Shown here piece after piece: positions 1 to 64,000 of a DNA stretch of 64,000 nucleotides. The translations under genes were made by a program, and so were the position numbers. Within the stretch, counting starts at the first letter, position 1. Every line of letters starts with the position of its first letter. The DNA comes from Actinoalloteichus hoggarensis. Lineage in GTDB: Bacteria; Actinomycetota; Actinomycetes; Mycobacteriales; Pseudonocardiaceae. The stretch lies in contig NZ_CP022521.1 in the NCBI RefSeq assembly GCF_002234535.1, positions 5,874,001 through 5,938,000 on the forward strand, given 5' to 3'. The notes beneath the pieces were generated by a model. It saw only the letters and a list, made by a program, of their open reading frames with translations. It was not told the DNA's origin and made no database searches.

Positions 1-17
1 GCGACGACCGTTGCTGA

Positions 18-50
18 CCTGCCGCCGACACGTGGACCTGTGTCGGCAGG
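18..50. other. Bulged hairpin at the window start
   Basis: CCTGCC (18-23) and GACAC (27-31) pair with GTGTCGGCAGG (40-50), leaving a three-base bulge (gcc) and an eight-base loop. It could end an upstream transcript or sit in the leader of the symporter gene at 144. There is no T-run, so the role is undecided. Confidence 0.25.
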
Positions 51-143
51 CCAGCGCCGTCTGTCCGGGTTGACGGCTCACCCCATCCGGCTCGACCAGC
101 CCGGCCCGTCACCCTCACCCGCGAACTCGCTCGGAGCGTCCTC

Positions 144-1595
144 GTGTCCACTGCCTCTGCCGCGCCTGCCCGCCGAAGACTCGTCAAGATCCCACTCGCC
201 GTCCAGATCCTCCTGGCGCTGGCACTGGGCGTCGTCCTCGGCCTGACCGCCCGCGCCCTGAGCCTGGAATGGCTCACCGTCACCCTCCAGACGCTCGGCT
301 CGACCTTCGTCAGCCTGCTCCAGGTGACCGTCGTGCCCCTGGTCTTCACCGCGATCGTGGTGAGCATCGCCAGCCTGCGTGACCTCGGCCGAGGACCTGC
401 GGCGGTCGCCCGACTGGGCGGCAAGACGCTCCTGTGGTTCGCCACCACGGCCTTCATCTCGGTGCTGATCGGCATCGCGACCGGCCTGATCAGCAACCCG
501 GGCCGCGGATTGGACCTGACTCCCGATCCGGACGTCGTCGAACAGCTGGCCGAGCGTGAGCCGGGCACCTGGCTGGACTTCGTCACCGGATTGGTGCCGA
601 GCAACCTGTTCAGCGCCTTCGCCGAGGGCGCCGTCCTCCAGGTCGTCGTGGTGTCGGTACTGGTCGGCGCGGCGGCCTACAGCCTGGGACGGCGCGCGGA
701 GCCGTTCGTCGCGGTCAACCGCTCGATCCTGGAGATCGTGCAGAAGCTGCTCTGGTGGCTGGTCCTGCTCGCCCCCATCGGCGTGCTGGGTCTGATCGGC
801 CGCGCCGTGGCGACCTACGGCCTCGGCGAGACGCTGGCCCCGCTGGCCAGGCTGGGCATCGGCGTGTACGTCGCCTGCCTCGTGGTGCTGGCGGGCGTAT
901 ATCCGCTGCTGCTGGCCCTGTTCGCCAAGGTTCGCCCCGGCATCTACTTCCGCAAGGTCTGGCCCGTCCTCCAGTTCGCCTTCGTCTCCCGGTCCTCCGG
1001 CGCGACGCTGCCGCTGTCCCGCCAGACCACCATCAACCTGGGTGTCGACCGCCGATACGCCGACTTCGCCGTGCCGCTGGGCGTGACGACGAAGATGGAC
1101 GGCTGCGCCGCGATCTACCCGGCCATCGCCACGATCTTCATCGCCCAGGTCTACGGCGTGCCGCTCTCACTCGGCGACTACGTGCTGATCGCCCTGGTCC
1201 CGGTCGTGGCGACCGGCGCGAGCGCCGGAGTGGCGGGCTGGTTCACCGCCTTGACCCTGACGTTGAGCACGGTCGGCCTGCCCCTGGAGGGCATCGCCCT
1301 GGTGCTGGCCATCGACCCCATCCTGGACATGATCCGCACCGCGACCAACGTCGCGGGGCAGATCACCATCCCGGTGCTGGTGGCCCGCAACGAGGGGCTG
1401 CTGGACGACGAGATCCTCAACTCCACCGAGAAGCACCTGCTCGATCCGCGATCGGCCGTCGAGAACAACGAGGAGACGGACGCCGCGGGCTCGGGCGGCA
1501 CGGCGGCAGGCAGCACGGCGGCGGACTCGGAGGCGACCGAACCCGGAACGGACGCGGCGCCCGACGGCGACCGCATCGGCGCCGAGAGCCGGTAA
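144..1595 (+). CDS. Dicarboxylate/amino-acid:cation symporter (DAACS family)
   Basis: A 483-residue inner-membrane carrier of the DctA/GltP family, which imports C4-dicarboxylates or glutamate/aspartate with Na+ or H+. The sequence has the expected run of hydrophobic segments, the serine-rich SRSSGATLP hairpin motif near residue 290 and [17 protein letters not shown] just after it, both part of the substrate and cation site. The GTG start has a GGAG seven bases upstream. The last 60 residues are an Ala/Gly/Glu/Thr-rich cytoplasmic tail that the core family lacks. Which substrate or cation it uses cannot be told from the sequence. It stands alone, 130 bases before the carboxylase gene. Confidence 0.9.
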
Positions 1596-1725
1596 CCACC
1601 GCCGACTCCGAGGAGGACGGCGCGCAGGGCATAGGACCCGCTCGGACCAGGCTCCTAGACTCCACGGGTCACGTCTCGTGAAGCCCGCGGGCCGACGCAG
1701 GCCTGTGGGACGAGGAGGGAGCATC

Positions 1726-3534
1726 GTGCCCGATCCGGTAGCCGAGAAGACCCACAAGGTCTCCGAGCAGGTCCGCGCCCAACCGCTGCGCAAGGTCCTC
1801 GTCGCCAACCGGGGCGAGATCGCCGTCCGGGTCGTCCGAGCCTGCCGAGACGCGGGCCTCGCCAGCGTGGCGGTCTACGCCGACTCCGACCGCGACGCCC
1901 CGTTCGTCCGGCTCGCCGACGAGGCGTTCGCCCTGGGCGGCGACACCGCGTCGACCAGCTATCTCGACATCGACAGGATCATCGACGCCGCCCGACGCAG
2001 CGGCGCCGACGCGGTGCACCCCGGCTACGGGTTCCTGTCCGAGAACGCCGACTTCGCCCAGGCCGTCCTCGATGCGGGTCTGACCTGGATCGGCCCCAGC
2101 CCCGCGGCCATCCGGGACCTCGGCGACAAGGTCACCGCGCGGCACATCGCGATGCGGGCGGGCGCCCCGCTCGCGCCGGGCACCAAGGAGCCGGTGTCCG
2201 GGCCTGCGGAGATCCTCGCCTTCACCGCGGAACACGGCCTCCCGGTGGCGATCAAGGCCGCCTTCGGCGGTGGCGGACGCGGGCTCAAGGTGGCCCGCAC
2301 CGTCGAGGAGATCCCCGAGATGTTCGACAGCGCCGTACGCGAGGCGCAGAGCGCGTTCGGGCGTGGCGAGTGCTTCGTCGAGCGCTACCTGGACCGGCCC
2401 CGACACGTCGAGGCGCAGGTGCTGGCCGACCAGCACGGCACGGTGATCGTCGTCGGCACCCGAGACTGCTCCCTCCAACGCAGGCATCAGAAGCTGGTCG
2501 AGGAGGCCCCGGCCCCCTTCCTCACCGACGAGCAGCGCAAGACCATCCACGAGGCCGCCCGCGCCATCTGCCTCGAAGCCGGCTACCACGGGGCAGGAAC
2601 CGTGGAATTCCTCGTCGGCACGGACGGCACGATCTCGTTCCTGGAGGTCAACACCCGGTTGCAGGTGGAGCACCCGGTCAGCGAGGAGACCGCCGGAATC
2701 GACCTGGTGCTCGAACAGTTCCGCATCGCGGCGGGCGAGCGCCTGCCCTACGACGGCGATCCCGCCCCGCGCGGCCACTCCATCGAGTTCCGCGTCAACG
2801 GGGAGGACGCGGGTCGGGGCTTCCTACCCGCTCCCGGCACCGTCACCCGCTTCGTTCCTCCGGCGGGCCCCGGCGTCCGCGTGGACGCGGGGGTGGAGAG
2901 CGGCAGCGTCGTCGGCGGTCGGTTCGATTCGCTGCTCGCGAAGCTGATCGTCACGGGCAGCACCCGTGAGCAGGCGCTACGCCGCGCACGGCGGGCCTTG
3001 GACGAGTTCGTCGTCGAGGGGATGGCCACCGTGCTGCCCTTCCACCGCGCCGTGGTCACCGACCCCGCCTTCACCGCCGCCGCGGGCTTCGCCGTGCACA
3101 CCCGGTGGATCGAGACGGAGTTCGACAACACCATCCCGCCCTTCACCGGCCCGGCAGGCGCCGAGGACGAGGAGGCGGAGCGACAGACCATGGTGGTGGA
3201 GGTCGGGGGTCGCAGGCTGGAGGTGTCGCTGCCCGCCGGGCACGCGGTCGGGGCACCGACGCGGCAGAAGGCGGCGCCCCGTAAGCGGGGCCGCGGCGGG
3301 ACGAAGGCCGCGGTCTCCGGCGACGCGGTGACCGCGCCCATGCAGGGCACGGTGGTCAAGCTGGCCGTCGCCGACGGCGCGGTGGTCGCCGCGGGCGATC
3401 TGCTCGTCGTGCTGGAGGCCATGAAGATGGAGAACCCGGTGGTCGCCCACAAGGCAGGCACGGTGCACGGGCTGTCCGCGGTCCCCGGCGCGACCGTCGC
3501 CCAGGGCAGCCAGCTGTGTGAGATCAAGGACTGA
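1726..3534 (+). CDS. Acyl-CoA carboxylase alpha subunit (biotin carboxylase + BCCP)
   Basis: A 602-residue AccA-type chain that carboxylates biotin with ATP and bicarbonate and carries it on a fused BCCP domain, supplying acetyl- or propionyl-CoA carboxylase in the cytosol. The N-terminal biotin carboxylase domain begins with [20 protein letters not shown]; the ATP-grasp glycine loop is [14 protein letters not shown]. The C-terminal biotinyl domain has EAMKMENP with the biotin-accepting lysine. The GTG at 1726 is chosen over an in-frame upstream GTG (1678) because GGAGGGA lies just before it and the family begins near here. A basic linker (RKRGRGG) joins the domains. The beta (carboxyltransferase) subunit is not in the window. 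Confidence 0.93.
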
Positions 3535-3641
3535 CGAGGAGCCGGACGGCCACACCGCGGCCCCCGGCTCCCGCCGGGCGCCCGGCGCCGCGGTCGAGAA
3601 CGGTCGGTTCCTCGGCCGATCGCCGCGCCCCGCCGAGATTG

Positions 3642-4091
3642 ATGGGTGTGAACGACGAGAAGCGGCGGGGAGAAGGACTAGCATCGGAGCTTGTGGAGGA
3701 CTTCTGGTCGCCTGACATGCGCATCGGCGATGCCGAGCGCGAAGAGGCCGTCGAAGTCCTCGGCAGGCATCTGGCCGACGGCAGGCTCGACATCACCGAG
3801 TACGGCGATCGTTGTGCCCGTGCTTCGACGGCCCGGGTCCGCGGCGACATCGTGGCGGTCTTCGCGGACCTCCCCCAGCCGCGCCCGAAGTTCCTGACGC
3901 CTCGGCCGCCGCCCCCGCCGCCCGCTCCCGCTCCGCCGCCGCACGCGCCCGCCCGTGCACGCCGGCATCCGCTGGACCGGGCACTGATGACCGTGGTCTG
4001 GCTGGTGGCGGCGGTGCTGGCCGTCGTCACCAGGAACCTGTTGATCCTGGCGCTTCCGCTCGTGCTGACCATGATCCTGCGCTGGCGCTGA
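3642..4091 (+). CDS. DUF1707 (SHOCT-like) membrane protein
   Basis: A small protein of about 149 residues. The N-terminal DUF1707 domain shows the family signature MRIGDAEREEAVEVLGRHL followed by DGRLDITEYGDRC. A proline-rich linker and a C-terminal hydrophobic hairpin (LMTVVWLVAAVLAVVTR, then LLILALPLVLTMIL) follow, so the domain probably faces the cytosol from a membrane anchor. Function is unknown in the family. The start is uncertain: the ATG at 3642 and GTG at 3648 lack a clear ribosome site, and an in-frame GTG at 3693, close to the conserved domain, is also possible. Confidence 0.75.
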   Translation: MGVNDEKRRGEGLASELVEDFWSPDMRIGDAEREEAVEVLGRHLADGRLDITEYGDRCARASTARVRGDIVAVFADLPQPRPKFLTPRPPPPPPAPAPPPHAPARARRHPLDRALMTVVWLVAAVLAVVTRNLLILALPLVLTMILRWR

Positions 4092-4346
4092 TCGTCGACC
4101 CCGGCGACGGGACGCCCAGCACGACGCGGCACTCGCCGGCGGCGACGCACGTCTCGCCCGTCCGCGGAGACCGCCCCGCCGTCGACGGCACGCCCGTCCC
4201 CGTCATCCGACACATCGCACCGCAGACGATCGCGGCTGCCCCGCCCGCCCCACGCGGGACGCCGACGACAGCGAACGGGACTCCGACGCGAACCGGGGAC
4301 GACGACCGACGAGGACCACGGGTAGGCGCCCGGTTACGGTACGGCC

Positions 4347-4958
4347 ATGACCGAGCGTCGTCTCGCCTTCGCGGCCCGATGTGCCGCCGGACTCATCGCC
4401 GTGCTCACCACATCGGCCTGTGTCGACGGCGCAGGCGGACGGGCGGCGCACACGGACCCGCCGCACCTGTCCGCACCGCTGCCCAGCATCTCGTCCCCGG
4501 CTCCGCCGCCGCGCCCGCACGAGATCAGCCTCGTCGACGTCGACCCGTGTGCCCTGCTCACCGAGGCACAGCGCAGCCAGCTCGGTTTCGACCGTCCGCC
4601 ACAGCCCGGGGTCGAGGACGGATTCGGAGACGCCGCCACGTGCAGCCTCCGTAACAGCCAGGGCCTGGTCGGCGCTCGGATCGCGCTGGTCACGGTGGAG
4701 GGCGTGGGCGTGTGGACCGACGACACGGCGCAGGTCGACGTCGAGCACGTGGAGGTGGCGGACTTCCCCGCCATCGTGGTGCGGACTCCGATGGTCGACA
4801 CGGTGTGCAATGTGGAGGTCGACGTGGCCGAGGGCCAGTTCCTCGACATCCTCTACCGGGACGACGGGGCGAAGCCCCCGGTCCCGCTGGACCAGTTGTG
4901 TGCGGGCGCGCAACGCATCGCAGAGGTGACGATGACGTCACTGACGGCCTCGAACTGA
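4347..4958 (+). CDS. DUF3558 lipoprotein
   Basis: A 203-residue secreted lipoprotein. Residues 1-25 are a signal peptide ending in a lipobox with Cys25 (LTTSAC). After a Pro-rich spacer, the DUF3558 domain begins at DVDPCALLTEAQRSQLGF and has the typical pair of cysteines (ATCSLRN, DTVCNVEVD). In Pseudonocardiaceae such lipoproteins often sit beside ESX/PPE genes, as here; their role is unknown. No good Shine-Dalgarno is seen, but a TACGGT -10-like hexamer lies just upstream, so the mRNA may be leaderless. It precedes the WXG100-like/PPE/EspG genes by 120 bases, and a second DUF3558 gene lies at 45589 in a similar cassette. Confidence 0.85.
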   Translation: MTERRLAFAARCAAGLIAVLTTSACVDGAGGRAAHTDPPHLSAPLPSISSPAPPPRPHEISLVDVDPCALLTEAQRSQLGFDRPPQPGVEDGFGDAATCSLRNSQGLVGARIALVTVEGVGVWTDDTAQVDVEHVEVADFPAIVVRTPMVDTVCNVEVDVAEGQFLDILYRDDGAKPPVPLDQLCAGAQRIAEVTMTSLTASN

Positions 4959-5078
4959 GTCGTCTGTGCAGGTCAGCCACCCCTTCACGGTGAGCTACCA
5001 CGCTGCGCGAGTGAACCACTCCACAGTGTCATGAATTCGGGCTAAGGTGAGTCGATCCATGCCGAGCTGGAGGTACAC

Positions 5079-5465
5079 ATGCCATCCACTTCCATTCCCG
5101 GCTCCGACTCGACGACGTCGGTGCCCGACGCGGCAGGCGTCGGCGACGACGGACTCTACGTGGAACCGGAGGCGATCCCGGAGATCACTCGCTCGCTTCA
5201 GGCGGCGCTGGACCAGCTCGGTCCGCAGATCGAACACGCCTTCAACGACCTGCGCATCGTCCCGTGGGCGGGCGATCCGGTCAGTCAGGAGGCGGCGGAG
5301 CAGTTCAACGAACTCTCCTTCGGCGGCAGCGAGGCCGCCTTCGACGCGCTGTGCGGATACCGCGACCAGCTGCAGTCGGCGGCCGGAACCCTGGAAGAGG
5401 CACAGGCGCAGTACCGCCGCATCGACGACGACAACGCGGACCTATTGGAAGCCAACGGATGCTGA
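5079..5465 (+). CDS. WXG100-like ESX partner protein
   Basis: A 128-residue protein with a disordered Ser/Asp-rich N-terminus, then two amphipathic helices (about 30-60 and 75-120) linked at VPWAGDPVSQEAAEQF. The W-x-G-like turn (PWAGD) and helical hairpin resemble the small WXG100-type partners encoded before actinobacterial PPE proteins. GGAGG lies before the ATG. It ends 28 bases before the PPE gene, so the two are probably one transcript and may form a heterodimer for type VII secretion. I assign it by size, helix pattern and position, not from a clear family match. Confidence 0.65.
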   Translation: MPSTSIPGSDSTTSVPDAAGVGDDGLYVEPEAIPEITRSLQAALDQLGPQIEHAFNDLRIVPWAGDPVSQEAAEQFNELSFGGSEAAFDALCGYRDQLQSAAGTLEEAQAQYRRIDDDNADLLEANGC

Positions 5466-5493
5466 ACACTCACGTCGGGGGTGAGCTGGAAGC

Positions 5494-6591
5494 ATGAGCG
5501 GGCGACACCGCTGGAACGGCTACACGCACCAGGAACTGTACGAGAAGATCAATGCCGGGCCGGGGCCCTCGGCCTCGGAGGCGTCGGCGGACCGCTGGCT
5601 GGCCGTGGCGCGCGCGTTGACCACGATCAGTGCGGACGTACAGCACGCCCTCGTCAAGTCGGGTTCCCGCTGGACGGGAGCGGCGGCCGACGGCACCAGG
5701 GCGGGCCTGCATCCGCTCGGTCAGTGGGCGATCGAAGCACGCGGGAGCGCCGAGGCGATGCGGGCCGCGGCCGAGCAGCAGGCGGAGAACATCGGCAAGG
5801 CTCGATCGGACATGCCCGCTCCGGTCGCGGCTCCGTCCGGGCAGCCCTCGGAGGCCGGCGGGCTGTCGGGCTTGTTCAGCGGTCAGATCGACTTCGAGAT
5901 CCGCGAGGCGCTCAGCGAGGCCGCCGAGGAGCGGGCCTTCGAGGTGATGAACAACTACGAGATCAGCACCGCGGGCATCACCGGCTCTCTCTCGCCCTTC
6001 ACCAGGCCGCCGGACGTCGTGATCGCCGCGCCGGAGACGGTGCGCGGCGACGGCGCCTACATCCCCTCGGCCCGTTCGGGGACCGGTGCGCCGACCGGGC
6101 GGGGCACACCCGCCGCTCGTCGGGCGCCCACGACCAACCGCGCCCCCGGCCCGCGGCTGCCCGCGGCGAGGACTCCGACGCCCGGGGAACGACACGCCGC
6201 GAGCCGCGGCGGCCCGACGGGGGGTGCTCGACCAAGTCAGGCGACCACACCCGGCAGACACGGCTCGTCATCGCAGCAGGCCGCACCGCAGCGGGTGACG
6301 CCGTCGGGGACGGGCGGAGCCTCCCCCCAGCAGCAGGCGCCGCGAGCCGTGCCCGCCTCGTCGACTCCGGTGTCGCTCACCGGCCCTGCCGCGGCCGTCG
6401 TCACGCGGTCCGGCGGCCCGCCTCCCCAGGGAGTCACGCTGATCCCGCAGGCCAGGACGGACGGCGAGTCGTCCGTCTCGATCGGACAGCCCGCCTTCGA
6501 GGCCGCGCCGCGATATCTGGAGTCCACCGGCGACCTGTTCGGCCAGAGTCTCCTGGTGAGCCCGCCGGTCCTCGGCGAAGGACCCGCGTGA
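5494..6591 (+). CDS. PPE-domain protein
   Basis: A 365-residue protein. The N-terminal helical domain (1-150) has the pattern of actinobacterial PPE domains: W-x-G-x-A near residue 60 (SRWTGAAADGTRAGL), then a long helix rich in Ala/Glu. The rest (170-330) is Pro/Thr/Ala-rich and probably disordered, ending in a short hydrophobic segment. It likely pairs with the small protein before it and is a type VII substrate or surface component. It overlaps the EspG gene by four bases (GTGA). Confidence 0.78.
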   Translation: MSGRHRWNGYTHQELYEKINAGPGPSASEASADRWLAVARALTTISADVQHALVKSGSRWTGAAADGTRAGLHPLGQWAIEARGSAEAMRAAAEQQAENIGKARSDMPAPVAAPSGQPSEAGGLSGLFSGQIDFEIREALSEAAEERAFEVMNNYEISTAGITGSLSPFTRPPDVVIAAPETVRGDGAYIPSARSGTGAPTGRGTPAARRAPTTNRAPGPRLPAARTPTPGERHAASRGGPTGGARPSQATTPGRHGSSSQQAAPQRVTPSGTGGASPQQQAPRAVPASSTPVSLTGPAAAVVTRSGGPPPQGVTLIPQARTDGESSVSIGQPAFEAAPRYLESTGDLFGQSLLVSPPVLGEGPA

Positions 6592-7415
6592 CCGAGATGG
6601 ATCACGATCCGGCTCCACCGACGATCAGCCTGACGGCGGTGGAGTTCGACGTGCTCTGGGAACATCTGAGGCCCGGCCGGATGCCGTTGGCGGTGAAGGT
6701 GCCCTCCCCCGGCCGCACCCATGAGGAGCGGACCAGACTCGCGATGGAGGTCTGGGCCTCGCTGGCCGAACGCCGCCTCGGCAGACCGGGCGCCCTCGAC
6801 GACGATCTGGTCGGGCTGATCACCGCGCTGGGCAGGCCGGATGTCGAACTGGACGGCAGGCTCTGGCTGAGCGGTCGCCAGGTCCGGGTGATCGCGGCGA
6901 TCACCGGCGACGTCGGGGTACGAGCCGTCCTCGACGGCGGTTCCCTCCGCCTGACGCCGGTCGTCCGGACCGGTCTGACCAGGGCGGTGCTCGACGTGCT
7001 GCCTGCCCGGCCGCCCGGCCTCGGCAGCTCGGTGACCCTGCGCAGTGCCGATCTCGATCAGGCGGCGAAGGCGGCGGGCCGCGATCCGGCGGCGCTCGCG
7101 CGGCTGCTGGCCGGAACGGAGCTGCGGCCGTCGGATGCCGAGACGCTGGGGAACATGGTGCGCGGGGCAGGCGACCGCGGTCAGTTCGGCTCGGCGAGCC
7201 GCAACGCCTGGGGCCGACGCCTGCGGGCGCCCCGGGTGGTCGCCTTCTTCGACACTCCGAACGGTCGATACCTCCAGTCACGCCGCGAGGCAGCCGACGG
7301 CACGGAGTGGAGCACCGTGGCGCCCGCGAGCATCCGCATGCTCTACCACCAGGTGGAAGAGCTGCTCACCGATCCGGCGGAGCGACCCGTGGAGTTCCCG
7401 CTGTTCGTCTCCTGA
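6588..7415 (+). CDS. EspG-family ESX secretion-associated chaperone
   Basis: A 275-residue cytosolic protein resembling EspG, the chaperone that binds PE/PPE dimers and keeps them soluble for type VII export. The opening ISLTAVEFDVLWEHLRPG and the pattern LRLTPVVRTGLTRAVLDVLP match EspG proteins, and the C-terminal ASIRMLYHQVEELL helix is typical. The GTG at 6588 overlaps the PPE stop (GTGA) and has GAAGGA upstream; an ATG three codons later is the alternative. Coupling to the PPE gene supports a dedicated chaperone-client pair. The second PPE-like cassette near 46 kb has no EspG. Confidence 0.85.
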   Translation: MTEMDHDPAPPTISLTAVEFDVLWEHLRPGRMPLAVKVPSPGRTHEERTRLAMEVWASLAERRLGRPGALDDDLVGLITALGRPDVELDGRLWLSGRQVRVIAAITGDVGVRAVLDGGSLRLTPVVRTGLTRAVLDVLPARPPGLGSSVTLRSADLDQAAKAAGRDPAALARLLAGTELRPSDAETLGNMVRGAGDRGQFGSASRNAWGRRLRAPRVVAFFDTPNGRYLQSRREAADGTEWSTVAPASIRMLYHQVEELLTDPAERPVEFPLFVS

Positions 7416-7805
7416 GCGTGCCACGGCAGGCGGTGCCGCGACGTCACCGCCCTGCGGATCGTCGCCGCCGCTGCGGGTCGCCGCCCCATCCCGAGTCCAC
7501 GCAGGGACCCGGCCCGCACCGCCGCCGATCGCGGCCGCAGGACCGCTCCGCCTGCAACGCCGACACGCGACGCACGCCCGCTCGCCGAACCGCCACGCCG
7601 GGACGGCACCCGCCGGCCGCACGGTCGACGCTCCGTGTGCGCTCCTGGTCCGCGGGCCGGCGACCGTCCCGATCCACGACGCACGAGCGCTCACCCGGTC
7701 ACGGGTCCGCGTTCGGCCTCGCGACCCCCGAGGAGCATGCCGTGTCGAACGGTTCACACCACGCGTTCGGCCGGCACCCGGGTTCGTCCGCCGCGACCCG
7801 CCCGC
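7416..7805. other. Gene-free stretch between EspG and glpD
   Basis: The two flanking genes converge here. Open frames exist on both strands but have no codon bias, ribosome sites or recognisable products. I see no clear T-tailed terminator. Confidence 0.5.
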
Positions 7806-9587
7806 TCAGGCAGGTTCCTGGATCTCCGGCCTCGCCTCGGGCGCCGCCGACCGACGTTCGTCGGCGGCCAGGTCGTCGGGCTGACTCTGCGAGTCCCGCT
7901 CCGCGTCGACCCGCGCCGTGTAGATCCGGATCTCCTCGGCCGCCCGCGCGTCGTCCCAGCCGAGCACCTCGCCCATCAGCCGCGCCACGGTCTCGGCGCA
8001 CTCGATGCCGCGATGCGGGTATTCGATCGAGATCCTCGTCCGCCGGGTGAGCACGTCCTCCAGGTGCAGCGCACCCTCGTAGCCTGCGGCGTAGACGACC
8101 TCGACCTGGAGGTAGTCCGGCGCCGAGGGGATCGGCCGCAGGAGATCGGGACGGCCGGCGGCCTGCGCCAGCACCTGGTGGATCAGCGAGCCGTAGCGGT
8201 CGAGCAGGTGACGCACCCGGTAGGGATGCAGACCGTGCCGGGCGGCGAGTTGATCGGCCTGGTTCACCAGCGCGTGGTAGCCGTCGGCCCCGAGCAGCGG
8301 GACCTTGTCGGTGATCGAGGAGGCGCTGCGCCCGGGCAGGTCGGCAGCCACCGCGTCGACCGCGTCGGCGGCCATCACACGGTAGGTGGTGTACTTCCCG
8401 CCCGCGATGGCGACCATGCCCGGTGCGACCCGCGCCACCGCATGCTCCCTGGAGAGCTTCGAGGTGTCCTCACTCTCGCCGGTCAACAGCGGGCGGAGGC
8501 CCGCGTAGACGCCCTCGATGTCCTCCGGGACCAGCGGCGTCGCCAACACCTGGTTGACGTGATCGAGGATGTAGTCGATGTCGCGCTCGGTCGCCGCCGG
8601 GTGGGCGAGGTCGAGGTTCCACTCGGTGTCGGTGGTGCCGATGATCCAGTGGTTGCGCCAGGGGATGACGAAGAGCACGGACTTCTCGGTCCGCAGGATC
8701 AGCCCCGCCTCGGCGACGATGCGGTCGCGCGGGACGACGATGTGCACGCCCTTGCTGGCCTTGACGCGGAACCGGCCTCGACTGCCCGAGAGCCGCTGGA
8801 GTTCGTCGGTCCACACCCCCGTGGCGTTGACGACGGTCTGTGCGGTCACGTCGACCTCGTCGCCGGTCTCCACGTCGCGAACCCGGACGCCGGAGACTCG
8901 GTCCGCCTCTCTGAGGAAGCCCACCACCTGCGTGGAGGTCCGGACCACCGCACCGTAGTGCGCCGCGGTCCTGGCGACGGTCATCGTGTGCCGTGCGTCG
9001 TCGGCCTGGCTGTCGAAGTATCGGATGCCGCCGATCAGGGCGTCGCGCTTGAGCGCGGGGAACAGCCGCAGCGCCCCCGCCCTGGTCAGGTGCTTCTGAC
9101 CGGGCACGGAACGGGCGCCGCCCATCGTGTCGTAGAGGAGCAGACCCGCGGCGGTGTAGGGGCGTTCCCAGATCCGGTGGCTCAGCGGGTACAGGAACGG
9201 CACCGGCTTGACCAGGTGCGGGGCGATCCTGGTCAGCATCAGCTCCCGCTCGCGCAGAGCCTCCCGGACCAGACCGAACTCCAGCTGTTCGAGGTAGCGG
9301 AGACCGCCGTGAAAGAGCTTGCTGGACCGACTCGACGTGCCCGACGCGAGGTCACGCGCCTCGACGAGCGCGACACGCATACCTCTGGTCGCCGCGTCGA
9401 GCGCGACGCCCGCGCCGGTGACGCCGCCGCCGACCACCACGACGTCGAAGCTCTCCGAGCCGAGTCGTGACCAGTTTCGACGTCGTTCCGCCGGGGTCAG
9501 CGCGCCCGCCTCCATGAGGGCCTGCGCCTCGGTTGCGGCAAGTCTGCTGTTCTCGGCCGCCGGGCTCTGGTCGGACTGCTTCGCCAC
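7806..9587 (-). CDS. glpD: Aerobic glycerol-3-phosphate dehydrogenase
   Basis: A 593-residue FAD enzyme that oxidises sn-glycerol-3-phosphate to dihydroxyacetone phosphate at the membrane and passes electrons to quinone. It has the FAD fold VVVVGGGVTGAGVALDAATR, the family signature SSRSSKLFHGGLRYL, and the C-terminal helical domain (from about residue 430) found in GlpD proteins. I chose the GTG at 9587 because AGGGAGG lies seven bases before it; an upstream ATG at 9653 has no ribosome site. It is divergent from glpF-glpK across about 320 bases, so glycerol uptake, phosphorylation and oxidation are encoded side by side. No regulator gene lies next to it. Confidence 0.94.
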   Translation of the reverse strand: MAKQSDQSPAAENSRLAATEAQALMEAGALTPAERRRNWSRLGSESFDVVVVGGGVTGAGVALDAATRGMRVALVEARDLASGTSSRSSKLFHGGLRYLEQLEFGLVREALRERELMLTRIAPHLVKPVPFLYPLSHRIWERPYTAAGLLLYDTMGGARSVPGQKHLTRAGALRLFPALKRDALIGGIRYFDSQADDARHTMTVARTAAHYGAVVRTSTQVVGFLREADRVSGVRVRDVETGDEVDVTAQTVVNATGVWTDELQRLSGSRGRFRVKASKGVHIVVPRDRIVAEAGLILRTEKSVLFVIPWRNHWIIGTTDTEWNLDLAHPAATERDIDYILDHVNQVLATPLVPEDIEGVYAGLRPLLTGESEDTSKLSREHAVARVAPGMVAIAGGKYTTYRVMAADAVDAVAADLPGRSASSITDKVPLLGADGYHALVNQADQLAARHGLHPYRVRHLLDRYGSLIHQVLAQAAGRPDLLRPIPSAPDYLQVEVVYAAGYEGALHLEDVLTRRTRISIEYPHRGIECAETVARLMGEVLGWDDARAAEEIRIYTARVDAERDSQSQPDDLAADERRSAAPEARPEIQEPA

Positions 9588-9904
9588 CGGGCTCGCCTCC
9601 CTGATCGCTGGCCGTGCCTGCACGCCTCGCGTCGTCTCGGTCGGACTGATCATCTCGACATCGCGGCCACCACGCTACCCGTCGGTAGGGCGGGATGGTG
9701 GACGGCGAACGAAGCGATGTCACCCAGCACACCACGGCCCGATGTTCTTCGCAGCGCCCGGCTGTTCGACCGTAGACAACATGGTTACGGGCCAGTAGCG
9801 TCCGCGATCATTCCAGGTTGTCGCACCGTTGCTCGCCTGGCATGTCCAGCGACCCTCGGTGAGACGACCCATACTGACGGCCATAGTTCGGGGAGGCCAG
9901 CGCG

Positions 9905-10642
9905 ATGGGTTTTGCGGAGATCTTCGTCTGGGAGATGCTCGGCACGGCGGCCCTCATCCTGTTGGGTGCGGGCGTCGTGGCGAACGTGAACCTGAGAAAG
10001 ACTCTGGGTTTCGGGGGCGGCTGGCTGCTGATCGCCTTCGGCTGGGGCTTCGCCGTGTTCGTGGGCGCGAGCATCGCGGACGCCAGCGGCGGGCACATCA
10101 ATCCGGCGGTCACCCTCGGTCAGGCCATCGTCGGAAACACCGCGTGGAGCGCGGTCCCCGCGTACTGGGTGGGCCAGTTCGTCGGCGCGTTCATCGGTGC
10201 CGTCCTGTGCTGGCTGGCCTACAAGCTTCAGTTCGACACTCATGACAAGCCCCAGGACACCCTCGGGATCTTCTCGACGGGCCCGACCGTGGACAACAAG
10301 GCCTGGAACACCGTCACCGAGGTCATCGCGACCTTCGTCCTGCTGATCTGGATCCTGCTGAGCCCGGCCGCGTCGGAGGGCCCGGACGGCACGGTGTTCG
10401 GCAACGCGGCCCTCGGCTACGCGGGCGTGGCCTTCCTCGTGGTGGCCATCGGATCATCGCTCGGCGGTCCGACCGGCTACGCCATCAACCCGGCTCGTGA
10501 CCTGGGGCCCCGCATCGCCTACGCGGTGCTGCCGATCAAGGGCAAGGGCACCCCGAACTGGGGTTACGCCTGGGTCCCGGTGGTCGGGCCGCTGATCGGC
10601 GCCGCGCTCGCCGCGCTGACCTATCTGGCCCTGCCCGTCTGA
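9905..10642 (+). CDS. glpF: Glycerol facilitator (MIP/aquaglyceroporin)
   Basis: A 245-residue six-helix channel for glycerol entry. Both NPA half-helices are present (HINPAV at 64-69; [10 protein letters not shown] from 194), and the Asp after the second NPAR is typical of glycerol facilitators rather than water channels. GGGGAGG precedes the ATG. It is followed by glpK after 59 bases, probably in the same transcript, giving facilitated entry with kinase trapping. Confidence 0.93.
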
Positions 10643-10701
10643 CCGGTGTTTCGAGGGCAACCCTGACAGACCGACGTCGTAGCAGAGAGGCAAGCATCGC
10701 C

Positions 10702-12216
10702 ATGGCGAAGTACGTGGCCGCGATCGACCAGGGCACCACCTCCACCCGCTGCATGATCTTCGATCACTCCGGGCAGGTCGTCGCGGTGGACCAGCGCGAG
10801 CACGAGCAGATCTTTCCCAGAGCGGGCTGGGTCGAACATGATCCGGAGGAGATCTGGCGCAACACCCGCCAGGTGTGCGCGGGGGCGCTCGCCAACGGGG
10901 ATCTCGTCGATGCCGACATCGCGGCGGTGGGCATCACCAACCAGCGCGAGACCACCGTGGTGTGGGACCGCAAGACCGGCGAACCGGTCTACAACGCGAT
11001 CGTCTGGCAGGACACGCGGACCAACCGGATCATCGAGCAGCTGGGCGCTCTCGGCGGCGGACAGGAACGCTACCGCTCGGTCACGGGGCTGCCCCTGGCG
11101 ACCTACTTCGCGGGCCCGAAGGTGAAGTGGATCCTCGACAACGTCGACGGGGCCAGGGAACGCGCCGAGGCGGGCGACCTGATGTTGGGCACCATGGACT
11201 CGTGGGTGCTCTGGAACGCGACCGGGGGCGTCGAGGGCGGGCTGCACCTCACGGACGCCACGAACGCCTCTCGCACGCTGCTGATGAACCTCGACACGCT
11301 CTCCTGGGACCCCGAGATCGCGGCGGAGATGGGCATTCCGCTCTCGATGCTGCCGGAGATCCGCTCGTCCTCGGAGGTCTACGGACACTTCCGCGAGCGC
11401 GGCGCGCTGGCGGGCCTGCCCATCGCGGGCATCCTGGGCGACCAGCAGGCCGCCACCTTCGGCCAGGCCTGCCTGCGCCCCGGCGAGGCGAAGAACACCT
11501 ACGGAACCGGTAACTTCCTGCTGCTCAACACCGGCACCGAGAAGGTGATGAGCCGCAACGGCCTGCTCACCACCGTCTGTTACAAGATCGGCGACGCCGA
11601 CACCGTCTACGCCCTGGAAGGCTCCATCGCCGTGACCGGCTCGCTGGTCCAGTGGCTGCGGGACAACCTCGGCATGATCGGCTCGGCCGCCGAGATCGAA
11701 CGGCTGGCGAGCGGCGTGGAGGACAACGGCGGCGCCTACTTCGTCCCGGCCTTCTCCGGACTGTTCGCGCCCTATTGGCGGGCCGACGCCCGAGGGGCGA
11801 TCGTCGGACTCACGCGGTACGTCAACAAGGGCCACCTCGCCAGGGCGGTGCTGGAGGCGACCGCGTTCCAGTCCCGCGAGGTGATCGACGCGATGAACGC
11901 CGACTCCGGCGTGGAGCTGACCTCGCTGAAGGTCGACGGGGGCATGGTCGTCAACGAACTGTTGATGCAGTTCCAGGCGGACATCCTGGGCGTGCCGGTC
12001 ATCCGCCCCGTGGTGAACGAGACCACCGCGCTCGGCGCCGCCTACGCGGCCGGGCTCGCCGTCGGCTTCTGGGGCAGCGAGGACGAGATTCGGCAGAACT
12101 GGGCGCAGGACAAGCAGTGGGACCCGGAACTCGACGAGAAGAGCCGGGAGAAGCACTACACGAGCTGGAAGAAGGCCGTCACCAAGACCTTCGACTGGGT
12201 CGACGAGGAGGATTAG
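10702..12216 (+). CDS. glpK: Glycerol kinase
   Basis: A 504-residue FGGY-family kinase that phosphorylates glycerol with ATP. The N-terminal phosphate loop is [17 protein letters not shown], the substrate-site region includes [11 protein letters not shown], and the C-terminal signature [20 protein letters not shown] is intact. Length matches the family. GAGAGG lies upstream of the ATG, at somewhat long spacing. Downstream the gene converges on lpdA across 176 bases. Confidence 0.96.
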
Positions 12217-12392
12217 GGCTCACTCGTCGTCGACGGTCCGCCGCGGCCGTCGGCGACGGGGCCCGGTCGGCACTCGGCGCACCGAGCGGCCCGAGATTCG
12301 CCGACCCGGCTTCCCGGACGTCTCGCCCTGCCAGACCAGACCTGAGCCGGCCGACCGGCGGCGCTCCCGCGCCCGCCGGGTGTCCCGCCGTG

Positions 12393-13796
12393 CTAGTCCA
12401 GGTCGTCGTGCCGCATGAGCTGCCTGCCCGCCTCGGTGATCGAACCGGTGAGCGAGGGGTAGACCGAGAAGGTCTCCGCGAGGTGGTCGACCGTCAGCTG
12501 GCTCTGCACGGCCAGGGCGATCGGCAGGATGAGTTCGCTGGCGTTGCGCGCCACGACGACGCCGCCGATCACCACACCGGTCGCGGGTCTGCAGTACAGC
12601 TTGACGAAACCCCAGCGCAGGCCCTCCATCTTCGCGCGCGGGTTCGTGGCCAGTGGCAGCGTGATCTTGCGCGCGGGGACCTCACCCGAGTCGATCCGCT
12701 GATGGCTGATGCCGACGGTCGCGATCTCCGGGTTGGTGAACACGTTCGAGGCGACGGTCTTGAGCTTGATGGGGTTCACCGCCTCGCCGAGCGCGTGATA
12801 CATCGCGATCCGGCCCTGCATGGCCGCCACGGAGGCCAGCAGGAGCACGCCGGTGCAGTCGCCCGCCGCGTACACCCCCGGCGCCGCGGTCCGCGAGACC
12901 CGGTCGACCGGGATGTGTCCGGAGGGATTCAGCGTGATGCCGATCCGCTCCAGCCCGAGCCCGGCCGTGTTGGGCACCGAGCCGACGGTGAGCAGGGCGT
13001 GGCTGCCCTCGACCGTGCGGCCGTCCTGAAGACGGACGATCACGCCGTCCTCGGTGCGCTGCACAGACTCGGCCCTGGCGTGCTTGACCACGGCGGTGCC
13101 CCGGTCGGCGAAGACCTCTTCGAGCACCGCGGCGGCGTCGGCGTCCTCGTGCGGCAGCACCCGGTCTCGGCTGGAGACCATGGTGACCTTCACGCCCATC
13201 TCGGTGTAAGCGGAGGCGAACTCCACCCCGGTCACGCCGGAGCCGATCACCACCAGATGGTCCGGCAGCTCGGGCAGGTCGTAGATCTGCCGCCAGTCCA
13301 GGATGCGCTCGCCGTCGGGCTCCGCGCCGGGCAGGATGCGCGGATTGGCCCCGGTGGAGATCAGCACCACGTCGGCCTCCAGGACCATCGTGCTGCCGTC
13401 CGGCTGGTCCACCACGACGCGATGGGCGGCCAGACCGGTGGCCACGTCGTCGAACCGGGCCCGGCCGGAGATCAGTCGGATGTTCTCGCGCCGCATCCGC
13501 GCCCGAAGGTCGGCGGACTGTGCGAGAGCGAGGCCTTTCACCCGACCGTGTACAACCGGAAGATCCACGCCGACGTCGCCCGGCACGGCGTCGATGCCGA
13601 GCTGCCCCGCGCTGCGCGCCGTGCTGCGGGCGGACGCCGAGGCGATGAAGGTCTTGGACGGCACACAGTCGTACAGCACGCACGCGCCGCCGATGTTGTC
13701 CTCTTCGATGACCGTGACCTCGGCACCATGCGGCGCCGCCACCAGCGCGGCCTCGTATCCCGCCGGGCCCCCACCCATGATCACGATGCGCGTCAA
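12393..13796 (-). CDS. lpdA: LpdA-type NAD(P)H-quinone/dihydrolipoamide-like reductase
   Basis: A 467-residue flavoprotein disulfide reductase closely resembling Mycobacterium tuberculosis LpdA (Rv3303c), an NAD(P)H quinone reductase. FAD site: IVIMGGGPAGYEAAL (residues 4-18); NAD(P)H site: VVIGSGVTGVEFASAY; second FAD motif: GVYAAGDCTGVLLLASVAAM. From memory, the mycobacterial enzyme lacks the first redox cysteine; this one has Cys39 and Cys44 (GGACVLYDC), restoring a CxxxxC pair. The TTG start fits the family N-terminus, with GGAGG four bases upstream. It stands alone, divergent from the next gene. Confidence 0.88.
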   Translation of the reverse strand: MTRIVIMGGGPAGYEAALVAAPHGAEVTVIEEDNIGGACVLYDCVPSKTFIASASARSTARSAGQLGIDAVPGDVGVDLPVVHGRVKGLALAQSADLRARMRRENIRLISGRARFDDVATGLAAHRVVVDQPDGSTMVLEADVVLISTGANPRILPGAEPDGERILDWRQIYDLPELPDHLVVIGSGVTGVEFASAYTEMGVKVTMVSSRDRVLPHEDADAAAVLEEVFADRGTAVVKHARAESVQRTEDGVIVRLQDGRTVEGSHALLTVGSVPNTAGLGLERIGITLNPSGHIPVDRVSRTAAPGVYAAGDCTGVLLLASVAAMQGRIAMYHALGEAVNPIKLKTVASNVFTNPEIATVGISHQRIDSGEVPARKITLPLATNPRAKMEGLRWGFVKLYCRPATGVVIGGVVVARNASELILPIALAVQSQLTVDHLAETFSVYPSLTGSITEAGRQLMRHDDLD

Positions 13797-13954
13797 CGGT
13801 CCTCCAACCGACGGGATTGTCCAGCATCTCCGACCAGCACACCGTATCCGGGCCTCCCCGTTCGGACGTGCACGGCCGGCCTACTCCGACCGGATGAGGC
13901 ACCGATGGTCAACCTCAGCAGTCGGATACCCGTTCTGGAGCTAGGCTGTCTCTC

Positions 13955-14407
13955 GTGCCGCTCTACGCCGCGTACGGATCGAACATGGACCCGTGCCAGA
14001 TGATGGAGCGAGCCCCGCACTCGCCGATGGCGGGGACCGGATGGCTCGCGGGATGGCGACTGACCTTCGGCGGAGAAGACCTCGGCTGGGAGGGGGCCCT
14101 GGCGACCATCGTCGAGGACCCCGACTCGCAGGTCTTCGTCGTCCTCTACGACGTCAGTGCCGAGGACGAGAAGCAGCTCGATCGCTGGGAGGGATCAGAG
14201 CTGTGGATGCACCGCAAGGTCAGACTCCGGGTGGACACCCTGGAACGCTCGGAGCTGGCGTGGTTCTACGTTCTCGACGCCTATGAAGGCGGGCTTCCCT
14301 CGGCGCGTTACCTCGGGGTCATCGCCGACGCGGCCGAGGCGGCGGGTGCTCCCACCGAGTATCCCGACGAGCTGCGCAAGCGCCCCTGCACCGGCATCGG
14401 ACCCTGA
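13955..14407 (+). CDS. Gamma-glutamylcyclotransferase-like (AIG2-fold) protein
   Basis: A 150-residue GGCT-like protein. The signature start PLYAAYGSNMDPCQMMERAP (phosphate/carboxylate-binding Y-G-S-N loop) and the AGWRLTFGGED strand match the fold; the acidic catalytic residue probably lies in the YDVSAEDEKQLDRWEG segment. Members cyclise gamma-glutamyl groups to 5-oxoproline, but many bacterial ones have unknown substrates. A TAGGCT -10-like hexamer (13942-13947) sits seven bases before the GTG, suggesting leaderless transcription from a promoter divergent to lpdA. Confidence 0.82.
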   Translation: MPLYAAYGSNMDPCQMMERAPHSPMAGTGWLAGWRLTFGGEDLGWEGALATIVEDPDSQVFVVLYDVSAEDEKQLDRWEGSELWMHRKVRLRVDTLERSELAWFYVLDAYEGGLPSARYLGVIADAAEAAGAPTEYPDELRKRPCTGIGP

Positions 14408-15178
14408 TCCGCGCCCGGTCTCTCCCGGCGCGTGAGGCACACCGCTGCCGATCGCGCCGATCCGGTCGTGACGAGCCGAGCGGGCACGATCTCGGACCGG
14501 CGTCATCCGCGCGACGCGGGGCGAACATCGGACCGACGCCGGCCGTGGGACACGATTCGGACCGCCGCCCGCCGGACCGCCGGGATACCGATCCGCGATG
14601 TCGGGCATGGCGACGAAGCCGACCCTGACACGGCGAAGCACGGCCGCGGCCGCCGGTGGTGAGGCGGCGGAGAGCCGCACCGGCGGGATTCACAGCACGT
14701 CTCCCCTGCTCTCGCCGAGACGCTCGCGGCCCTCGACCGGATTCACGGCACCCGGGAATCCGGCACTCGGCCCTGCGCCCCGCGGCGGCCCGCATCGCCC
14801 CCCCAAGGCGGTGCGCGGAAGCAGTCGAGAGAGGAGTCGTCCGTCCGGAATCGACGGTCTCGCCGACGCAGTAGAAGCCGGCGCGCTTAGCCCGAGGAAC
14901 GGTCGAGGGACGGGCGGGACGCCGCGACGGCCCGCAGGCCCGGCTAGCCGCGGGGTGAGGGCCGTTCCACCCATTCGGAGACGGTGGACGGCGTCGGTGC
15001 GGCGTGGTCGGCGGCGCGGACGAACTCGCCGTCGATCTGCTCGTCACCGGCCTGACGCTGTTCGGACTCGTGGTGGTCCTCGTGGTGGTCGGGGGTGCTC
15101 CCGACATACCCCAGGAGAACGGGCCGGCGGGCGACGGCCACCCGAGGGGGCGCCGCCCGCGGCGACGGCACGGGTGCC
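14408..15178. other. Gene-free stretch
   Basis: About 770 bases without a gene I can support. A 75-codon GTG frame on the minus strand (14944-15171) begins eight bases after the XRE gene ends, where DUF397 genes often sit, but it lacks the DUF397 W-x-K-S-S-x-S signature. The complementary plus-strand frame at 15004 is hydrophobic only because it mirrors a His/Glu-rich stretch. Confidence 0.45.
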
Positions 15179-16057
15179 TCAGGTCTGGCCGTCCTCGGCG
15201 CCAGCCATGGCGAACAGGTCCTCGACGTGACGGTTCAGGATCTGACGCGCCGCCTCGCCCTCCACCGCCACCAGCCAGAGGCGTTCCCAGACCCGGACGT
15301 AGAGCGCCAGCTCGTCCGGGTCGGTGATCTTCAGTTCGCCGGTCACCGTCTCGACCATCGCGGTCTCGTCGACGATCCAGAAACCGTGTAAAGGCACCAG
15401 CGGCAGCCTGCGATTGAGCGGAATCAGCCCCAGCCGCAGATCCGGCGTGCCGATCGCGGCGACCAGTCGGTGCAGCTGACCTGCCATCACGTCGCGCGAG
15501 GCGACCGGGTGGACCAGCGCGGACTCGGCGATGAGGATCTCGATGCGCTTGCCGGGCTCGTAGAGCACCTGCTGCCTGCGCATCCGAGCCCGCACGGCCG
15601 CCTCGATGTCGTCCGGGCCGCCGTGCAGCTCCAGGCTGGTCTGTAAAACCTGCCGGGCGTAGTCCGCCGTCTGCACGAGTCCGGGGATGACGTTCAGCTC
15701 CATCGCCAGGATGCGATGCGCCCGCCGATCGCGTTCGATCGGCTCCTCCTGCCGGACCAGGTGGCCGGAACGGACCTGGTTCCGCCAGCTCAGGTACTCC
15801 TCCTGAAGCGCGGCGAGATCCTCGACGAAGCCGGCGCGGCTCGCCTCGTCGAGCGAGACGGCCTCCAGCCAGGCGGCCAGATCCTCCTGCGTGGCGGTCT
15901 GGCGACCTCTCTCGATCTTGCTGACCTTGGACACCGCGGACCAGCCGCAGGCCATCGCCAGCTCCTTACCGGTCAGGCCCGCCTGCTCCCGCAGCAGACG
16001 CAGGCGTTCTCCGAGTTCCTCACGACGTTCCTCGAAGCTGCTGCCCACACTTCTCAT
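15179..16057 (-). CDS. XRE-family regulator with DUF5753 (Scr1-like)
   Basis: A 292-residue regulator. Residues 15-70 form an XRE helix-turn-helix (LRLLREQAGLTGKELAMACG, then SVSKIERGRQTATQEDL-like second half). The rest is the DUF5753 domain (IPGLVQTADYARQVLQTSLEL through the FWIVDETAMVETVTGELKI strand). Such proteins in actinomycetes act in development and are also described as Scr1-type antitoxin-like partners of small DUF397 proteins. It lies nine bases after the DUF6879 gene and is probably co-transcribed. No DUF397 partner is seen downstream. Confidence 0.9.
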   Translation of the reverse strand: MRSVGSSFEERREELGERLRLLREQAGLTGKELAMACGWSAVSKVSKIERGRQTATQEDLAAWLEAVSLDEASRAGFVEDLAALQEEYLSWRNQVRSGHLVRQEEPIERDRRAHRILAMELNVIPGLVQTADYARQVLQTSLELHGGPDDIEAAVRARMRRQQVLYEPGKRIEILIAESALVHPVASRDVMAGQLHRLVAAIGTPDLRLGLIPLNRRLPLVPLHGFWIVDETAMVETVTGELKITDPDELALYVRVWERLWLVAVEGEAARQILNRHVEDLFAMAGAEDGQT

Positions 16058-16066
16058 CGCCTCTGG

Positions 16067-16591
16067 TCAACTGATCGTCATATGCTCGCTGAGCGAAACG
16101 GCGTGGCTCCAGGCGCGGTGCCGGTGCGCACGGTACTGCTCGACCCTGGCGACGTCGGTGGTCACCTCGATGCCGGTGAGCGTGCCCGCTCCGAAGTGCA
16201 TCAGTGCCAACACCGAATCGTCGAACAACCAGAAGTCCTGTGCGGGCAGCCGCAGCCCTCGCGCCCGCTGAGCCGCCAGGACGCGGATGTCCTCACCCGC
16301 CGCCTCGTTGTCGGGCGCCACGGCCATCTCGAAGCGCTGGTAGTCGGTCGGGGGGAAGGCCACGACACGCACGCGCGCGAAGCTTCGGCCCTGCCGGGTC
16401 GATGCCGTGACCGACCGAAGCCACTCGGTCATCCAGGAACGGTCCTCGCCGAGCTCGCCTGCGAGGAACCGTCGATACGGCTCCGCCTCCGAGGTCTCGC
16501 GGTACTCGGACTGTGTTTCGAACCGCCAGGCAGATCGCGTGAAGCCCGCGAACAGCCTGGCGAGTTCAGCCCCGTCTAGGAGACGGTGCAC
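16067..16591 (-). CDS. DUF6879 protein
   Basis: A 174-residue cytosolic protein. The conserved block RSAWRFETQSEYRETSEAEP and the C-terminal FWLFDDSVLALMHFGAGTL, with the closing YRAHRHRAWSHAVSL, are characteristic of DUF6879, a family almost always found beside XRE/DUF5753 regulators. The GTG at 16591 overlaps the previous gene by 16 bases and has GGAAG upstream. Function is unknown; the tight linkage suggests it modulates the adjacent XRE protein. Confidence 0.82.
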   Translation of the reverse strand: MHRLLDGAELARLFAGFTRSAWRFETQSEYRETSEAEPYRRFLAGELGEDRSWMTEWLRSVTASTRQGRSFARVRVVAFPPTDYQRFEMAVAPDNEAAGEDIRVLAAQRARGLRLPAQDFWLFDDSVLALMHFGAGTLTGIEVTTDVARVEQYRAHRHRAWSHAVSLSEHMTIS

Positions 16592-16797
16592 GGTACTTCC
16601 TTCGAGGCGAATCCCAGCAGCTCGGTGGGGATCTCGACGGCTCCCTCGTTGATCGGCAGGCCGCGTTCCCGCAGGACGCGCAGCGCGTCCGGGTCGACGA
16701 CCCTGGTGCCCTGGACGACGTAGGTTCCCCGGTCGGTCAGGTACAGGTTCGGACAGTTTCCGGTCGTGGACGTGGTGCCCAGGAACGTCAACTCCAC
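16576..16797 (-). CDS. Small conserved protein of the XRE/DUF6879 module
   Basis: A protein of about 73 residues: a compact beta-rich start (VELTFLGTTSTTGNCPNLYL), then TYVVQGTRVVDPDALRVLRE and an acidic/hydrophobic tail. Similar small proteins recur upstream of DUF6879/XRE pairs. The GTG at 16797 is chosen because GGAGG lies eight bases upstream; a TTG at 16812 has no ribosome site. It is the first gene of a three-gene unit (this gene, DUF6879, XRE) with overlaps or near-overlaps. Function unknown. Confidence 0.7.
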   Translation of the reverse strand: MELTFLGTTSTTGNCPNLYLTDRGTYVVQGTRVVDPDALRVLRERGLPINEGAVEIPTELLGFASKEVPCTVS

Positions 16798-16991
16798 GAT
16801 GACATCCTCCAAGTCGTACAGGTTCTCGCCGTATTCTCGCAGGCTTCCCGGCTTTGATCATCATTCTTCCGCACATGTTCGTCCGATCAGGTGACGGAGC
16901 GAAGCATGTTCTCGAATTTTCTTGCCATGTTCTCACTCGATTGGGGAAACTAGCTACCACAGAAGAAGGTGCCGCGATCGAGGGAACGGCC

Positions 16992-17230
16992 ATGCTGAAT
17001 CTGTCATCGACGCTGGTGTCACTGAGCGCGGCGCTGCTCATGGCCGGGCCGCTGATGATCTTGCGTCTCCTCGCGCATCGCACCGCGCGGCACCGCACCG
17101 ACACGCACCGGTCTCCCCGGCAGTCCGCCCCCGGACCGCCTCGCTGCGAGCCGACCCGGGCAGTCCGCCTCGGGACTTCGGCGTTCTCCACTCCGAGACG
17201 ATCGCCCACCGCGAGCAGGAGCAGGAATGA
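16992..17230 (+). CDS. Small one-helix membrane protein, apparent frameshift
   Basis: The ATG at 16992 has a good AGGGA site and encodes LSAALLMAGPLMILRLLAHR, a single membrane helix. After about residue 35 this frame turns into Arg/Ser/Pro-rich sequence without codon bias and runs to 17309, overlapping the next gene by about 80 bases. Another plus frame from about 17080 to 17230 ends in RDFGVLHSETIAHREQEQE, whose stop overlaps the next ATG (ATGA), as expected of an operon gene. The simplest reading is one gene of about 80 residues broken by a frameshift between about 17080 and 17160 (mutation or sequencing error). Confidence 0.5.
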
Positions 17231-17472
17231 ACGGCATCGGCGCCCTCGATCAACGGCCCACCGGGCCTCGGCTTCTGCTCGTCCGCTATCTGCCGGGCCT
17301 CGTCGGTGAGACCGCGCGGCTGGTGCACGTCTGTCCCGCACCGCGGACGGCCGAGAGCATCCCCGAGGTGCTCACCGCCTACTGCTCCGAACGGTTCGAG
17401 CGCGAGGACGTGGAACTGCTGGAGGGCATGAGCGGGATGCCCTGCACGTGGTGCCTGCTCCGGTCCCCGTGA
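17227..17472 (+). CDS. Conserved small protein, C-x-x-C end
   Basis: An 81-residue protein with AGGAG before the ATG and a four-base overlap with the preceding reading frame. The core is LLLVRYLPGLVGETARLVHVCPAP, then a helix, ending MSGMPCTWCLL with a CxxC pair that, with the earlier Cys, could bind metal. It belongs to a small actinomycete family of unknown function that I know only by pattern. It is divergent from the XRE/DUF6879 module and may share its regulation. Confidence 0.65.
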   Translation: MNGIGALDQRPTGPRLLLVRYLPGLVGETARLVHVCPAPRTAESIPEVLTAYCSERFEREDVELLEGMSGMPCTWCLLRSP

Positions 17473-17550
17473 GAAGAGACGGTCGCCGAGCCGCCGCGAC
17501 GGCCGGGCGACCCGCCGAACGCCGCCCCTGTCTGTCGTGACCCCGACCCG

Positions 17551-18918
17551 TCAGGCAGGGGCGGTACCCACTCCGAGTCCGTCGCTCTCGGCCGTCAGCG
17601 AGGCCAGCGCCGTGTGCGCCAGTACCCGGACGCCGGTCAGCAGAGCCCGCTCGTCCAGATCGAAGGAGGGCTGGTGCAGATCACGTTGTCTGCCGGTCCC
17701 CGACCACACCCCGAGTCTGGCGAAGGCGCCCGGCGCCTGCTCCAGGTACCAGCCGAAGTCCTCGCCGCCCGAGGACTGCTCGGTGTCCACGATCGCCTGA
17801 TCCCCGAGGGCCGCCGTGACCCCGGCTTGGATCAACGCCGTGCTCTCCCGCTCGTTCACCAGCGGCGGGACGCCCCGCTGATGCCACAGCTCGTAGGAGA
17901 CGCCGGTCGGGGCGAGCAGCGCGCCCACCAGCTCCTTGATGAGCGGTTCCAGCTTCTCCCAGGTCTCGTGATCGCCGGTCCGCAGCGTGCCGCGCAGCAC
18001 GCCGTCCTGCGGGATGGCGTTGGGCGCCTCGCCCGCGTGCACCGCACCCCAGACCAGCACCGTCGACGAGCGCGGGTCCACGCGGCGGGACAGCAGCGTG
18101 GGCAGTCCGGTGATCACGGTGCCCATCGCGTGCACGAGATCCCCGGTGAGGTGTGGCCGCGAGGTGTGCCCGCCCGGCGAGGTGAACCTGATCTCCATCA
18201 GGTCGCTCGCCGACGTGATGGCCCCGACGCGCGTGCCGACCTTCCCGACCTCCAGGCGGGGATCGCAGTGCAGGCCGAACACCCGGTCGACGCCGTCGAG
18301 GCCGCCCGCGGCGATCACGTCGAGCGCGCCCCGCATGACCTCCTCGGCGGGTTGGAAGAGCAGGCGGACCCGGCCGGGCAGCGACGGCGCGGCGGCCAGC
18401 GCCAGCGCCGTGCCCAGCAGGACCGTGGCGTGTGCGTCGTGCCCGCAGGCGTGCGTGACCCCCGGCACCGTCGAGGCGTAGAGCGCGCCCGTCGACTCGG
18501 TCAGCGGCAACGCGTCGATGTCCCCGCGCAGTGCCACACAGCGCGGCCCCGAACCGACGTCGCAGATCAGGCCCGTTCCGCTGGGCAGCACCCTCGGCCG
18601 CAGGCCCGCGGCGGTCAGCTGCTCGGACAGGTAGGCGGTGGTGCCGTACTCCTGGAGCGACAGCTCCGGGTGGGCGTGGAGATGCCTGCGCCACCGGACG
18701 ACGTCGGCGCCGTGCTCCGCGAGCCAGGCGTCCAGCCAGGGCGGTCCGTGCCCTGCGCCGATGTCCTCCACTTCTGCCATGGTGGGGGCGGCGGGGGCGA
18801 CCTCGCCGAGTAGCGACCTGGCCCCGCTCACCCCGGCGGGCAGGGCGGCGGCGAACTCGGAGTCCGGGTCGACGTCGGTCTGGATCTGAGTGTCGTAGCG
18901 CGAGTCCAACACGGTCAT
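17551..18918 (-). CDS. M20 family amidohydrolase
   Basis: A 455-residue zinc amidohydrolase of the M20D group (N-acyl-amino-acid or aminobenzoyl-glutamate type). Metal and catalytic elements are visible: GDIDALPLTE, THACGHDAHATVLLG (His/Cys/His ligands) and FQPAEEVMRG (general base Glu). The dimerisation domain follows from about residue 240. AGGAGGT precedes the ATG. The N-terminal 55 residues are an extension before the fold. The ATG overlaps the stop of the upstream M20 gene (ATGA), so the pair is translationally coupled. The substrate is not evident. Confidence 0.88.
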   Translation of the reverse strand: MTVLDSRYDTQIQTDVDPDSEFAAALPAGVSGARSLLGEVAPAAPTMAEVEDIGAGHGPPWLDAWLAEHGADVVRWRRHLHAHPELSLQEYGTTAYLSEQLTAAGLRPRVLPSGTGLICDVGSGPRCVALRGDIDALPLTESTGALYASTVPGVTHACGHDAHATVLLGTALALAAAPSLPGRVRLLFQPAEEVMRGALDVIAAGGLDGVDRVFGLHCDPRLEVGKVGTRVGAITSASDLMEIRFTSPGGHTSRPHLTGDLVHAMGTVITGLPTLLSRRVDPRSSTVLVWGAVHAGEAPNAIPQDGVLRGTLRTGDHETWEKLEPLIKELVGALLAPTGVSYELWHQRGVPPLVNERESTALIQAGVTAALGDQAIVDTEQSSGGEDFGWYLEQAPGAFARLGVWSGTGRQRDLHQPSFDLDERALLTGVRVLAHTALASLTAESDGLGVGTAPA

Positions 18919-20141
18919 GCCGCACCTCCTGTCGCGGCGGACTTTCCACTAGTGGCGAGCCTGCGGGCGGCGCCCGCAAGTAAATCGGCCCGCAATCCCT
19001 CGTTCGTGGCGGCGGAGACCACCGTCCACGCCATTGCCGTGGCACCGTCGAGGACGGCGCGATCGGCCGAGTCGGTGTCGCACGCCGCCGCGAACTCCGG
19101 CTGGTGTGGCACCGCGTCACCACAGTCGATCGAGATCGTGGGATGGATTCCCGGTATCAGCTGGGTGACGTTACCCATGTCGGTGCTGCCGACGACCCTG
19201 CTCGCCTCTTCATCCCGGCCTGCGGGAACTCGACCGAGTTCCACGATCGCCGCGCGGTAGGCCGCCACGAGACGCGGCTCGGCACGCAGTTCGGCGTAGT
19301 CCGGCGAGATCGCGACGGTCTCCCAGTCGGCCCCGGTGGCGACGGCCCCCGCTTCGAGACAACACCGGATTCGGTGTTCGAGTCGACGGAGCGAATCGAT
19401 CTCGGCAGCGCGTAGGTTGAACATCGCCGAGGTGTGCGCGGGCACGATGTTGGGCGCGGCCCCGCCGTGCGTCACGATACCGTGCACCTGCTGGCCCGGT
19501 TCGAAGTGCTGTCGCGCCAGGCCGATGGCGACCTGCGCGACGGTCACGGCATCGGCGGCGTTCACTCCCAGCTCGGGGGCGGCTGCGGCGTGTGACGCCC
19601 GCCCGCGGTAGCGCACCTCGAAATCGGCGATCGCCTTCGATCGTGGTTCGCACATCTCGTACGGCGACGGATGCACCATCATCGCCATCGCGACGCCGTC
19701 GAAGACGCCGCGTTCGAGCAGCAGGACCTTCCCGCCGCCGACCTCCTCGGCGGGCGTGCCGATCAGTCGGACGGTGACACCGAGTTCGTCGGCGACGGCG
19801 CGCAGCGCCAGGGCCGCCCCCACCGAGGCGGCGGCGATGATGTTGTGTCCGCAGGCGTGCCCGATCTCCGGCAGGGCGTCGTACTCGGCGCAGACGCCGA
19901 CGACGAGTTCGCCCTCGCCCGCGGTGCCGACCATGGCGGTGTCGAGCCCGGCGACGCCGCGCTCCACGACGAAGCCGTGTTCGGCGACCAGATCGGCGAC
20001 GGCGGCCATGCTCTGATGCTCGGCGAACGCCGGCTCCGGGCGGGCGTGAATCCGATGCGAGAGGCCGATCAGCTCCTCGGCGTGCCGTGCGACCGTCTCG
20101 GCGCAGATGTCCCGGAGCGACCGCTCCCGATCGGGTGTCAT
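18915..20141 (-). CDS. M20 family amidohydrolase (AbgB-like)
   Basis: A 408-residue M20 amidohydrolase. It shows CAEYDALPEIGHACGHNI with the metal-binding His/Cys, IGTPAEEVGGGKVLLLERG with the catalytic Glu, and YRGRASHAAAAPELGVNAAD in the lid domain. The GHACGHN pattern is closer to AbgB/PepV-like proteins than the partner gene downstream, so the two resemble the paired AbgA/AbgB subunits that cleave p-aminobenzoyl-glutamate; that function is inference. The ATG at 20141 is chosen because the upstream extension of the frame is poor in codon bias. No AbgT-type transporter lies nearby. Confidence 0.85.
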   Translation of the reverse strand: MTPDRERSLRDICAETVARHAEELIGLSHRIHARPEPAFAEHQSMAAVADLVAEHGFVVERGVAGLDTAMVGTAGEGELVVGVCAEYDALPEIGHACGHNIIAAASVGAALALRAVADELGVTVRLIGTPAEEVGGGKVLLLERGVFDGVAMAMMVHPSPYEMCEPRSKAIADFEVRYRGRASHAAAAPELGVNAADAVTVAQVAIGLARQHFEPGQQVHGIVTHGGAAPNIVPAHTSAMFNLRAAEIDSLRRLEHRIRCCLEAGAVATGADWETVAISPDYAELRAEPRLVAAYRAAIVELGRVPAGRDEEASRVVGSTDMGNVTQLIPGIHPTISIDCGDAVPHQPEFAAACDTDSADRAVLDGATAMAWTVVSAATNEGLRADLLAGAARRLATSGKSAATGGAA

Positions 20142-20760
20142 GCCGTCCCATCTTGCCCCATCACCGCCCGGATACCCCCCGAACGGAGGTACCCATACCG
20201 ACCGGCGGTGGGATTCCTGCGGCAGATGGGACTCGGTGATACCGCTGGGACGAATTCTCACGGACGCTCGCTCGGCTGCCTGCCGTGTGCGCCGCGAACA
20301 CATGTGGCCGGGGTGGAGCACGCACGGCGTGGAGGGGGTCCGCCGCGGGCTCGGCCGGGCCTGCCGAGGCCGCCGGACGCCGCCGACCGACCCGATCGCC
20401 GATCAACCGACCGCCGAACCCCGAGGCACCAGCCGAGCCCGACAGGCCGCGAGTACGGGTTCGCGAGTGCGTGAGTCAGCAGGACAGCAGGTCAGGTCAG
20501 TCAGCAAGAAGGTAAGTGAGTCGGCGAGTCGGCGAGTCGGCGAGTCGGCGAGTCCAGGTGTCGGTCAGTGAATCCGCGTGTCAACGAGCGGCGAGCCACG
20601 CCCGACCGGCGCAGGCCTCCGACCCGAACCAGCCCGCCCGCTCATGCCGGGGGAAAGAAGCCGGGCGCCCCCGATGTCCGGCCCCCGAACATCGAGGACG
20701 CCCCGGTGCGGACCGCCGCGCCCACCGCCGCGGTCCGCCACGCTCACGAGCCCGACCGGC
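20142..20760. other. Gene-free stretch with a tandem repeat
   Basis: About 620 bases with no gene I can support. It lies upstream of the M20 pair and downstream of the TIM-barrel operon and so should carry the M20 promoter (minus strand). It contains the 8-base tandem repeat at 20518-20554 and, just before it, several near-repeats of gtcag/cagca. Confidence 0.5.
20518..20554. repeat. 8-bp tandem repeat (tcggcgag)n
   Basis: Four exact copies of TCGGCGAG (20521-20552), flanked by partial copies (GAG at 20518, TC at 20553). It lies in the intergenic region downstream of the TIM-barrel operon. Such repeats can vary in copy number by slippage. Confidence 0.9.
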
Positions 20761-21648
20761 TCAGAAGCGCAGGTCGGTCAGGTACCGGTACCCCACCCGC
20801 GCCGTCTCCAACGGGTCGGCCGGGTCGTCGTGCTCGACCACGTACTCCCGCACCCCGGTCAGCCAGGTCTTGCGGAAGATCCGGCCGAAGTCCACCGTCC
20901 CGGTGCCCAGGTCGGCCCAGGTCCCGTCCTCGGCACGGTCCTTGACGTGGAACTGCTTCACCCGGCCGAAGTTCTTCCAGACGTAGGAGATCGGGTCGAC
21001 CTCGGCGTCGATGACCCAGAACAGGTCCAGCTCCAGGTGGACGTTCCAGGAGCGTGCCTGCCGGGTGATGATGTCCATCGGCCGCTGCCTGCCCTGCACG
21101 GCCTGGAACTCGTGCGCGTGGTTGTGATAGCCGAACTGGATGCCCACCCGTCGGGCCTGCTCGCCCGCCGCGTCGAGCCGCCGGGCGAAGTCACGCCACT
21201 CCTGCGCGGTCTCGAAGTCCGCGTAGGGCACCGACAGGTACTGCTGCCCGAGGGTGCGCGCGTCCTCCAGCGTCGCGGCGAAGTCGCCGTCGATACCGGA
21301 GTGACTGGAGGTCGCCCGCAGACCGTAGCGGTCCAGCAGCGCCCGGAACTCGGCTGCCGTGCGACCGTAGGTACCTGCCAGCTCCACCTTGCGGTAGCCG
21401 ATGGCGGCCAGCTCGCGCAGGGTGCCCTCGGTGTCCTCCTCCAGCAGCGACCGCAGCGTGTAGAGCTGGATGCTGATGGCGTCCTTGGGCACCCGCAGCC
21501 GACCCAGCGCCGTGGTCGCGGACGCGGCGTCGGCCGTCGTGCTCGCCGCGGCGGTGCCGCCCAGCGCGACCACCGCGCCGAGTCCGAGCGCGGCACCCGC
21601 CGCACCCCTGAGCATCGAACGTCTGGATAACGAACCGTCGTGTGTCAT
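20761..21648 (-). CDS. Tat-exported TIM-barrel sugar isomerase/lyase-like protein
   Basis: A 295-residue protein of the xylose-isomerase-like TIM barrel family (AP endonuclease 2 fold). Residues 1-36 are a twin-arginine signal (SRRSMLRG, then an Ala/Gly/Leu core), so it should fold with its metal in the cytosol and act outside the membrane. Barrel motifs include AISIQLYTLRSLLEED, GYHNHAHEFQ (His/Glu metal site), LELDLFWVIDAEVDP and FHVKDRAEDGTW. Exported members of this fold act on sugars, including as 3-keto-glycoside 1,2-lyases; that role is suggested here by the DUF1080 protein and oxidoreductase nearby. AGGAGAGG precedes the ATG, with the G-rich repeat at 21669 just upstream. Confidence 0.83.
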   Translation of the reverse strand: MTHDGSLSRRSMLRGAAGAALGLGAVVALGGTAAASTTADAASATTALGRLRVPKDAISIQLYTLRSLLEEDTEGTLRELAAIGYRKVELAGTYGRTAAEFRALLDRYGLRATSSHSGIDGDFAATLEDARTLGQQYLSVPYADFETAQEWRDFARRLDAAGEQARRVGIQFGYHNHAHEFQAVQGRQRPMDIITRQARSWNVHLELDLFWVIDAEVDPISYVWKNFGRVKQFHVKDRAEDGTWADLGTGTVDFGRIFRKTWLTGVREYVVEHDDPADPLETARVGYRYLTDLRF

Positions 21649-21668
21649 CGTCGACCTCTCCTCATCAC

Positions 21669-21708
21669 GATTCCCCGATTCCCCGATTCCCCGATTCCCC
21701 GATCCCCC
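21669..21708 (-). repeat. 8-bp tandem repeat with G-quadruplex potential in the mRNA
   Basis: Four copies of GATTCCCC and a fifth GATCCCCC on the plus strand. The minus strand, which is the mRNA sense, reads G5-ATC-G4-AATC-G4-AATC-G4-AATC-G4, five G-tracts of four or more with loops of three or four bases. It lies between two co-directional TIM-barrel genes, about 20 bases upstream of the second gene's ribosome site. Confidence 0.85.
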
Positions 21709-21722
21709 GGGCACTGGTGTGC

Positions 21723-22727
21723 TCAGCTCTTGGAGCTGAACGCGGCGTCGAAGGCAGCGTTCGGCTTGTCGAAGAGCAGTCCCCTGATGAAGCCGACCGC
21801 CTCGGCGGCGCCGCGCAGCCGGTCCATGCCCGCGTCCTCCCACTCCACCGAGATCGGGCCCTGATAGCCGATGTGGTTGAGGGCGCGGAAGGACTCCTCC
21901 CAGTTCACGTCGCCGTGGCCGGTGGAGACGAAGTCCCAGCCCCGACGCGCGTGCGCCCAGGCGAGATGCGAGCCGAGCCTGCCGTTGCGACCGTCGAACC
22001 GCTTCTTCGTGTCCTTGCAGTCCACGTGGTAGATGCGGTCGGCGAAGTCGAGGATGAAGCCCACCGGGTCCAGGTCCTGCCACACGAAGTGGGAGGGGTC
22101 CCAGTTCAGCCCGAAGGCGGGTCGCCTGCCGACGGCCTCCAGCGTGCGCTCGGTCGTCCAGTAGTCGTAGGCGATCTCCGAGGGGTGGACCTCATGGGCG
22201 AAGCGCACGCCGACCTCGTCGAAGACGTCGAGGATCGGGTTCCACCGATCGGCGAAGTCCTGGTAGCCGTCGTCGATGACCTCCTGCGACACCGGCGGGA
22301 ACATCGCGACGTACTTCCAGATCTTCGATCCGGTGAAGCCGACCACGGTGTCGACGCCGAGTTTCGCCGCCGCCCGTGCCGTGTCGGCCATCTCGGCGGC
22401 GGCCCGCTGTCGGACGCCCTCCGGCTCGCCGTCGCCCCAGATCCTGGCGGGCAGGATGTTCTGGTGACGGTGGTCGATGGGGTCGTCGCACACCGCCTGG
22501 CCGACCAGGTGATTCGAGATCGTCCAGACCTTCAGGCCGTGCCGGGCGAGGATGTCGAGCCTGCCCTGGACGTAGTCGTCCTCCGCGAGGGCACGGTCCA
22601 CCTCGAAGTGGTCGCCGGAGCAGGCGATCTCCAGGCCGTCGTATCCCCATTCGGACGCGAGTCGACAGACCTCCTCGAACGGGAGGTCGGCCCACTGTCC
22701 GGTGAACAGCGTGATGGGTCGGGTCAT
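21723..22727 (-). CDS. TIM-barrel sugar phosphate isomerase/epimerase-like protein
   Basis: A 334-residue cytosolic protein of the xylose-isomerase-like TIM barrel family. Conserved pieces are [32 protein letters not shown] (Glu metal ligand), [13 protein letters not shown] (Asp/His), [11 protein letters not shown] and the closing [14 protein letters not shown]. Close relatives sit beside Gfo/Idh/MocA oxidoreductases in sugar or cyclitol catabolism; the substrate is unknown. AAGGGAA precedes the ATG. It is the first of two TIM-barrel genes on this strand, 74 bases before the Tat-exported one. Confidence 0.83.
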
Positions 22728-22802
22728 CGCGGATTCCCTTCGGTGTGTCGTCACCAGGTGACGGGTGTGTCGATGTGGCGGTGCGCGACCGCCCTTGCGG
22801 AA

Positions 22803-23129
22803 TCAGCCGTCGCGGGCCTTCTTCCTGATCCGTCGGCCGTAGAAGACCAGGGCGAACAGCGCCGCGGCGGTGACCAGGGCGAGGACCTGCCCGCCCGCCT
22901 CACCGCTGAAGAGCGGGCCGTCCTCGCTGCCCGTCTCCTCCCCCGGCTCCGAGGTCTCGGTGGCGGGTGCCGTGGTGTCCTCGGCGCCCGCGGCGTGCGG
23001 GATCGAGGTGCCCGCGACGGGGGAACCCGCGGGTGCCGGGCCCGCGGCGGCCGTCGCGACACCGACCGGGATTAACATCAGCAGCAGCCACAGGGCGGCG
23101 GCCGGCAGGGATCGAAGCGCTGTGCGCAT
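22803..23129 (-). CDS. Small secreted/membrane protein
   Basis: A 108-residue protein with a strong AGGAGGA ribosome site. It has an N-terminal signal (LWLLLMLIPVGVATAAA), a Pro/Thr/Glu-rich exported middle and a C-terminal membrane helix followed by RRIRKKARDG, an arrangement like sortase substrates but with no LPxTG motif. Probably anchored by the C-terminal helix with a short positive cytosolic end. It lies between the Ebo-type operon and the TIM-barrel genes on the same strand. I do not recognise a family. Confidence 0.65.
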   Translation of the reverse strand: MRTALRSLPAAALWLLLMLIPVGVATAAAGPAPAGSPVAGTSIPHAAGAEDTTAPATETSEPGEETGSEDGPLFSGEAGGQVLALVTAAALFALVFYGRRIRKKARDG

Positions 23130-23265
23130 CGCGTCCTCCTGTCTTCCTGTGCTAGCGGGAGATCTCGACACACCGAAGGAGAGATCCGACGGTGTCGAGT
23201 CTGCCCGGCCGCACGGCCCATGGTCATCCGACTTCGGGTTCGATCTGCGAGCTGTCGACGAATGG

Positions 23266-24669
23266 TCAGGGCGTCTGCCCGTCCAGCCCCTGGAGACTCA
23301 GGAGCAGGTCGCGCACGTCCGTCGCGGCCAGCCGCCCGTCGCGTTCCACCCGCTCCGGAACCCGAGGGTCCGAACAGAGCAGGATCGGGCCGTCCTGTGG
23401 GGAGTCCGGCAGCCGGCCGTGTGATCCCCGCACCGGCGACGGGTCGAGCGGCACCACGTTCATCGCGTACCGCAGTCCGACCTTCTTACGCACCAGGTTC
23501 GTCGCCGCCTTCGCCTTGACCATCGGATCGGTCGGGTCGAAGAACAACTCCGCCGGGTCGTAGCCGGGCTTGCGGTGGATGTCGACGCCCTTGGCGAAGT
23601 CGGGCGCGGCGGCGTCGTCGAGCCAGTAGTAGTAGGTGAACCAGGCGCGCGGCTCGGCCACCGCGACGAGTTCGCCCGCCCGTTCGTGGTCGATGCCGTA
23701 GCGCGCCTGCTGTTCCCGATCGAGGACCTCGTCGACGCCGGGCAGGCCCGCGACGATCTCCCGCACTCTCGGCAGGTCGGCCGGGTCGGCGACGTAGACG
23801 TGGGCGACCTGGTGATCGGCCACGGCGAAGGCCCGCGAGGCCCACGGGTCGAGGTATTCCATGCCCGCCTGCCGGTAGACCTCCAGCAGCCCCTCCCGTC
23901 GCAGCGCGCGGTTGACGTCCACCGGCTGGTCGACCGAGGTGATGCCGTACTCGCTCAACGCCACCACGGAGGCCTGCTGCCTGCGGGCCTCGGCCAGCAG
24001 CGGCGCCAGCTCGGCGTCCACGGCGCGGGCGGCGGCCACGGCCTGCGCCGAGTCGGGCCCGAACCGCTGGAGGTCGTAGTCCAGATGCGGCACGTAGACC
24101 ATCAGCAGCTCGGGTCGGTGTCGTTCCAGGACTCGGGTCGCCGCCTGGGCGACCCACCGGCTGGAGGCGATCGACGCGGTGGGACCCCAGTACTGGAAGA
24201 GTGGGAACTCGCCGAGTTCGGTGGTGAGCTCGTCGTGCAGGGTCACCGGGCGCGTGTAGCAGTCCGGCGACTTGCGGCCGTCGGCGTGGTAGACGGGGCG
24301 AGGCGTGACCAGCATGTCCGTGGAGGCGCCCATCGCGTACCACCAGCAGATGTTGGCGGCCCGATAGCCGGGGTGCGCCGCCTTGGCGGTCTCCCACACC
24401 TTCTCGCCCCGCACCAGCCGGTTGTGCTGCCGCCACAGGTAGACCTCGCCGAGGTCGCGGAAGTACCAGCCGTTGCCGACGATGCCGTGCTGGGCAGGCG
24501 TCAAACCGGTGAGGAAGGTCGACTGGACGCTGCAGGTGACCGCGGGCAGCACGGTGCCGAGTTCGGCCTGCCAGCCCGCCTTGCCCAGCGCGGCCAGGTT
24601 GGGCATGTGCGCCAGCAGCCGAGGGGTCATGCCGACCACGTCGAGCAGCACCAGTGGCTTCATCCTCAT
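23266..24669 (-). CDS. EboF-like type I phosphodiesterase/alkaline-phosphatase-fold protein
   Basis: A 467-residue member of the alkaline phosphatase superfamily (nucleotide pyrophosphatase/phosphodiesterase type). Asp10 (LLDVVGMTP) and the nucleophile candidate Thr45 (PAVTCSVQSTFLTG) are present. Other usual metal ligands differ: the D-x-x-G-H-x-x-G-P motif reads DYDLQRFGP (His to Gln201), and SDHG reads SEYG (Asp240 to Glu, His241 to Tyr). It is the last gene of the Ebo-type operon. The ATG at 24669 overlaps the EboE stop (ATGA); a second ATG at 24663 is better spaced from GGAGG. Role in the pathway unknown. Confidence 0.82.
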   Translation of the reverse strand: MRMKPLVLLDVVGMTPRLLAHMPNLAALGKAGWQAELGTVLPAVTCSVQSTFLTGLTPAQHGIVGNGWYFRDLGEVYLWRQHNRLVRGEKVWETAKAAHPGYRAANICWWYAMGASTDMLVTPRPVYHADGRKSPDCYTRPVTLHDELTTELGEFPLFQYWGPTASIASSRWVAQAATRVLERHRPELLMVYVPHLDYDLQRFGPDSAQAVAAARAVDAELAPLLAEARRQQASVVALSEYGITSVDQPVDVNRALRREGLLEVYRQAGMEYLDPWASRAFAVADHQVAHVYVADPADLPRVREIVAGLPGVDEVLDREQQARYGIDHERAGELVAVAEPRAWFTYYYWLDDAAAPDFAKGVDIHRKPGYDPAELFFDPTDPMVKAKAATNLVRKKVGLRYAMNVVPLDPSPVRGSHGRLPDSPQDGPILLCSDPRVPERVERDGRLAATDVRDLLLSLQGLDGQTP

Positions 24670-25829
24670 ACCTCCTCCACGTCGGTGATCAGGTTCTCCG
24701 TCGCCCAGGTGAGCTCGGCGGCGATGCCGTCCACGAGCTCGGCGTCCGAGCGCGGTGTCGTCTCCGTGGTCTGCGTCGTCGCCCGGCCGGTGCCCGCTCG
24801 GGGCAGCACGCTCCAGGTGTAGGTCTCCACCTCCAGGTGCGGCCGGAACTCCTGCCCGTGGCGCAGCGCGGTGACCGCCTCCCGCAGCACCCAGGTGGTG
24901 GAGCGCAGCGGGGCTACGGGCTGCGCGTGCAGCGGGACGTGGAAGTGCACCCGCCACGGTCCGAGGCCGGGCAGTTCGCTCGCGGCCTGCGGCAGGTCGT
25001 CGACGGCGCGGACCTGCTGATCCGGACCGAGTTCGCGCACCTGGTGCAGGTATCTCGGCTCGTCGAAGTGGGCCAGCGCCGCCTTGGTCGCCCGGCTCTG
25101 CGGTCGGTCGACCTGGAGGGCCGCCGAGGCCTGCACCTTGACGACGTCCAGGCCCGCGGCCTTGACGGCGGCGACGGTCTCGGTCGGGTCGGCGAAGGAC
25201 ACGGCGAGGTGGCAGGTGTCCAGGCACAGTCCGATGTAGGCGGGGTCGACGCGGCCGGACAGCCAGTCCACCGCGTCGGCGACGGTGTCGAGGACGCAGC
25301 CGGGCTCCGGCTCCACCGCCAGTCGGATCGGCCTGCCGATCCGACGGTGCAGTTCCCGCAGACCCAGCGTCAGCTCGTCGACGGCACCCAGCGCGAGCAT
25401 CTCGTCGGCGATGCTCCACGGCTGCCGCCAGCCCAGCGGCAGGGTGGAGATGCTGCCGTGGTCCGCCCCGTCGGGCAGCAGGTCGGCGAGCACCGTCGCG
25501 CAGTCCATCGTGTACTTGAGCCGGGACCGCTCGGTCCAGCGGGGCCGGTACACGGCGTGCTTCACCACCTCCTGGTGGAAGCCGCCGTAGGGGAAGGCGT
25601 TGAGGGTGTGCACCTCCAGGCCCCTGGCCCGGAGTTCCGCGGCGAGTCTGGCGCGGGCCTCGGCGTCCTCGGCCAGGCCGGCCGCCACGTCGGCGGCGAG
25701 CCACAGTCCGACGCCGAGCCGGTCGGCGCCCAGTCTGCGCCGCACCGGCTCCGCGTAGTCGTCGAGCTGGGCGAGGATGCCGGCCAGGTCCTCCGCGGGA
25801 TGCACGTTGGTGCAGTAGGAGAGCGTCAT
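24666..25829 (-). CDS. eboE: Metabolite traffic protein EboE
   Basis: A 387-residue TIM-barrel protein of the EboE family. Family features include the start LSYCTNVHPAEDLAGILAQL, LEVHTLNAFPYGGFH, RLAVEPEPGCVLDT (Glu ligand), GLCLDTCHLAVSF and VKVQASAALQVDRPQSR, ending with HLEVETYTWSVLP. In cyanobacteria the ebo genes are needed to move a scytonemin precursor to the periplasm; whether EboE is an enzyme is unsettled. It overlaps eboB upstream (ATGA at 25826-25829) and the EboF-like gene downstream. Confidence 0.88.
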   Translation of the reverse strand: MTLSYCTNVHPAEDLAGILAQLDDYAEPVRRRLGADRLGVGLWLAADVAAGLAEDAEARARLAAELRARGLEVHTLNAFPYGGFHQEVVKHAVYRPRWTERSRLKYTMDCATVLADLLPDGADHGSISTLPLGWRQPWSIADEMLALGAVDELTLGLRELHRRIGRPIRLAVEPEPGCVLDTVADAVDWLSGRVDPAYIGLCLDTCHLAVSFADPTETVAAVKAAGLDVVKVQASAALQVDRPQSRATKAALAHFDEPRYLHQVRELGPDQQVRAVDDLPQAASELPGLGPWRVHFHVPLHAQPVAPLRSTTWVLREAVTALRHGQEFRPHLEVETYTWSVLPRAGTGRATTQTTETTPRSDAELVDGIAAELTWATENLITDVEEV

Positions 25830-26737
25830 CCGGCGCCGCCTGACTCGGCGGCCGTCGCCGGGTCCGGGCGCGCGCCGCGCAGCACGGAGTTGCCTTCGAA
25901 GGTGCCCGTCGCGGTGTTCTCCTCCGTGCCGAATCCGGGCAGCTCCGACAGCTCCAGTCGGCCGCTCTGTCCGTAGAACTCCACCGGGTTGTCCCACAGA
26001 ACGGTCTGGACCTGGCCCGACGAGAAGCCGGCGTCGAGCATCGCCCGGCCGGTCTTGTAGGTCTTGAGCGGATCGGAGCGGCCCCAGTCGGCGGCCGAGT
26101 TCACCAGGATCCGCTCGGTGCCGTACCGCTGGAGCAGCGCGACCATCCGGCGCTCGTCCATCTTGGTGTCGGGGTAGATGGAGAAGCCCATCCAGCAGCC
26201 TGCGTCGGCCACGGCCTCGATGGTGACCTCGTTGAGGTGATCGACGAGGACGCGCCGGGCGGGGATCCCGGACTCGGCCACCACGTCCAGCGTCCGCCTG
26301 GTGCCCTTGGCCTTGTCCCGGTGCGGGGTGTGCACCATGACGGGCAGCTCGTGCTCGCGGGCCAGTTCCAGCTGCCGGGCGAAGACGCGGTCCTCCTCCG
26401 GGGTCATCGAGTCGTAACCGACCTCGCCGACCGCGACCACGCCGTCCTTGGCCAGATACCGGGGCAGGACGTCGAGCACGTCGACGCAGCGCGGATCGTT
26501 GGCCTCCTTCGGGTTGAGCGCGATCGTGCAGTGGTGTCGGATGCCGAACTGCGCTGCGCGGAACCGTTCCCAGCCGATCAGTGCGTCGAAGTAGTCGGTG
26601 AAGGAGGCGACGCTGGTCCTGGGCTGGCCGAGCCAGAACGCCGGTTCCACCAGAGCACGGACTCCCGCGGCGTACATCGCCTCGTAGTCGTCGGTGGTCC
26701 GCGAGGTCATGTGGATGTGCGGGTCGAAGATGCGCAT
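25826..26737 (-). CDS. eboB: TatD-type metal hydrolase EboB
   Basis: A 303-residue TatD-family amidohydrolase. The metal site is visible as DPHIHMTS (HxH), VAVGEVGYD (Glu), MVHTPHRDK (His), VDHLNE (His) and NSAADWG (Asp). This version, with the Ebo-type SFTDYFDALIGWERFR segment, is the cluster-associated branch, not the nuclease TatD. The ATG shares one base with the eboA stop (TGATG), so translation is coupled. Substrate unknown. Confidence 0.87.
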   Translation of the reverse strand: MRIFDPHIHMTSRTTDDYEAMYAAGVRALVEPAFWLGQPRTSVASFTDYFDALIGWERFRAAQFGIRHHCTIALNPKEANDPRCVDVLDVLPRYLAKDGVVAVGEVGYDSMTPEEDRVFARQLELAREHELPVMVHTPHRDKAKGTRRTLDVVAESGIPARRVLVDHLNEVTIEAVADAGCWMGFSIYPDTKMDERRMVALLQRYGTERILVNSAADWGRSDPLKTYKTGRAMLDAGFSSGQVQTVLWDNPVEFYGQSGRLELSELPGFGTEENTATGTFEGNSVLRGARPDPATAAESGGAG

Positions 26738-27507
26738 CAGTGCTGCCTCCCCTGGTCCTGCGTCGGCCTGCTCGACGGATCGGTGTGCGTGCCGCCGGAG
26801 TCGTGAGCGGGGCCCGGCGGAGATCCGTCCGGCCCGGAGGTGGCGGCCTCGGCGGCGCCCGTGCCGTTCCTCGCGACCCGGCCGAGCAGCTCCAGCGCGT
26901 CGGCGGGCACCTCGCGACCCGCCGCGCGACGCTCGGCGGCGAAGTCCTCGACCATCCGCAGCAGCTCGGGATCGGCCCGCTCCGCCAGCCTGGCGACCGC
27001 GGCCAGGGGCACGCCGGTGAACACACACTTCAGCACGCCGTGTCGCCAGCTGTGCGCGTCGAGACGACTCCCGGCGAAGGGTCCCATCGCGGCGGCGACC
27101 AGCCGGACGTCGTTGGCCCGCAGGGCGTCCCGGACCAGGATCAGCGCGGCGTCGACGAGCCGGTCGAGCCCCTCGCCGGGTTCCTGCGCCGCCGTGACGA
27201 CGTCCAGGCCACGCAGGACGCCACGGCGTTCGGCGTCGTCGCCGTAGCGGTAGAGATCGGCGATCTCGGTCGCGACCTGCGTCGGGGAGCAGACCGAGGC
27301 CAGGACGCCGAGCAGCATCACGCGGGTCAGGTCGTCGCGGGTGCCGTGCACCATCCCCTGCGGGTCGGTGTCCGGCTGGAGCACCTCCCGACCGACCTCG
27401 CGCCCCACGGCGGGGAACAGCGTTCGGATCGCCGCCGGGTCGGCGGTGATCCGCCGGGCGGCCTCGGCCTCCCACGGCGACTGCGAAGGGTTCTGCCGCT
27501 CGGTCAC
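26737..27507 (-). CDS. eboA: EboA-domain protein
   Basis: A 256-residue, mostly helical protein of the EboA family, which has no assigned biochemistry. The domain spans about residues 10-215 (AIRTLFPAVGREVGREVL, LTRVMLLGVLASVCSPTQVA, WRHGVLKCVFTGVPLAAVA). The last 40 residues are Gly/Pro/Ser/Thr-rich and probably disordered. The GTG at 27507 overlaps the stop of the upstream isomerase (GTGA), with GGGAGG seven bases upstream. Its presence identifies the operon as Ebo-type. Confidence 0.83.
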   Translation of the reverse strand: MTERQNPSQSPWEAEAARRITADPAAIRTLFPAVGREVGREVLQPDTDPQGMVHGTRDDLTRVMLLGVLASVCSPTQVATEIADLYRYGDDAERRGVLRGLDVVTAAQEPGEGLDRLVDAALILVRDALRANDVRLVAAAMGPFAGSRLDAHSWRHGVLKCVFTGVPLAAVARLAERADPELLRMVEDFAAERRAAGREVPADALELLGRVARNGTGAAEAATSGPDGSPPGPAHDSGGTHTDPSSRPTQDQGRQH

Positions 27508-28583
27508 CTGCTGCCTCCCGAACTCCGACGGTGCGTGGTCTGGTGGGACGCCGAGTCCGCCGGGGCGGTGGCGCTCGACCGGGCCGAGGCGACGACGCTC
27601 GGCCCGGTCGAGAGTGGAGGGACCGCGGCGGGCCGCGCGGAAGACACCCCGGCGGGCCGTGCGGAAGACACCCCGGCGGGCGGTGCCGAGCCGCCTCGTC
27701 GGCCGTCGGGCAGCGCCGCCCGCAGCGCGGCCAGGGAACGTCGGGCGACGGCGGGCGCGGCATGACTGTGTCTCGGCAGCTCGACGGCCGCCAGGCCGCG
27801 GTAGCCGACCTCGTGCAGGGCGGCCAGCGTCGCGGCCAGGTCGAGTCGGCCCTCGCCGAACTCCAGATGCTCGTGCACGCCCGGCATCATGTCGTCGAGC
27901 TGCACGTTCACCAGCAGATCGCCCGCGCGTCGGACGCACTCGGCGGCGTCGACCGGTTCCACGGCCACGCAGTGTCCGACGTCGAGCGTGAGGCGCAGCG
28001 AGTCGGGCTCGCCGAGATCCGCCCGCAACGCGAGGGCCTGATCGAGACGCTCGATCACGTGGCCGGGCTCCGGCTCCAGACCCAGCGGCACGCCGAGCCG
28101 GTCGGCCTCGGCCAGCACCGGTTCGAGCCCGGCCCGAAGCCGTCGCCAGGTCACCTCGGCACCGCTGTCGTCCTCGTCGACGCCCGACCAGCAGGAGACG
28201 CAGTCTGCGCCGAGATCGGCGGCCACGCGCAGCGCCCTGGTGAGGAAGTCGATCCTCGGGGCCTGGTCGTCGCAGACCAGCGTCGGATGGTGTTTGCGCG
28301 TCGGATCGAGCAGGTAACGCGCGCCGGTCTCCACGACCACCCGCAGTCCCAGCTCGGCCAGCCGCGCCGCCACCCGATCGGTCTGTTCTCGCACGTCGGC
28401 CGCGAAGGGGTCGAGATGGGCGTGGTCGAGGGTCAGGGCTACCCCGGTGTAGCCCAGGTCCGCGATCACGGCCAGCGCGTCGAACAGCCGATGGTTGGCG
28501 AAGCCGTTGGTGCCGTAGCCGAGGTCGAAGCCGGTCCCGGGCCGCCCCGAGTCGGGGGCGGCCGAGGACGTCGATTCGGTCAT
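27504..28583 (-). CDS. TIM-barrel sugar isomerase/epimerase of the Ebo-type operon
   Basis: A 359-residue protein. Residues 20-290 form a xylose-isomerase-like TIM barrel: GYGTNGFANHRLFDAL, TLDHAHLDPFAADV, GLEPEPGHVIERLDQ (Glu), LTLDVGHCVAVEP (Asp/His) and VNVQLDDMMPGVHEHLEFGEG. The last 70 residues are a low-complexity Ala/Ser/Pro/Arg tail partly made of an eight-residue repeat (PAGVSSAR) encoded by a 24-bp tandem repeat. It lies between the UbiA gene (82-base gap) and eboA (GTGA overlap). Its place in the operon suggests it processes the cyclitol or sugar intermediate; this is inference. Confidence 0.82.
   Translation of the reverse strand: MTESTSSAAPDSGRPGTGFDLGYGTNGFANHRLFDALAVIADLGYTGVALTLDHAHLDPFAADVREQTDRVAARLAELGLRVVVETGARYLLDPTRKHHPTLVCDDQAPRIDFLTRALRVAADLGADCVSCWSGVDEDDSGAEVTWRRLRAGLEPVLAEADRLGVPLGLEPEPGHVIERLDQALALRADLGEPDSLRLTLDVGHCVAVEPVDAAECVRRAGDLLVNVQLDDMMPGVHEHLEFGEGRLDLAATLAALHEVGYRGLAAVELPRHSHAAPAVARRSLAALRAALPDGRRGGSAPPAGVSSARPAGVSSARPAAVPPLSTGPSVVASARSSATAPADSASHQTTHRRSSGGSR
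27627..27680. repeat. 24-bp tandem repeat inside the isomerase gene
   Basis: Two 24-bp copies (27627-27650 and 27651-27674) differing at one base, followed by a partial third (GGCGGG at 27675). They encode the PAGVSSAR repeats in the protein's C-terminal tail. Copy number is a multiple of three, so changes keep the frame. Confidence 0.85.
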
Positions 28584-28665
28584 TCCGGCAGTCCTCCCCC
28601 GGTGGTCGAGCCGAGAGACGCGGCGGCGCCGCCGATCGGTCGCGGACCGGTGCGCACGGCCGCCG

Positions 28666-29538
28666 TCATGTGGGGCTCACCTTGCGGGCCAGCGCCCGCG
28701 CGGCGGGCAGCACTCCGACGATCAACGCGGCGGCCTTGGCCGCGCCGCGCCGCGCCGCGATGCCCGCCTGGAGCGGCACCATCCCGTGGATGCCCGCGAC
28801 GGTGGCGGCACGCACCCGTTCCGCCGACGGCGTCCGCGCGGCGGCGAGCTGGGCCCGACCGACGAGGCGTCCGTAGCCGACGCCCGCGGCGGCGCCGAGG
28901 AGCCGGTGCAGCGGCGATCGGGCCGGGCCGAGGACCGTGGCCGAGGCGGCGACACCGGTGGCGGCCAGGGCCGCCTTCGCGGTGGTCGCCGAGCCGCCGT
29001 GGACCTCGCCCGCGGACAACGCGGTGATCCCCGCGGCGTGACAGGCCATGGCGCCCGCCGCGGGCAGCGCGCCGCGGACGTTGCGGGGGTCGGCGCCGAG
29101 CAGGACGTCGAGTCCCCGGCACAGGGCCATGCCCAGCGGCGCGGCGGCGGTGGGCTTGAGCACGGTGTCGTAGGCCCAGATCGCCCCGGAGAGGGCGACC
29201 GCGACCCGCGCGCTGTCCCGGCCGCCCGCCAAGGCGGACAGGCCGATTCCCGCGCCTGCCAGCCCCGCCGCGACGGCGAGCGCGCCCTCGGGGGAGATGC
29301 GGCCGGACGGGATCGGACGTTCCGGCCGTTCCTCGGCGTCCAGTTCGCGATCCGCCCAGTCGTTGAGCGCCATCCCCGACCAGTACAGGGCGACCGACGC
29401 CAGCGGCAGCAGCAGTCGTCGACCACGCAGCGGCGTCCCGGATGCCGCCGCGCCCGCGAGGGTGTCGCCGAGGACGGACAGGCCGGCGGGAGCCCGGACC
29501 AGCTCGACGAGGGTCCTGGCCCGGTCCGCGGCGGTCAT
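28666..29538 (-). CDS. eboC: UbiA-family prenyltransferase EboC
   Basis: A 290-residue membrane protein of the UbiA superfamily, which transfers a prenyl group to a small acceptor. The first Asp-rich motif NDWADRELDAEERP (residues about 59-72) and the second motif YDTVLK followed by RGLDVLLGAD are present, with multiple hydrophobic helices. A UbiA gene beside a MIPS-like gene is also known near calcium-dependent antibiotic genes of Streptomyces coelicolor (SCO3242/SCO3243, from memory). The ATG overlaps the stop of the MIPS-like gene (ATGA). Prenyl donor and acceptor are unknown. Confidence 0.87.
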   Translation of the reverse strand: MTAADRARTLVELVRAPAGLSVLGDTLAGAAASGTPLRGRRLLLPLASVALYWSGMALNDWADRELDAEERPERPIPSGRISPEGALAVAAGLAGAGIGLSALAGGRDSARVAVALSGAIWAYDTVLKPTAAAPLGMALCRGLDVLLGADPRNVRGALPAAGAMACHAAGITALSAGEVHGGSATTAKAALAATGVAASATVLGPARSPLHRLLGAAAGVGYGRLVGRAQLAAARTPSAERVRAATVAGIHGMVPLQAGIAARRGAAKAAALIVGVLPAARALARKVSPT

Positions 29539-30890
29539 TCCGGCGCTCCGGCCTCGGCGCGCCCGGCGTCGGGACCTGCCGAGTCTGGGCCTGCCGAGCC
29601 TGAATCTGTCGAGCCTGAATCTGCCGAGTCTGGATCTGTCGAGTCGGGTTCTCCGGCGGCGGGCACCGAAGCGGCGGGCACGGCGGCGGAATCGGCGGGA
29701 TCGCCGGTGACGGCCAGACTCGCCCCGAGCCCGTCGATCCAGTGCGCCAGTTCCCAGGCCTGTTCGGCGAACCGGTGCTCGTCGCTGCCGAGCGGGTCCT
29801 TGAAGAAGAAGGCCAGCGCGCCGAGCGGTCCGGTCCGGCCTGCCGCGTGGGCGGCCGAGGTCAGGCGCGCCAGGTCGAGCACCAGCGGCGCGGCGAGCGA
29901 GGAGTCGTAGCCGGTCCAGGTGAACTGAAGCGTCATCCTGGCGCCGAGGAAGCCTTCGAAGGAGACGTGGTCCCAGGCCGTCTTGACGTCGCCCATGTCC
30001 GGCACGTTGTCGATGTGCAGCGGCGCGGTGACCTCCGAGCCGAGAAGCGCCTCGAGTCCGCGCGCCTTGGACTCCAGTTTGCTGGCGGCGAACTCGGGAT
30101 CGCCGAGAGTGGCGCCGTCGCCGCCGCCCAACAGGTTGGTGCCCGCCCAGGACCGGACCTTCAGTGCTCTGGCGGTGAACATCGGGGCGAGGACGGTGCG
30201 CAGCAGCGTCTCGCCGGTCTTGCCGTCGCGTCCGGCGTACGGCAGTCCCTGGAGATCGGCCAGTTCACGCAGCGCGGGCAGCGTGACCCCGGTGGAGGGA
30301 GTGAAGTCGACATAGGGGCAGCCCGCGCGCAGCGCGGCGTACGCGGCCAGCGAACTGGGCGGCAGGACCGTCCGCGTCGGGTCGGCCAGCGCCGTCTCCA
30401 AGGAGGCGAGGTCCTGATGATCCGCGACGAGCGGCACCGGCGGCTCGGTCGAGGCCAGGTTGACGACGACCACCCGGCGTAGGCCGTGCCGCTTCCGGAA
30501 GGACGTCAGATCACCGATGAGCGTCTCGGCCGCCTCGGCCTGCGAACCGGTGTGCAGCGTGGGGTGGTAGCCGCAGCGGATGTCGGAGTCGACGGCACGC
30601 AGCCCCTCTGCGATGCCGCGCAGCACCACGGCCGGGACGAGGCCTGCGGCGCTGAGTTGTTCGGCGCGCTTGTCCAGCGCGGTGTCGACGATGTCGTGAC
30701 CGCCGATCACCAGTTCGTCCCAGGCCGGCAGCGGGGCGGTGTCGAAGGGGGCTCGTTCCGTGACGCAGCCGATCGGCTCGATCAGGCCCGCGCGCAGGGC
30801 GAGCAGGCCGCTGATCACCGTCGTGGCCACCGATCCTCGGGCACCGACCAGCCAGAGACCCGTCGGACCCACACCATGGGGACTGTTCAT
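29535..30890 (-). CDS. Inositol-3-phosphate synthase-like protein
   Basis: A 451-residue homologue of myo-inositol-1-phosphate synthase (NAD-dependent cyclisation of glucose-6-phosphate). It has the NAD loop LWLVGARGSVATTVISG, the GGGDGATLGDPEF motif and LESKARGLEALLG. It differs from typical enzymes where the catalytic region normally reads YVPYVGDSKRA and HNTCEDSLLAAP: here NVPDMGDVKTA and FTWTGYDSSLAAP. It may therefore cyclise another substrate. The C-terminus is a Pro/Asp/Ser repeat tail. It is the first gene of the Ebo-type operon. The ATG at 30890 has only a weak AAAGGCGG site. Confidence 0.82.
   Translation of the reverse strand: MNSPHGVGPTGLWLVGARGSVATTVISGLLALRAGLIEPIGCVTERAPFDTAPLPAWDELVIGGHDIVDTALDKRAEQLSAAGLVPAVVLRGIAEGLRAVDSDIRCGYHPTLHTGSQAEAAETLIGDLTSFRKRHGLRRVVVVNLASTEPPVPLVADHQDLASLETALADPTRTVLPPSSLAAYAALRAGCPYVDFTPSTGVTLPALRELADLQGLPYAGRDGKTGETLLRTVLAPMFTARALKVRSWAGTNLLGGGDGATLGDPEFAASKLESKARGLEALLGSEVTAPLHIDNVPDMGDVKTAWDHVSFEGFLGARMTLQFTWTGYDSSLAAPLVLDLARLTSAAHAAGRTGPLGALAFFFKDPLGSDEHRFAEQAWELAHWIDGLGASLAVTGDPADSAAVPAASVPAAGEPDSTDPDSADSGSTDSGSAGPDSAGPDAGRAEAGAPE
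29576..29650. repeat. 15-bp tandem repeat in the MIPS-like gene
   Basis: Five degenerate 15-bp units (consensus ctgycgagyctgrat) encode five-residue PDSTD/PDSAD/SGSTD units in the protein's acidic C-terminal tail. Copy changes would keep the frame. Confidence 0.85.
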
Positions 30891-31011
30891 GTCGTGTGCC
30901 GCCTTTCTTCCCCTCACCTGCCCCGCCGTCGGGCCGCGGGTCGGACCGCCGCCGGGCGGGCACGTCCCGAGGAGACCCCGGGACGCGCCCTGTCCGACAG
31001 CGAACTGTGCG

Positions 31012-31046
31012 CCGGCTCACAGCAGAGTGGACCTGCGGTGAGCCGG
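31012..31046 (-). terminator. Hairpin after the ThuA/dehydrogenase gene
   Basis: CCGGCTCAC (31012-31020) pairs with GTGAGCCGG (31038-31046), and GCAG (31022-31025) with CTGC (31033-31036), around a seven-base loop with one A/G mismatch. It starts eight bases after the stop of the minus-strand gene ending at 31054. There is no U-run, which is common for actinobacterial terminators. Confidence 0.6.
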
Positions 31047-31053
31047 CCGATCC

Positions 31054-34000
31054 TCACTCGGCGTTGACCGACTTCGCCAGCACCGCGACACCCTCGATCG
31101 AGGCGATCACGGCTTCGGCGTCACGGACCAGCACGGTGCGGACCTCGGCGTCGCTGACCAGCGCCGTGTCCTCGGCCAGTGCGGCGAAGGACCGCAGGCC
31201 CTCGATGGCGCCCCAGTCGTCCCCGGTCGCCTCGGCCAGCCGGGCAGCGACGAGCTGCTCGGTCAGGTCCCGATGCGCGGTGAGGGACAGCCGGTTGGTG
31301 GCGCGGAACCGGTCGACGAGCTGACCGATGTCACGCAGCGAGGTGGTGGTGGCGAACGTGACCGACTGCTCGGCCGTGTTGCCCGCCCGGTCGACGGCGT
31401 GCACGGCGATCTCGTGAGTGCCGAACGGCAGCTGGTACAGCGGGACGAGCCTGCCGGAGCGGATCTCCTCGCCGTTCAGCGTGCCGATGACCGAGTCCAC
31501 CCCGGAGGTCGAGTCGTGGACCTCCCAGGACACGAACAGGTCGGTGGCGTCGCCGTAGACCCGGCCGTCGGCCACCCCGGCCAGCAGCAGCGTCGGAGCG
31601 GTCGCGTCCAGCAGCACGGTGGCCGCCTTCTCCGCCTCGACGTTGCCCGCCGTGTCGACGGCCCGGTAGAGCAGCGTGTGCTCACCGTCGCCGCTGATCT
31701 CCACGGCCGAGTCGTACTCCGTCCAGTCGCCGCCGTTCAGGCTCCACTCGATCCTGGCGACACCGGAGGCCTCATCGGACGCGGACAGCTCGACGGCGAC
31801 GTCGCCCGCATGCCAGCCGTTGTCGTTCGGCGCGGCCAAGGCCGCCTCGGTCAGCGGCTCGGTCGCGTCGATCCGCAGCTCGACGGACTGCGTGTCCTCC
31901 ACGTTGCCCGCGACGTCGGTGGAGCGGTACTCCACCGTGTGGGTGCCGTCCCCGGCCACCGCGAACGGCTCCGAGTACTCGGTCCACTCGCCGTCGTCGA
32001 TCCGGTACTCCGTGCTCGCCACGCCGCTGCCCTCGTCGTCGGCCGACAGGCTGACCGACAGGGGCGTGGAGGTGAACCAGCCCTCGGCACCGTCGGCCTC
32101 GGCCGGGTCGGTGCTCAGGGTGGTGACGGGGGCGGTCTCGTCCACGATGTCGGCGACCTGGATGTCGCGGAAGTAGACGTCGTCGCCGTCGCCGTGGTTC
32201 TGGATGCCGACGAAACCGCTGGTGAGATCGCGATTGGCGTCCGTGCTGAGGAAGTCGTTGATCAGCACGTCGTTGAGGTAGACCTTGATGGTCTGGCCCT
32301 CGACCACGATCTCGTAGGAGTTCCACTCGCCGGGCGGGTTGAGCGCGGCGTCGCGGGCCTCGAGGTCGGCGCCCTGGAACGTGTAGATCGCCCCGGTGGT
32401 GCGGTCGTCGACGTCCGTGGCGTCGATCTGGATCTCGTAACCCTCGTTGACGGCCACCCACGGGTCGTCACCGGGGTCGGGGAATCCGACGAAGACACCC
32501 GAGTTGTCGTCGCCCGCCATCTTCCAGTCGGCCTTGAAGCTGTAGGAGCCCAGCTCCTCGCCGTGCCACAGCAGACCCATGCCACCGGTGGAGAGGATGG
32601 AGCAGTCGTCCTGAAGGACGAACTCACCCGGTCCGGCCTGGTTCCAGCCGTCGAGGGAGGCCTGCGTGCCGTCGAAGAGGCTGCGGTAGCCCTCCTCGGG
32701 GGTGGTCGGCTCGCAGCCCGGCTCGCCGGGCTCGGTGCCGCCCGGCTCGGTCACGCCGGGGCCGTCGAAGCGGATGACGTCCAGGTCGAACAGGGCGCCC
32801 TCGCCGCCGACGAACACGAAGAACAGCTCCTGCGAGCCGCCGGGATCGGTGACCGGCGTCGGCTCGATCTCGACGTGCTCGTTCCAGCCGCCGGTGTTGG
32901 CGACCTCGACGGTCTGGAGCAGCTCGCCGTCCGGCGCGCCGGAACGGACCTCGATGGACCCGCCCGCCCCGTCGGAGGACACCCGGTAGCCGATGCCGTC
33001 GACACCGTGCAGGTTCACCGGGTCGAGGGAGATCCAGTCACCGTTCTCGATGTTGCCGACCTGACGGCCGCCCGAGGAGCCCGCGTGGGTGTCGATGATG
33101 CTGACGCCCTCGCTGTTGTGGAAGAACTCCGCCTCCTTCGACTTCGTGTGGAGGATGTTCTGGTCGGAGGCCCCCAACGCGGGGGCACCCTCCGCGCCAC
33201 CGTCCACGTAACTGGCGTCGATGACGCCGAAGATGTTGGCGTCGGCACCGTGTCCGTCGTCGGCGGCGGTGGTGATGGTGCCCTCACAGCCGGTCTCCCG
33301 GCTGATCGGGTGGCCGTGGTTGTCGTGGCCGAGGATGTACTCGACGACGACGCGCGAGCAGTCGATCCCGCCGGCCGCGCTGTCCTCCGGGTCGGTCACC
33401 GTCACCTTGAAGGGAACCTGGCCGCCGAAGGCGAAGACACCGCCGTCGACCGGGTACTCCAGCTCTACGATCGGCGCCGTGTTGCCCGCCGTGATGGTCA
33501 CCGTCGCAGCGCCGGTCAAGCCGTCGGTGTCGGTCACCGCCAGTCGGGCCTGGAACTGTCCGGTCTCCGTATAGGTGTGGCTCACCGGACCCGCCTCGGT
33601 GGAGTCCACCGTGCCGTCGCCGTCGAAGTCCCACTCATAGGTGAGTTCCTGACCGTCCGGGTCGACGGTGCCGGTCGGGTCGAACTCCACGGTGAGCGGA
33701 GTCGGACCGCTGGTGACGTCGGCCGACAGCTGGACGCTCGGTGTCCGGCCGCCCTGGGTGTAGTCGATCCGATAGACCGCCGAGTCCGGGGCCCCGCCGA
33801 AGTAGCCGCTGCCGTAGTCCAGCACGTACAGCGATCCGTCCGGGCCGAACTCGATGTTCATCGGCCTGGTCAGTTCCATCGAGTCGAAGAACGGGGCGAT
33901 CGCGCCGGGCTCTCCGTTCTCACCGACGTCGATGGTCTTGATCCAGCCCCGGTCCCACTCGTAGGCGAAGTTCTTGCCGTCGTAGTACTCCGGGAATTTC

Positions 34001-36180
34001 GTGTCGACGTCCAGCTCGGGGTCGAACCGGTAGACCGGGCCGCCCATCGGGGACTCGCCCCCGTTGCCGAACTCCGGAACCGAGCCGCCGTCGTAGGGGA
34101 TCCACGCAGGCTGTGCGGGCGGCAGATCGACAAGTCCGGTGTTGTTCGGGCTGGTGTTCTGTGGCGCCGCGCAGTCGAAGGCCTCGCCGGAGGTGCCGGA
34201 GGCGAAGTCGTAGTCGATGAACGGCTCGTTGTCGCCGACACAGTAGGGCCAGCCGAGGTTGCTCGGCCCGGTGATCAGATTGAATTCGACTATGCCCGCC
34301 GGGCCTCGGTTCGGGTCGGCCGAGCCTGCATCCGGGCCGTAGTCGCCGAGGTAGATCCAGTCGGTGACCGGGTCCACGGCGAAGCGGAACGGGTTGCGCA
34401 GGCCCATCGCGTAGATCTCTGGACGGGTCTGCTCGGTGCCCTCCGGGAAGAGGTTGCCCTCCGGGATGGTGTACGAGCCGTCCTCCTGCACCGTGATCCG
34501 CAGGACCTTGCCCCGCAGGTCGTTGGTGTTGGCGGAGCTGCGCTGCGCGTCGAACGCCGGGTTGCGGTCGGCCCGCTCGTCGATCGGCGTGTAGTTGGAA
34601 GACTCGAACGGGTTGGTGTCGTCGCCGGTGGACAGCAGCAGGTTGCCCTGGCTGTCGAAGTCGATCTCACCACCCGCGTGGCAGCAGATGCCTCGGTCCG
34701 CCGCGACCTGGAGAATCTCCTGCTCGCTCTCGATGTCCAGCGTGCCGTCATCGAGAAGTTTGAACCTAGATAGTTGATTATGGCCCTCGAACGCTGCGAA
34801 GTCCTCAGCAGTACCCGTCGTCGGTGCGTCACCGGCCGGAGTGTCCAGAACCGGTGCGTAGTACAGGTACACCCACTGGTTCTCTTCGAAGTCGGGGTCG
34901 ATCGCGACGCCCTGGAGACCGTCCTCGTCGTGGTTGTAGACGGGGAGCCGACCTGCCAACGTGGTGGTGGCCTCCGGAGTCGTCAGGAAGATCTCGCCGT
35001 GCCGAGAGGTGTGCAGCACCCGCCGGTCGGGCAGCACCGCGAGCCCCATCGGCTCGCCGGTGACGCCGTCACCCTTGGCCAGGGTGATCTGGTCGAAGTC
35101 CTCGTCGACCGGGGCCTCGGGGTCGGGCTCGTGCCCGCCGTGGTCGCCGCCGCAGTTCGCGTCCACCGCGCCCGCCGCGCTCTGGATGCCGCCCGCGAGG
35201 TGCTGAAGGAACTCCGGCTCCGAGAACGACTCGATGGTGTGGCCGCCGCCGGTGTACCAGGACCGGCCGCCGTCGAACTCGTGGCACCAGGCGATCGGGT
35301 GATCGCCCATCGCGCCGGATCCGGGGTCGTAGGACGACTCGTCCAACGAGGCGAGGACGTGGACGTCCTCACGAGGATTCTCCTGGTAGTTGTACCACTC
35401 GTCGGTGCGCACCCACTCGTCCGGCAGATGCGCGCTGGACGGGTGGTCATGGTCCTCGACGGTGACCGTGGCCTCTTGGATGTGCGGGTGGGAGTCGAAG
35501 TAGGCGCCCACCAGGTCGCCGTACCAGGGCCAGCCGTACTCGGTGTCCGAGGCCGCGTGGACGCCCGCGTAGCCGCCGCCGCCCTGGATGTAGCGTTCGA
35601 AGGCGCCCTGCTGCTCGTCGTTCAGCACGTCGCCGGTGGTGGACAGCCAGACGACGACCTCGTACTGGGCGAGGTTGTCATCGGTGAACGCGCCTGCGTC
35701 CTCCGTCGCGGTGACGGTGAAGCCGTTCTCCTCGCCGAGCTGCTCGATCGCGGCGATGCCCGCCGGGATCGAGTCGTGACGGAAGCCCGCGGTCTTGGAG
35801 AAGACCAGGGCGTCGAACTCCTCGTCCGATCCGTGATCCGGCGGGTCCCCGAGCCCGGGCGGCGTTCCGCCGTGGCCTGGGGGTGTGCCGCCGTGGCCCG
35901 GAGGCGTGCCGCCATGGCCGGGGCCGTGTCCCTCATGCGCGAACTCGGGCGCATGCGTGATCGGGTCGAGTCGGCTCTGTCGGTCGGAGGCGTCGGGTCG
36001 TGCGCCCAGTCCCGAGGTCGGAAGGGCGGACGCGGTGCCGCTCACTCCCAACGCGGTCAGCAGGGAGAGTGTGACGATTCCCGCCCGCCGCGCCAGCCTG
36101 CCACGCCGCCCGGTGTGCGTGCGTGGTCTCTGGCTTAACACATGTCTTTCGGAGTTGCTTTCCAGTCTGCTTCGTTGCAC
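31054..36180 (-). CDS. Secreted ThuA / PQQ-type sugar dehydrogenase / DUF1080 multidomain protein
   Basis: A protein of about 1,708 residues. In order: Sec signal (about 30-55), GHGGTPP repeats (about 85-112), ThuA domain (120-335), soluble glucose/sorbosone-dehydrogenase six-blade propeller (355-795), PKD domain (805-890), CBM6-type carbohydrate-binding region (980-1145), DUF1080 domain (1160-1355), Ig-like OmpL47-type repeats (1360-1615) and a C-terminal FIMAH domain. DUF1080 members include 3-keto-disaccharide hydrolases and 3-keto-2-hydroxyglucal hydratases; ThuA is linked to disaccharide use. So it probably acts on glycosides outside the cell. The start is uncertain: the GTG at 36180 has AAGGAG ten bases upstream; GTGs at 36204 and 36141 are alternatives. 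Confidence 0.85.
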   Translation of the reverse strand: MQRSRLESNSERHVLSQRPRTHTGRRGRLARRAGIVTLSLLTALGVSGTASALPTSGLGARPDASDRQSRLDPITHAPEFAHEGHGPGHGGTPPGHGGTPPGHGGTPPGLGDPPDHGSDEEFDALVFSKTAGFRHDSIPAGIAAIEQLGEENGFTVTATEDAGAFTDDNLAQYEVVVWLSTTGDVLNDEQQGAFERYIQGGGGYAGVHAASDTEYGWPWYGDLVGAYFDSHPHIQEATVTVEDHDHPSSAHLPDEWVRTDEWYNYQENPREDVHVLASLDESSYDPGSGAMGDHPIAWCHEFDGGRSWYTGGGHTIESFSEPEFLQHLAGGIQSAAGAVDANCGGDHGGHEPDPEAPVDEDFDQITLAKGDGVTGEPMGLAVLPDRRVLHTSRHGEIFLTTPEATTTLAGRLPVYNHDEDGLQGVAIDPDFEENQWVYLYYAPVLDTPAGDAPTTGTAEDFAAFEGHNQLSRFKLLDDGTLDIESEQEILQVAADRGICCHAGGEIDFDSQGNLLLSTGDDTNPFESSNYTPIDERADRNPAFDAQRSSANTNDLRGKVLRITVQEDGSYTIPEGNLFPEGTEQTRPEIYAMGLRNPFRFAVDPVTDWIYLGDYGPDAGSADPNRGPAGIVEFNLITGPSNLGWPYCVGDNEPFIDYDFASGTSGEAFDCAAPQNTSPNNTGLVDLPPAQPAWIPYDGGSVPEFGNGGESPMGGPVYRFDPELDVDTKFPEYYDGKNFAYEWDRGWIKTIDVGENGEPGAIAPFFDSMELTRPMNIEFGPDGSLYVLDYGSGYFGGAPDSAVYRIDYTQGGRTPSVQLSADVTSGPTPLTVEFDPTGTVDPDGQELTYEWDFDGDGTVDSTEAGPVSHTYTETGQFQARLAVTDTDGLTGAATVTITAGNTAPIVELEYPVDGGVFAFGGQVPFKVTVTDPEDSAAGGIDCSRVVVEYILGHDNHGHPISRETGCEGTITTAADDGHGADANIFGVIDASYVDGGAEGAPALGASDQNILHTKSKEAEFFHNSEGVSIIDTHAGSSGGRQVGNIENGDWISLDPVNLHGVDGIGYRVSSDGAGGSIEVRSGAPDGELLQTVEVANTGGWNEHVEIEPTPVTDPGGSQELFFVFVGGEGALFDLDVIRFDGPGVTEPGGTEPGEPGCEPTTPEEGYRSLFDGTQASLDGWNQAGPGEFVLQDDCSILSTGGMGLLWHGEELGSYSFKADWKMAGDDNSGVFVGFPDPGDDPWVAVNEGYEIQIDATDVDDRTTGAIYTFQGADLEARDAALNPPGEWNSYEIVVEGQTIKVYLNDVLINDFLSTDANRDLTSGFVGIQNHGDGDDVYFRDIQVADIVDETAPVTTLSTDPAEADGAEGWFTSTPLSVSLSADDEGSGVASTEYRIDDGEWTEYSEPFAVAGDGTHTVEYRSTDVAGNVEDTQSVELRIDATEPLTEAALAAPNDNGWHAGDVAVELSASDEASGVARIEWSLNGGDWTEYDSAVEISGDGEHTLLYRAVDTAGNVEAEKAATVLLDATAPTLLLAGVADGRVYGDATDLFVSWEVHDSTSGVDSVIGTLNGEEIRSGRLVPLYQLPFGTHEIAVHAVDRAGNTAEQSVTFATTTSLRDIGQLVDRFRATNRLSLTAHRDLTEQLVAARLAEATGDDWGAIEGLRSFAALAEDTALVSDAEVRTVLVRDAEAVIASIEGVAVLAKSVNAE

Positions 36181-36299
36181 TGGTACTTTTCTCCTTGTTG
36201 TCACCGGATCTCGTCGGTTCTCCGACCGTCAGGTCGCGGCCGACGAGTTGGGGCTGTCGCTAGCGGCTGGTGCCTCCTTCTGAATGACGACCGTGAAAC

Positions 36300-36329
36300 A
36301 GCCTGCCTCGGCCGCCACCGAGGCAGGCT
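36300..36329 (-). terminator. Terminator after xylA
   Basis: A perfect 12-bp stem, AGCCTGCCTCGG (36300-36311) with CCGAGGCAGGCT (36318-36329) and a six-base loop. It lies 33 bases after the xylA stop, so it should end the sugar operon before the ThuA gene. On the minus strand the tail is GTTTCA; the plus strand has the better T-run. Confidence 0.8.
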
Positions 36330-36362
36330 TTTCCCTTCATCGCGGAAACGCCGTCGAGCGCC

Positions 36363-37544
36363 TTATCCTCGGGCGCCGAACAGGTGTTCCAAGGCCAATT
36401 GGTCGAGCCGCTCGTAATGCAGTCCGCGCTGCCCGGCCTCGACCGGGTCGAACTCCTCATCACGAAGGTCGGACAGAGTCTCACCAGGCGCGAGGGTGGG
36501 GACGGCGAGCGAGCCGAGCCGCGAGGCGCTCATCGCCTCGGCCACCTCGGGGTCCGCCCGGAACGCCCTGGCCCGCTCCGCCAGGATCAGGTAATTGCGC
36601 ATACAGCCTGCCGCCGAGACCCAGACTCCCTCGTCGTCCTCGGTGCGCGGCGGCTTGAAGTCGAAATGCCTCGGCCCGGTGTATCCGCCGTGTTCGAGCA
36701 GATCCACGAGGAAGAACGCGCTTTTCACGTCGCCATTGCCGAAGCGCAGATCCTGGTCGTACCTCGGGCCGTTCTGTCCGTTGAGGTCGATGTGGAAGAG
36801 CTTGTCCTGCCACAGGGCCTGTGCGACGCCGTGGACCATCGACATCCCGGCCATCTGCTCGTGCCCGACCTCGGGATTCACCCCCACCATCTCGGGGTGC
36901 TCGAGGGTGCCGATGAACGCGATGGCGTGGCCGATGGTCGGCAGCAGCAGGTCACCGCGCGGCTCGTTCGGCTTGGGCTCCAAGGCCAGCCGCATCGAGT
37001 AGCCGCGCTCCCTGATGTAGGCGCACACCAGGTCGAGGGATTCCTTGTAGCGGTCCAGGGCCACGCGGATGTCCTTGGCGGCGGCCGATTCGGCGCCCTC
37101 CCGACCGCCCCAGACGACGTAGGTGCTCGCGCCCAGTTCGGCGGCCAGGTCGATGTTGCGCAGCATCTTGCGCAGCGCGTAGCGGCGGATGTCGCGGTCG
37201 TTCGCGGTCAGCGCGCCGTCCTTGAACACCGGCTGGCCGAACAGGTTCGTCGTCGCCATCGGGACGACCAGCCCGGTGGCGGACAACGCGCCCTTGAACG
37301 CGGCGATGATCTTGTCCCGCTCGTTCTCGCTGGAGCCGAAGGGAATCAGATCGTCGTCGTGGAAGGTGATGCCCCACGCGCCCAGCTCGGCCAGCTTCTC
37401 GACGGCGCGCACCGGGTCCAGCGGCGGTCGGACGGCCACGCCGAACGGGTCGACGCCCTGCCAGCCGATGGTCCACAGGCCGAAGCTGAACTTGTGCTCC
37501 GGGCGCGGCTGATAGGGGTCGGTCACAGCTGCTGACGTCGTCAT
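36363..37544 (-). CDS. xylA: Xylose isomerase
   Basis: A 393-residue class I (actinomycete-type) xylose isomerase, interconverting D-xylose and D-xylulose (and glucose/fructose weakly). It is nearly collinear with Streptomyces enzymes: [30 protein letters not shown] with the ring-opening His62, [10 protein letters not shown] (metal Glu), [24 protein letters not shown] (metal Asp/His) and [11 protein letters not shown]. Two metal ions are expected. The ATG overlaps the stop of the oxidoreductase gene (ATGA). It is the last gene of the ROK/ABC operon; the matching xylulokinase is probably the gene cut off at the right edge of the window. Confidence 0.97.
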
Positions 37545-38749
37545 GCGTCACCCTTCGAATCGGCGATCGTCGTCCAGGAGGAGGATTCGGCCGCACTGCG
37601 CTCGACAGCGTGCAGCACACGCTGTACCTGAGCACCGTCGGCGAAACTCGGCGACGGGTCCACCCCGTTGCCGATGTCGGTCAGGAAGTCGGCCACCTCG
37701 TGGGTGAAGGTGTGCTCGTAGCCGAGGCCGTGTCCGGGCGGCCACCACGCCCCGAGGTACGGGTGGGTGGGCTCGGTGACCACGATGCGTCGGAAGCCGC
37801 CCTCGGCGGCGTCCACCGTCTCGTCGTGGAACCACAGCTCGTTCATCGACTCGAAGTCGAAGGACAGGCTGCCCGCCGAGCCGTTGACCTCCACCCGCAT
37901 CGCGTTCTTGCGGCCGGTCGCGAAGCGGGTCGCCTCGAAGGTGGCGACCGCCCCGCCGGAGAACCGCGCGAGGAACAGCGCGGCGTCGTCGACGGTCACC
38001 TCGCCGTACTCCACCGGCTTCGAGGAGTCGACGGCGCCCGCGGTCAGCCCGCCCGCCGCCTCCGCGGGCAGCGGCCGCTGCTTCACGAAGGTCTCGGTGA
38101 GCGCGGAGACACCGGTGATCGCCTGTCCGGTGATGAACTGGGTGGCGTCGATGATGTGCGCGCCGATGTCGCCCAGCGCCCCCGAGCCCGCCTTCTCCTT
38201 ACGCAGGCGCCAGGCCAGCGGGGCGTTCTCGTCGGACAGCCAGTCCTGGAGGTACACGGCGCGAACGTGGCGGATGGTCCCCAGCCGCCCGTCGGCGATC
38301 ATCTTCCTGGCCAGCGCGAGCGCGGGCACCCGGCGGTAGTTGAACGCCACCATGGAGCGCACGCCCCTGGTCGCGGCCTCGGCGGCCGCCCGCGTCATCT
38401 CCTCGGCCTCGGCGACCGTGTTGGCCAGCGGCTTCTCGCAGATGACGTGTTTGCCCGCTGCCAGCGCCGCGATGGCGATCTCGGCGTGGGTGTCACCCGG
38501 CGTGCAGATGTCGACGATCCCGACGTCGTCGCGGGCGATCAGCGCCCGCCAGTCGGTCTCGATCGAGTCCCAGCCCATCCGGGTGGCCGCCGCCTGCGTC
38601 TTGGTCACGTCCCGGCCGCCGAGCACCGCGAGTCTCGGGGCGAGCGGGACGTCGAAGAAACGATGCACGCTCCGCCAGGCCTGGGAGTGGACCGCCCCCA
38701 TGAAGGAGTAGCCCACCATTCCCACGCCGATGCCGTCGCTGCCTGCCAT
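37541..38749 (-). CDS. Gfo/Idh/MocA-family oxidoreductase
   Basis: A 402-residue NAD(P)-dependent sugar or cyclitol dehydrogenase. The Rossmann loop [18 protein letters not shown] is at residues 8-25, and the family [14 protein letters not shown] motif (catalytic Lys) follows at about 95. The C-terminal domain carries the usual [15 protein letters not shown] with the catalytic Asp/His. GAGGAA precedes the ATG. It lies between the binding protein and xylA. Possible substrates are a xyloside or other glycoside (C3 oxidation), xylose or inositol; the sequence does not decide. Confidence 0.88.
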
Positions 38750-38838
38750 GCGCGTTCCTCACCTTCTCGATGCGTGTCGGCACGGCGAGGACGGCGGGCA
38801 GGCAGGCCCGACCTTAGGTGCCCTCGCCGTACGGTTGA

Positions 38839-39906
38839 TCAGGACTCGAAGCCCACGTCGCGGTAGTCGGCCACGTTGTCCGCGGTGACCACGGCGGAGT
38901 AGGTGGTCAGCGAGGCGGGGATCTCGTGTTCGGCGAGATCGCCCATGCCCTTGGCCTGGCCGAGCAGCCGGGCCATGGACACCGCCGAGGAACACATCGA
39001 GGGGCTGTAGAGGACGGTCGCGGCGACCACGCTCTCCGGGTCCTCGATGTAGTTCATCATGTTGATCGAACCGGCGCCGCCGACGACGAACAGCTCGTCG
39101 GGGTTGTTGCGGCCCGCGCTGTCGATGGCCGCGAGCACGCCGATGCCCTGGTCGTCGTCGTGGTTCCACAGCGCGTCGATCCTCGGCGCCGCCTGAAGCA
39201 GGTTGGCCGTCTCCGACTCGCCGGTCTCGACGGTGAACTCCGCGGAGACCCGGTTGCTGACCGTGAAGCCGTGCCGCTCCAGCGCGTCGGCGAAGCCCTG
39301 ACTGCGCTCCTGGGTCAGCGGCAGCGAGTCGATGCCCGCGACCTCGGCGATCACCGGGTCGTCGACCCCCTCGGCGATCAGCCGCTCGCCGATGTAGTTG
39401 CCCGCGTTGACGCCCATCCGGTAGTTGTCGCCGCCGATCCACATGCGGTAGGCCAGCGGGCTGTCGAAGACCCGGTCGACGTTGATGACCGGGATGCCCG
39501 CGTCCATCGCCTGCTGGCCCGCGGAGGTGAGCGCGGCGCCGTCGTGCGGGAGGATGATCAGCACGCCCACCCCGGAGTTGATCAACGTCTCGACCTGGGC
39601 GATCTGCTGGTTGACGTCGTTGGTTCCCTCCGTGGCCTGGAAGACGACGTCGGAGTAGATGTCGGCCTGGGCCTGGGCGTTCCGCGTCATCGCGGCCATC
39701 CAGCCGTGGTCGGCGGCAGGCGCGGAGAAGCCGATGGTGACCTCCTCGCCCGGCTCCGCGTTGTCACCGCCGCCCTGCGCGACCGGCTGCGTTCTGTCGC
39801 TGTCCGGGGTGGCGTTGGAGGTGCAGGCGCTGAGCAGGACTCCTGCGCCGATGGCGGTGCCGCCCAACAGGAACCGACGGCGGGCGAACAGCGGGTTCTC
39901 GGACAT
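38839..39906 (-). CDS. Sugar ABC transporter substrate-binding lipoprotein
   Basis: A 355-residue periplasmic-binding-protein type 1 (ribose/xylose-binding) lipoprotein. It has a twin-arginine signal (ARRRFLLGG) ending in the lipobox LLSAC with Cys28. The mature protein shows VTIGFSAPAADHGWMAAMTR, IAQVETLINSGVGVLIILPHDG and ALWNHDDDQGIGVLAAI, as in RbsB-like proteins. Export through Tat suggests folding in the cytosol, seen in several actinomycete binding proteins. It works with the adjacent permease and two-domain ATPase. Confidence 0.9.
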   Translation of the reverse strand: MSENPLFARRRFLLGGTAIGAGVLLSACTSNATPDSDRTQPVAQGGGDNAEPGEEVTIGFSAPAADHGWMAAMTRNAQAQADIYSDVVFQATEGTNDVNQQIAQVETLINSGVGVLIILPHDGAALTSAGQQAMDAGIPVINVDRVFDSPLAYRMWIGGDNYRMGVNAGNYIGERLIAEGVDDPVIAEVAGIDSLPLTQERSQGFADALERHGFTVSNRVSAEFTVETGESETANLLQAAPRIDALWNHDDDQGIGVLAAIDSAGRNNPDELFVVGGAGSINMMNYIEDPESVVAATVLYSPSMCSSAVSMARLLGQAKGMGDLAEHEIPASLTTYSAVVTADNVADYRDVGFES

Positions 39907-40034
39907 GTGTTCTCCATTGAACGTGTCGACGGGACTGTGTGGCCGGCAAGTGCGGGCGGTCGGTGGTGCAGGGGATGCCCCGCCGACCGCGGCTCACGTG
40001 GCGGTGCCGGGCGCGGGAAGCCCGGCGTCCGCCG

Positions 40035-41114
40035 CTAAGTGGTCCGGTTGGTGTTGGCGGTGCGGTACTGGAGCAGGACCGCGATCACGATGATCACGCC
40101 CTTGGCGATGTTCTGGATGTCGGTCTCCAGGTTGTTCAGCGTGAAGATGTTGCCGAGCACCGTGAAGATGAGGACGCCGATCAGCGTGCCGAACATCGAG
40201 GCGCGGCCGCCGCTGAGCAGGGTGCCGCCGATGACCACGGCCGCGATGGCGTCGAGTTCGTAGAGCAGGCCGTTGCTCGCCGCGCCCGAGGTGGTCCTGG
40301 CGACGACCATGATCGCGGCGATGCCGCAGCACAGTCCGGCGAGGCCGTAGACCATCGCGAGGTGCCGCTTCACGTTGATGCCCGCCAGCCGGGAGGCCTC
40401 GGGGTTGCCGCCGACGGCGAGGGTCCGCCTGCCGAAGGTGGTGCGGTTGAGCAGCACCCAGCCGATCGCGAAGACCACGGCGAGGATCCAGATGAGCACG
40501 GGGACGCCGAGGAAGTCGCCTCGGAAGAAGCTCAGGAAGTCCTGGTCGGTGACGACCTGGGTCTGCCTGCCGCTGATCCGCTCGGCGAGTCCTCGTGCGG
40601 AGGCCATCATCGCCAGCGTCGCGATGAAGGGCACGACCTTGCCGTAGGAGACCAGGAGCCCGTTGACGAGTCCGGCGGCGAGTCCGACGACCAGGCCGCA
40701 GACCACCATCATCCCGAAGCCGAAGGACTGCGTGGCCACGGTCGTCATCCACACGCTCGACAACGCCACCATCGAGCCGACCGAGAGGTCGATGCCGCCG
40801 GTGGCGATGACGAAGGTCATGCCGATGGAGACCACGCCGATGGCGGCGGAGAGCCGCAGCACCGTCGAGATGTTGCCCTCGGTGAGGAAGAGGCCGTCGG
40901 AGGTCAGGTAGCCGACCACGCACAGCAGGATCAGCACCGCGAGCAGGCCCAGGATGCGCACGTCTGGTCGCAGCCCACCGCCCATGGCGGCGAAACGGGC
41001 GGTGGGCTGCGGTACGGACGACTCCGTCGAAGGCGCCTGCCCCGAGCCGGTCTTCGTAGAGTCGTCCGTAGTCTTGTCGTCGGAGCCGAGGACCGAGTTC
41101 GACTTGTCGGTCAC
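40035..41114 (-). CDS. Sugar ABC transporter permease (RbsC/XylH type)
   Basis: A 359-residue BPD_transp_2-family membrane permease. After a hydrophilic N-terminus of about 50 residues come eight or more helices, with the family loops VSIGMTFVIATGGIDLSVGS and AVGGNPEASRLAGINV and the closing GVIIVIAVLLQYR. The GTG start overlaps the ATPase stop (GTGA). It forms the pore with the ATPase at 41111; one permease gene is present, so it probably acts as a homodimer. Confidence 0.92.
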   Translation of the reverse strand: MTDKSNSVLGSDDKTTDDSTKTGSGQAPSTESSVPQPTARFAAMGGGLRPDVRILGLLAVLILLCVVGYLTSDGLFLTEGNISTVLRLSAAIGVVSIGMTFVIATGGIDLSVGSMVALSSVWMTTVATQSFGFGMMVVCGLVVGLAAGLVNGLLVSYGKVVPFIATLAMMASARGLAERISGRQTQVVTDQDFLSFFRGDFLGVPVLIWILAVVFAIGWVLLNRTTFGRRTLAVGGNPEASRLAGINVKRHLAMVYGLAGLCCGIAAIMVVARTTSGAASNGLLYELDAIAAVVIGGTLLSGGRASMFGTLIGVLIFTVLGNIFTLNNLETDIQNIAKGVIIVIAVLLQYRTANTNRTT

Positions 41115-42736
41115 GCTGCACTCCCTTCCATCACCATGTCCAGTACGTCGGCCTCGGTCAGCTCTCCGGCCGCCGCCTCGCGCACCAGATGCCCCTCGCG
41201 GAGCACCAGCACCCGATCGGCGAGCCCGAGAACCTCCGGCACCTCGCTGGAGACCAGGACCACAGCGACACCGCTGGCGGCCAGTTCACGAATGAGCCGA
41301 TACAGCTCGGCACGGGCTCCCACGTCGACACCCCTGGTGGGCTCGTCCAGCAGCAGCACTCGCGTGCCGTGCACCAGCCACCGCGCGACGACGGCCTTCT
41401 GCTGGTTGCCACCGGACAGGGTGCGGATCATGCGACGCGGGTCGGCGGGCCGCAGATCCAGTTCCTTCAGCTTCTCCTCGGAGTCGGTCAGTTCCCTGGC
41501 CCGCTCGGAGAATCCGAACCTGCTGTACCGACCGAGGCTGGCCAGCGTCACGTTGTGTGCCACCGACATGTCGAGCAGCAGCGCCTGACTCTTGCGTTCC
41601 TCCGGCGCCAGGCCGATGCCCGCCGACACCGCCGAGGGCACGCTGCCCGGCCGCAGTCTGCGGCCGTCCACCGTGACGTGTCCGGTGGTCGGCTTCCTGG
41701 CTCCGGCGATGGTCTCCAGGATCTCGCTGCGGCCCGCGCCGACGAGGCCTGCCAGGCCGAGCACCTCGCCCTCCCGGACGACGAAGTCGATGGGCTCGAA
41801 CTCGCCCGCGCGGCTGAGGTTCTCCACCCGCAGCACCTCGGCGGCGTTCGGGTCGACGTGTTCGGCGCGGCTCGGGAACGCGGCGTCCCACTCCTTGCCG
41901 GTCATCAGGGCGACCAGCTCGGAGGTGGAGGCGCCCTGCGCGTCGAGGTCCCGCGCGACGGTGCGGCCGTCCTTGAGGACGGTGACCCGATCCCCGATCC
42001 GGCGGATCTCCTCCATGCGGTGGGAGATGTAGACGACGGCGACCCCGTCGGCGGTCAGCTCCTCGACGATGCGGAACAGGTTGTCCACCTCGTCGGCGGC
42101 CAACGCGGCGGTCGGCTCGTCCATGACGATCAGCCGGGCGTTGTGGGCGAGCGCCCTGGCCATCGAGACCAGCTGTTGTCCCGCGGCGGAGAGCCCGCCG
42201 ACCTCGCGGCCGGGGCGGATCTCCGGGTGACCGAGCCTGCGCATCAGCTCGGCGGCGGCCTTGTTCGCGGCACGTCTGCGGGTGAAGCCCGCCGTGGCGA
42301 GCTCGTGGCCGAGGAAGATGTTCTCCGCCACCGACAGGCCGGGCACCAGGTCCAGCTCCTGGTACATGGTCGCCACGCCGAGCCGCAGGGCGGCGACCGG
42401 GGAGGTGAGGCGGGTGACCTCGCCACGCCAGCGGATCTCGCCCTCGTCGGGCTGGTGGGCGCCGGCGAGCGTCTTGATCAGCGTGGACTTCCCGGCGCCG
42501 TTCTGGCCGAGCAGACAGTGCACCTCGCCTGCTCGGACGCCCAGATCGACGCCGTCCAGCGCACGCACGCCGGGGAAGGTCTTGACGATGCCGGACATCT
42601 CCAGCAGCACCTCGGCCGCGTCGCCGGGGGACTCGGCCGCCGAGTCCGGGCCTAAGGCGCCGTGTCCCGGGGAGTCGAACCCCGCGGCGTCCGGCCCCGT
42701 CGGGGTCGACTCCGTCGTGGAGTCCTTGTCTGTCAT
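41111..42736 (-). CDS. Sugar ABC transporter ATPase, two nucleotide-binding domains
   Basis: A 541-residue RbsA/XylG-type ATPase with two fused ABC domains. The first has Walker A GQNGAGKSTLIKTLAG and the signature region GLSAAGQQLVSMARAL, followed by LIVMDEPTAAL. The second has a degenerate Walker A (GLVGAGRSEILETIAG), signature LSGGNQQKAVVARWLV and LLLDEPTRGVD. A 40-residue acidic/Pro-rich N-terminal extension precedes the first domain. The ATG at 42736 overlaps the ROK stop (ATGA), so regulator and transporter are made together. Confidence 0.93.
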   Translation of the reverse strand: MTDKDSTTESTPTGPDAAGFDSPGHGALGPDSAAESPGDAAEVLLEMSGIVKTFPGVRALDGVDLGVRAGEVHCLLGQNGAGKSTLIKTLAGAHQPDEGEIRWRGEVTRLTSPVAALRLGVATMYQELDLVPGLSVAENIFLGHELATAGFTRRRAANKAAAELMRRLGHPEIRPGREVGGLSAAGQQLVSMARALAHNARLIVMDEPTAALAADEVDNLFRIVEELTADGVAVVYISHRMEEIRRIGDRVTVLKDGRTVARDLDAQGASTSELVALMTGKEWDAAFPSRAEHVDPNAAEVLRVENLSRAGEFEPIDFVVREGEVLGLAGLVGAGRSEILETIAGARKPTTGHVTVDGRRLRPGSVPSAVSAGIGLAPEERKSQALLLDMSVAHNVTLASLGRYSRFGFSERARELTDSEEKLKELDLRPADPRRMIRTLSGGNQQKAVVARWLVHGTRVLLLDEPTRGVDVGARAELYRLIRELAASGVAVVLVSSEVPEVLGLADRVLVLREGHLVREAAAGELTEADVLDMVMEGSAA

Positions 42737-43986
42737 GCCGGAGCCTCCGTCGCTTCCGCTGTCTGGACCGGAGCCAGGGTGGGGTCGTCGAGTACTCGCC
42801 GCATCGCGGCGTAGGCACCGCCGCGACTGGCCGCGTTGAACGCGAGGCTGGAGGGCACCAGCCGGGCGCCTGCGGCGTCGGGGCCGAGCACCCGGGCGGC
42901 GACCTCGCGGCGAGCGGGTTCGACCAGCCATTCCTGGAGGGTCGCGAAGTAGCCGCCCAACACCACCGCCGCCGGGTTCAGCACGTTGACCAGGATCGAG
43001 ATGCCGATGCCCAGTGCCGAGCCGATCTGCTGCAGCGCGTCGAGGGTGCGGCGGTCGCCACGCTCGGCACGCGCTCGGATGATCGTCAGTCGTTGTTCGA
43101 GGTCCAGCGCGGGATCGCGCACCGGGTCCTCGTGGGTGGAGACGGCGCGGAGCAGGGCGATCAGCCCGACCTGCGTCTCCCAGCAGCCACGCGAGCCGCA
43201 GGAGCAGTAGGGACCCATCGGGTCCATCGCCATGTGTCCGACCTCGCCCGCCGAGCCGAACGCGCCGCGCAGCGGGACTCCGTCGGCGATGATCCCGGCG
43301 CCGATGCCGGAGGCCCCGGTGAGGTAGAGCAGGTCGGTGACGCCGACGACGTTGCCGGAGGTCTGCTCCGCCAGCGCGGAGAGGTTCGCGTCGTTGTCCA
43401 CGGTGATCCGGGCCAGCGAGTAGCCGAGCCTGCCCGCGAGTCCGTCGGCCATCGGCACCTTGCGCCAGCGCAGGTTGGGGGCGAGCTGGACGACTCCGGT
43501 GGCGGGATCGATCAGTCCGGGCACCGCGACGGTGATCCCGGCCGTCCAGGCGCCCTGGGTCTCGACGGCGGCCAGCACCTTCCTGGCGAGTTCGGCGAGC
43601 TGGTCGAGCAGTCGTTCCGGTCCGAGGGCGATCACGTCGCCGGGGACCCGGCATTCGAAGACGACCTCGCCGGTGAGGTCGATCGCGGTGGCGGCGAGGT
43701 AGTCGACGTTCACCTCGAGGCCGATCCCCGAGACCGTCCTGGGCTGCACCTCGACGAGCATTCCGGGCCTGCCCTGCCTGCCCGCGACGATCCCGGCGGG
43801 GCGGACGAGGTCGCGCACCTCCAGTTCGGAGACGAGATTCGACACCGTCGCCTTGCTCAAACCACTCAGTCCGGCGAGCTGGGCGCGCGACTGCTGCCCG
43901 TGGCCACGCAGCAGGTCGAGGATCAGCGCAAGGTTCGCCTTGCGCAGCCCGGCCTGATCGGCCGGGCGATCCTGCTTGCCTCGCAC
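42733..43986 (-). CDS. ROK-family transcriptional regulator of the sugar operon
   Basis: A 417-residue NagC/XylR-type repressor. The N-terminal winged helix is at about 15-75 (NLALILDLLRGHGQQSRAQL, GLSKATVSNLVSELEVRDLV); the ROK sugar-sensing domain follows, with the zinc motif GPYCSCGSRGCWE and the ATPase-like GLEVNVDYLAATAIDL loop. It is the first gene of the operon that runs through the ABC transporter, oxidoreductase and xylA, and so probably controls itself and them, released by xylose or a related sugar. The GTG start has GAGG five or six bases upstream; the promoter is at 44016-44044. Confidence 0.9.
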   Translation of the reverse strand: MRGKQDRPADQAGLRKANLALILDLLRGHGQQSRAQLAGLSGLSKATVSNLVSELEVRDLVRPAGIVAGRQGRPGMLVEVQPRTVSGIGLEVNVDYLAATAIDLTGEVVFECRVPGDVIALGPERLLDQLAELARKVLAAVETQGAWTAGITVAVPGLIDPATGVVQLAPNLRWRKVPMADGLAGRLGYSLARITVDNDANLSALAEQTSGNVVGVTDLLYLTGASGIGAGIIADGVPLRGAFGSAGEVGHMAMDPMGPYCSCGSRGCWETQVGLIALLRAVSTHEDPVRDPALDLEQRLTIIRARAERGDRRTLDALQQIGSALGIGISILVNVLNPAAVVLGGYFATLQEWLVEPARREVAARVLGPDAAGARLVPSSLAFNAASRGGAYAAMRRVLDDPTLAPVQTAEATEAPA

Positions 43987-44015
43987 CGGAACCTCGCTTC
44001 GTTGGGTGGTTCATC

Positions 44016-44044
44016 AAACTAAGGTGGCCCAGCTCACTCGTCAA
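44016..44044 (-). promoter_or_regulatory. Promoter and possible ROK operator of the sugar operon
   Basis: On the minus strand a TTGACG -35 (44044-44039) and TAGTTT -10 (44021-44016) are 17 bases apart, about 30 bases before the ROK start codon. The -10 lies in TTAGTTTGATGAA, resembling half of the A/T-rich TTAGTT-type sites bound by ROK regulators, which suggests autorepression. The operator reading is inference. Confidence 0.55.
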
Positions 44045-45209
44045 GGTGAAATACCAGGAACTTCTGGCCGAGCCACTCGATCAGAGCAACACATCCAGGC
44101 AGACTTGTGAACTATCCCAACAAAAGTATGCTCAGTTGAGACCTGAAGTCGCTTGGCGGTGCGCCAGCCGAAACCGGTTGCCGACACGTCGAGTGACCGG
44201 TCCGGCCAAGTCGATCAGTCGGGGCAGGCCATCACTTCGGCTTCGCAGACAGCGGCACGGCAGCGCGATCGGGGTCCTCTAACCGGCGGCGCGGCGCGGG
44301 CGGATCCGGCGGCGCGTTCGATGACATTCGACGCGTTCGACGTCCCACGGCACGGCGAAGCAGGACCCGCGTGCCACTGCCCCCATGGGCCGCCACGGCG
44401 AGGGCGGTCGAGCGGCCCCGTCCGCCCGATCCGCGACAAGTCATGATCGCGAGAAGCGGGTGCTCGGTGGGAGCTCCGCTCACACCGTCGGGCCTGGAAC
44501 TGCGCGAATCGGGTGGAACGAGCAGCTGCGGTCCCCGAATCCGCCTTCGACCGTGCAGAGAACGGCACCCCACACAGTGATCTTCGTCGTGCCGGACACA
44601 CGAGCCGCCGCCCCCGGCAGAGCCGAGGTCCTGTGAGCGCTCCCGGCTGACCTGCGCATTCGTCCACTGTTGTCGTCGTCCCGTTCGCTCACGATCGCGA
44701 CGACGGCGCATCCCGGCCGGATCGAGCGGATGCAGGCAGGGCACCGGACCTCGCCGAGTCGGGGGCCCGTTGAGGAAGACAGCGAGGCTCAAGCGGGCCT
44801 GCCGGATTGAGCACAGAGTGACGAGGAGACGAGTGACGACGTCGGCACCGACATGCGGTCAACGGCACGGGACTCCCGCACGGCCCGACACCCGTGCCGT
44901 GCCCCGACCGGAGGAGGAGGGCGGCGATCGGGCACGGGCCGCCTCGGGGCCTCGGGCGATCGATCCGCGTCCGCCGCTGCCACCCAGCCGTGTCCGACAC
45001 ACGCCATCAGCTCGATGATCCGCGCCGTCCACAGCGGGCGCCTGCCAACCGTTCGGGCGTACGGATTGCGCCAGCTGTGTGATCTTGTCGGCCGACTTCC
45101 CAGTGTGCCCGAACGGCTACTCCCCGGCTGATAGCTTCGGAGCGAAGATCGTCGACGGCCAGTGGGGACGGGCCCCCGACAAACACACGCCGCAGGGAAG
45201 GGGCCACCC
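44045..45209. other. Gene-free stretch before the second ESX cassette
   Basis: About 1.2 kb where open frames on both strands lack codon bias and recognisable products. GC is somewhat lower than in flanking genes near both ends. It separates the sugar operon from the atypical cassette and may be decayed or foreign sequence. I see no tRNA or clear integration repeat. Confidence 0.45.
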
Positions 45210-45578
45210 ATGTCCGACGGCTACCAGATCGATTTGGACCGAGCGCCGCAGGTACTTGCGAATCTCAAGCGGGCTTTGGAGGCCCTTGTAGAGACTCGCC
45301 GTGAGGCACAGAACCTCACGACAATCGCGATTCGCGGCAGCGATGATGTAAGCAAACACGCTACCGCAGAATTGCAGCGACTTGTTGTCGATGGCAATTT
45401 AGGATCGCTCTTCGTAGCGCTGGAGGCTTATCAACGCGCACTTGGCGAGCTGATTAATAATTTGGAGACCTCACTACTCGAATACCATGGCCAAGAAGAA
45501 ATCAATGCAATCACTCCGACTGAATTCGCACTGCCCGAGGACCCGACCGGCCCGGCCGGACCGAACTACGCAATCTGA
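45210..45578 (+). CDS. WXG100-like small helical protein (second cassette)
   Basis: A 122-residue helical protein with AGGGAAGG before the ATG. Two long helices (LANLKRALEALVETRREAQN and TAELQRLVVDGNLGSLFVALEAYQ) are followed by a Pro/Gly-rich end (LPEDPTGPAGPNYAI). It parallels the small protein at 5079 in size and position beside DUF3558 and PPE-like genes, but has no W-x-G turn. Codon use is visibly less GC-rich than elsewhere (TTAGGA, TTGCAG, AATAAT), suggesting recent arrival. It ends ten bases before the next start. Confidence 0.65.
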   Translation: MSDGYQIDLDRAPQVLANLKRALEALVETRREAQNLTTIAIRGSDDVSKHATAELQRLVVDGNLGSLFVALEAYQRALGELINNLETSLLEYHGQEEINAITPTEFALPEDPTGPAGPNYAI

Positions 45579-45588
45579 GGGAATTACC

Positions 45589-46206
45589 TTGCGCATCACG
45601 AAGACTATGTCCACCCTTCTCTCCGCGGCCGGGTTCAGCCTTCTCCTTTCCGGATGTGGCGGCCAAACGGCAGGAGAAGCACAGCCCATCAGCACGCCAG
45701 CGTCCAACACACCCAATTCAACCGATCCAGCACCACCCTCGGCCACCGGGAGCTCGACCGAGAACCTTGCCCCGACCGTGACCGATCCTAAGGACATCGT
45801 AGATGTCAGTCCGTGCGATTTTCTCACCGCCGATCAGGCCGCATCGTTCCAGCTACCTACGACAGGTGAACAAGCTGAAGATAATTTTGGATATAACACG
45901 TGCCTATGGTCGGACCTGAATACCGGATTCAGCGTTGCCATATACCACAATTCTAGAGGCATCACGCTCTCCGACATCTACGAACAACAAGACACCTTCG
46001 CAGTATTCCAACCCCTAGACATCGCCGGACATCCTGCCACGGTCGCCAATCGAGTCGATAGTGATATCAATTGCGAGGTATTCCTCGCGGCAACAGACGA
46101 TCAAATGCTAGTCCTCCAAACGAGTACCATGAGCAACTCGGGCGTTGACGCTTGCGACTGGGGGATCGAAATCGCAGCCACCGCAATTGAAAATGTGCCC
46201 GACTGA
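45589..46206 (+). CDS. DUF3558 lipoprotein (second cassette)
   Basis: A 205-residue lipoprotein. The signal peptide ends in LLSGC (Cys23), then a Ser/Thr/Pro-rich linker, then a DUF3558 domain starting VDVSPCDFLTADQAASF with NTCLWSDLN and INCEVFLAA. The TTG start is chosen because GAGGGA lies six bases upstream; an ATG at 45607 is possible. Codon use is AT-richer than most of the window. It is a paralogue of the lipoprotein at 4347 and sits between the small helical protein and the PPE-like gene. Confidence 0.8.
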   Translation: MRITKTMSTLLSAAGFSLLLSGCGGQTAGEAQPISTPASNTPNSTDPAPPSATGSSTENLAPTVTDPKDIVDVSPCDFLTADQAASFQLPTTGEQAEDNFGYNTCLWSDLNTGFSVAIYHNSRGITLSDIYEQQDTFAVFQPLDIAGHPATVANRVDSDINCEVFLAATDDQMLVLQTSTMSNSGVDACDWGIEIAATAIENVPD

Positions 46207-46217
46207 AGAAGAATTGG

Positions 46218-47602
46218 ATGGTAGCAATAAATTTTCAAGCAACGCCCGGCGATAGCACCTGGGAACACCTCAACGCACAAGCAATATATACGGCAATAAA
46301 CACGGACGACACTGCCGCAGATCCCGAATACTTGATCGATTCTTGGACTAAGATCTCGCGAAATTTCGAGGCCATCGGCGGTTATATTGAATCCTCGGTT
46401 ACCACCTCGGCCGAGACACACGAAGGCGAAGCGGCCACCCGGTTCCGGACAGCATCCGCTCCGTTGGCGGAGTATGCGTTGAACATCCAGGACCAGGTTC
46501 GTCAAGTCACTAACGCGATCAGCCGACAGGTCGATTTTCAAGCCAGCACCAAGTTCCTCATGCCCGAAGGATCGCCTAAGCCGTCGAAGGATTTTTTCGA
46601 CACAGTCACGTTCGGGTTGAACGGGTACAACGGCGAGATCAACGCCTACGACGAGGAGAATCAAAAAGCCCGGGACCTGATGGCGGAGTATCAGGACAAC
46701 ACGAATGCCAACCTGGCGTCATTGCACGGCTTCGACCCGCCGGAGAATCACGCCATCACGATCAACAATCCTGGCCTCAACCGAGCCGATGAAGGGATGC
46801 CGGGGACCTTCGGCGATTCCGCATTGCCGGGTGGGGGCGGGCAGGTCGACGGTGGTCCCGGTGTTCCCGGCGGGGGTGGTGGAGGAGGATACGGCGGCGG
46901 CGGTTCGGTACATCCACCGGTCGGTGGAGGCGGCGCCAACCCGCCCCCTGCGCCTGCCATCCCGCCTGGCGGTGGCACTCCGACGCTCCCACCCTCGATC
47001 GGTCCGGACTTCAATAATCCCGGCGTCACCCCGCCGCAGAGCCCCCCGCTCCACGCCGGTCCCGGTCCCGGACCCGGTCCCCACGGCCAGCCCGGCGGAT
47101 TCGGCCCGCCCGGATACCCCGGTGGATCCGGGTACCCCAGTGGACCCAATGGCGGCGGACCCGGCCGATTTGGCGGCGGACCAGGCGGCCCCGGCGGCCC
47201 CGGCCGCGGCGGCGGTCGGATACCCGGCGGGCTTGCGGGCCTGGCGGCGGATTCGGCGGAGGGCGGATGCCTGGCGGATTCGGGCCCGGCGGCCCGGGTG
47301 GCGGCTTCGGACCGGGTGCGGGCGGCATGGGGTCCGGCGGCACCACCGGCGTCGGTGGACCTGGCGGTGGACGGATGCCCGGCGGCTTCGGGCCCGCAGG
47401 CGGCGCGCCGGGCGCAGGCGGTATGGGCGGCGGTATGGGCGGCGGCATGGCAGGCGGCGGGGCACAAGGACGAGGCACCGACGGCGAAGAGGATAAGGAA
47501 CACCAGCGTCCCGACTATCTCATCGAGATGGACGGCATCTTCGACAACGACGTCAAGGTCGCCCCACCCGTCTTCGGCGAAGACCCCCCGATGGGCCGCT
47601 GA
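46218..47602 (+). CDS. PPE-like protein with an apparent frameshift
   Basis: The start frame encodes an N-terminal helical PPE/WXG-type domain (residues 1-170: DSWTKISRNFEAIGGYIESS, THEGEAATRF) and then a long Gly/Pro-rich tail. Near 47228-47240 the Gly/Pro pattern leaves this frame, which continues as atypical sequence to 47627. The -1 (+2) frame from about 47237 carries GPGGGFGGGRMPGGFGPGG and ends RPDYLIEMDGIFDNDVKVAP, like the C-termini of related PPE proteins (EDKEH-RPD-L then APPV), at 47602. So the gene is either mutated in the GC-rich repeat or uses frameshifting. The 5' part shares the lower GC of its neighbours. Confidence 0.65.
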
Positions 47603-47627
47603 CCCACTCGGCGGCACGTCACCCTGA

Positions 47628-48072
47628 CCGCAGCCGCAGTCCACGCCGTACAGACCCGATTTTCGGACCACGGCACCCGCTCTTGCCTCTATACCACCGG
47701 CTCAGGTGACGCCAAGGGCGAACGTCCGACTGCGTGTCAGGTCATGACGTCCGCCGCCCGGCACCCTCAGCCAGGTATGCCCATGCGGAGCCACTGACCA
47801 GCGCGGATGTCATAGCCAGTCCCACACACGGCGCAAGCCCGGCGGAGGCGGGCCGGCCCTGGGGCGCGAGGTCCCGGCAGGCAAGCTCAGCCGAGCCGGT
47901 CGGCCTTGGCCGCCGCCACGAACACGACGGCACCTGCATGTTCCCACTGGAAGGAATCGTGCGCGCCGGGCGGATCGGAAAATTTAGAACCCGCCATAAC
48001 CTCGGCTGCATCATTGCACGCCGACTTCCGAGAAGGACCGTTCTTCCATGTGTACACAAAAGCGAGATCCAG
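47628..48072. other. Gene-free stretch with a repeat remnant
   Basis: No intact gene. Near 47926 it holds an 18-bp copy of the 3' end of the decayed gene at 48073-48487, in the same orientation, so part of it may be a relic of an earlier copy of that gene. Confidence 0.5.
47926..47943 (+). repeat. 18-bp direct repeat (second copy 48467-48484)
   Basis: gacggcacctgcatgttc is identical at 47926-47943 and 48467-48484, both preceded by a diverged GGCC-rich stretch. In the right-hand copy it encodes the last residues DGTCMF before a stop; in the left the stop is lost. It marks duplication of a gene end. Confidence 0.85.
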
Positions 48073-48487
48073 ATGACTATAGAGATCTCACCATTGGCAG
48101 GCTACGGACAAGGGACGTTCTTTTACGACGTGCCCGAAGCCGAGCTCTACAATCATTCGATAGAAGAGGTTTCACGGCACCTACTCTTCCCTGCCGAAGT
48201 CATCAATGCGGTGGCGGCATGGGACGACGAATTCCAGGCCACTTTGGACATAGACGTTCCACAAGACTCGGGATTCCCCACTCCGAGGCGGAACGCGCCT
48301 GGAGGGAGAAGGGCAAGGAGTTGGCGCTCCTGATCAAGCAGAAGTCTCCGGTAGTCCCGAGACCAAACATGCCTGGATCGAGAAGGGCAAAGAACTCCCC
48401 GCCCGCATCAAACAAGAATCCCCACTCGTCGCCGGCGTCGACTACCAGGCCAACGGCCACTACAAGGACGGCACCTGCATGTTCTGA
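48073..48487 (+). pseudogene. Decayed, internally duplicated hypothetical gene
   Basis: An ATG at 48073 opens a plausible AT-richer coding stretch (SPLAGYGQGTFFYDVPEAEL, then INAVAAWDDEFQATLDIDV) until about 48280. Coding character then shifts to the -1 (+2) frame (SEAERAWREKGKELALLIKQ, about 48282-48345), and again to a third frame (ETKHAWIEKGKELPARIKQE, from about 48359) ending GHYKDGTCMF at 48487. The last two segments are near-copies of each other, so about 75 bases were duplicated with frame loss. No intact protein can be made. The original function is unknown; its place after a PPE-like gene might suggest an accessory or immunity role. Confidence 0.55.
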
Positions 48488-48585
48488 CCTGCCGACCGAT
48501 GGTCGTCAGCACGGCATCCGCCGCGCGGACCCGGCTCGGGAGGCCGCACGGGAAGACAACACGGCCGCCTGCTGTTTCGGTGGGT

Positions 48586-48951
48586 GTGCGGATCGGTGAG
48601 GCGTCCAAGGCCAGCGGAGTGAGCACGAGGTCCCTGCGGTTCTACGAGGACGAGGGATTGATCGTTCCCGGCCGCCGCGACAACGGCTACCGCGACTACT
48701 GCCGCTCCACGATCGACCGGGTCCTGGTCATCCGGTCGTTGCTGGGGTCGGGACTCTCGGTGCGGTTGATCCGGGAGGCGCTGCCCCCTGTCACGGCGGC
48801 GAGCGAGGCAAGCCCCGAGCTGCTGGGCGCGGAGTTCCTTGCCGAGGTCCAGCGGTATCGCGATCGGCTCGCGGCACGGATCGCGGTGCTCAGCGAGCAC
48901 CGGTCGGCGCTGGACGCCTTTCTGCACGCGGCACGCCGTGCGGGCCGGTGA
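48586..48951 (+). CDS. MerR-family regulator
   Basis: A 121-residue regulator with an N-terminal MerR winged helix (VRIGEASKASGVSTRSLRFY, EDEGLIVPGRRDNGYRDY) and a short coiled-coil (LGAEFLAEVQRYRDRLAARI). There are no metal-binding cysteines, so it fits the drug/redox-type branch. GTG at 48586 matches the usual family start; GTG at 48580 is an alternative. It precedes the quinone oxidoreductase by 52 bases in the same orientation and probably activates that gene through the dyad at 48962-48987. Confidence 0.83.
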   Translation: MRIGEASKASGVSTRSLRFYEDEGLIVPGRRDNGYRDYCRSTIDRVLVIRSLLGSGLSVRLIREALPPVTAASEASPELLGAEFLAEVQRYRDRLAARIAVLSEHRSALDAFLHAARRAGR

Positions 48952-48961
48952 GTGGTGCGCG

Positions 48962-48996
48962 GCTTGATCTTGCCGCAAGTGTGAAGCTCCTACGTT
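48962..48996 (+). promoter_or_regulatory. MerR-type dyad and promoter before the oxidoreductase
   Basis: GCTTGATCTTG and CAAGTGTGAAGC form an imperfect dyad (48962-48987) around ccg. A TTGATC -35-like (48964-48969) and TACGTT -10-like (48991-48996) flank it with a long spacer of about 20 bases, the arrangement MerR proteins act on by twisting DNA. The -10 is seven bases before the ATG at 49004, so the mRNA may be leaderless. Confidence 0.42.
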
Positions 48997-49003
48997 CCGG
49001 CGC

Positions 49004-50017
49004 ATGGACCTTCACGTCGAACACCACCCCGCCGCGACGACCATGCGCGCTCTTCGCCAGCAGTCGGATCGCGGGCCGGATGATCTGGTGCTCACCAGGC
49101 TTCCCCGCCCCACTGCGGGGCCGGGCGAGTACCTGATTCGCGTCGGCGCCGCCGGGGTGAACTTCGCCGACGTCATGCAGACTCGGGGAACCTACGGGGG
49201 CGGACCACAGCCGCCCTACCCGGCGGGTTTCGAGGCCGCAGGCGAGATCGTCAGCGTCGGGCCTGCGATCACCGATCCCTTCCCGATCGGAACCCGCCTT
49301 GTCGGGATCGGCGCGGGCGCCTTCGCGGAGTATGTGACGATCTCCGCCGACGCGGCGCTGCCCGTCCCCTCGGGCTGGAGCGCCGCCGAGGCCGTCGGCA
49401 TGGTGCTGAACTGGGTCACGGCGCTGGCGGCGCTGCGCCCACTCGGCGAGGTCCGGGCCGGTGAGGTGGTGCTCGTCCACGCCGCCGCAGGGGGCGTGGG
49501 GCAGGCCGCCGTCCGCCTTGCCCGGCACTATGGCGCGCGGGTCATCGCCACCGCCTCGGCTGCGAAGCACGACATCATCCGAGCACTCGGAGCCGAGGAG
49601 GTCGTGGACCGTCGACGGCCCGACCTGGCCGAGGAGATCCGCAGGCTGACCGGTGGCGTGGACCTCGTGTTGGAATCCGTCGGGCGGGAGACCTTCGAGG
49701 TCAGCCTGACCGTGGCCAAGCCCTTCACCGGTCGAGTCGTCATCTTCGGCGCCGCATCGGGCGAGGCGGGCGTGACCACGCACGAGCTGGTCTTCACGCA
49801 CCACGCCCAACTCAAGGGCCTACACGTCGGCGCGCTGGCAGCCGACGCGCCCGCCGTCTATCGGGCGCTGCTCGCCGAACTCGACGGGCTCATCGCTCAC
49901 GGCGTGTACCCGCCCGGCACGCCCCACGTCCATCCCCTGAGCGACGGTCCCGCCGTCCTCCGGCAACTCGAAGCGGGCCGGACCAGCGGGAAACACGCAC
50001 TCGATCCGTGGCGGTAG
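49004..50017 (+). CDS. NADPH:quinone oxidoreductase-like zinc-free dehydrogenase
   Basis: A 337-residue medium-chain dehydrogenase/reductase of the quinone oxidoreductase group, reducing quinones or enones with NADPH. It has the GroES-like N-terminal domain (GEYLIRVGAAGVNFADVMQT) and the nucleotide fold VLVHAAAGGVGQAAVRLARH. Zinc-ligand cysteines of alcohol dehydrogenases are absent. It stands under the MerR gene just upstream and may detoxify quinones or electrophiles. Confidence 0.9.
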   Translation: MDLHVEHHPAATTMRALRQQSDRGPDDLVLTRLPRPTAGPGEYLIRVGAAGVNFADVMQTRGTYGGGPQPPYPAGFEAAGEIVSVGPAITDPFPIGTRLVGIGAGAFAEYVTISADAALPVPSGWSAAEAVGMVLNWVTALAALRPLGEVRAGEVVLVHAAAGGVGQAAVRLARHYGARVIATASAAKHDIIRALGAEEVVDRRRPDLAEEIRRLTGGVDLVLESVGRETFEVSLTVAKPFTGRVVIFGAASGEAGVTTHELVFTHHAQLKGLHVGALAADAPAVYRALLAELDGLIAHGVYPPGTPHVHPLSDGPAVLRQLEAGRTSGKHALDPWR

Positions 50018-50069
50018 GCACCGATTCCCGAACGACAGCCTCCTCCGGTACCCCACCTGTTGCTGTCTT

Positions 50070-50215
50070 CAGGAGGATTCAGGACCGCTCCTTCCGCCCT
50101 CGACGTCTTCAGACGGGCGCTGCCCGCACTCCAGACCGGCGATGCCCGGGCCTGGCTGGAGCTGTGCACCGACGATGTCGTCTTCGAACTCCCCCTTCGG
50201 CCGCACGACTGCGCG
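50070..50215 (+). pseudogene. Truncated NTF2-like (SnoaL-type) relic
   Basis: From its CAGGAGG ribosome site onward this stretch resembles the gene at 54688: it encodes SALDVFRRALPALQTGDARA and WLELCTDDVVFELPL, against SAVDVFRQALPALQTGEVQS and WLDLCTEDVVFEFPF in the intact protein. The start codon region has changed and similarity stops after about 45 residues. It is a broken copy of the 5' part of that gene. Confidence 0.75.
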
Positions 50216-50613
50216 CAGAGTGACGATCATCGGGTGTACTCGCGGGACCGGTACCCGCACCATCGCCCGGCTCGAGTGGCTCGAGTGGCTCGACTGGCTC
50301 GGCACGCGAGCACGGCGCGATCGGGCTTCGACGGCCCGGCCGGTGACCTCCAGGCTGAGGCCCGTCCATGCGGGCGCAGGTCAGGTCGGGGCAGGCGGAG
50401 GTAGCGGCGTGGCGCACGTCGAGGCGACGGGTGGCGTGAGACTCCCACCCTCGAAGTGACCTCGACTCTCCTCCAGCGAGCGACGCGCACGCGACCGCCA
50501 CACCCGGTCCGGCGAAGAGCCGCGTGACCGTGTTTCGACGAACGTCCTCATCCATTCCGAGCTCGATGGCGCTCGCCACGGGTACGGCAGGCAGCGCCCC
50601 GACAGCAGGGGCA
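50216..50613. other. Gene-free stretch with 9-bp repeats
   Basis: No supported gene. It contains tandem 9-mers CTCGAGTGG, CTCGAGTGG, CTCGACTGG (50271-50297). The response regulator gene converges on it from the right. Confidence 0.5.
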
Positions 50614-51234
50614 TCACGTGAGGAGGCGGCGGCGGTAGCCCTCGGCCACCGCCGAGGCTCGATCGCGGACGCCGAGTTTGTCGTAGATGTGTTGCAGGTG
50701 GGTCTTGATGCTCGCTTCGCCGATGAACAACGCCGCCGCGGCCTCTCGGTTCGAGCTGCCGTTCGCGACCAGTTGCAGCACCTGCTTCTCTCGATCCGTC
50801 AACGTGCCGGCACCGGGCCTGCGCACCTGCCCCATGAGGTGCCGTGTCGCCGACGGCGCGAGCACCGACTCGCCACGCGCGGCCGCACGGACGGCTCGCA
50901 TCAGTTCGTCGGGCAGCGCGTCCTTCAGGAGATATCCGATCGCCCCCGCCTCGATCGCGGGCAGTACGTCGCTCTCACTGTCGAAGGTGGTCAGGATCAG
51001 TACTCGGGTGCTCGGTGCACGCTCGCGCAGGGCGGCGGTCGCGGCGACGCCGTCCATCCCGGGCATCCGAAGATCCATGAGCACGACGTCCGCCGCCAGC
51101 AGCTCCGCACGTTCGACGCCCTCCGCGCCGTGCCCGGCCTCGCCGACCACGACGATGTCCTCGGTGTCCGCGAAGGTGTCGCGCAGCCCGCCCCGCACGA
51201 TCGGGTGGTCGTCGACGATCAGCAGTCGAATCAT
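50614..51234 (-). CDS. NarL/LuxR-family response regulator (system 1)
   Basis: A 206-residue regulator. The receiver domain has Asp8/Asp9, phospho-acceptor Asp54 (VLMDLRMPGMDG) and Lys (LLKDALPDEL); the LuxR-type helix-turn-helix begins LTDREKQVLQLVANG and ends in KLGVRDRASAV. Its ATG overlaps the stop of the kinase (ATGA). It is the last gene of the ATPase-permease-kinase-regulator operon and probably controls that exporter. Confidence 0.93.
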   Translation of the reverse strand: MIRLLIVDDHPIVRGGLRDTFADTEDIVVVGEAGHGAEGVERAELLAADVVLMDLRMPGMDGVAATAALRERAPSTRVLILTTFDSESDVLPAIEAGAIGYLLKDALPDELMRAVRAAARGESVLAPSATRHLMGQVRRPGAGTLTDREKQVLQLVANGSSNREAAAALFIGEASIKTHLQHIYDKLGVRDRASAVAEGYRRRLLT

Positions 51235-52577
51235 CGGTCGGTCTCCCCCTTCGCTCCCGCACCCCCGAGGGCGATCGCCGGAACGCGCGCGCTGACGGAG
51301 GTCCCGTCGCCCGGTGCGCTCTGCACCTCCAGGTGACCGCCCACCCCTCTGATGCGCTGGCGCATGCTCGTCAGGCCGAAGCCGGCGCCGCCCCCTGTGC
51401 CGAAGCCGCGTCCATCATCCCGCACGTCCAACAGCACCTCGGTGCCCGTGTACGACAGCGTGACACCGACGCGCGAGGCCTCCGCGTGCTTCGCCACGTT
51501 GGTCAGCGACTCCTGCGCGACCCGGAAGAGAGACACCTCGATCGCCGGGCTCAGCGGCTCTCGGGTACCGGTGACCGCCAGCCGCGCGCTGATCCCCTGG
51601 TCCTCCGACCATCGCTCGGTCAACGTGCGCAGCGCGTCGGGAAGGTGCGCTCGCCCGAGTTCCTGGGGAGCGAGCGCCTGCACGGACCGTCTGGCCTCGG
51701 TCAGGCTGCTGCGCGCGAGTCGAAGCGCACGCGCGACGTGCTCTTCCGTCTCGCCCCGCATACTCGCGGACCGCTCCGCCGCCTGGAGTTGCGTGATGAT
51801 GCCCGCGAGCCCCTGCGCCAGGGTGTCGTGGATCTCGCCCGCCAATCGCTGCCGCTCGTCCTGCGCCCCGGATTCACGGGCCTGAGCGACCAGTTGCGCG
51901 TGGAGTCCGGCGTTCTCGTGCAGTGCAGCCTCAAGTCGCTCGACGAGTTCCTCCCGCTTGCGTTCCTCCGGCTCGCTGCGCGCCGTCAGCAGGATTCCCA
52001 CGCCGATCGCCGCGGTCTGCACGGCGACGATCAGGATGAACTCCGCGAGCATGTCCGAGGTCGGGTCGGTCCACACCCGCATCGCCGACCCGTTGAGCGC
52101 CACGGAGGTGGCCAGGACCCCGAGCACCCCCAACGGCCACGGCCTGAGCAGGTACGCGTGGAAGAAGCCCGCGACCGTGAAGACGAGGAAGCTCTCGGAG
52201 TACGTCATGAGGGTGACGCAGAGTACGAGCAGCCCGACGAAGAAGACGCCCGCCGACATGGGCCGGAGCGTTCTGCGCCTGATGGGCAGCGTGTGTCCGA
52301 ACAGCACCCACGGCACCGCGACCGCGACCAGCCCGAGGACCGAGGCGCCCTCGGGCCAGAAGCCTTCACCGGAGGCCGGGAGCACCCGCGAGAAATAGAG
52401 GGCCGTCGAGATCGTCAGCAGCGACCACGGCGTGATCAACTGCAGCAGGTCCCAGACCCGCAGCTGCTCCGCCTTCCAGGCCAGCCGGGAGCGATTCGCG
52501 GTCTGCGCCTCGTCCGTGACGGCGGATTCGCGTGTCCCGGAGCTCGGGTGCTCACCGGCCCCGGCGTCCCACGTCAT
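51231..52577 (-). CDS. Sensor histidine kinase (HisKA_3, system 1)
   Basis: A 448-residue kinase with about six membrane helices (50-195), a coiled-coil (DEERKREELVERLEAALHEN-like) and the HisKA_3 box with phospho-acceptor His250 (ERQRLAGEIHDTLAQGL). The C-terminal ATPase domain has VAQESLTNVAKHAEASRV (N box) and DVRDDGRGFG, then GFGLTSMRQRI. No large extracellular sensor, so it may sense within the membrane or via the adjacent ABC exporter. The ATG at 52577 is preferred over the GTG at 52583. Confidence 0.9.
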   Translation of the reverse strand: MTWDAGAGEHPSSGTRESAVTDEAQTANRSRLAWKAEQLRVWDLLQLITPWSLLTISTALYFSRVLPASGEGFWPEGASVLGLVAVAVPWVLFGHTLPIRRRTLRPMSAGVFFVGLLVLCVTLMTYSESFLVFTVAGFFHAYLLRPWPLGVLGVLATSVALNGSAMRVWTDPTSDMLAEFILIVAVQTAAIGVGILLTARSEPEERKREELVERLEAALHENAGLHAQLVAQARESGAQDERQRLAGEIHDTLAQGLAGIITQLQAAERSASMRGETEEHVARALRLARSSLTEARRSVQALAPQELGRAHLPDALRTLTERWSEDQGISARLAVTGTREPLSPAIEVSLFRVAQESLTNVAKHAEASRVGVTLSYTGTEVLLDVRDDGRGFGTGGGAGFGLTSMRQRIRGVGGHLEVQSAPGDGTSVSARVPAIALGGAGAKGETDR

Positions 52578-52583
52578 CGACAC

Positions 52584-53348
52584 CTACTCCCAGCGGAACA
52601 GCTTCGCGGCGATCGCGCTCGCGGTCACCGCGATTCCCGCCATTATGGTGATCTGCAGCCAGAAGGGCTGGCCACCGGCGGTGGCGGTGATCTCGCCTGC
52701 CTCGACGGACCACGCCGCGGTGAGAGCCTGTAGACCGGGCGGGATGAATTCGCCGACCTCACGCAGCAGGTCGGGCATGAGGACACGGGGCAGGAAGGCT
52801 CCGCCTGCGAACATCAGCGTGACGAACAGCAGGGTGCCGATCTGGTTGGCGGCACTGCTCGTGCGGGCCACGGCCGCCGCGATCATGCCGATTCCGAGCA
52901 GCGCCGCATAGCCGACGAGGAAGGCGACGACGAACTCCAGGGGCCGCTCGGGCGGCGCGATGCCCAGCACCGCCCACGCCGAGAAGATCATGAGCGCCGC
53001 GGCGACGACCACGGAGGCGAACGCGACGATCATCTGCGCCAGCAGGACGCCGCGCGGATGCGCGGGAGTGGTCGACAGCCTGCGCAGGATGCCGCGCTCG
53101 CGATACGTCGCGATGACCGACGGGACGTGCTGCACGGCGATCATCACCATTCCGAACACCAGTGCGGTCGGCGCCCAGATGTCGATGGACCGGAGCCCGC
53201 CCGTCTCCGGCGACGACTCTCGGAGGGCCGGGACGGCACCGAGCCCGAGCAGGAGTGCCGTCGGGAACAGGACACCGAACATGACGGTGGCGGAGTCTCG
53301 AAGGAAGAGCCTCGTCTCAACCTTGACCGCCTTCAGGGGAGCGCGCAT
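52584..53348 (-). CDS. ABC-2 exporter permease (system 1)
   Basis: A 254-residue six-helix ABC-2 permease. An N-terminal helix (TVMFGVLFPTALLLGLGAVP), the conserved RERGILRRLSTTPAHP cytosolic loop and four further helices are visible. The TGATG junction couples it to the ATPase. Related pairs export drugs or antimicrobial peptides, often under a neighbouring two-component system. Confidence 0.88.
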   Translation of the reverse strand: MRAPLKAVKVETRLFLRDSATVMFGVLFPTALLLGLGAVPALRESSPETGGLRSIDIWAPTALVFGMVMIAVQHVPSVIATYRERGILRRLSTTPAHPRGVLLAQMIVAFASVVVAAALMIFSAWAVLGIAPPERPLEFVVAFLVGYAALLGIGMIAAAVARTSSAANQIGTLLFVTLMFAGGAFLPRVLMPDLLREVGEFIPPGLQALTAAWSVEAGEITATAGGQPFWLQITIMAGIAVTASAIAAKLFRWE

Positions 53349-54283
53349 CAGTCGACCGCCCTCTCGGAGAGCTGTGCGGAGCGCGGGGCGCGGCCCGTGA
53401 ACGCCATGAACGCGTCGTCGAGGTTGCTCCGGTCGACGCGGAGATCCCGCGCCACGACCTGCGCCCTGGCGAGCGCCCCTGCGACGCTGCTCAGAAGCTC
53501 TCCTCTGCCGGTGACCAGCCAGCGGCCCTCGGCGATCGCGACGTCGGTCACGTCGGGCAGCTCGGTCAGGACACTCCTGTCCAGCGGTTGACTCACGCGG
53601 AAGCGGACCTGCCGCACCGTGTTCGCTCGCGCGATCAGCCCCGCCGGCGTGTCCAGTGCGGCAACGCGACCACTGTCGATGACGGCGATCCGGTCGCTGA
53701 GGCGTTCCGCCTCGTCCATGAAGTGTGTGACGAGGAGGATCGTGACGCCCCTGTCGCGAACCCGTTCGATGAGGCTCCAGGTGTCGCGTCTGGCCTGGGG
53801 GTCCAGGCCGGTCGTGAGCTCGTCGAGGATCGCGACCTTCGGGTCGCCCACCAGAGCGAGGGCGATCGAGAGCCGCTGCTTCTGTCCGCCCGAGAGGGAC
53901 TTGTACCGCGTGTCGCGCTTCTCGGTGAGGTTCAGGAGCTCCATGAGCTCGCGCCAGTCGGCGGGTTCCCGGTAGAACGAGCTGTAGAGTTCGAGCGCCT
54001 CGGCGACCTTGATCGCATCGGGGAAACTGCTCTCCTGCGGTTGCACGCCGAGTCGTTCACGCACCTCTGCCCGGTCCTTGATCGGGTCGAGTCCCAGCAC
54101 GGAGATCGAGCCCGAGTCGGGTGTCCGCAGCCCGGCGATGCACTCGACGGTCGTCGTCTTGCCTGCGCCGTTGGGCCCGATGATGCCGAAGATCTCCCCC
54201 TCTTCGACGGTGAACGAGACGTCGTCGACGGCGACGTGCCCCCCGTAGCGCTGGTGCAGATCTCGTACTTCCACTGCGTTCAT
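53348..54283 (-). CDS. ABC exporter ATPase (system 1)
   Basis: A 311-residue DrrA/CcmA-type ATPase. Walker A GPNGAGKTTTVECIAG, signature LSGGQKQRLSIALALVG, Walker B VAILDELTTGLDPQ and switch His (LVTHFMDEAERL) are all present; a C-terminal DrrA-like domain follows from about residue 225. It is the first gene of the four-gene exporter/two-component operon. The ribosome site is weak. Confidence 0.92.
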   Translation of the reverse strand: MNAVEVRDLHQRYGGHVAVDDVSFTVEEGEIFGIIGPNGAGKTTTVECIAGLRTPDSGSISVLGLDPIKDRAEVRERLGVQPQESSFPDAIKVAEALELYSSFYREPADWRELMELLNLTEKRDTRYKSLSGGQKQRLSIALALVGDPKVAILDELTTGLDPQARRDTWSLIERVRDRGVTILLVTHFMDEAERLSDRIAVIDSGRVAALDTPAGLIARANTVRQVRFRVSQPLDRSVLTELPDVTDVAIAEGRWLVTGRGELLSSVAGALARAQVVARDLRVDRSNLDDAFMAFTGRAPRSAQLSERAVD

Positions 54284-54612
54284 GCCGCGAAGTCTCGGGC
54301 GCACCGCGCCCCTTCTCATCGACCGTGGCGGCTGAGCTCGGGTTGATTCGTGCCTCCACCGTTCGGTGGAGGCACGGCGCCGTGTGGATGGGGACGCCCC
54401 GTCGGTCGTCGCGCGATCCGTCGCCCCGCCGGGCGGGCGACCCGGAGGACGGACCGACCTGTTCGACCTCCCGCGTCGGCCCCGGTGTTCGGATCGGCTC
54501 GACGCCGAGCGCGCCGCGAGCGTCGATGTCGCCGTGTCCGGTCGAGGCGGGCAGGCACCGACGTCCGGCCGCCGTCCGAACCTGCCGCGTCGCGACCACC
54601 CGAACGACCCGG

Positions 54613-54666
54613 TTGCCAACCGGACCGCAGGTCCGTATCGTCGAACAAAAGCGGACCAATGGTCCG
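54613..54666 (+). promoter_or_regulatory. Promoter with two palindromic TetR-type operators
   Basis: TTGCCA (-35, 54613-54618) and TATCGT (-10, 54636-54641) are 17 bases apart, and the spacer holds the palindrome CGGACC-gca-GGTCCG (54621-54635). A second copy, CGGACC-aat-GGTCCG (54652-54666), has its centre 31 bases downstream, about three helical turns, just before the ribosome site at 54680. The operon's third gene is a TetR regulator, the likely binder. The 330 bases to the left (54284-54612) hold no other gene. Confidence 0.75.
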
Positions 54667-54687
54667 ATTTGCCGCTCAGGAGGTCGC

Positions 54688-55095
54688 ATGCCCACCCGCT
54701 CCGCCGTCGACGTCTTTCGACAGGCGTTACCCGCTCTCCAGACCGGTGAGGTCCAGAGCTGGCTCGATCTGTGCACCGAGGACGTCGTCTTCGAGTTCCC
54801 CTTCGCCCGCCCCGAGCAGCCACACCGCGTCGAGGGCAGACCGGCTCTCGCCGAATACCTCACGGCCGTCACCTCCCGCGTCCGGCTCGACGGTCTGGAC
54901 GCGCTGGAGACGCACCAGACGGTGAATCCCGACGTCGCCGTCATCGAGGCGACCGCCACCGGCACGGTCGCCGCCACCGGCGAGCCCTACCGGATGTCCT
55001 ACGTGGTCGTGCTGACCCTGCGGGACGGGCTGATCGCGCGTTATCGGGACTACTGGAATCCCCTGCACACCTCGGACAGGAAGGCCGCGGCATGA
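54688..55095 (+). CDS. NTF2-like (SnoaL-type) protein
   Basis: A 135-residue nuclear-transport-factor-2 fold protein, as in polyketide cyclases, delta-5-3-ketosteroid isomerase and many unassigned enzymes. The pattern DVFRQALPALQTGEVQS, WLDLCTEDVVFEFPFARPEQ and the final RDGLIARYRDYWNP (strand with conserved Arg/Trp) fits. CAGGAGG precedes the ATG. Its stop overlaps the next ATG (ATGA). Together with the NmrA-like gene it looks like a TetR-controlled stress or detoxification pair. A broken copy lies at 50070. Confidence 0.85.
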   Translation: MPTRSAVDVFRQALPALQTGEVQSWLDLCTEDVVFEFPFARPEQPHRVEGRPALAEYLTAVTSRVRLDGLDALETHQTVNPDVAVIEATATGTVAATGEPYRMSYVVVLTLRDGLIARYRDYWNPLHTSDRKAAA

Positions 55096-55958
55096 CTCTG
55101 TCCACATCGGATGCCACGTCGGTCGGACGTGCTCTCGTGACCGGCGCGAGCGGGACCACCGGGCGCCGGGTGGCGGCCGGACTGGCCGCGCGGGGAATCG
55201 CCGTGACCTCGGCCAACCGCTCCGGGACCGGGCCTGCGGGGACCCGGGGGACCCGGTTCGACTGGCATGACACGAGCACGCACCCCGGCGCCCTCCACGA
55301 GGTCGACCGGGTATACCTCATCGTGCCCGCCGACGACGCCGATCCGCAGGCGGTGATGCGTCCCTTCCTCACCCTCGCCAGGGAGTCGGGGGTCCGCCGC
55401 GCCGTCCTGCTCAGCAGCTCCGCCCTGTCCTCGGGCGGCCCCGGACCAGGCGCCGTGCACGAGGCCGTCGCCGAGCTGTTCGACGAGTGGGCGGTCTTAC
55501 GCCCGAGCTGGTTCATGCAGAACTTCGTCGGAGACCATCCGCACGCCGCCACCATCCGGGCGGAGTCCGTCATCACCACGGCCACCGGCGACGGGCGAGT
55601 CGGCTTCATCGACGCCGACGACATCGCCCGCGTCGCCGTCGAGACGCTGCTGTCGCCCGTCCCGTGGAACACGGACCTCGTCCTCACCGGTCCGGAGGCG
55701 CTGAGCTACGACGACGTCGCGGCCGTCCTGACCGACGTCGGCGGCCGTCGGATCGCCCACGTTCCCGTCGACGCCGACACGCTGCGAACCCGACTGGAGG
55801 CAGCCGGGGTGTTCCCGGCGCTCGCCGCGATGCTCAGCACGCTCGACGTCGCCATCGCAGGCGGGATCGACGACCGCGTTACGGATACCGTGTCACAGGT
55901 GACCGGCACGGCGCCTCGCTCCTTCCGCGAGTTCGCCGCCGCCGAATTCCGGTTGTAG
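55092..55958 (+). CDS. NmrA-like NAD(P)-binding protein
   Basis: A 288-residue atypical short-chain dehydrogenase of the NmrA/NAD(P)H-binding group. The nucleotide loop is ALVTGASGTTGRRVAAGLAA (residues 14-33); AVLLSSSALSSGGPG and AVLRPSWFMQNFV are typical of QorB/NmrA-like proteins, with no Tyr-x-x-x-Lys catalytic pair. It may be a quinone reductase or a redox sensor. It overlaps the NTF2-like gene by four bases and precedes the TetR gene by 12. Confidence 0.87.
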   Translation: MTLSTSDATSVGRALVTGASGTTGRRVAAGLAARGIAVTSANRSGTGPAGTRGTRFDWHDTSTHPGALHEVDRVYLIVPADDADPQAVMRPFLTLARESGVRRAVLLSSSALSSGGPGPGAVHEAVAELFDEWAVLRPSWFMQNFVGDHPHAATIRAESVITTATGDGRVGFIDADDIARVAVETLLSPVPWNTDLVLTGPEALSYDDVAAVLTDVGGRRIAHVPVDADTLRTRLEAAGVFPALAAMLSTLDVAIAGGIDDRVTDTVSQVTGTAPRSFREFAAAEFRL

Positions 55959-55970
55959 AGACGTCGAGGG

Positions 55971-56561
55971 GTGGCCGTGGCAGGCAGGGAACGAGCAGAC
56001 GCCGCGCGCAACCGGCAGGCGATCCTCGATGCCGCGGCCACCCTCTTCGCGACCTCCTCCGATCCCCTGTCGATCACGATGAACGACATCGCGGCCGAGG
56101 CGGGAGTAGGCAAGGGCACGTTGTTCCGCCGTTTCGGCGACCGGGCCGGGCTGCTGAACGCGGTCTACGCGACGCGGATCGGCGCCCTGCACGACGCCGT
56201 CGCCACCGGCCCGCCCCCGTTGGGACCGGGCACGCCCCCGTCCGAGCGCGTCGTCGCCGTCCTCGACGCCCTCGTCGAGTTCAAGCTGCACAACCGCCAG
56301 GTGGCCCTGGCCTTGGAGCACCTCGAACCGGGAGCGACGAACTCCTGCCTCGACACCCCGAACTACCGCAACGCCCACACGCTGTTCGCCGGCCTGCTCA
56401 CCGACGTCGTGGGCGCCGACCAGGCGTCCTGGGCCGCCCACGCGCTCCTCGCCTACACACGGATCGACCTGCTGGGACACCTGATCACCGCGGAGGGCTG
56501 GAGCGCCGAACGGGTCCGCGACCAGATCGGCGCACTCGCCGCACGCATCCTCGCCCGCTGA
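55971..56561 (+). CDS. TetR-family regulator
   Basis: A 196-residue repressor: the N-terminal helix-turn-helix (ADAARNRQAILDAAATLFAT, DIAAEAGVGKGTLFRRFGDR) and a helical ligand-binding domain ending WSAERVRDQIGALAARIL. It is the third gene of the NTF2-like/NmrA operon and probably binds the two CGGACC-n3-GGTCCG sites upstream, making its own synthesis inducible. The ligand is unknown. Confidence 0.9.
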   Translation: MAVAGRERADAARNRQAILDAAATLFATSSDPLSITMNDIAAEAGVGKGTLFRRFGDRAGLLNAVYATRIGALHDAVATGPPPLGPGTPPSERVVAVLDALVEFKLHNRQVALALEHLEPGATNSCLDTPNYRNAHTLFAGLLTDVVGADQASWAAHALLAYTRIDLLGHLITAEGWSAERVRDQIGALAARILAR

Positions 56562-56836
56562 CGAGGCGTCTCGCCGGGCGGCCGGCCCGGCACGCGCCAC
56601 TCCGGCCGCCGCTCACGAGATCGCCGCCTCCTCACACGGGTGTGCAGGCGCGGCGGCGCAGCCGACCCCGGCCTCCGAGGCACGCCCGTTCCGCGGCGCA
56701 CGTGCCTGGTCCGTCCGCCTGCGCGTCCGAGGCGGACCGCCACCCGACCCGGCACCGCCGGGCGGGATGCGGCGACCCCGATCGCCACACCCCGCACGAC
56801 GTGCGCGCCGCCGGGCGTACCCGGCTGGGCATCCCC

Positions 56837-58393
56837 TCAGCCCGCGGTGCCGTCCGCCGCGCAGGTGATGTTCTTCTCGGGCAGGTCGCCGTGGACCAGG
56901 AATCGCGTGGTGACGTTCAGGGCGCAGGGGTTGTCGCCGAGGACGTAGACGCCGTGGCCGCTGCCGTCGACGCTCACCAGGCGGGACCGGTCGCCGAACT
57001 TCTCGTCGAGCAGTTCGCCGCCGCGCGACGGGGTCGCCGGGTCCCGCTGGTTCTGCACGATCAGGACGTTCGTCGGCCCGTCGCTCTCGATCTCCACCGG
57101 CTCCTCCAGCGGCTCCTGCCAGTACGCGCAGGGCATGATGTTGGCGGCGGCCGCGCCGAACAGCGGGTAGGCCTCACGGTCCTCGGCCACGCCACGCTGG
57201 TAGGTCTCGACGTCCTCGGGCCACTCGGCGTCGTTGCAGGTCACCGCCAGGAAGGCCGACCAGGAGTTGTCGAACGCCGAGGGCTCCGACGCGCCGGTCG
57301 GCGGACCGCTCGGCAGCACGGGCAGATCGGCGTCGAGCAGCGCCAGCACGTCCTGGGCCGCCGGGTCCGAGACGGACACCGACTGCCAGAGCTGCGCGGT
57401 CCTGCCGTAGGACGCCTCCCGGTAGAGCCCGCCGAAGGTGGCGAGCCGGAAGAGCGTCCCGTCGACGACGCCCTCCACCGGGTTCTCGTCGAGCCGTTCG
57501 GCGATGTCGAAGTAGGTCTCGCGCACCTCCTCCGGGGTGCTGCCCAGCTCATAGGAGTCGTGTCGGGCCGCGGCCCAGTCCGCGAAGTCCGGGAACATCT
57601 CCTCCAATCCGAGGCCGAACCGGCGGATGCCCTCGTAGTCGAGATGGGTGTCGCCGATGTTGCTGTCGAGCACGACTCGGTCGGCGGTGTCCGGGAACAT
57701 CGAGGCGTAGGCGGCGCCCAACGCGCTGCCGTAGGAATAGCCCAGGAAGCTCGCCTTCTCCTCGCCCAACGCCGCACGGATCGAGTCCAGATCACGCGCC
57801 GTGTTCGCCGTCGACAGGTGCCGCAGCCGCCCGTCGACGTCGTTGGCGGCGCACTGCTCGGCGACACCCTGGGCGATCCGCGCCTGCTCGGCGACGGCGG
57901 CCTCGTCGACCGCGTACGGCGGGATGTTGCCGAAGTAGTCCGTGTCGTCGGCGGTGAAGCCGCAGCTGACCGGGGCCGAATGCCCGACACCCCTGGGGTC
58001 CACGCCGATCAGGTCGTAGCCCGCCAGGACGCTGTTCGGAAGGCCCTGGGAGCTCAAGAGCGTGGACAGGTCCAGCCCGGAGCCGCCCGGGCCGCCGGGG
58101 TTCAGCAGCAGGATGCCGCGTCGCTGTTCCGGGTTGAAGCTGGGCAGCCGCGAGATCATGATCTCGATCCGCTCGCCGTCGGGGTCGCCGTAGTCCAGCG
58201 GCACCGGCACCGTGGCGCACTGCAACAGCGGCGGATCGTTGGGCACGTCCGCCGGACACTCGCCCCAGGCGAGCGGTGTCGCGGGGGCGGTTCCCTCGTC
58301 CGCGGTCGCCGCGGGCACTCCGATCAGTGCCCCGGACAGACCCAGCACGGCCAGCAGGGTCGCCCCTCGCCGGACATCGCGTCGTCGATTCAC
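56837..58393 (-). CDS. Secreted alpha/beta hydrolase, tripeptidyl-aminopeptidase type
   Basis: A 518-residue exported hydrolase (peptidase S33, SlpD/TAP-like). The signal peptide spans about 1-32 (TLLAVLGLSGALIGVPAATA). The fold shows LNPGGPGGSGLDLS (oxyanion), LGYSYGSALGAAY with the nucleophile Ser, and the C-terminal TAP-like domain with NQRDPATP (acid) and DGSGHGVYV (His). It probably trims short peptides outside the cell. The GTG at 58393 was chosen for the shortest sensible signal peptide; GTG at 58402 is possible. Confidence 0.9.
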   Translation of the reverse strand: MNRRRDVRRGATLLAVLGLSGALIGVPAATADEGTAPATPLAWGECPADVPNDPPLLQCATVPVPLDYGDPDGERIEIMISRLPSFNPEQRRGILLLNPGGPGGSGLDLSTLLSSQGLPNSVLAGYDLIGVDPRGVGHSAPVSCGFTADDTDYFGNIPPYAVDEAAVAEQARIAQGVAEQCAANDVDGRLRHLSTANTARDLDSIRAALGEEKASFLGYSYGSALGAAYASMFPDTADRVVLDSNIGDTHLDYEGIRRFGLGLEEMFPDFADWAAARHDSYELGSTPEEVRETYFDIAERLDENPVEGVVDGTLFRLATFGGLYREASYGRTAQLWQSVSVSDPAAQDVLALLDADLPVLPSGPPTGASEPSAFDNSWSAFLAVTCNDAEWPEDVETYQRGVAEDREAYPLFGAAAANIMPCAYWQEPLEEPVEIESDGPTNVLIVQNQRDPATPSRGGELLDEKFGDRSRLVSVDGSGHGVYVLGDNPCALNVTTRFLVHGDLPEKNITCAADGTAG

Positions 58394-58669
58394 GTGGTTC
58401 ACACTCCCGAGAGTCGGTTCGACTGCCGACACCACACACCGTGCCGCTACGGCATAGTCAAGGACTCGTCGGCCACCGTCTACGAAGGACGCTCACGGCC
58501 CGAGAGGATCGGCCGAGGCCGTCGGGCCCGCGTGGGATCTCGCGCGGACAAGAGCCGATCTCGGGTGTGGGGAGGAACGATCCGTCGTCGGCGGCCGAGC
58601 CGGGGCAGGCGGCGGCCGGATGCCGTCGAGCGGACTCACTAGCGGCGGACTCGCCGCAGGGGACCCGCG

Positions 58670-59314
58670 CTAGCGCAGGATGCCCTGATGCAGCGCGCGC
58701 AGCACGGCGTTGGTCCGGTCCCTGGCGCCGAGCTTCACCAGGATGGTCGACACGTGGTTCTTCACGGTCCCCTCCGCGAGGAACAGCACCTCGGCGATCT
58801 CACGATTGCTGTACCCCTCGGCCATGAGGCGCAGCACCTCGCGTTCGCGTTCGGTCAGCTCCTGGACGGGCGGCGCGGCGATCTCCCCCGGTGTGGGGCC
58901 GGAGCGGATCGCCCGCAGCATGCGGTCGGTGATCGACGGCGCGATGAGTGTCCCGCCGTCCGCCAGGGTGTGCACGGCGCGGGCCAGCTGCTCCAGGGTC
59001 ACGTCCTTGAGCAGGTAGCCGCGTGCCCCCGCCCTCAGGGCGTCCAGGACGACGGTGTCATCGTCGAAGGTGGTGAGGACCAGCACCGGGATGTCGATCC
59101 GGCGTTCGGCCAGTTGGCGCAACGTCCAGATGCCGTCGTAGCGGGGCATCCGCAGGTCGAGCAGGACCACCTCGGGTGATGCCTCTTCGATGACCTCCAA
59201 GGCGGCGCGGCCGTCGTCGGCCTCACCGACCACGTCGATGTCTGCGATGTCCAGCAGGGTGCGGATGCCGTGCCGCACGAGCGCCTGGTCGTCGACCACC
59301 ACCACCCGGATCAC
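58670..59314 (-). CDS. NarL/LuxR-family response regulator (system 2)
   Basis: A 214-residue regulator: receiver with Asp8/Asp9, phospho-acceptor Asp53 (LLDLRMPRYDG) and LLKDVTLEQL, then the LuxR helix-turn-helix LTEREREVLRLMAEGYSNRE to KLGARDRTNAV. The GTG overlaps the kinase stop (GTGA). It probably regulates the divergent ABC exporter at 60521 through the inverted repeat at 60447-60481. Confidence 0.93.
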   Translation of the reverse strand: MIRVVVVDDQALVRHGIRTLLDIADIDVVGEADDGRAALEVIEEASPEVVLLDLRMPRYDGIWTLRQLAERRIDIPVLVLTTFDDDTVVLDALRAGARGYLLKDVTLEQLARAVHTLADGGTLIAPSITDRMLRAIRSGPTPGEIAAPPVQELTEREREVLRLMAEGYSNREIAEVLFLAEGTVKNHVSTILVKLGARDRTNAVLRALHQGILR

Positions 59315-60408
59315 GTCGGCATCCTCGCGGTGACCTTGAAACCGTCGCTGCCGTCGAAGGCGACGTCGCCGCCGAAGGCCGCGAACCGCTCGCCAAGGCC
59401 GCGGAGTCCGTTGCCCTCCATCGGACCGGAGTGTCCTTTCCCGTCGTCTACCGCTGTCAGTACCGCGCCCGTCGCATCCGCCGACACCTCGATCCACAGT
59501 TCTCGTGCCTCGGCGTGCCGGATGGTGTTGGTGACGATCTCCTGCACCGATCGCACGAGCGCCGCCGTCTGCGCCTCGTCGAGCCGGACCGCCGGGTCGA
59601 CGTCGATCGACACCTCCAGGCCGGGCAGGTCACGTCCCACCTGGCGCAGCAGGTCGGTGAGGTCCGAGGGCTCGACACGCAGTTCGCCCACCGTGGCCCG
59701 CACGTCGGCCAGCAGATCACGAGCCACCCGATCGGCCCGGTCGACGTGCTCGCGAGCCCGCTCGCCCTCGCGGTGGCGGGCCGCCTCCAGCTCCAGGGTC
59801 AGCACGGTCAGCTGGTGGCCGATGAGATCGTGCAGCTCACGCGAGATCCGCAGCCGCTCCGCCGTGCGGGCGGACTCCGACAGCAGCGCCGACGCGGCAC
59901 GCAGGTCGATGTGGGCCGTGGTCAGGTCGCGGCGCATCTGCTGTTCGCGGACGAGTGTGAGGGAACTCAACATCGTGGCCAGCTGGATGGCGATGTAGAA
60001 GCCCACGATCGTCATCAACTCAGTGGGCGAGGCTTCCGCCAGCATCAACAGTACGACGAGCACCACGGTGTTGAGCCCGATGACCGTCAGCCCCATCGGC
60101 GGCGGCACGGCGTAAACGCTCACCGCCGCGGTGATCACCAACAGGATCGGCAGCAGGCCCACGTCCGACGCGGTCAGCACCAACGCCCAGGACGACACGA
60201 CGGACACGGCGAACATCGTGTGCCTGACCTTGCACGGCCTTTCGTCCGTCGAGATCAGCAGGGTCGCGAGGAAGACCACGAACAGGGCGAGCCACCAGCC
60301 ACTCGGGATCGTCACCCGAGTCGTGCCGGTCAACACCGTCCCGCCCACCCAGATCGAGACGGCGAGCATCACCAGCCCGGACCATTGATCCAGGCTCAAT
60401 CGTCGCAT
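59311..60408 (-). CDS. Sensor histidine kinase (HisKA_3, system 2)
   Basis: A 365-residue kinase with five or six membrane helices (10-150) and almost no extracellular loops. The phospho-acceptor is His193 (RISRELHDLIGHQL); the ATPase domain has VQEIVTNTIRHAEARELW and a shortened D-box AVDDGKG, then NGLRGLGERFAAF. Paired with the regulator at 58670 and divergent from an ABC exporter across 112 bases. Confidence 0.9.
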   Translation of the reverse strand: MRRLSLDQWSGLVMLAVSIWVGGTVLTGTTRVTIPSGWWLALFVVFLATLLISTDERPCKVRHTMFAVSVVSSWALVLTASDVGLLPILLVITAAVSVYAVPPPMGLTVIGLNTVVLVVLLMLAEASPTELMTIVGFYIAIQLATMLSSLTLVREQQMRRDLTTAHIDLRAASALLSESARTAERLRISRELHDLIGHQLTVLTLELEAARHREGERAREHVDRADRVARDLLADVRATVGELRVEPSDLTDLLRQVGRDLPGLEVSIDVDPAVRLDEAQTAALVRSVQEIVTNTIRHAEARELWIEVSADATGAVLTAVDDGKGHSGPMEGNGLRGLGERFAAFGGDVAFDGSDGFKVTARMPT

Positions 60409-60446
60409 CGGGCCACTCTAGAAGACCCGCCGCGCCCGCTGCCCGT

Positions 60447-60481
60447 GCCGAAAGTCATGGTTGAAGTTCCTGACTTCCGGC
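60447..60481. promoter_or_regulatory. Inverted repeat between kinase and exporter genes
   Basis: GCCGaAAGTCA (60447-60457) faces TGACTTcCGGC (60471-60481) across 13 bases, a near-perfect dyad in the middle of the divergent promoter region. A shorter palindrome, GGCAC-ag-GTGCC (60479-60490), adjoins it. A response regulator site controlling both directions is the natural reading. Confidence 0.55.
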
Positions 60482-60520
60482 ACAGGTGCCGAGGGCGTCC
60501 GGCTCCCTAACGTTCTTGGC

Positions 60521-61258
60521 ATGACAGCACCGGAACCAGCAGTGCACGCCGAGACGCTGCACAAACGCTACGGCGACAAGGTAGCCGTCGACGACGTGAG
60601 CCTGCGGATCGAGACGGGCGAAGTCCTCGGCATCCTCGGCACCAACGGTGCGGGCAAGACCACCACGGTCGAGATGATCGCCGGGCTGCGCACGCCCGAC
60701 CGGGGCCGCGTGCGCATCCTGGGCCTGGACCCGCAGCGCGACCGCGCCAAGGTCCGACAGGTGCTCGGCGTCCAGTTGCAGCAGGCCACGCTGCACAGCG
60801 CGTTGACGGTCACCGAACTGATCGGCCTGTACCGCGGCTTCTACCCGAGTCCCCGTCCCGCCGAGGAGCTGCTCGACCTCGTCGGCCTCCAGGAACAGCG
60901 GTCCGTCCGCTTCGAGAAGCTCTCCGGCGGGCAGCAGCAGCGGCTGTCGATCGCCCTGGCGCTCGCGGGCAGGCCGAGGGTGGTGATCCTCGACGAGCTC
61001 ACCACCGGTCTCGATCCCCGCGCCCGGCGGCAGATGTGGAAGACGATCGAGCGGCTGCGCGACGAGGACGTCACCATCCTGCTCGTCAGCCATGCCATGG
61101 AGGAGGTCGAGCGGCTCTGTGATCGCGTCGCGCTCATCGACGCGGGGCGGGTCATCGCCCTGGACACCACCAAGGGCCTGGTCACGAGCGCCGGGGCGGC
61201 GAACCTCGACGAGGCGTTCCTCGCACTGACCGGGAAGGAACTGGAGGACTCCGAATGA
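60521..61258 (+). CDS. ABC exporter ATPase (system 2)
   Basis: A 245-residue ATPase with Walker A GTNGAGKTTTVEMIAG, signature LSGGQQQRLSIALALAG, Walker B VVILDELTTGLDPR and LVSHAMEEVERL. It lacks the C-terminal DrrA extension of system 1. There is no ribosome site, but TAACGT (60508-60513) lies where a -10 would give a leaderless mRNA starting at the ATG. Its stop overlaps the permease ATG (ATGA). Confidence 0.92.
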   Translation: MTAPEPAVHAETLHKRYGDKVAVDDVSLRIETGEVLGILGTNGAGKTTTVEMIAGLRTPDRGRVRILGLDPQRDRAKVRQVLGVQLQQATLHSALTVTELIGLYRGFYPSPRPAEELLDLVGLQEQRSVRFEKLSGGQQQRLSIALALAGRPRVVILDELTTGLDPRARRQMWKTIERLRDEDVTILLVSHAMEEVERLCDRVALIDAGRVIALDTTKGLVTSAGAANLDEAFLALTGKELEDSE

Positions 61259-62022
61259 GCACCGCGGTCGAAGCCCGCAGACCGGGCATGAAGGCATGGC
61301 TGACGTTGATCCAGTGCGAGGCCAAGATGGTCGCGCGCGACACGGCGGGCCTGGTCGTCCCGATCGGACTTCCGCTGCTGAGCCTCGTGATGAGCGCGTC
61401 CTCGGCGGGCGACGAGGTGATCAGCAACGGGATGACGGCCCTCGACCTGTTCGTCCTTCCGCTGGTGTTGACGATGGTCATCGCGATCGTCGGCATCATC
61501 AACATGCCCAGCTTCCTCTCCTATTACCGCCGCACCGGCATCCTGCGCAGGCTCTCGGTCACGCCCGCGTCCCCGACCATGGTCCTGATCGCCCAGGTCA
61601 TCGTGAGCGTCATCCAGACCGTGATCGGGCTCGCCGTCGCCGTCGCCGTCGCGTTCATCGGCTTCGGCGCCAACGTGCCCACGAATCTGGCCGCGGCGCT
61701 GGGCGTCTATCTGCTCACCATGGCGGCGATGTACGCGATCGGGATGATCGTCGCCGCCATCGCGCCGACCCCGAACTCGGCGGTCGCGATCGGCCTCGTC
61801 ACCTTCTTCGCCTTCGGTGCGCTCGGCGGCATGTTCGGCGGGCCCGACGCGCTGCCGGACTTCCTCGCGTCCATCGGGGAGTGGCTGCCGTTCGGCGCCG
61901 CCGTCGACGCGCTCGCCGCCGCGTGGGCCGGGACGGCCGTCGAGATGTCCTCGCTGATCAGTCTCGGAGCGACGACCGTACTCGGTGTGCTCGTCGCGGC
62001 CGTGCTGTTCCGCTGGGACTGA
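61255..62022 (+). CDS. ABC-2 exporter permease (system 2)
   Basis: A 255-residue six-helix permease, with the YYRRTGILRRLSVTPASP loop also seen in the system 1 permease and five further hydrophobic helices. It is coupled to the ATPase by ATGA overlap. The cargo is unknown; the similarity of loop and layout suggests that systems 1 and 2 are related exporters. Confidence 0.88.
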   Translation: MSTAVEARRPGMKAWLTLIQCEAKMVARDTAGLVVPIGLPLLSLVMSASSAGDEVISNGMTALDLFVLPLVLTMVIAIVGIINMPSFLSYYRRTGILRRLSVTPASPTMVLIAQVIVSVIQTVIGLAVAVAVAFIGFGANVPTNLAAALGVYLLTMAAMYAIGMIVAAIAPTPNSAVAIGLVTFFAFGALGGMFGGPDALPDFLASIGEWLPFGAAVDALAAAWAGTAVEMSSLISLGATTVLGVLVAAVLFRWD

Positions 62023-62597
62023 TCCGCCGGGATGAGCGCCGGCTCTGGTTCGCGGGACGCGGCGGGTCATGGGGTACGCCGGTGACTCGCCCGTCCCGCG
62101 GCCCCGACCCCGCGCCGGGGCCGCCGAGAGCCCTGCATCGGTGGTGCGCCTCTCGCCGCCTCCGGAGGCGGCGGCCGAGGCGGTGTCCTCCCGAGGCGGT
62201 GGCTGCCGAGGCGGACGTCCGCGCGGCCACGCCCCCAAGGCGGCGGGCGCCGGGCTGAGGCAGCCCGCACGTCGACGACGTTGCGCCCCCGAGGCGGGTG
62301 CCCGCCAAGCGGGTGTCCGCACGACCGGCCGCGCGGGCCGCCCGCCGCCGCCGAGTGGCCCGCACCGCGACGGCTGCCGCCGCGATCGCCGGCGCCACCG
62401 GACCGGGCAGGCACAGCGACGCCGAAGGTCGAAGGCCGACCAGGCCGGCCGGAGACCACCGCCGGGGCGCCACGCACGATCCGACACGACTGCCCCGCCG
62501 CCGCACCCGCGCCGGCTCGCCGGATCGGCGTCGGTCGGCCGGTCGTGATCGGGTGCCGCGCGGGCCGCACCCGCGCCGGCTGCCGGACAAGTCGCGG
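62023..62597. other. Gene-free GC-rich stretch with short repeats
   Basis: The exporter and ROK genes converge here. CCGAGGCGG recurs at 62175, 62191 and 62206 (spacing 16 and 15) with looser copies such as CCAAGGCGG further on. Frames on both strands are Arg/Gly/Pro-rich without codon bias. I see no supported gene. Confidence 0.5.
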
Positions 62598-63830
62598 TCA
62601 GGTCGTGACGGCGAAGGCCCGTTCGCTGGCCGTCCACGCGGCGCCGATGACGCCCGCGAGATCACCCAGCTCCGACAGCACGATCGGCAGATTCCCCGTC
62701 GCCAGCGGCATCGACCGGCGGTACACCGAACTGCGGACCTCCGCGAGGAGCTGATGGCCGAGCCTGGCCACGCCGCCGCCGATCACGACCATGCCGGGAT
62801 TGATGAAGCTGACCAGCGAGGCCACCACCTGGCCGAGGCGCCTGCCGCCCTCCCGCACCAGGTTCACCGCGGCGAAGTCGCCCGCCCCGGCCGCCAGCGC
62901 GACGTCCCGCGCGGACAGCTCGCCCTGCCTGGCCAGCGACTCGGCCAAGAACTCCGAGCGACCGCTGCGGGCCAACGTCAGCGCGTCCCTCGCCAGCGCC
63001 GCACCACCGAAATAGGCTTCCAGACAGCCGGATTCGCCACAGGCGCAGGCCGGGCCGAAGTCGTCGAGCCGGATGTGTCCGATGTCGCCCGCCGTCCCCG
63101 CGACGCCGCGATAGACCCGGCCGCCGAGCAGGATGCCGCAGCCGATGCCGGTGCCGACCTTGACGAAGATGAGGTCGTCGAGCGAGCGAGCCACACCCGC
63201 GTGCCGCTCCCCCAGCGCCATCGCGTTGACGTCGTTGTCCACCGTCACCGGGCAGCCCCACTGCGAGGCGAGCCGATCGCGCACCGGGAAGCGGTCCCAG
63301 CCGGGCATGATCGGGGGCGCCACGGGCATGCCCTCGCGGAAGCTCACCGGGCCGGGCAGGCCGATGCCCGCCGCGAGCAGCCTGCCGGGCACCTTGGCCA
63401 GGGCCAGGGTCGACAGGGCGACCGCGCGGTCCAGGACGGCGACGGGGCCGGAGCGGACCTCGCACTCCTCGACGAGATGCTCCAGCACCTCGCAGTAGGG
63501 GTCGGTGACGGCGACGCCGACCGAGGTGGCGCCGATGTCGACCGCCAGCAGCCGCAGCGAACTCGACAGGCCGACCAGCGTCGACCGCCTGCCGCCCCGG
63601 CTTGCCGCGGGCCCGCCGGACTCGACGAGTCCCAGTTCGACGAGTCGGTTGACCTCGGCCGCCAGCCGAGCCCGAGGCAGCCCCAGTCGCTCGCCCAGCT
63701 CGACGCGCGACATCGGCCCCTCGTCGCGCATCAGGGTCAGCAGCCGAGACTGGTCGTGGGTCTCCACCCGAGGCGGCTTGTCAGCGATCGGCTGTCCCGG
63801 TGCTTCCATCGGTGGACTGAATCCGTCCAT
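62598..63830 (-). CDS. ROK-family regulator (XylR-like)
   Basis: A protein of about 410 residues. The N-terminal winged helix (about 25-85: [31 protein letters not shown]) is followed by a ROK domain with [29 protein letters not shown] and the zinc motif [15 protein letters not shown]. It begins inside or just after the xylulokinase gene, so it is likely co-transcribed with it and regulates xylose genes. The start is uncertain: ATG at 63830 or 63809 (both overlap xylB), or GTG at 63767. Confidence 0.87.
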
Positions 63831-64000
63831 GCACTGTCTGTCGCGCCTGCGCGTGTGCTTCCCACACGGCCGAACCCGACCCCCCTTCCGCTTCGAAGCG
63901 TACGGATTCCACCGGCCAGGCCGGTGGGTGCTCCCCACCTGCGAGTGCCCAGGCCGCCTGCCTGGCCGCGCCGAGCGCGACGTACTCGCCGGGCTCCGGC
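63781..64000 (-). CDS. xylB: Xylulokinase, C-terminal end (cut by window edge)
   Basis: The last 72 codons of a gene entering from the right edge on the minus strand, ending with TGA at 63781. The residues [18 protein letters not shown] and [11 protein letters not shown] match the C-terminal region of actinomycete xylulokinases (FGGY family), in which E-Y-V-A-x-G-A-A-R-Q-A-A-W is conserved. The kinase phosphorylates the D-xylulose made by XylA (36363). The 3' end overlaps the ROK gene by 29 or 50 bases, depending on that gene's start. Confidence 0.75.

Follow-up and report, generated by a model that had tools for sequence, protein, structure and literature searches.

The window, a stretch of 64,000 nucleotides from Actinoalloteichus hoggarensis, carries on its minus strand (30890-23266) a compact run of seven genes encoding, in order, a MIPS homologue, a UbiA prenyltransferase, a TIM barrel, EboA, EboB, EboE, and EboF. 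The MIPS homologue (29535..30890, 451 aa), a putative stand-in for the cyclase EboD, matches PF07994 (168 bits) and PF01658 (104 bits) above their cut-offs, and the prenyltransferase (28666..29538, 290 aa; PF01040) is a putative EboC-type enzyme whose best NCBIfam model is that of the SCO3242 family, NF045897 (349 bits, cut-off 260); with the EboC model NF035940 it stays, at 146 bits, below the threshold of 250. There follow the isomerase/epimerase/dehydratase-like TIM barrel "G3" (27504..28583, 359 aa; PF01261, AP_endonuc_2, 130 bits), which is the extra TIM barrel of MIPS-type clusters; EboA (26737..27507, 256 aa, GTG start; NF035938, 151 bits, cut-off 50); EboB, a TatD-type metal hydrolase (25826..26737, 303 aa; PF01026, 57 bits); EboE, a further TIM barrel (24666..25829, 387 aa; NF035939, 437 bits, cut-off 250); and EboF (23266..24669, 467 aa), which resembles type I phosphodiesterases/nucleotide pyrophosphatases (PF01663, Phosphodiest, 224 bits, cut-off 23). 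EboA and EboE passed their NCBIfam cut-offs, and for EboB and EboF the assignment relied on Pfam family, on position, and on likeness to their counterparts in annotated ebo clusters; these four, characteristic of ebo clusters, are encoded together. An earlier note on this DNA had claimed seven same-strand genes overlapping at every junction except one, and all seven are indeed present with families assigned by profile score, five of the six junctions being overlaps (4, 4, 1, 4, and 4 bases from MIPS to EboF) and the sole gap, of 82 bases, separating the prenyltransferase from G3.

By family profiles EboD is absent from the operon, and the same note's claim that EboD is missing holds genome-wide by score: the best match to the EboD profile, at 157 bits, is the AroB gene, and a second DHQS-family protein reaches 128 bits with NF004852 (cut-off 333), a model that gives 571 bits for an EboD encoded in an ebo cluster. 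The EboD profile used on this genome gives 358-543 bits for planctomycete EboD matches, and no EboD-like score was found in 198 actinobacterial genomes (best 192 bits). An EboD hidden elsewhere in the genome is thus ruled out by these profile scores.

Among the 198 actinobacterial genomes searched, EboE, EboB, the operon-type prenyltransferase, and the operon-type MIPS mark exactly the same 10 genomes, which answers the check proposed earlier on whether the families co-occur beyond this strain; MIPS scores are at least 336 bits for the ebo type and at most 229 bits for all others. With the cluster found in these 10 genomes and in several other phyla, we reject the idea of a strain-specific oddity. 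Of the ten other actinobacterial EboE loci (L016-L025), nine share the full set of seven genes in identical order, with MIPS, TIM, EboB, EboE, and EboF proteins 42-73% identical to those of the window, so the gene order is not due to chance; in the remaining one, L016, a MIPS gene was not seen, and its genome carries a second, complete copy (L017). G3 and EboA form a single open frame in locus L024. Because the whole-genome searches scored only the best first-look candidates (8-12 in most large genomes), weak extra copies may be missed in these counts, in the EboD search, and in the planctomycete counts below.

The operon's MIPS homologue fails the mycothiol-type Ino1 model TIGR03450 (20 bits, cut-off 638), which the other MIPS-family gene of the genome, a mycothiol-type Ino1, passes at 686 bits; housekeeping inositol synthesis is thus covered without the operon gene. 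Further, lower-scoring MIPS proteins (40-41% identity) occur in three of the 10 ebo-carrying actinobacterial genomes (G051, G075, and G097). The nearest solved relative is Ino1 of A. fulgidus (AfMIPS, PDB 1u1i). The homologue keeps K275, D222, and D258, the equivalents of K278, D225, and D261 of AfMIPS, all of which are conserved and which we take to be active-site residues. In addition, its K271, K303, K364, N252, and D329 align with K274, K306, K367, N255, and D332 of AfMIPS, the catalytic residues named in the cited section of PMC5614600, and in our alignment these five are unchanged in every one of 17 cluster and 20 planctomycete copies. Other positions vary: S253 of archaeal-type MIPS is replaced by Gly in 36 of 37 Ebo/planctomycete copies, whereas all 20 canonical actinobacterial ones have Ser, Gln stands in place of Y325 in 35 of the 37, and the position of AfMIPS D310 is Asn in four of the 17 cluster copies. 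A MIPS tree was built without L142-L147, which are repeated or partial loci. It unites the 11 actinobacterial ebo copies in one group with full support, and a branch with full support also sets the 20 canonical actinobacterial copies apart. The Gemmatirosa ebo copy groups with canonical copies and the other ebo copies are intermixed with lone planctomycete copies; the tree, which cannot be rooted safely given the extreme length of the branch to the Ino1 outgroup, does not support a single clade of ebo-type MIPS.

MIPS-type clusters are also present in haloarchaea, Gemmatirosa, planctomycetes, and a deltaproteobacterial MAG. The 107 loci that we compared divide into 20 with MIPS, 29 with EboD, 58 with neither, and none with both. 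In an EboB tree limited to loci with a called cyclase and to EboB sequences of at least 200 residues, and leaving out L174, L175, and L177 as near-duplicates among the Streptomyces plasmids, the cyclase type changes five times on well-supported (starred) branches and five to six times in bootstrap trees, and one phylum has operons of both types (L180 and L181 versus L184 and L185). These comparisons suggest that the cyclase has been swapped several times among bacteria and archaea, an event of which we found no description in open-access papers. EboB is 39-75% identical to matches in 51 plasmid records, and the 20 records that we opened (12 from outside Streptomyces, for taxonomic spread, and eight from Streptomyces) include both MIPS-type and EboD-type clusters. 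The His/Asp/Glu positions of EboB are invariant across 13 aligned EboBs, the NDxxDxxxD motif of the EboC-type prenyltransferase is found in 22 of 22 compared homologues from both cyclase types, and E170, D201, H204, H237, and E268 of G3 are conserved in a 16-row family alignment, in which one locus was entered twice.

In Planctomycetota, EboB was found in 159 of 199 genomes, of which 102 have MIPS only, 39 EboD only, two both, and 16 neither, and among the 40 EboB-negative genomes six have MIPS and two have EboD (Fisher p ~1e-21, uncorrected for kinship; similar at MIPS thresholds of 200-380 bits). The EboD count leaves out two 209-bit EboD-profile matches in MIPS genomes (G253 and G274), and one genome (G311) combines an EboD operon with an unlinked 323-bit MIPS. 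The MIPS gene adjoins EboB in G215, G217, G285, and G303; however, 17 of 20 neighbourhoods examined (chosen from 110, mainly on longer contigs) have no convincing ebo gene nearby, so for these MIPS copies the case for a place in the pathway is one of co-occurrence, a signal that shared ancestry of the genomes can inflate.

An additional TIM barrel is present in all 20 MIPS cluster loci and in none of the 29 EboD loci, although the comparison is not blind, as MIPS loci supplied most of the sequences behind the G3 and T12 profiles. A TIM gene from a different family does occur in at least one EboD locus (L031), and with independent pairs the association of MIPS with TIM has a median p of 0.0625. 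The genome-level TIM search in planctomycetes covered the T12 family, which turned up in 33 of the 110 genomes with MIPS, three of the 43 with EboD, and eight others. With T12 in just 33 of the 110, we reject an obligate two-gene module of MIPS and TIM everywhere and retain the pairing for clusters only.

Taken together, these comparisons make it somewhat more likely than not that the operon encodes an ebo pathway whose EboD has given way to a cyclase of the MIPS fold, with the additional TIM barrel assisting it in clusters; that the MIPS homologue is the pathway cyclase, as previously proposed, is supported by comparison. The analysis establishes gene content, co-occurrence, a near-exclusive distribution with EboD, repeated changes of cyclase type on the tree, and conserved catalytic residues, and we infer the substrates, order of steps, product, and function as follows. 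Using NAD+, the MIPS homologue would oxidise, cyclise, and re-reduce a sugar phosphate to a cyclitol phosphate, the ring of which G3 may isomerise, epimerise, or dehydrate; EboF would then remove or cleave the phosphate, EboC, at the membrane, would attach a prenyl group to the ring, EboB and EboE could alter the compound further by hydrolysis or isomerisation, and EboA may serve as a scaffold. The pathway would thus end in a prenylated cyclitol bound to the membrane, with the same job as the EboD-type product; in cyanobacteria that job may be to deliver a metabolite to the periplasm. An isoprenoid-cyclitol product has already been put forward for EboD-type clusters in the cited part of PMC5133447; that idea is not new. 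Beyond what the earlier note could see are the apparent recurrence of the exchange across phyla and domains and the additional TIM barrel that comes with it in clusters. Since the cyclase would have been exchanged several times with the rest kept, the ring that EboC uses should be reachable by both cyclase types, and accessibility through a phosphate-eliminating EboD-type and a phosphate-keeping MIPS-type enzyme would be a strong constraint on the product.

Alternatively, one could envision MIPS-type and EboD-type operons that share enzymes and yield different products with an altered ring, for example a C6 inositol-type versus a C7 valiolone-type, which we regard as possible, if unlikely. The ring chemistries do differ, as MIPS keeps the phosphate and SPC enzymes eliminate it. 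Moreover, in the MIPS clusters seen outside Actinobacteria and Gemmatirosa (L033, L040, L041, L094, L118, L180, and L181) EboE was not found in the segment compared and other TIM barrels are present, so that more than one step differs. However, repeated changes of cyclase on a conserved EboB backbone, together with the conserved residues of EboB, EboC, and EboF, are easier to reconcile with equivalent intermediates. That Ebo-MIPS and EboD are convergent enzymes delivering the very same carbocycle is, on the other hand, a doubtful proposition that we draw by analogy with Ari2. Under such circumstances, MIPS would act on sedoheptulose 7-phosphate, joining C7 to the C2 ketone, to give the C7 hydroxymethyl-branched six-ring proposed for EboD but still phosphorylated, which G3 and EboF would trim to the common intermediate prior to prenylation by EboC; if so, one conserved prenylated C7-cyclitol lipid would be shared by bacteria and haloarchaea through two unrelated ring-forming chemistries.

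Instead of a transport lipid, the pathway might also yield a redox lipid resembling a prenylated quinone and derived from a sugar, with TIM barrels dehydrating the ring to an aromatic that EboC would prenylate. UbiA enzymes usually use aromatic acceptors, and redox genes recur as neighbours: GSDH-type domains lie near ebo genes in the window and in L017, L019, L020, L021, L023, L025, and L041, and four of the eight opened Streptomyces plasmids carry multicopper oxidase and cyd genes. We nevertheless judge such a product very improbable, because Ubi-297 did not accept phenols or catechols in the cited assays (PMC9235831; no cyclitol acceptor is mentioned in those sections, and the word inositol does not occur in the text) and the Nostoc phenotype was interpreted by its authors as a transport defect (cited part of PMC6282210). 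An ordinary housekeeping inositol-phosphate synthase, serving phosphatidylinositol, mycothiol, or osmolytes and placed in the operon by chance, would fit the conserved catalytic residues, the kinship to archaeal-type MIPS, and the location away from ebo genes in most planctomycete neighbourhoods examined, but is barely credible given the separate mycothiol-type Ino1, the restriction of this MIPS type to ebo-carrying genomes among the 198 actinobacteria, its near-exclusivity with EboD in planctomycetes, and its presence in ebo clusters of several phyla and archaea. If a MIPS-fold enzyme does replace EboD, the label "inositol-3-phosphate synthase" may mislead for a widespread group of proteins, and MIPS and G3, two probably soluble and assayable enzymes in culturable actinomycetes, could serve as an entry to ebo chemistry.

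Ebo genes occur in many bacterial phyla, in some algal plastids, and partly in haloarchaea, and their pathway is chemically unsolved. The cited sections of two reports place the ebo cluster in cyanobacteria, Bacteroidota, Proteobacteria, and eustigmatophyte plastids (PMC5133447, PMC6282210). The window operon is likewise compact and has EboA, EboB, a putative EboC of the UbiA type, EboE, and EboF, but it lacks EboD, carries instead the MIPS homologue together with the extra TIM barrel, and differs in gene order from the EboD-type loci compared. Its prenyltransferase resembles Ubi-297 in belonging to the UbiA family and in its Asp-rich motif, and an ebo context has been reported for flavobacteria and Saccharomonospora; according to the cited sections, the Ubi-297-type enzymes assayed were Maribacter, Zobellia, and Algoriphagus proteins, and enzymes of the EboC type transfer farnesyl groups to quinoline acceptors in vitro (PMC9235831). 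With Ino1 of A. fulgidus the operon MIPS shares its family and the named catalytic residues, but, unlike that enzyme, it is encoded within an ebo operon. PDB 6k96, "Five-membered-cyclitol-phosphate synthase", which we take to be an enzyme of the Ari2 kind, has weak sequence similarity to the operon MIPS (45 bits), and we know of no prenyltransferase context for Ari2. Ari2 itself is described in the cited passage as a MIPS orthologue that converts fructose 6-phosphate to a five-membered cyclitol phosphate (PMC11188666), and the operon enzyme would resemble it as a MIPS homologue in specialised metabolism acting on another sugar phosphate.

Consistent with the earlier note, seven genes occupy 30890-23266 of the minus strand, and the claim of overlaps at all but one junction holds, with a 4-base overlap followed by an 82-base gap and then overlaps of 4, 1, 4 and 4 bases. 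In gene order, Pfam and NCBIfam models identify a MIPS (myo-inositol-1-phosphate synthase homologue), a UbiA prenyltransferase (EboC; the top-scoring model is that of the SCO3242 family), a TIM barrel resembling xylose isomerase (G3), EboA, a TatD-type EboB, EboE and the type I phosphodiesterase EboF; none of the seven proteins matches a DHQS model, the superfamily of the usual ebo cyclase EboD, in either collection. On balance we lean towards regarding this operon as an ebo pathway in which EboD is replaced by a MIPS-fold cyclase, with an extra TIM barrel aiding in the clusters. The operon sits downstream of a 1716-aa multidomain protein (31054-36204, minus strand; ThuA, GSDH, PKD, CBM6, 3-keto-disaccharide hydrolase, Ig-like and FIMAH domains), MIPS being the adjoining operon end. 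Next to MIPS in three other neighbourhoods (L017, L019 and L020) lie homologues that share 57-69% identity with the ThuA, GSDH and 3-keto-disaccharide-hydrolase parts of this protein, and GSDH-type stretches occur close to the operon in L021, L023, L025 and L041. The surroundings also include, downstream, an IolE-like TIM barrel (21723-22754, minus strand), with 62% identity to a protein adjoining the Gemmatirosa ebo cluster (L035) and 56-59% to proteins of planctomycete EboB loci L049 and L081, and, at 36363-43986 (minus strand), a sugar-uptake and oxidation set of xylose isomerase, Gfo/Idh/MocA dehydrogenase, ribose-type binding protein, permease and ROK regulator.

The co-occurrence of the families, which the earlier note proposed to survey, extends beyond the window strain: in 198 genomes spread over the phylum Actinobacteria, EboE (over cut-off, 11 places), EboB (11 places), the SCO3242 prenyltransferase (over cut-off, 11 places) and an ebo-type MIPS of at least 336 bits (next best 229; 10 places) were found in the identical 10 genomes. 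Ten of the 11 neighbourhoods have the seven genes in identical order; the eleventh (L016) is without a visible MIPS, and its genome, G128, holds a second, complete copy (L017). By eye, an FAD-dependent-oxidoreductase-like frame (12915-14348) lies upstream of the L016 prenyltransferase gene in MIPS's stead. Lower-scoring MIPS relatives were present in 44 other genomes of the 198. Because three of the 10 ebo genomes (G051, G075 and G097) carry a second, lower-scoring MIPS and the window genome a separate mycothiol-type Ino1 (686 bits; cut-off 638), the ebo-type MIPS is not the cell's sole inositol synthase.

Alternatively, an eboD elsewhere in the genome could act with this set. Two genes of the DHQS family occur in the window genome, AroB at 2606516 and a second one at 1194658, and a profile built from seven EboDs of annotated clusters found no eboD by score, its best match, at 157 bits, being AroB. 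The second gene scored 128 bits against NF004852 (Azospirillum EboD 571 bits, cut-off 333). No EboD-level score was obtained in the 198 actinobacterial genomes (best, 192 bits); the same profile gave 358-543 bits in 43 planctomycete genomes. Given these low EboD-profile and NF004852 scores, there is by score no EboD in the window genome or the actinobacterial sample. The second DHQS-superfamily protein (G000:C1:1194658-1194990, minus strand; L004) reaches the cut-off of none of its listed NCBIfam models.

Replacement of EboD by MIPS is further suggested by Planctomycetota, inside which operons of both types occur. Among 199 genomes (MIPS threshold E <= 1e-60; EboD above 350 bits, leaving out 209-bit EboD-profile matches in two MIPS carriers, G253 and G274), ebo-type MIPS was found in 110, EboB in 159 and EboD in 43. 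The 159 with EboB comprised 102 with MIPS only, 39 with EboD only, 2 with both and 16 with neither; the 40 without EboB comprised 6 with MIPS, 2 with EboD and 32 with neither (Fisher p ~1e-21, kinship ignored). As for the two with both, G311 combines an EboD operon with a MIPS of 323 bits that is not linked to it, and the MIPS match of G358 (212 bits) is partial and split across two frames. The 16 with EboB and neither cyclase possibly reflect a third cyclase or incomplete assemblies; two of them (G222 and G335) show a lone EboA-EboB pair in 18 kb (L186, L187). MIPS-type map orders include EboF-G3-UbiA-T12-EboB-MIPS (L180, with one stop in the MIPS frame; T12 is the sister TIM family of G3) and EboF-UbiA-T12-EboB-MIPS (L181), and EboD-type orders EboB-UbiA-EboF-EboD-EboE (L184) and EboF-EboA-EboB-EboD-EboE (L185, EboF on the opposite strand). 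MIPS abuts EboB in G215, G217, G285 and G303; of 20 MIPS neighbourhoods hand-picked among those 110, chiefly because their contigs were longer, 17 lacked a convincing ebo gene close by and three had UbiA only.

Elsewhere, 51 plasmid records were matched by EboB. Of 20 examined, 12 were MIPS-type (eight Streptomyces, the haloarchaea Halocatena, Halobaculum and Natronococcus, and Gemmatirosa) and seven EboD-type (Azospirillum, Mycetohabitans, Salipiger, Gloeothece, Ketogulonicigenium, Aureibacter and Deinococcus), the Gloeothece stretch holding EboB and EboD only; a Haladaptatus plasmid had neither cyclase in the stretch and no MIPS across its whole length. An EboB-profile scan of species genomes gave, for the best 80 of 215 loci (mostly Planctomycetota and Verrucomicrobiota), 24 with an EboD match, 2 with MIPS (one from a planctomycete, one from a deltaproteobacterial MAG), 54 without either and none with both. 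At 107 loci (the window and L016-L121), profile HMMs at a 240-bit threshold called 29 EboD, 20 MIPS, 58 neither and none both. No EboE was seen in the stretches of MIPS clusters outside Actinobacteria and Gemmatirosa. A conserved pair, a large hypothetical and a ferritin-like protein (34-40% identity), adjoins EboD-type clusters in a betaproteobacterium (L028, 1017-4099), a cyanobacterium (L030, 11981-15262) and a bacteroidete (L032, 5073-8133).

A maximum-likelihood EboB tree (56 sequences, 25 from MIPS loci and 31 from EboD loci) has five cyclase-type changes on well-supported branches, and bootstrap trees have 5-6; the root is not known, and we therefore claim no directions. The actinobacterial MIPS group falls within a supported group whose remaining nine members are EboD-type, Gemmatirosa among EboD-type Deinococcus, Abditibacterium and relatives, and the G311 EboD operon among planctomycete MIPS operons.

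A G3- or T12-family TIM barrel was present at 20/20 MIPS loci versus 0/29 EboD loci, a comparison that is not blind, since MIPS loci supplied most of the material for both profiles; among the EboD loci, L031 carries a TIM gene belonging to a different family. The lack of blinding in this comparison, together with the grouping of the Gemmatirosa MIPS with canonical copies, makes us hold our explanation slightly less firmly. Averaged over independent comparisons, TIM accompanied MIPS in 4.7 of 5 pairs, and no pair pointed the other way (median p 0.0625, where 0.05 is out of reach with five pairs). Since T12 occurs in only 33/110 MIPS-carrying planctomycete genomes (versus 3/43 EboD-carrying), the additional TIM characterises MIPS clusters and may not be obligate. 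G3 and T12 are closer to one another than to EboE, and G3 retains the Glu-Asp-His-Glu pattern of metal-dependent sugar isomerases and epimerases. L024 has a G3-EboA fusion, in agreement with the TIM-EboA fusions in Actinobacteria mentioned in a passage of PMC5133447.

The AfMIPS (A. fulgidus Ino1) residues K274, N255, K306, D332 and K367, together with the further active-site residues K278, D225 and D261, are invariant in 17/17 cluster MIPS copies, and also in 20/20 planctomycete and 20/20 canonical actinobacterial copies. The first five are named in part of PMC5614600. The D310 position is Asn in 4/17 cluster copies. Four positions distinguish Ebo/planctomycete MIPS from canonical actinobacterial copies, and two of these also differ from A. 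fulgidus, S253 being Gly in 36/37 and Y325 Gln in 35/37. From the invariant residues and the S253 and Y325 changes, the Ebo-type MIPS is probably active with MIPS chemistry, in a possibly altered pocket. NDxxDxxxD is kept in 22/22 EboC homologues from both cyclase types. We propose that MIPS closes the ring, G3 adjusts it, EboF removes the phosphate and EboC adds the prenyl group, which would leave a prenylated cyclitol in the membrane. That this family can take ketose phosphates is shown by Ari2, a MIPS orthologue whose substrate is fructose 6-phosphate (PMC11188666); we speculate, by analogy, that MIPS chemistry on sedoheptulose 7-phosphate would yield the same carbon skeleton as the one that EboD is proposed to make.

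We found no description of MIPS in ebo clusters in open-access full texts, and "inositol" is absent from the main text, figures and supplements aside, of PMC5133447, PMC9235831 and PMC6282210; a portion of PMC3610822 places SCO3242 and SCO3243 ("Myo-inositol phosphate synthase") among S. coelicolor CDA-cluster genes. For EboD-type clusters, an isoprenoid-cyclitol product was proposed in PMC5133447, and in PMC6282210 a lipid that would carry the scytonemin monomer. The gene-level observation of the earlier note stands and its interpretation is partly supported and extended: the prenylated-cyclitol idea had been put forward before, and the novelty lies in the cyclase having been exchanged repeatedly.

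On four of the eight Streptomyces plasmids, a ScyD/ScyE family gene lies directly upstream of MIPS (L026, 3880-5079; L037, 5096-6298; L174, 3817-5016; L175, 4079-5278) and a multicopper oxidase downstream, with cyd genes also near the operon; no ScyD/ScyE family gene or multicopper oxidase is listed in the examined stretches of the other four (L038, L039, L176 and L177). These neighbours are consistent with an extracytoplasmic role, and ScyD/ScyE with a multicopper oxidase beside a MIPS-type operon parallels the scytonemin region of cyanobacteria.
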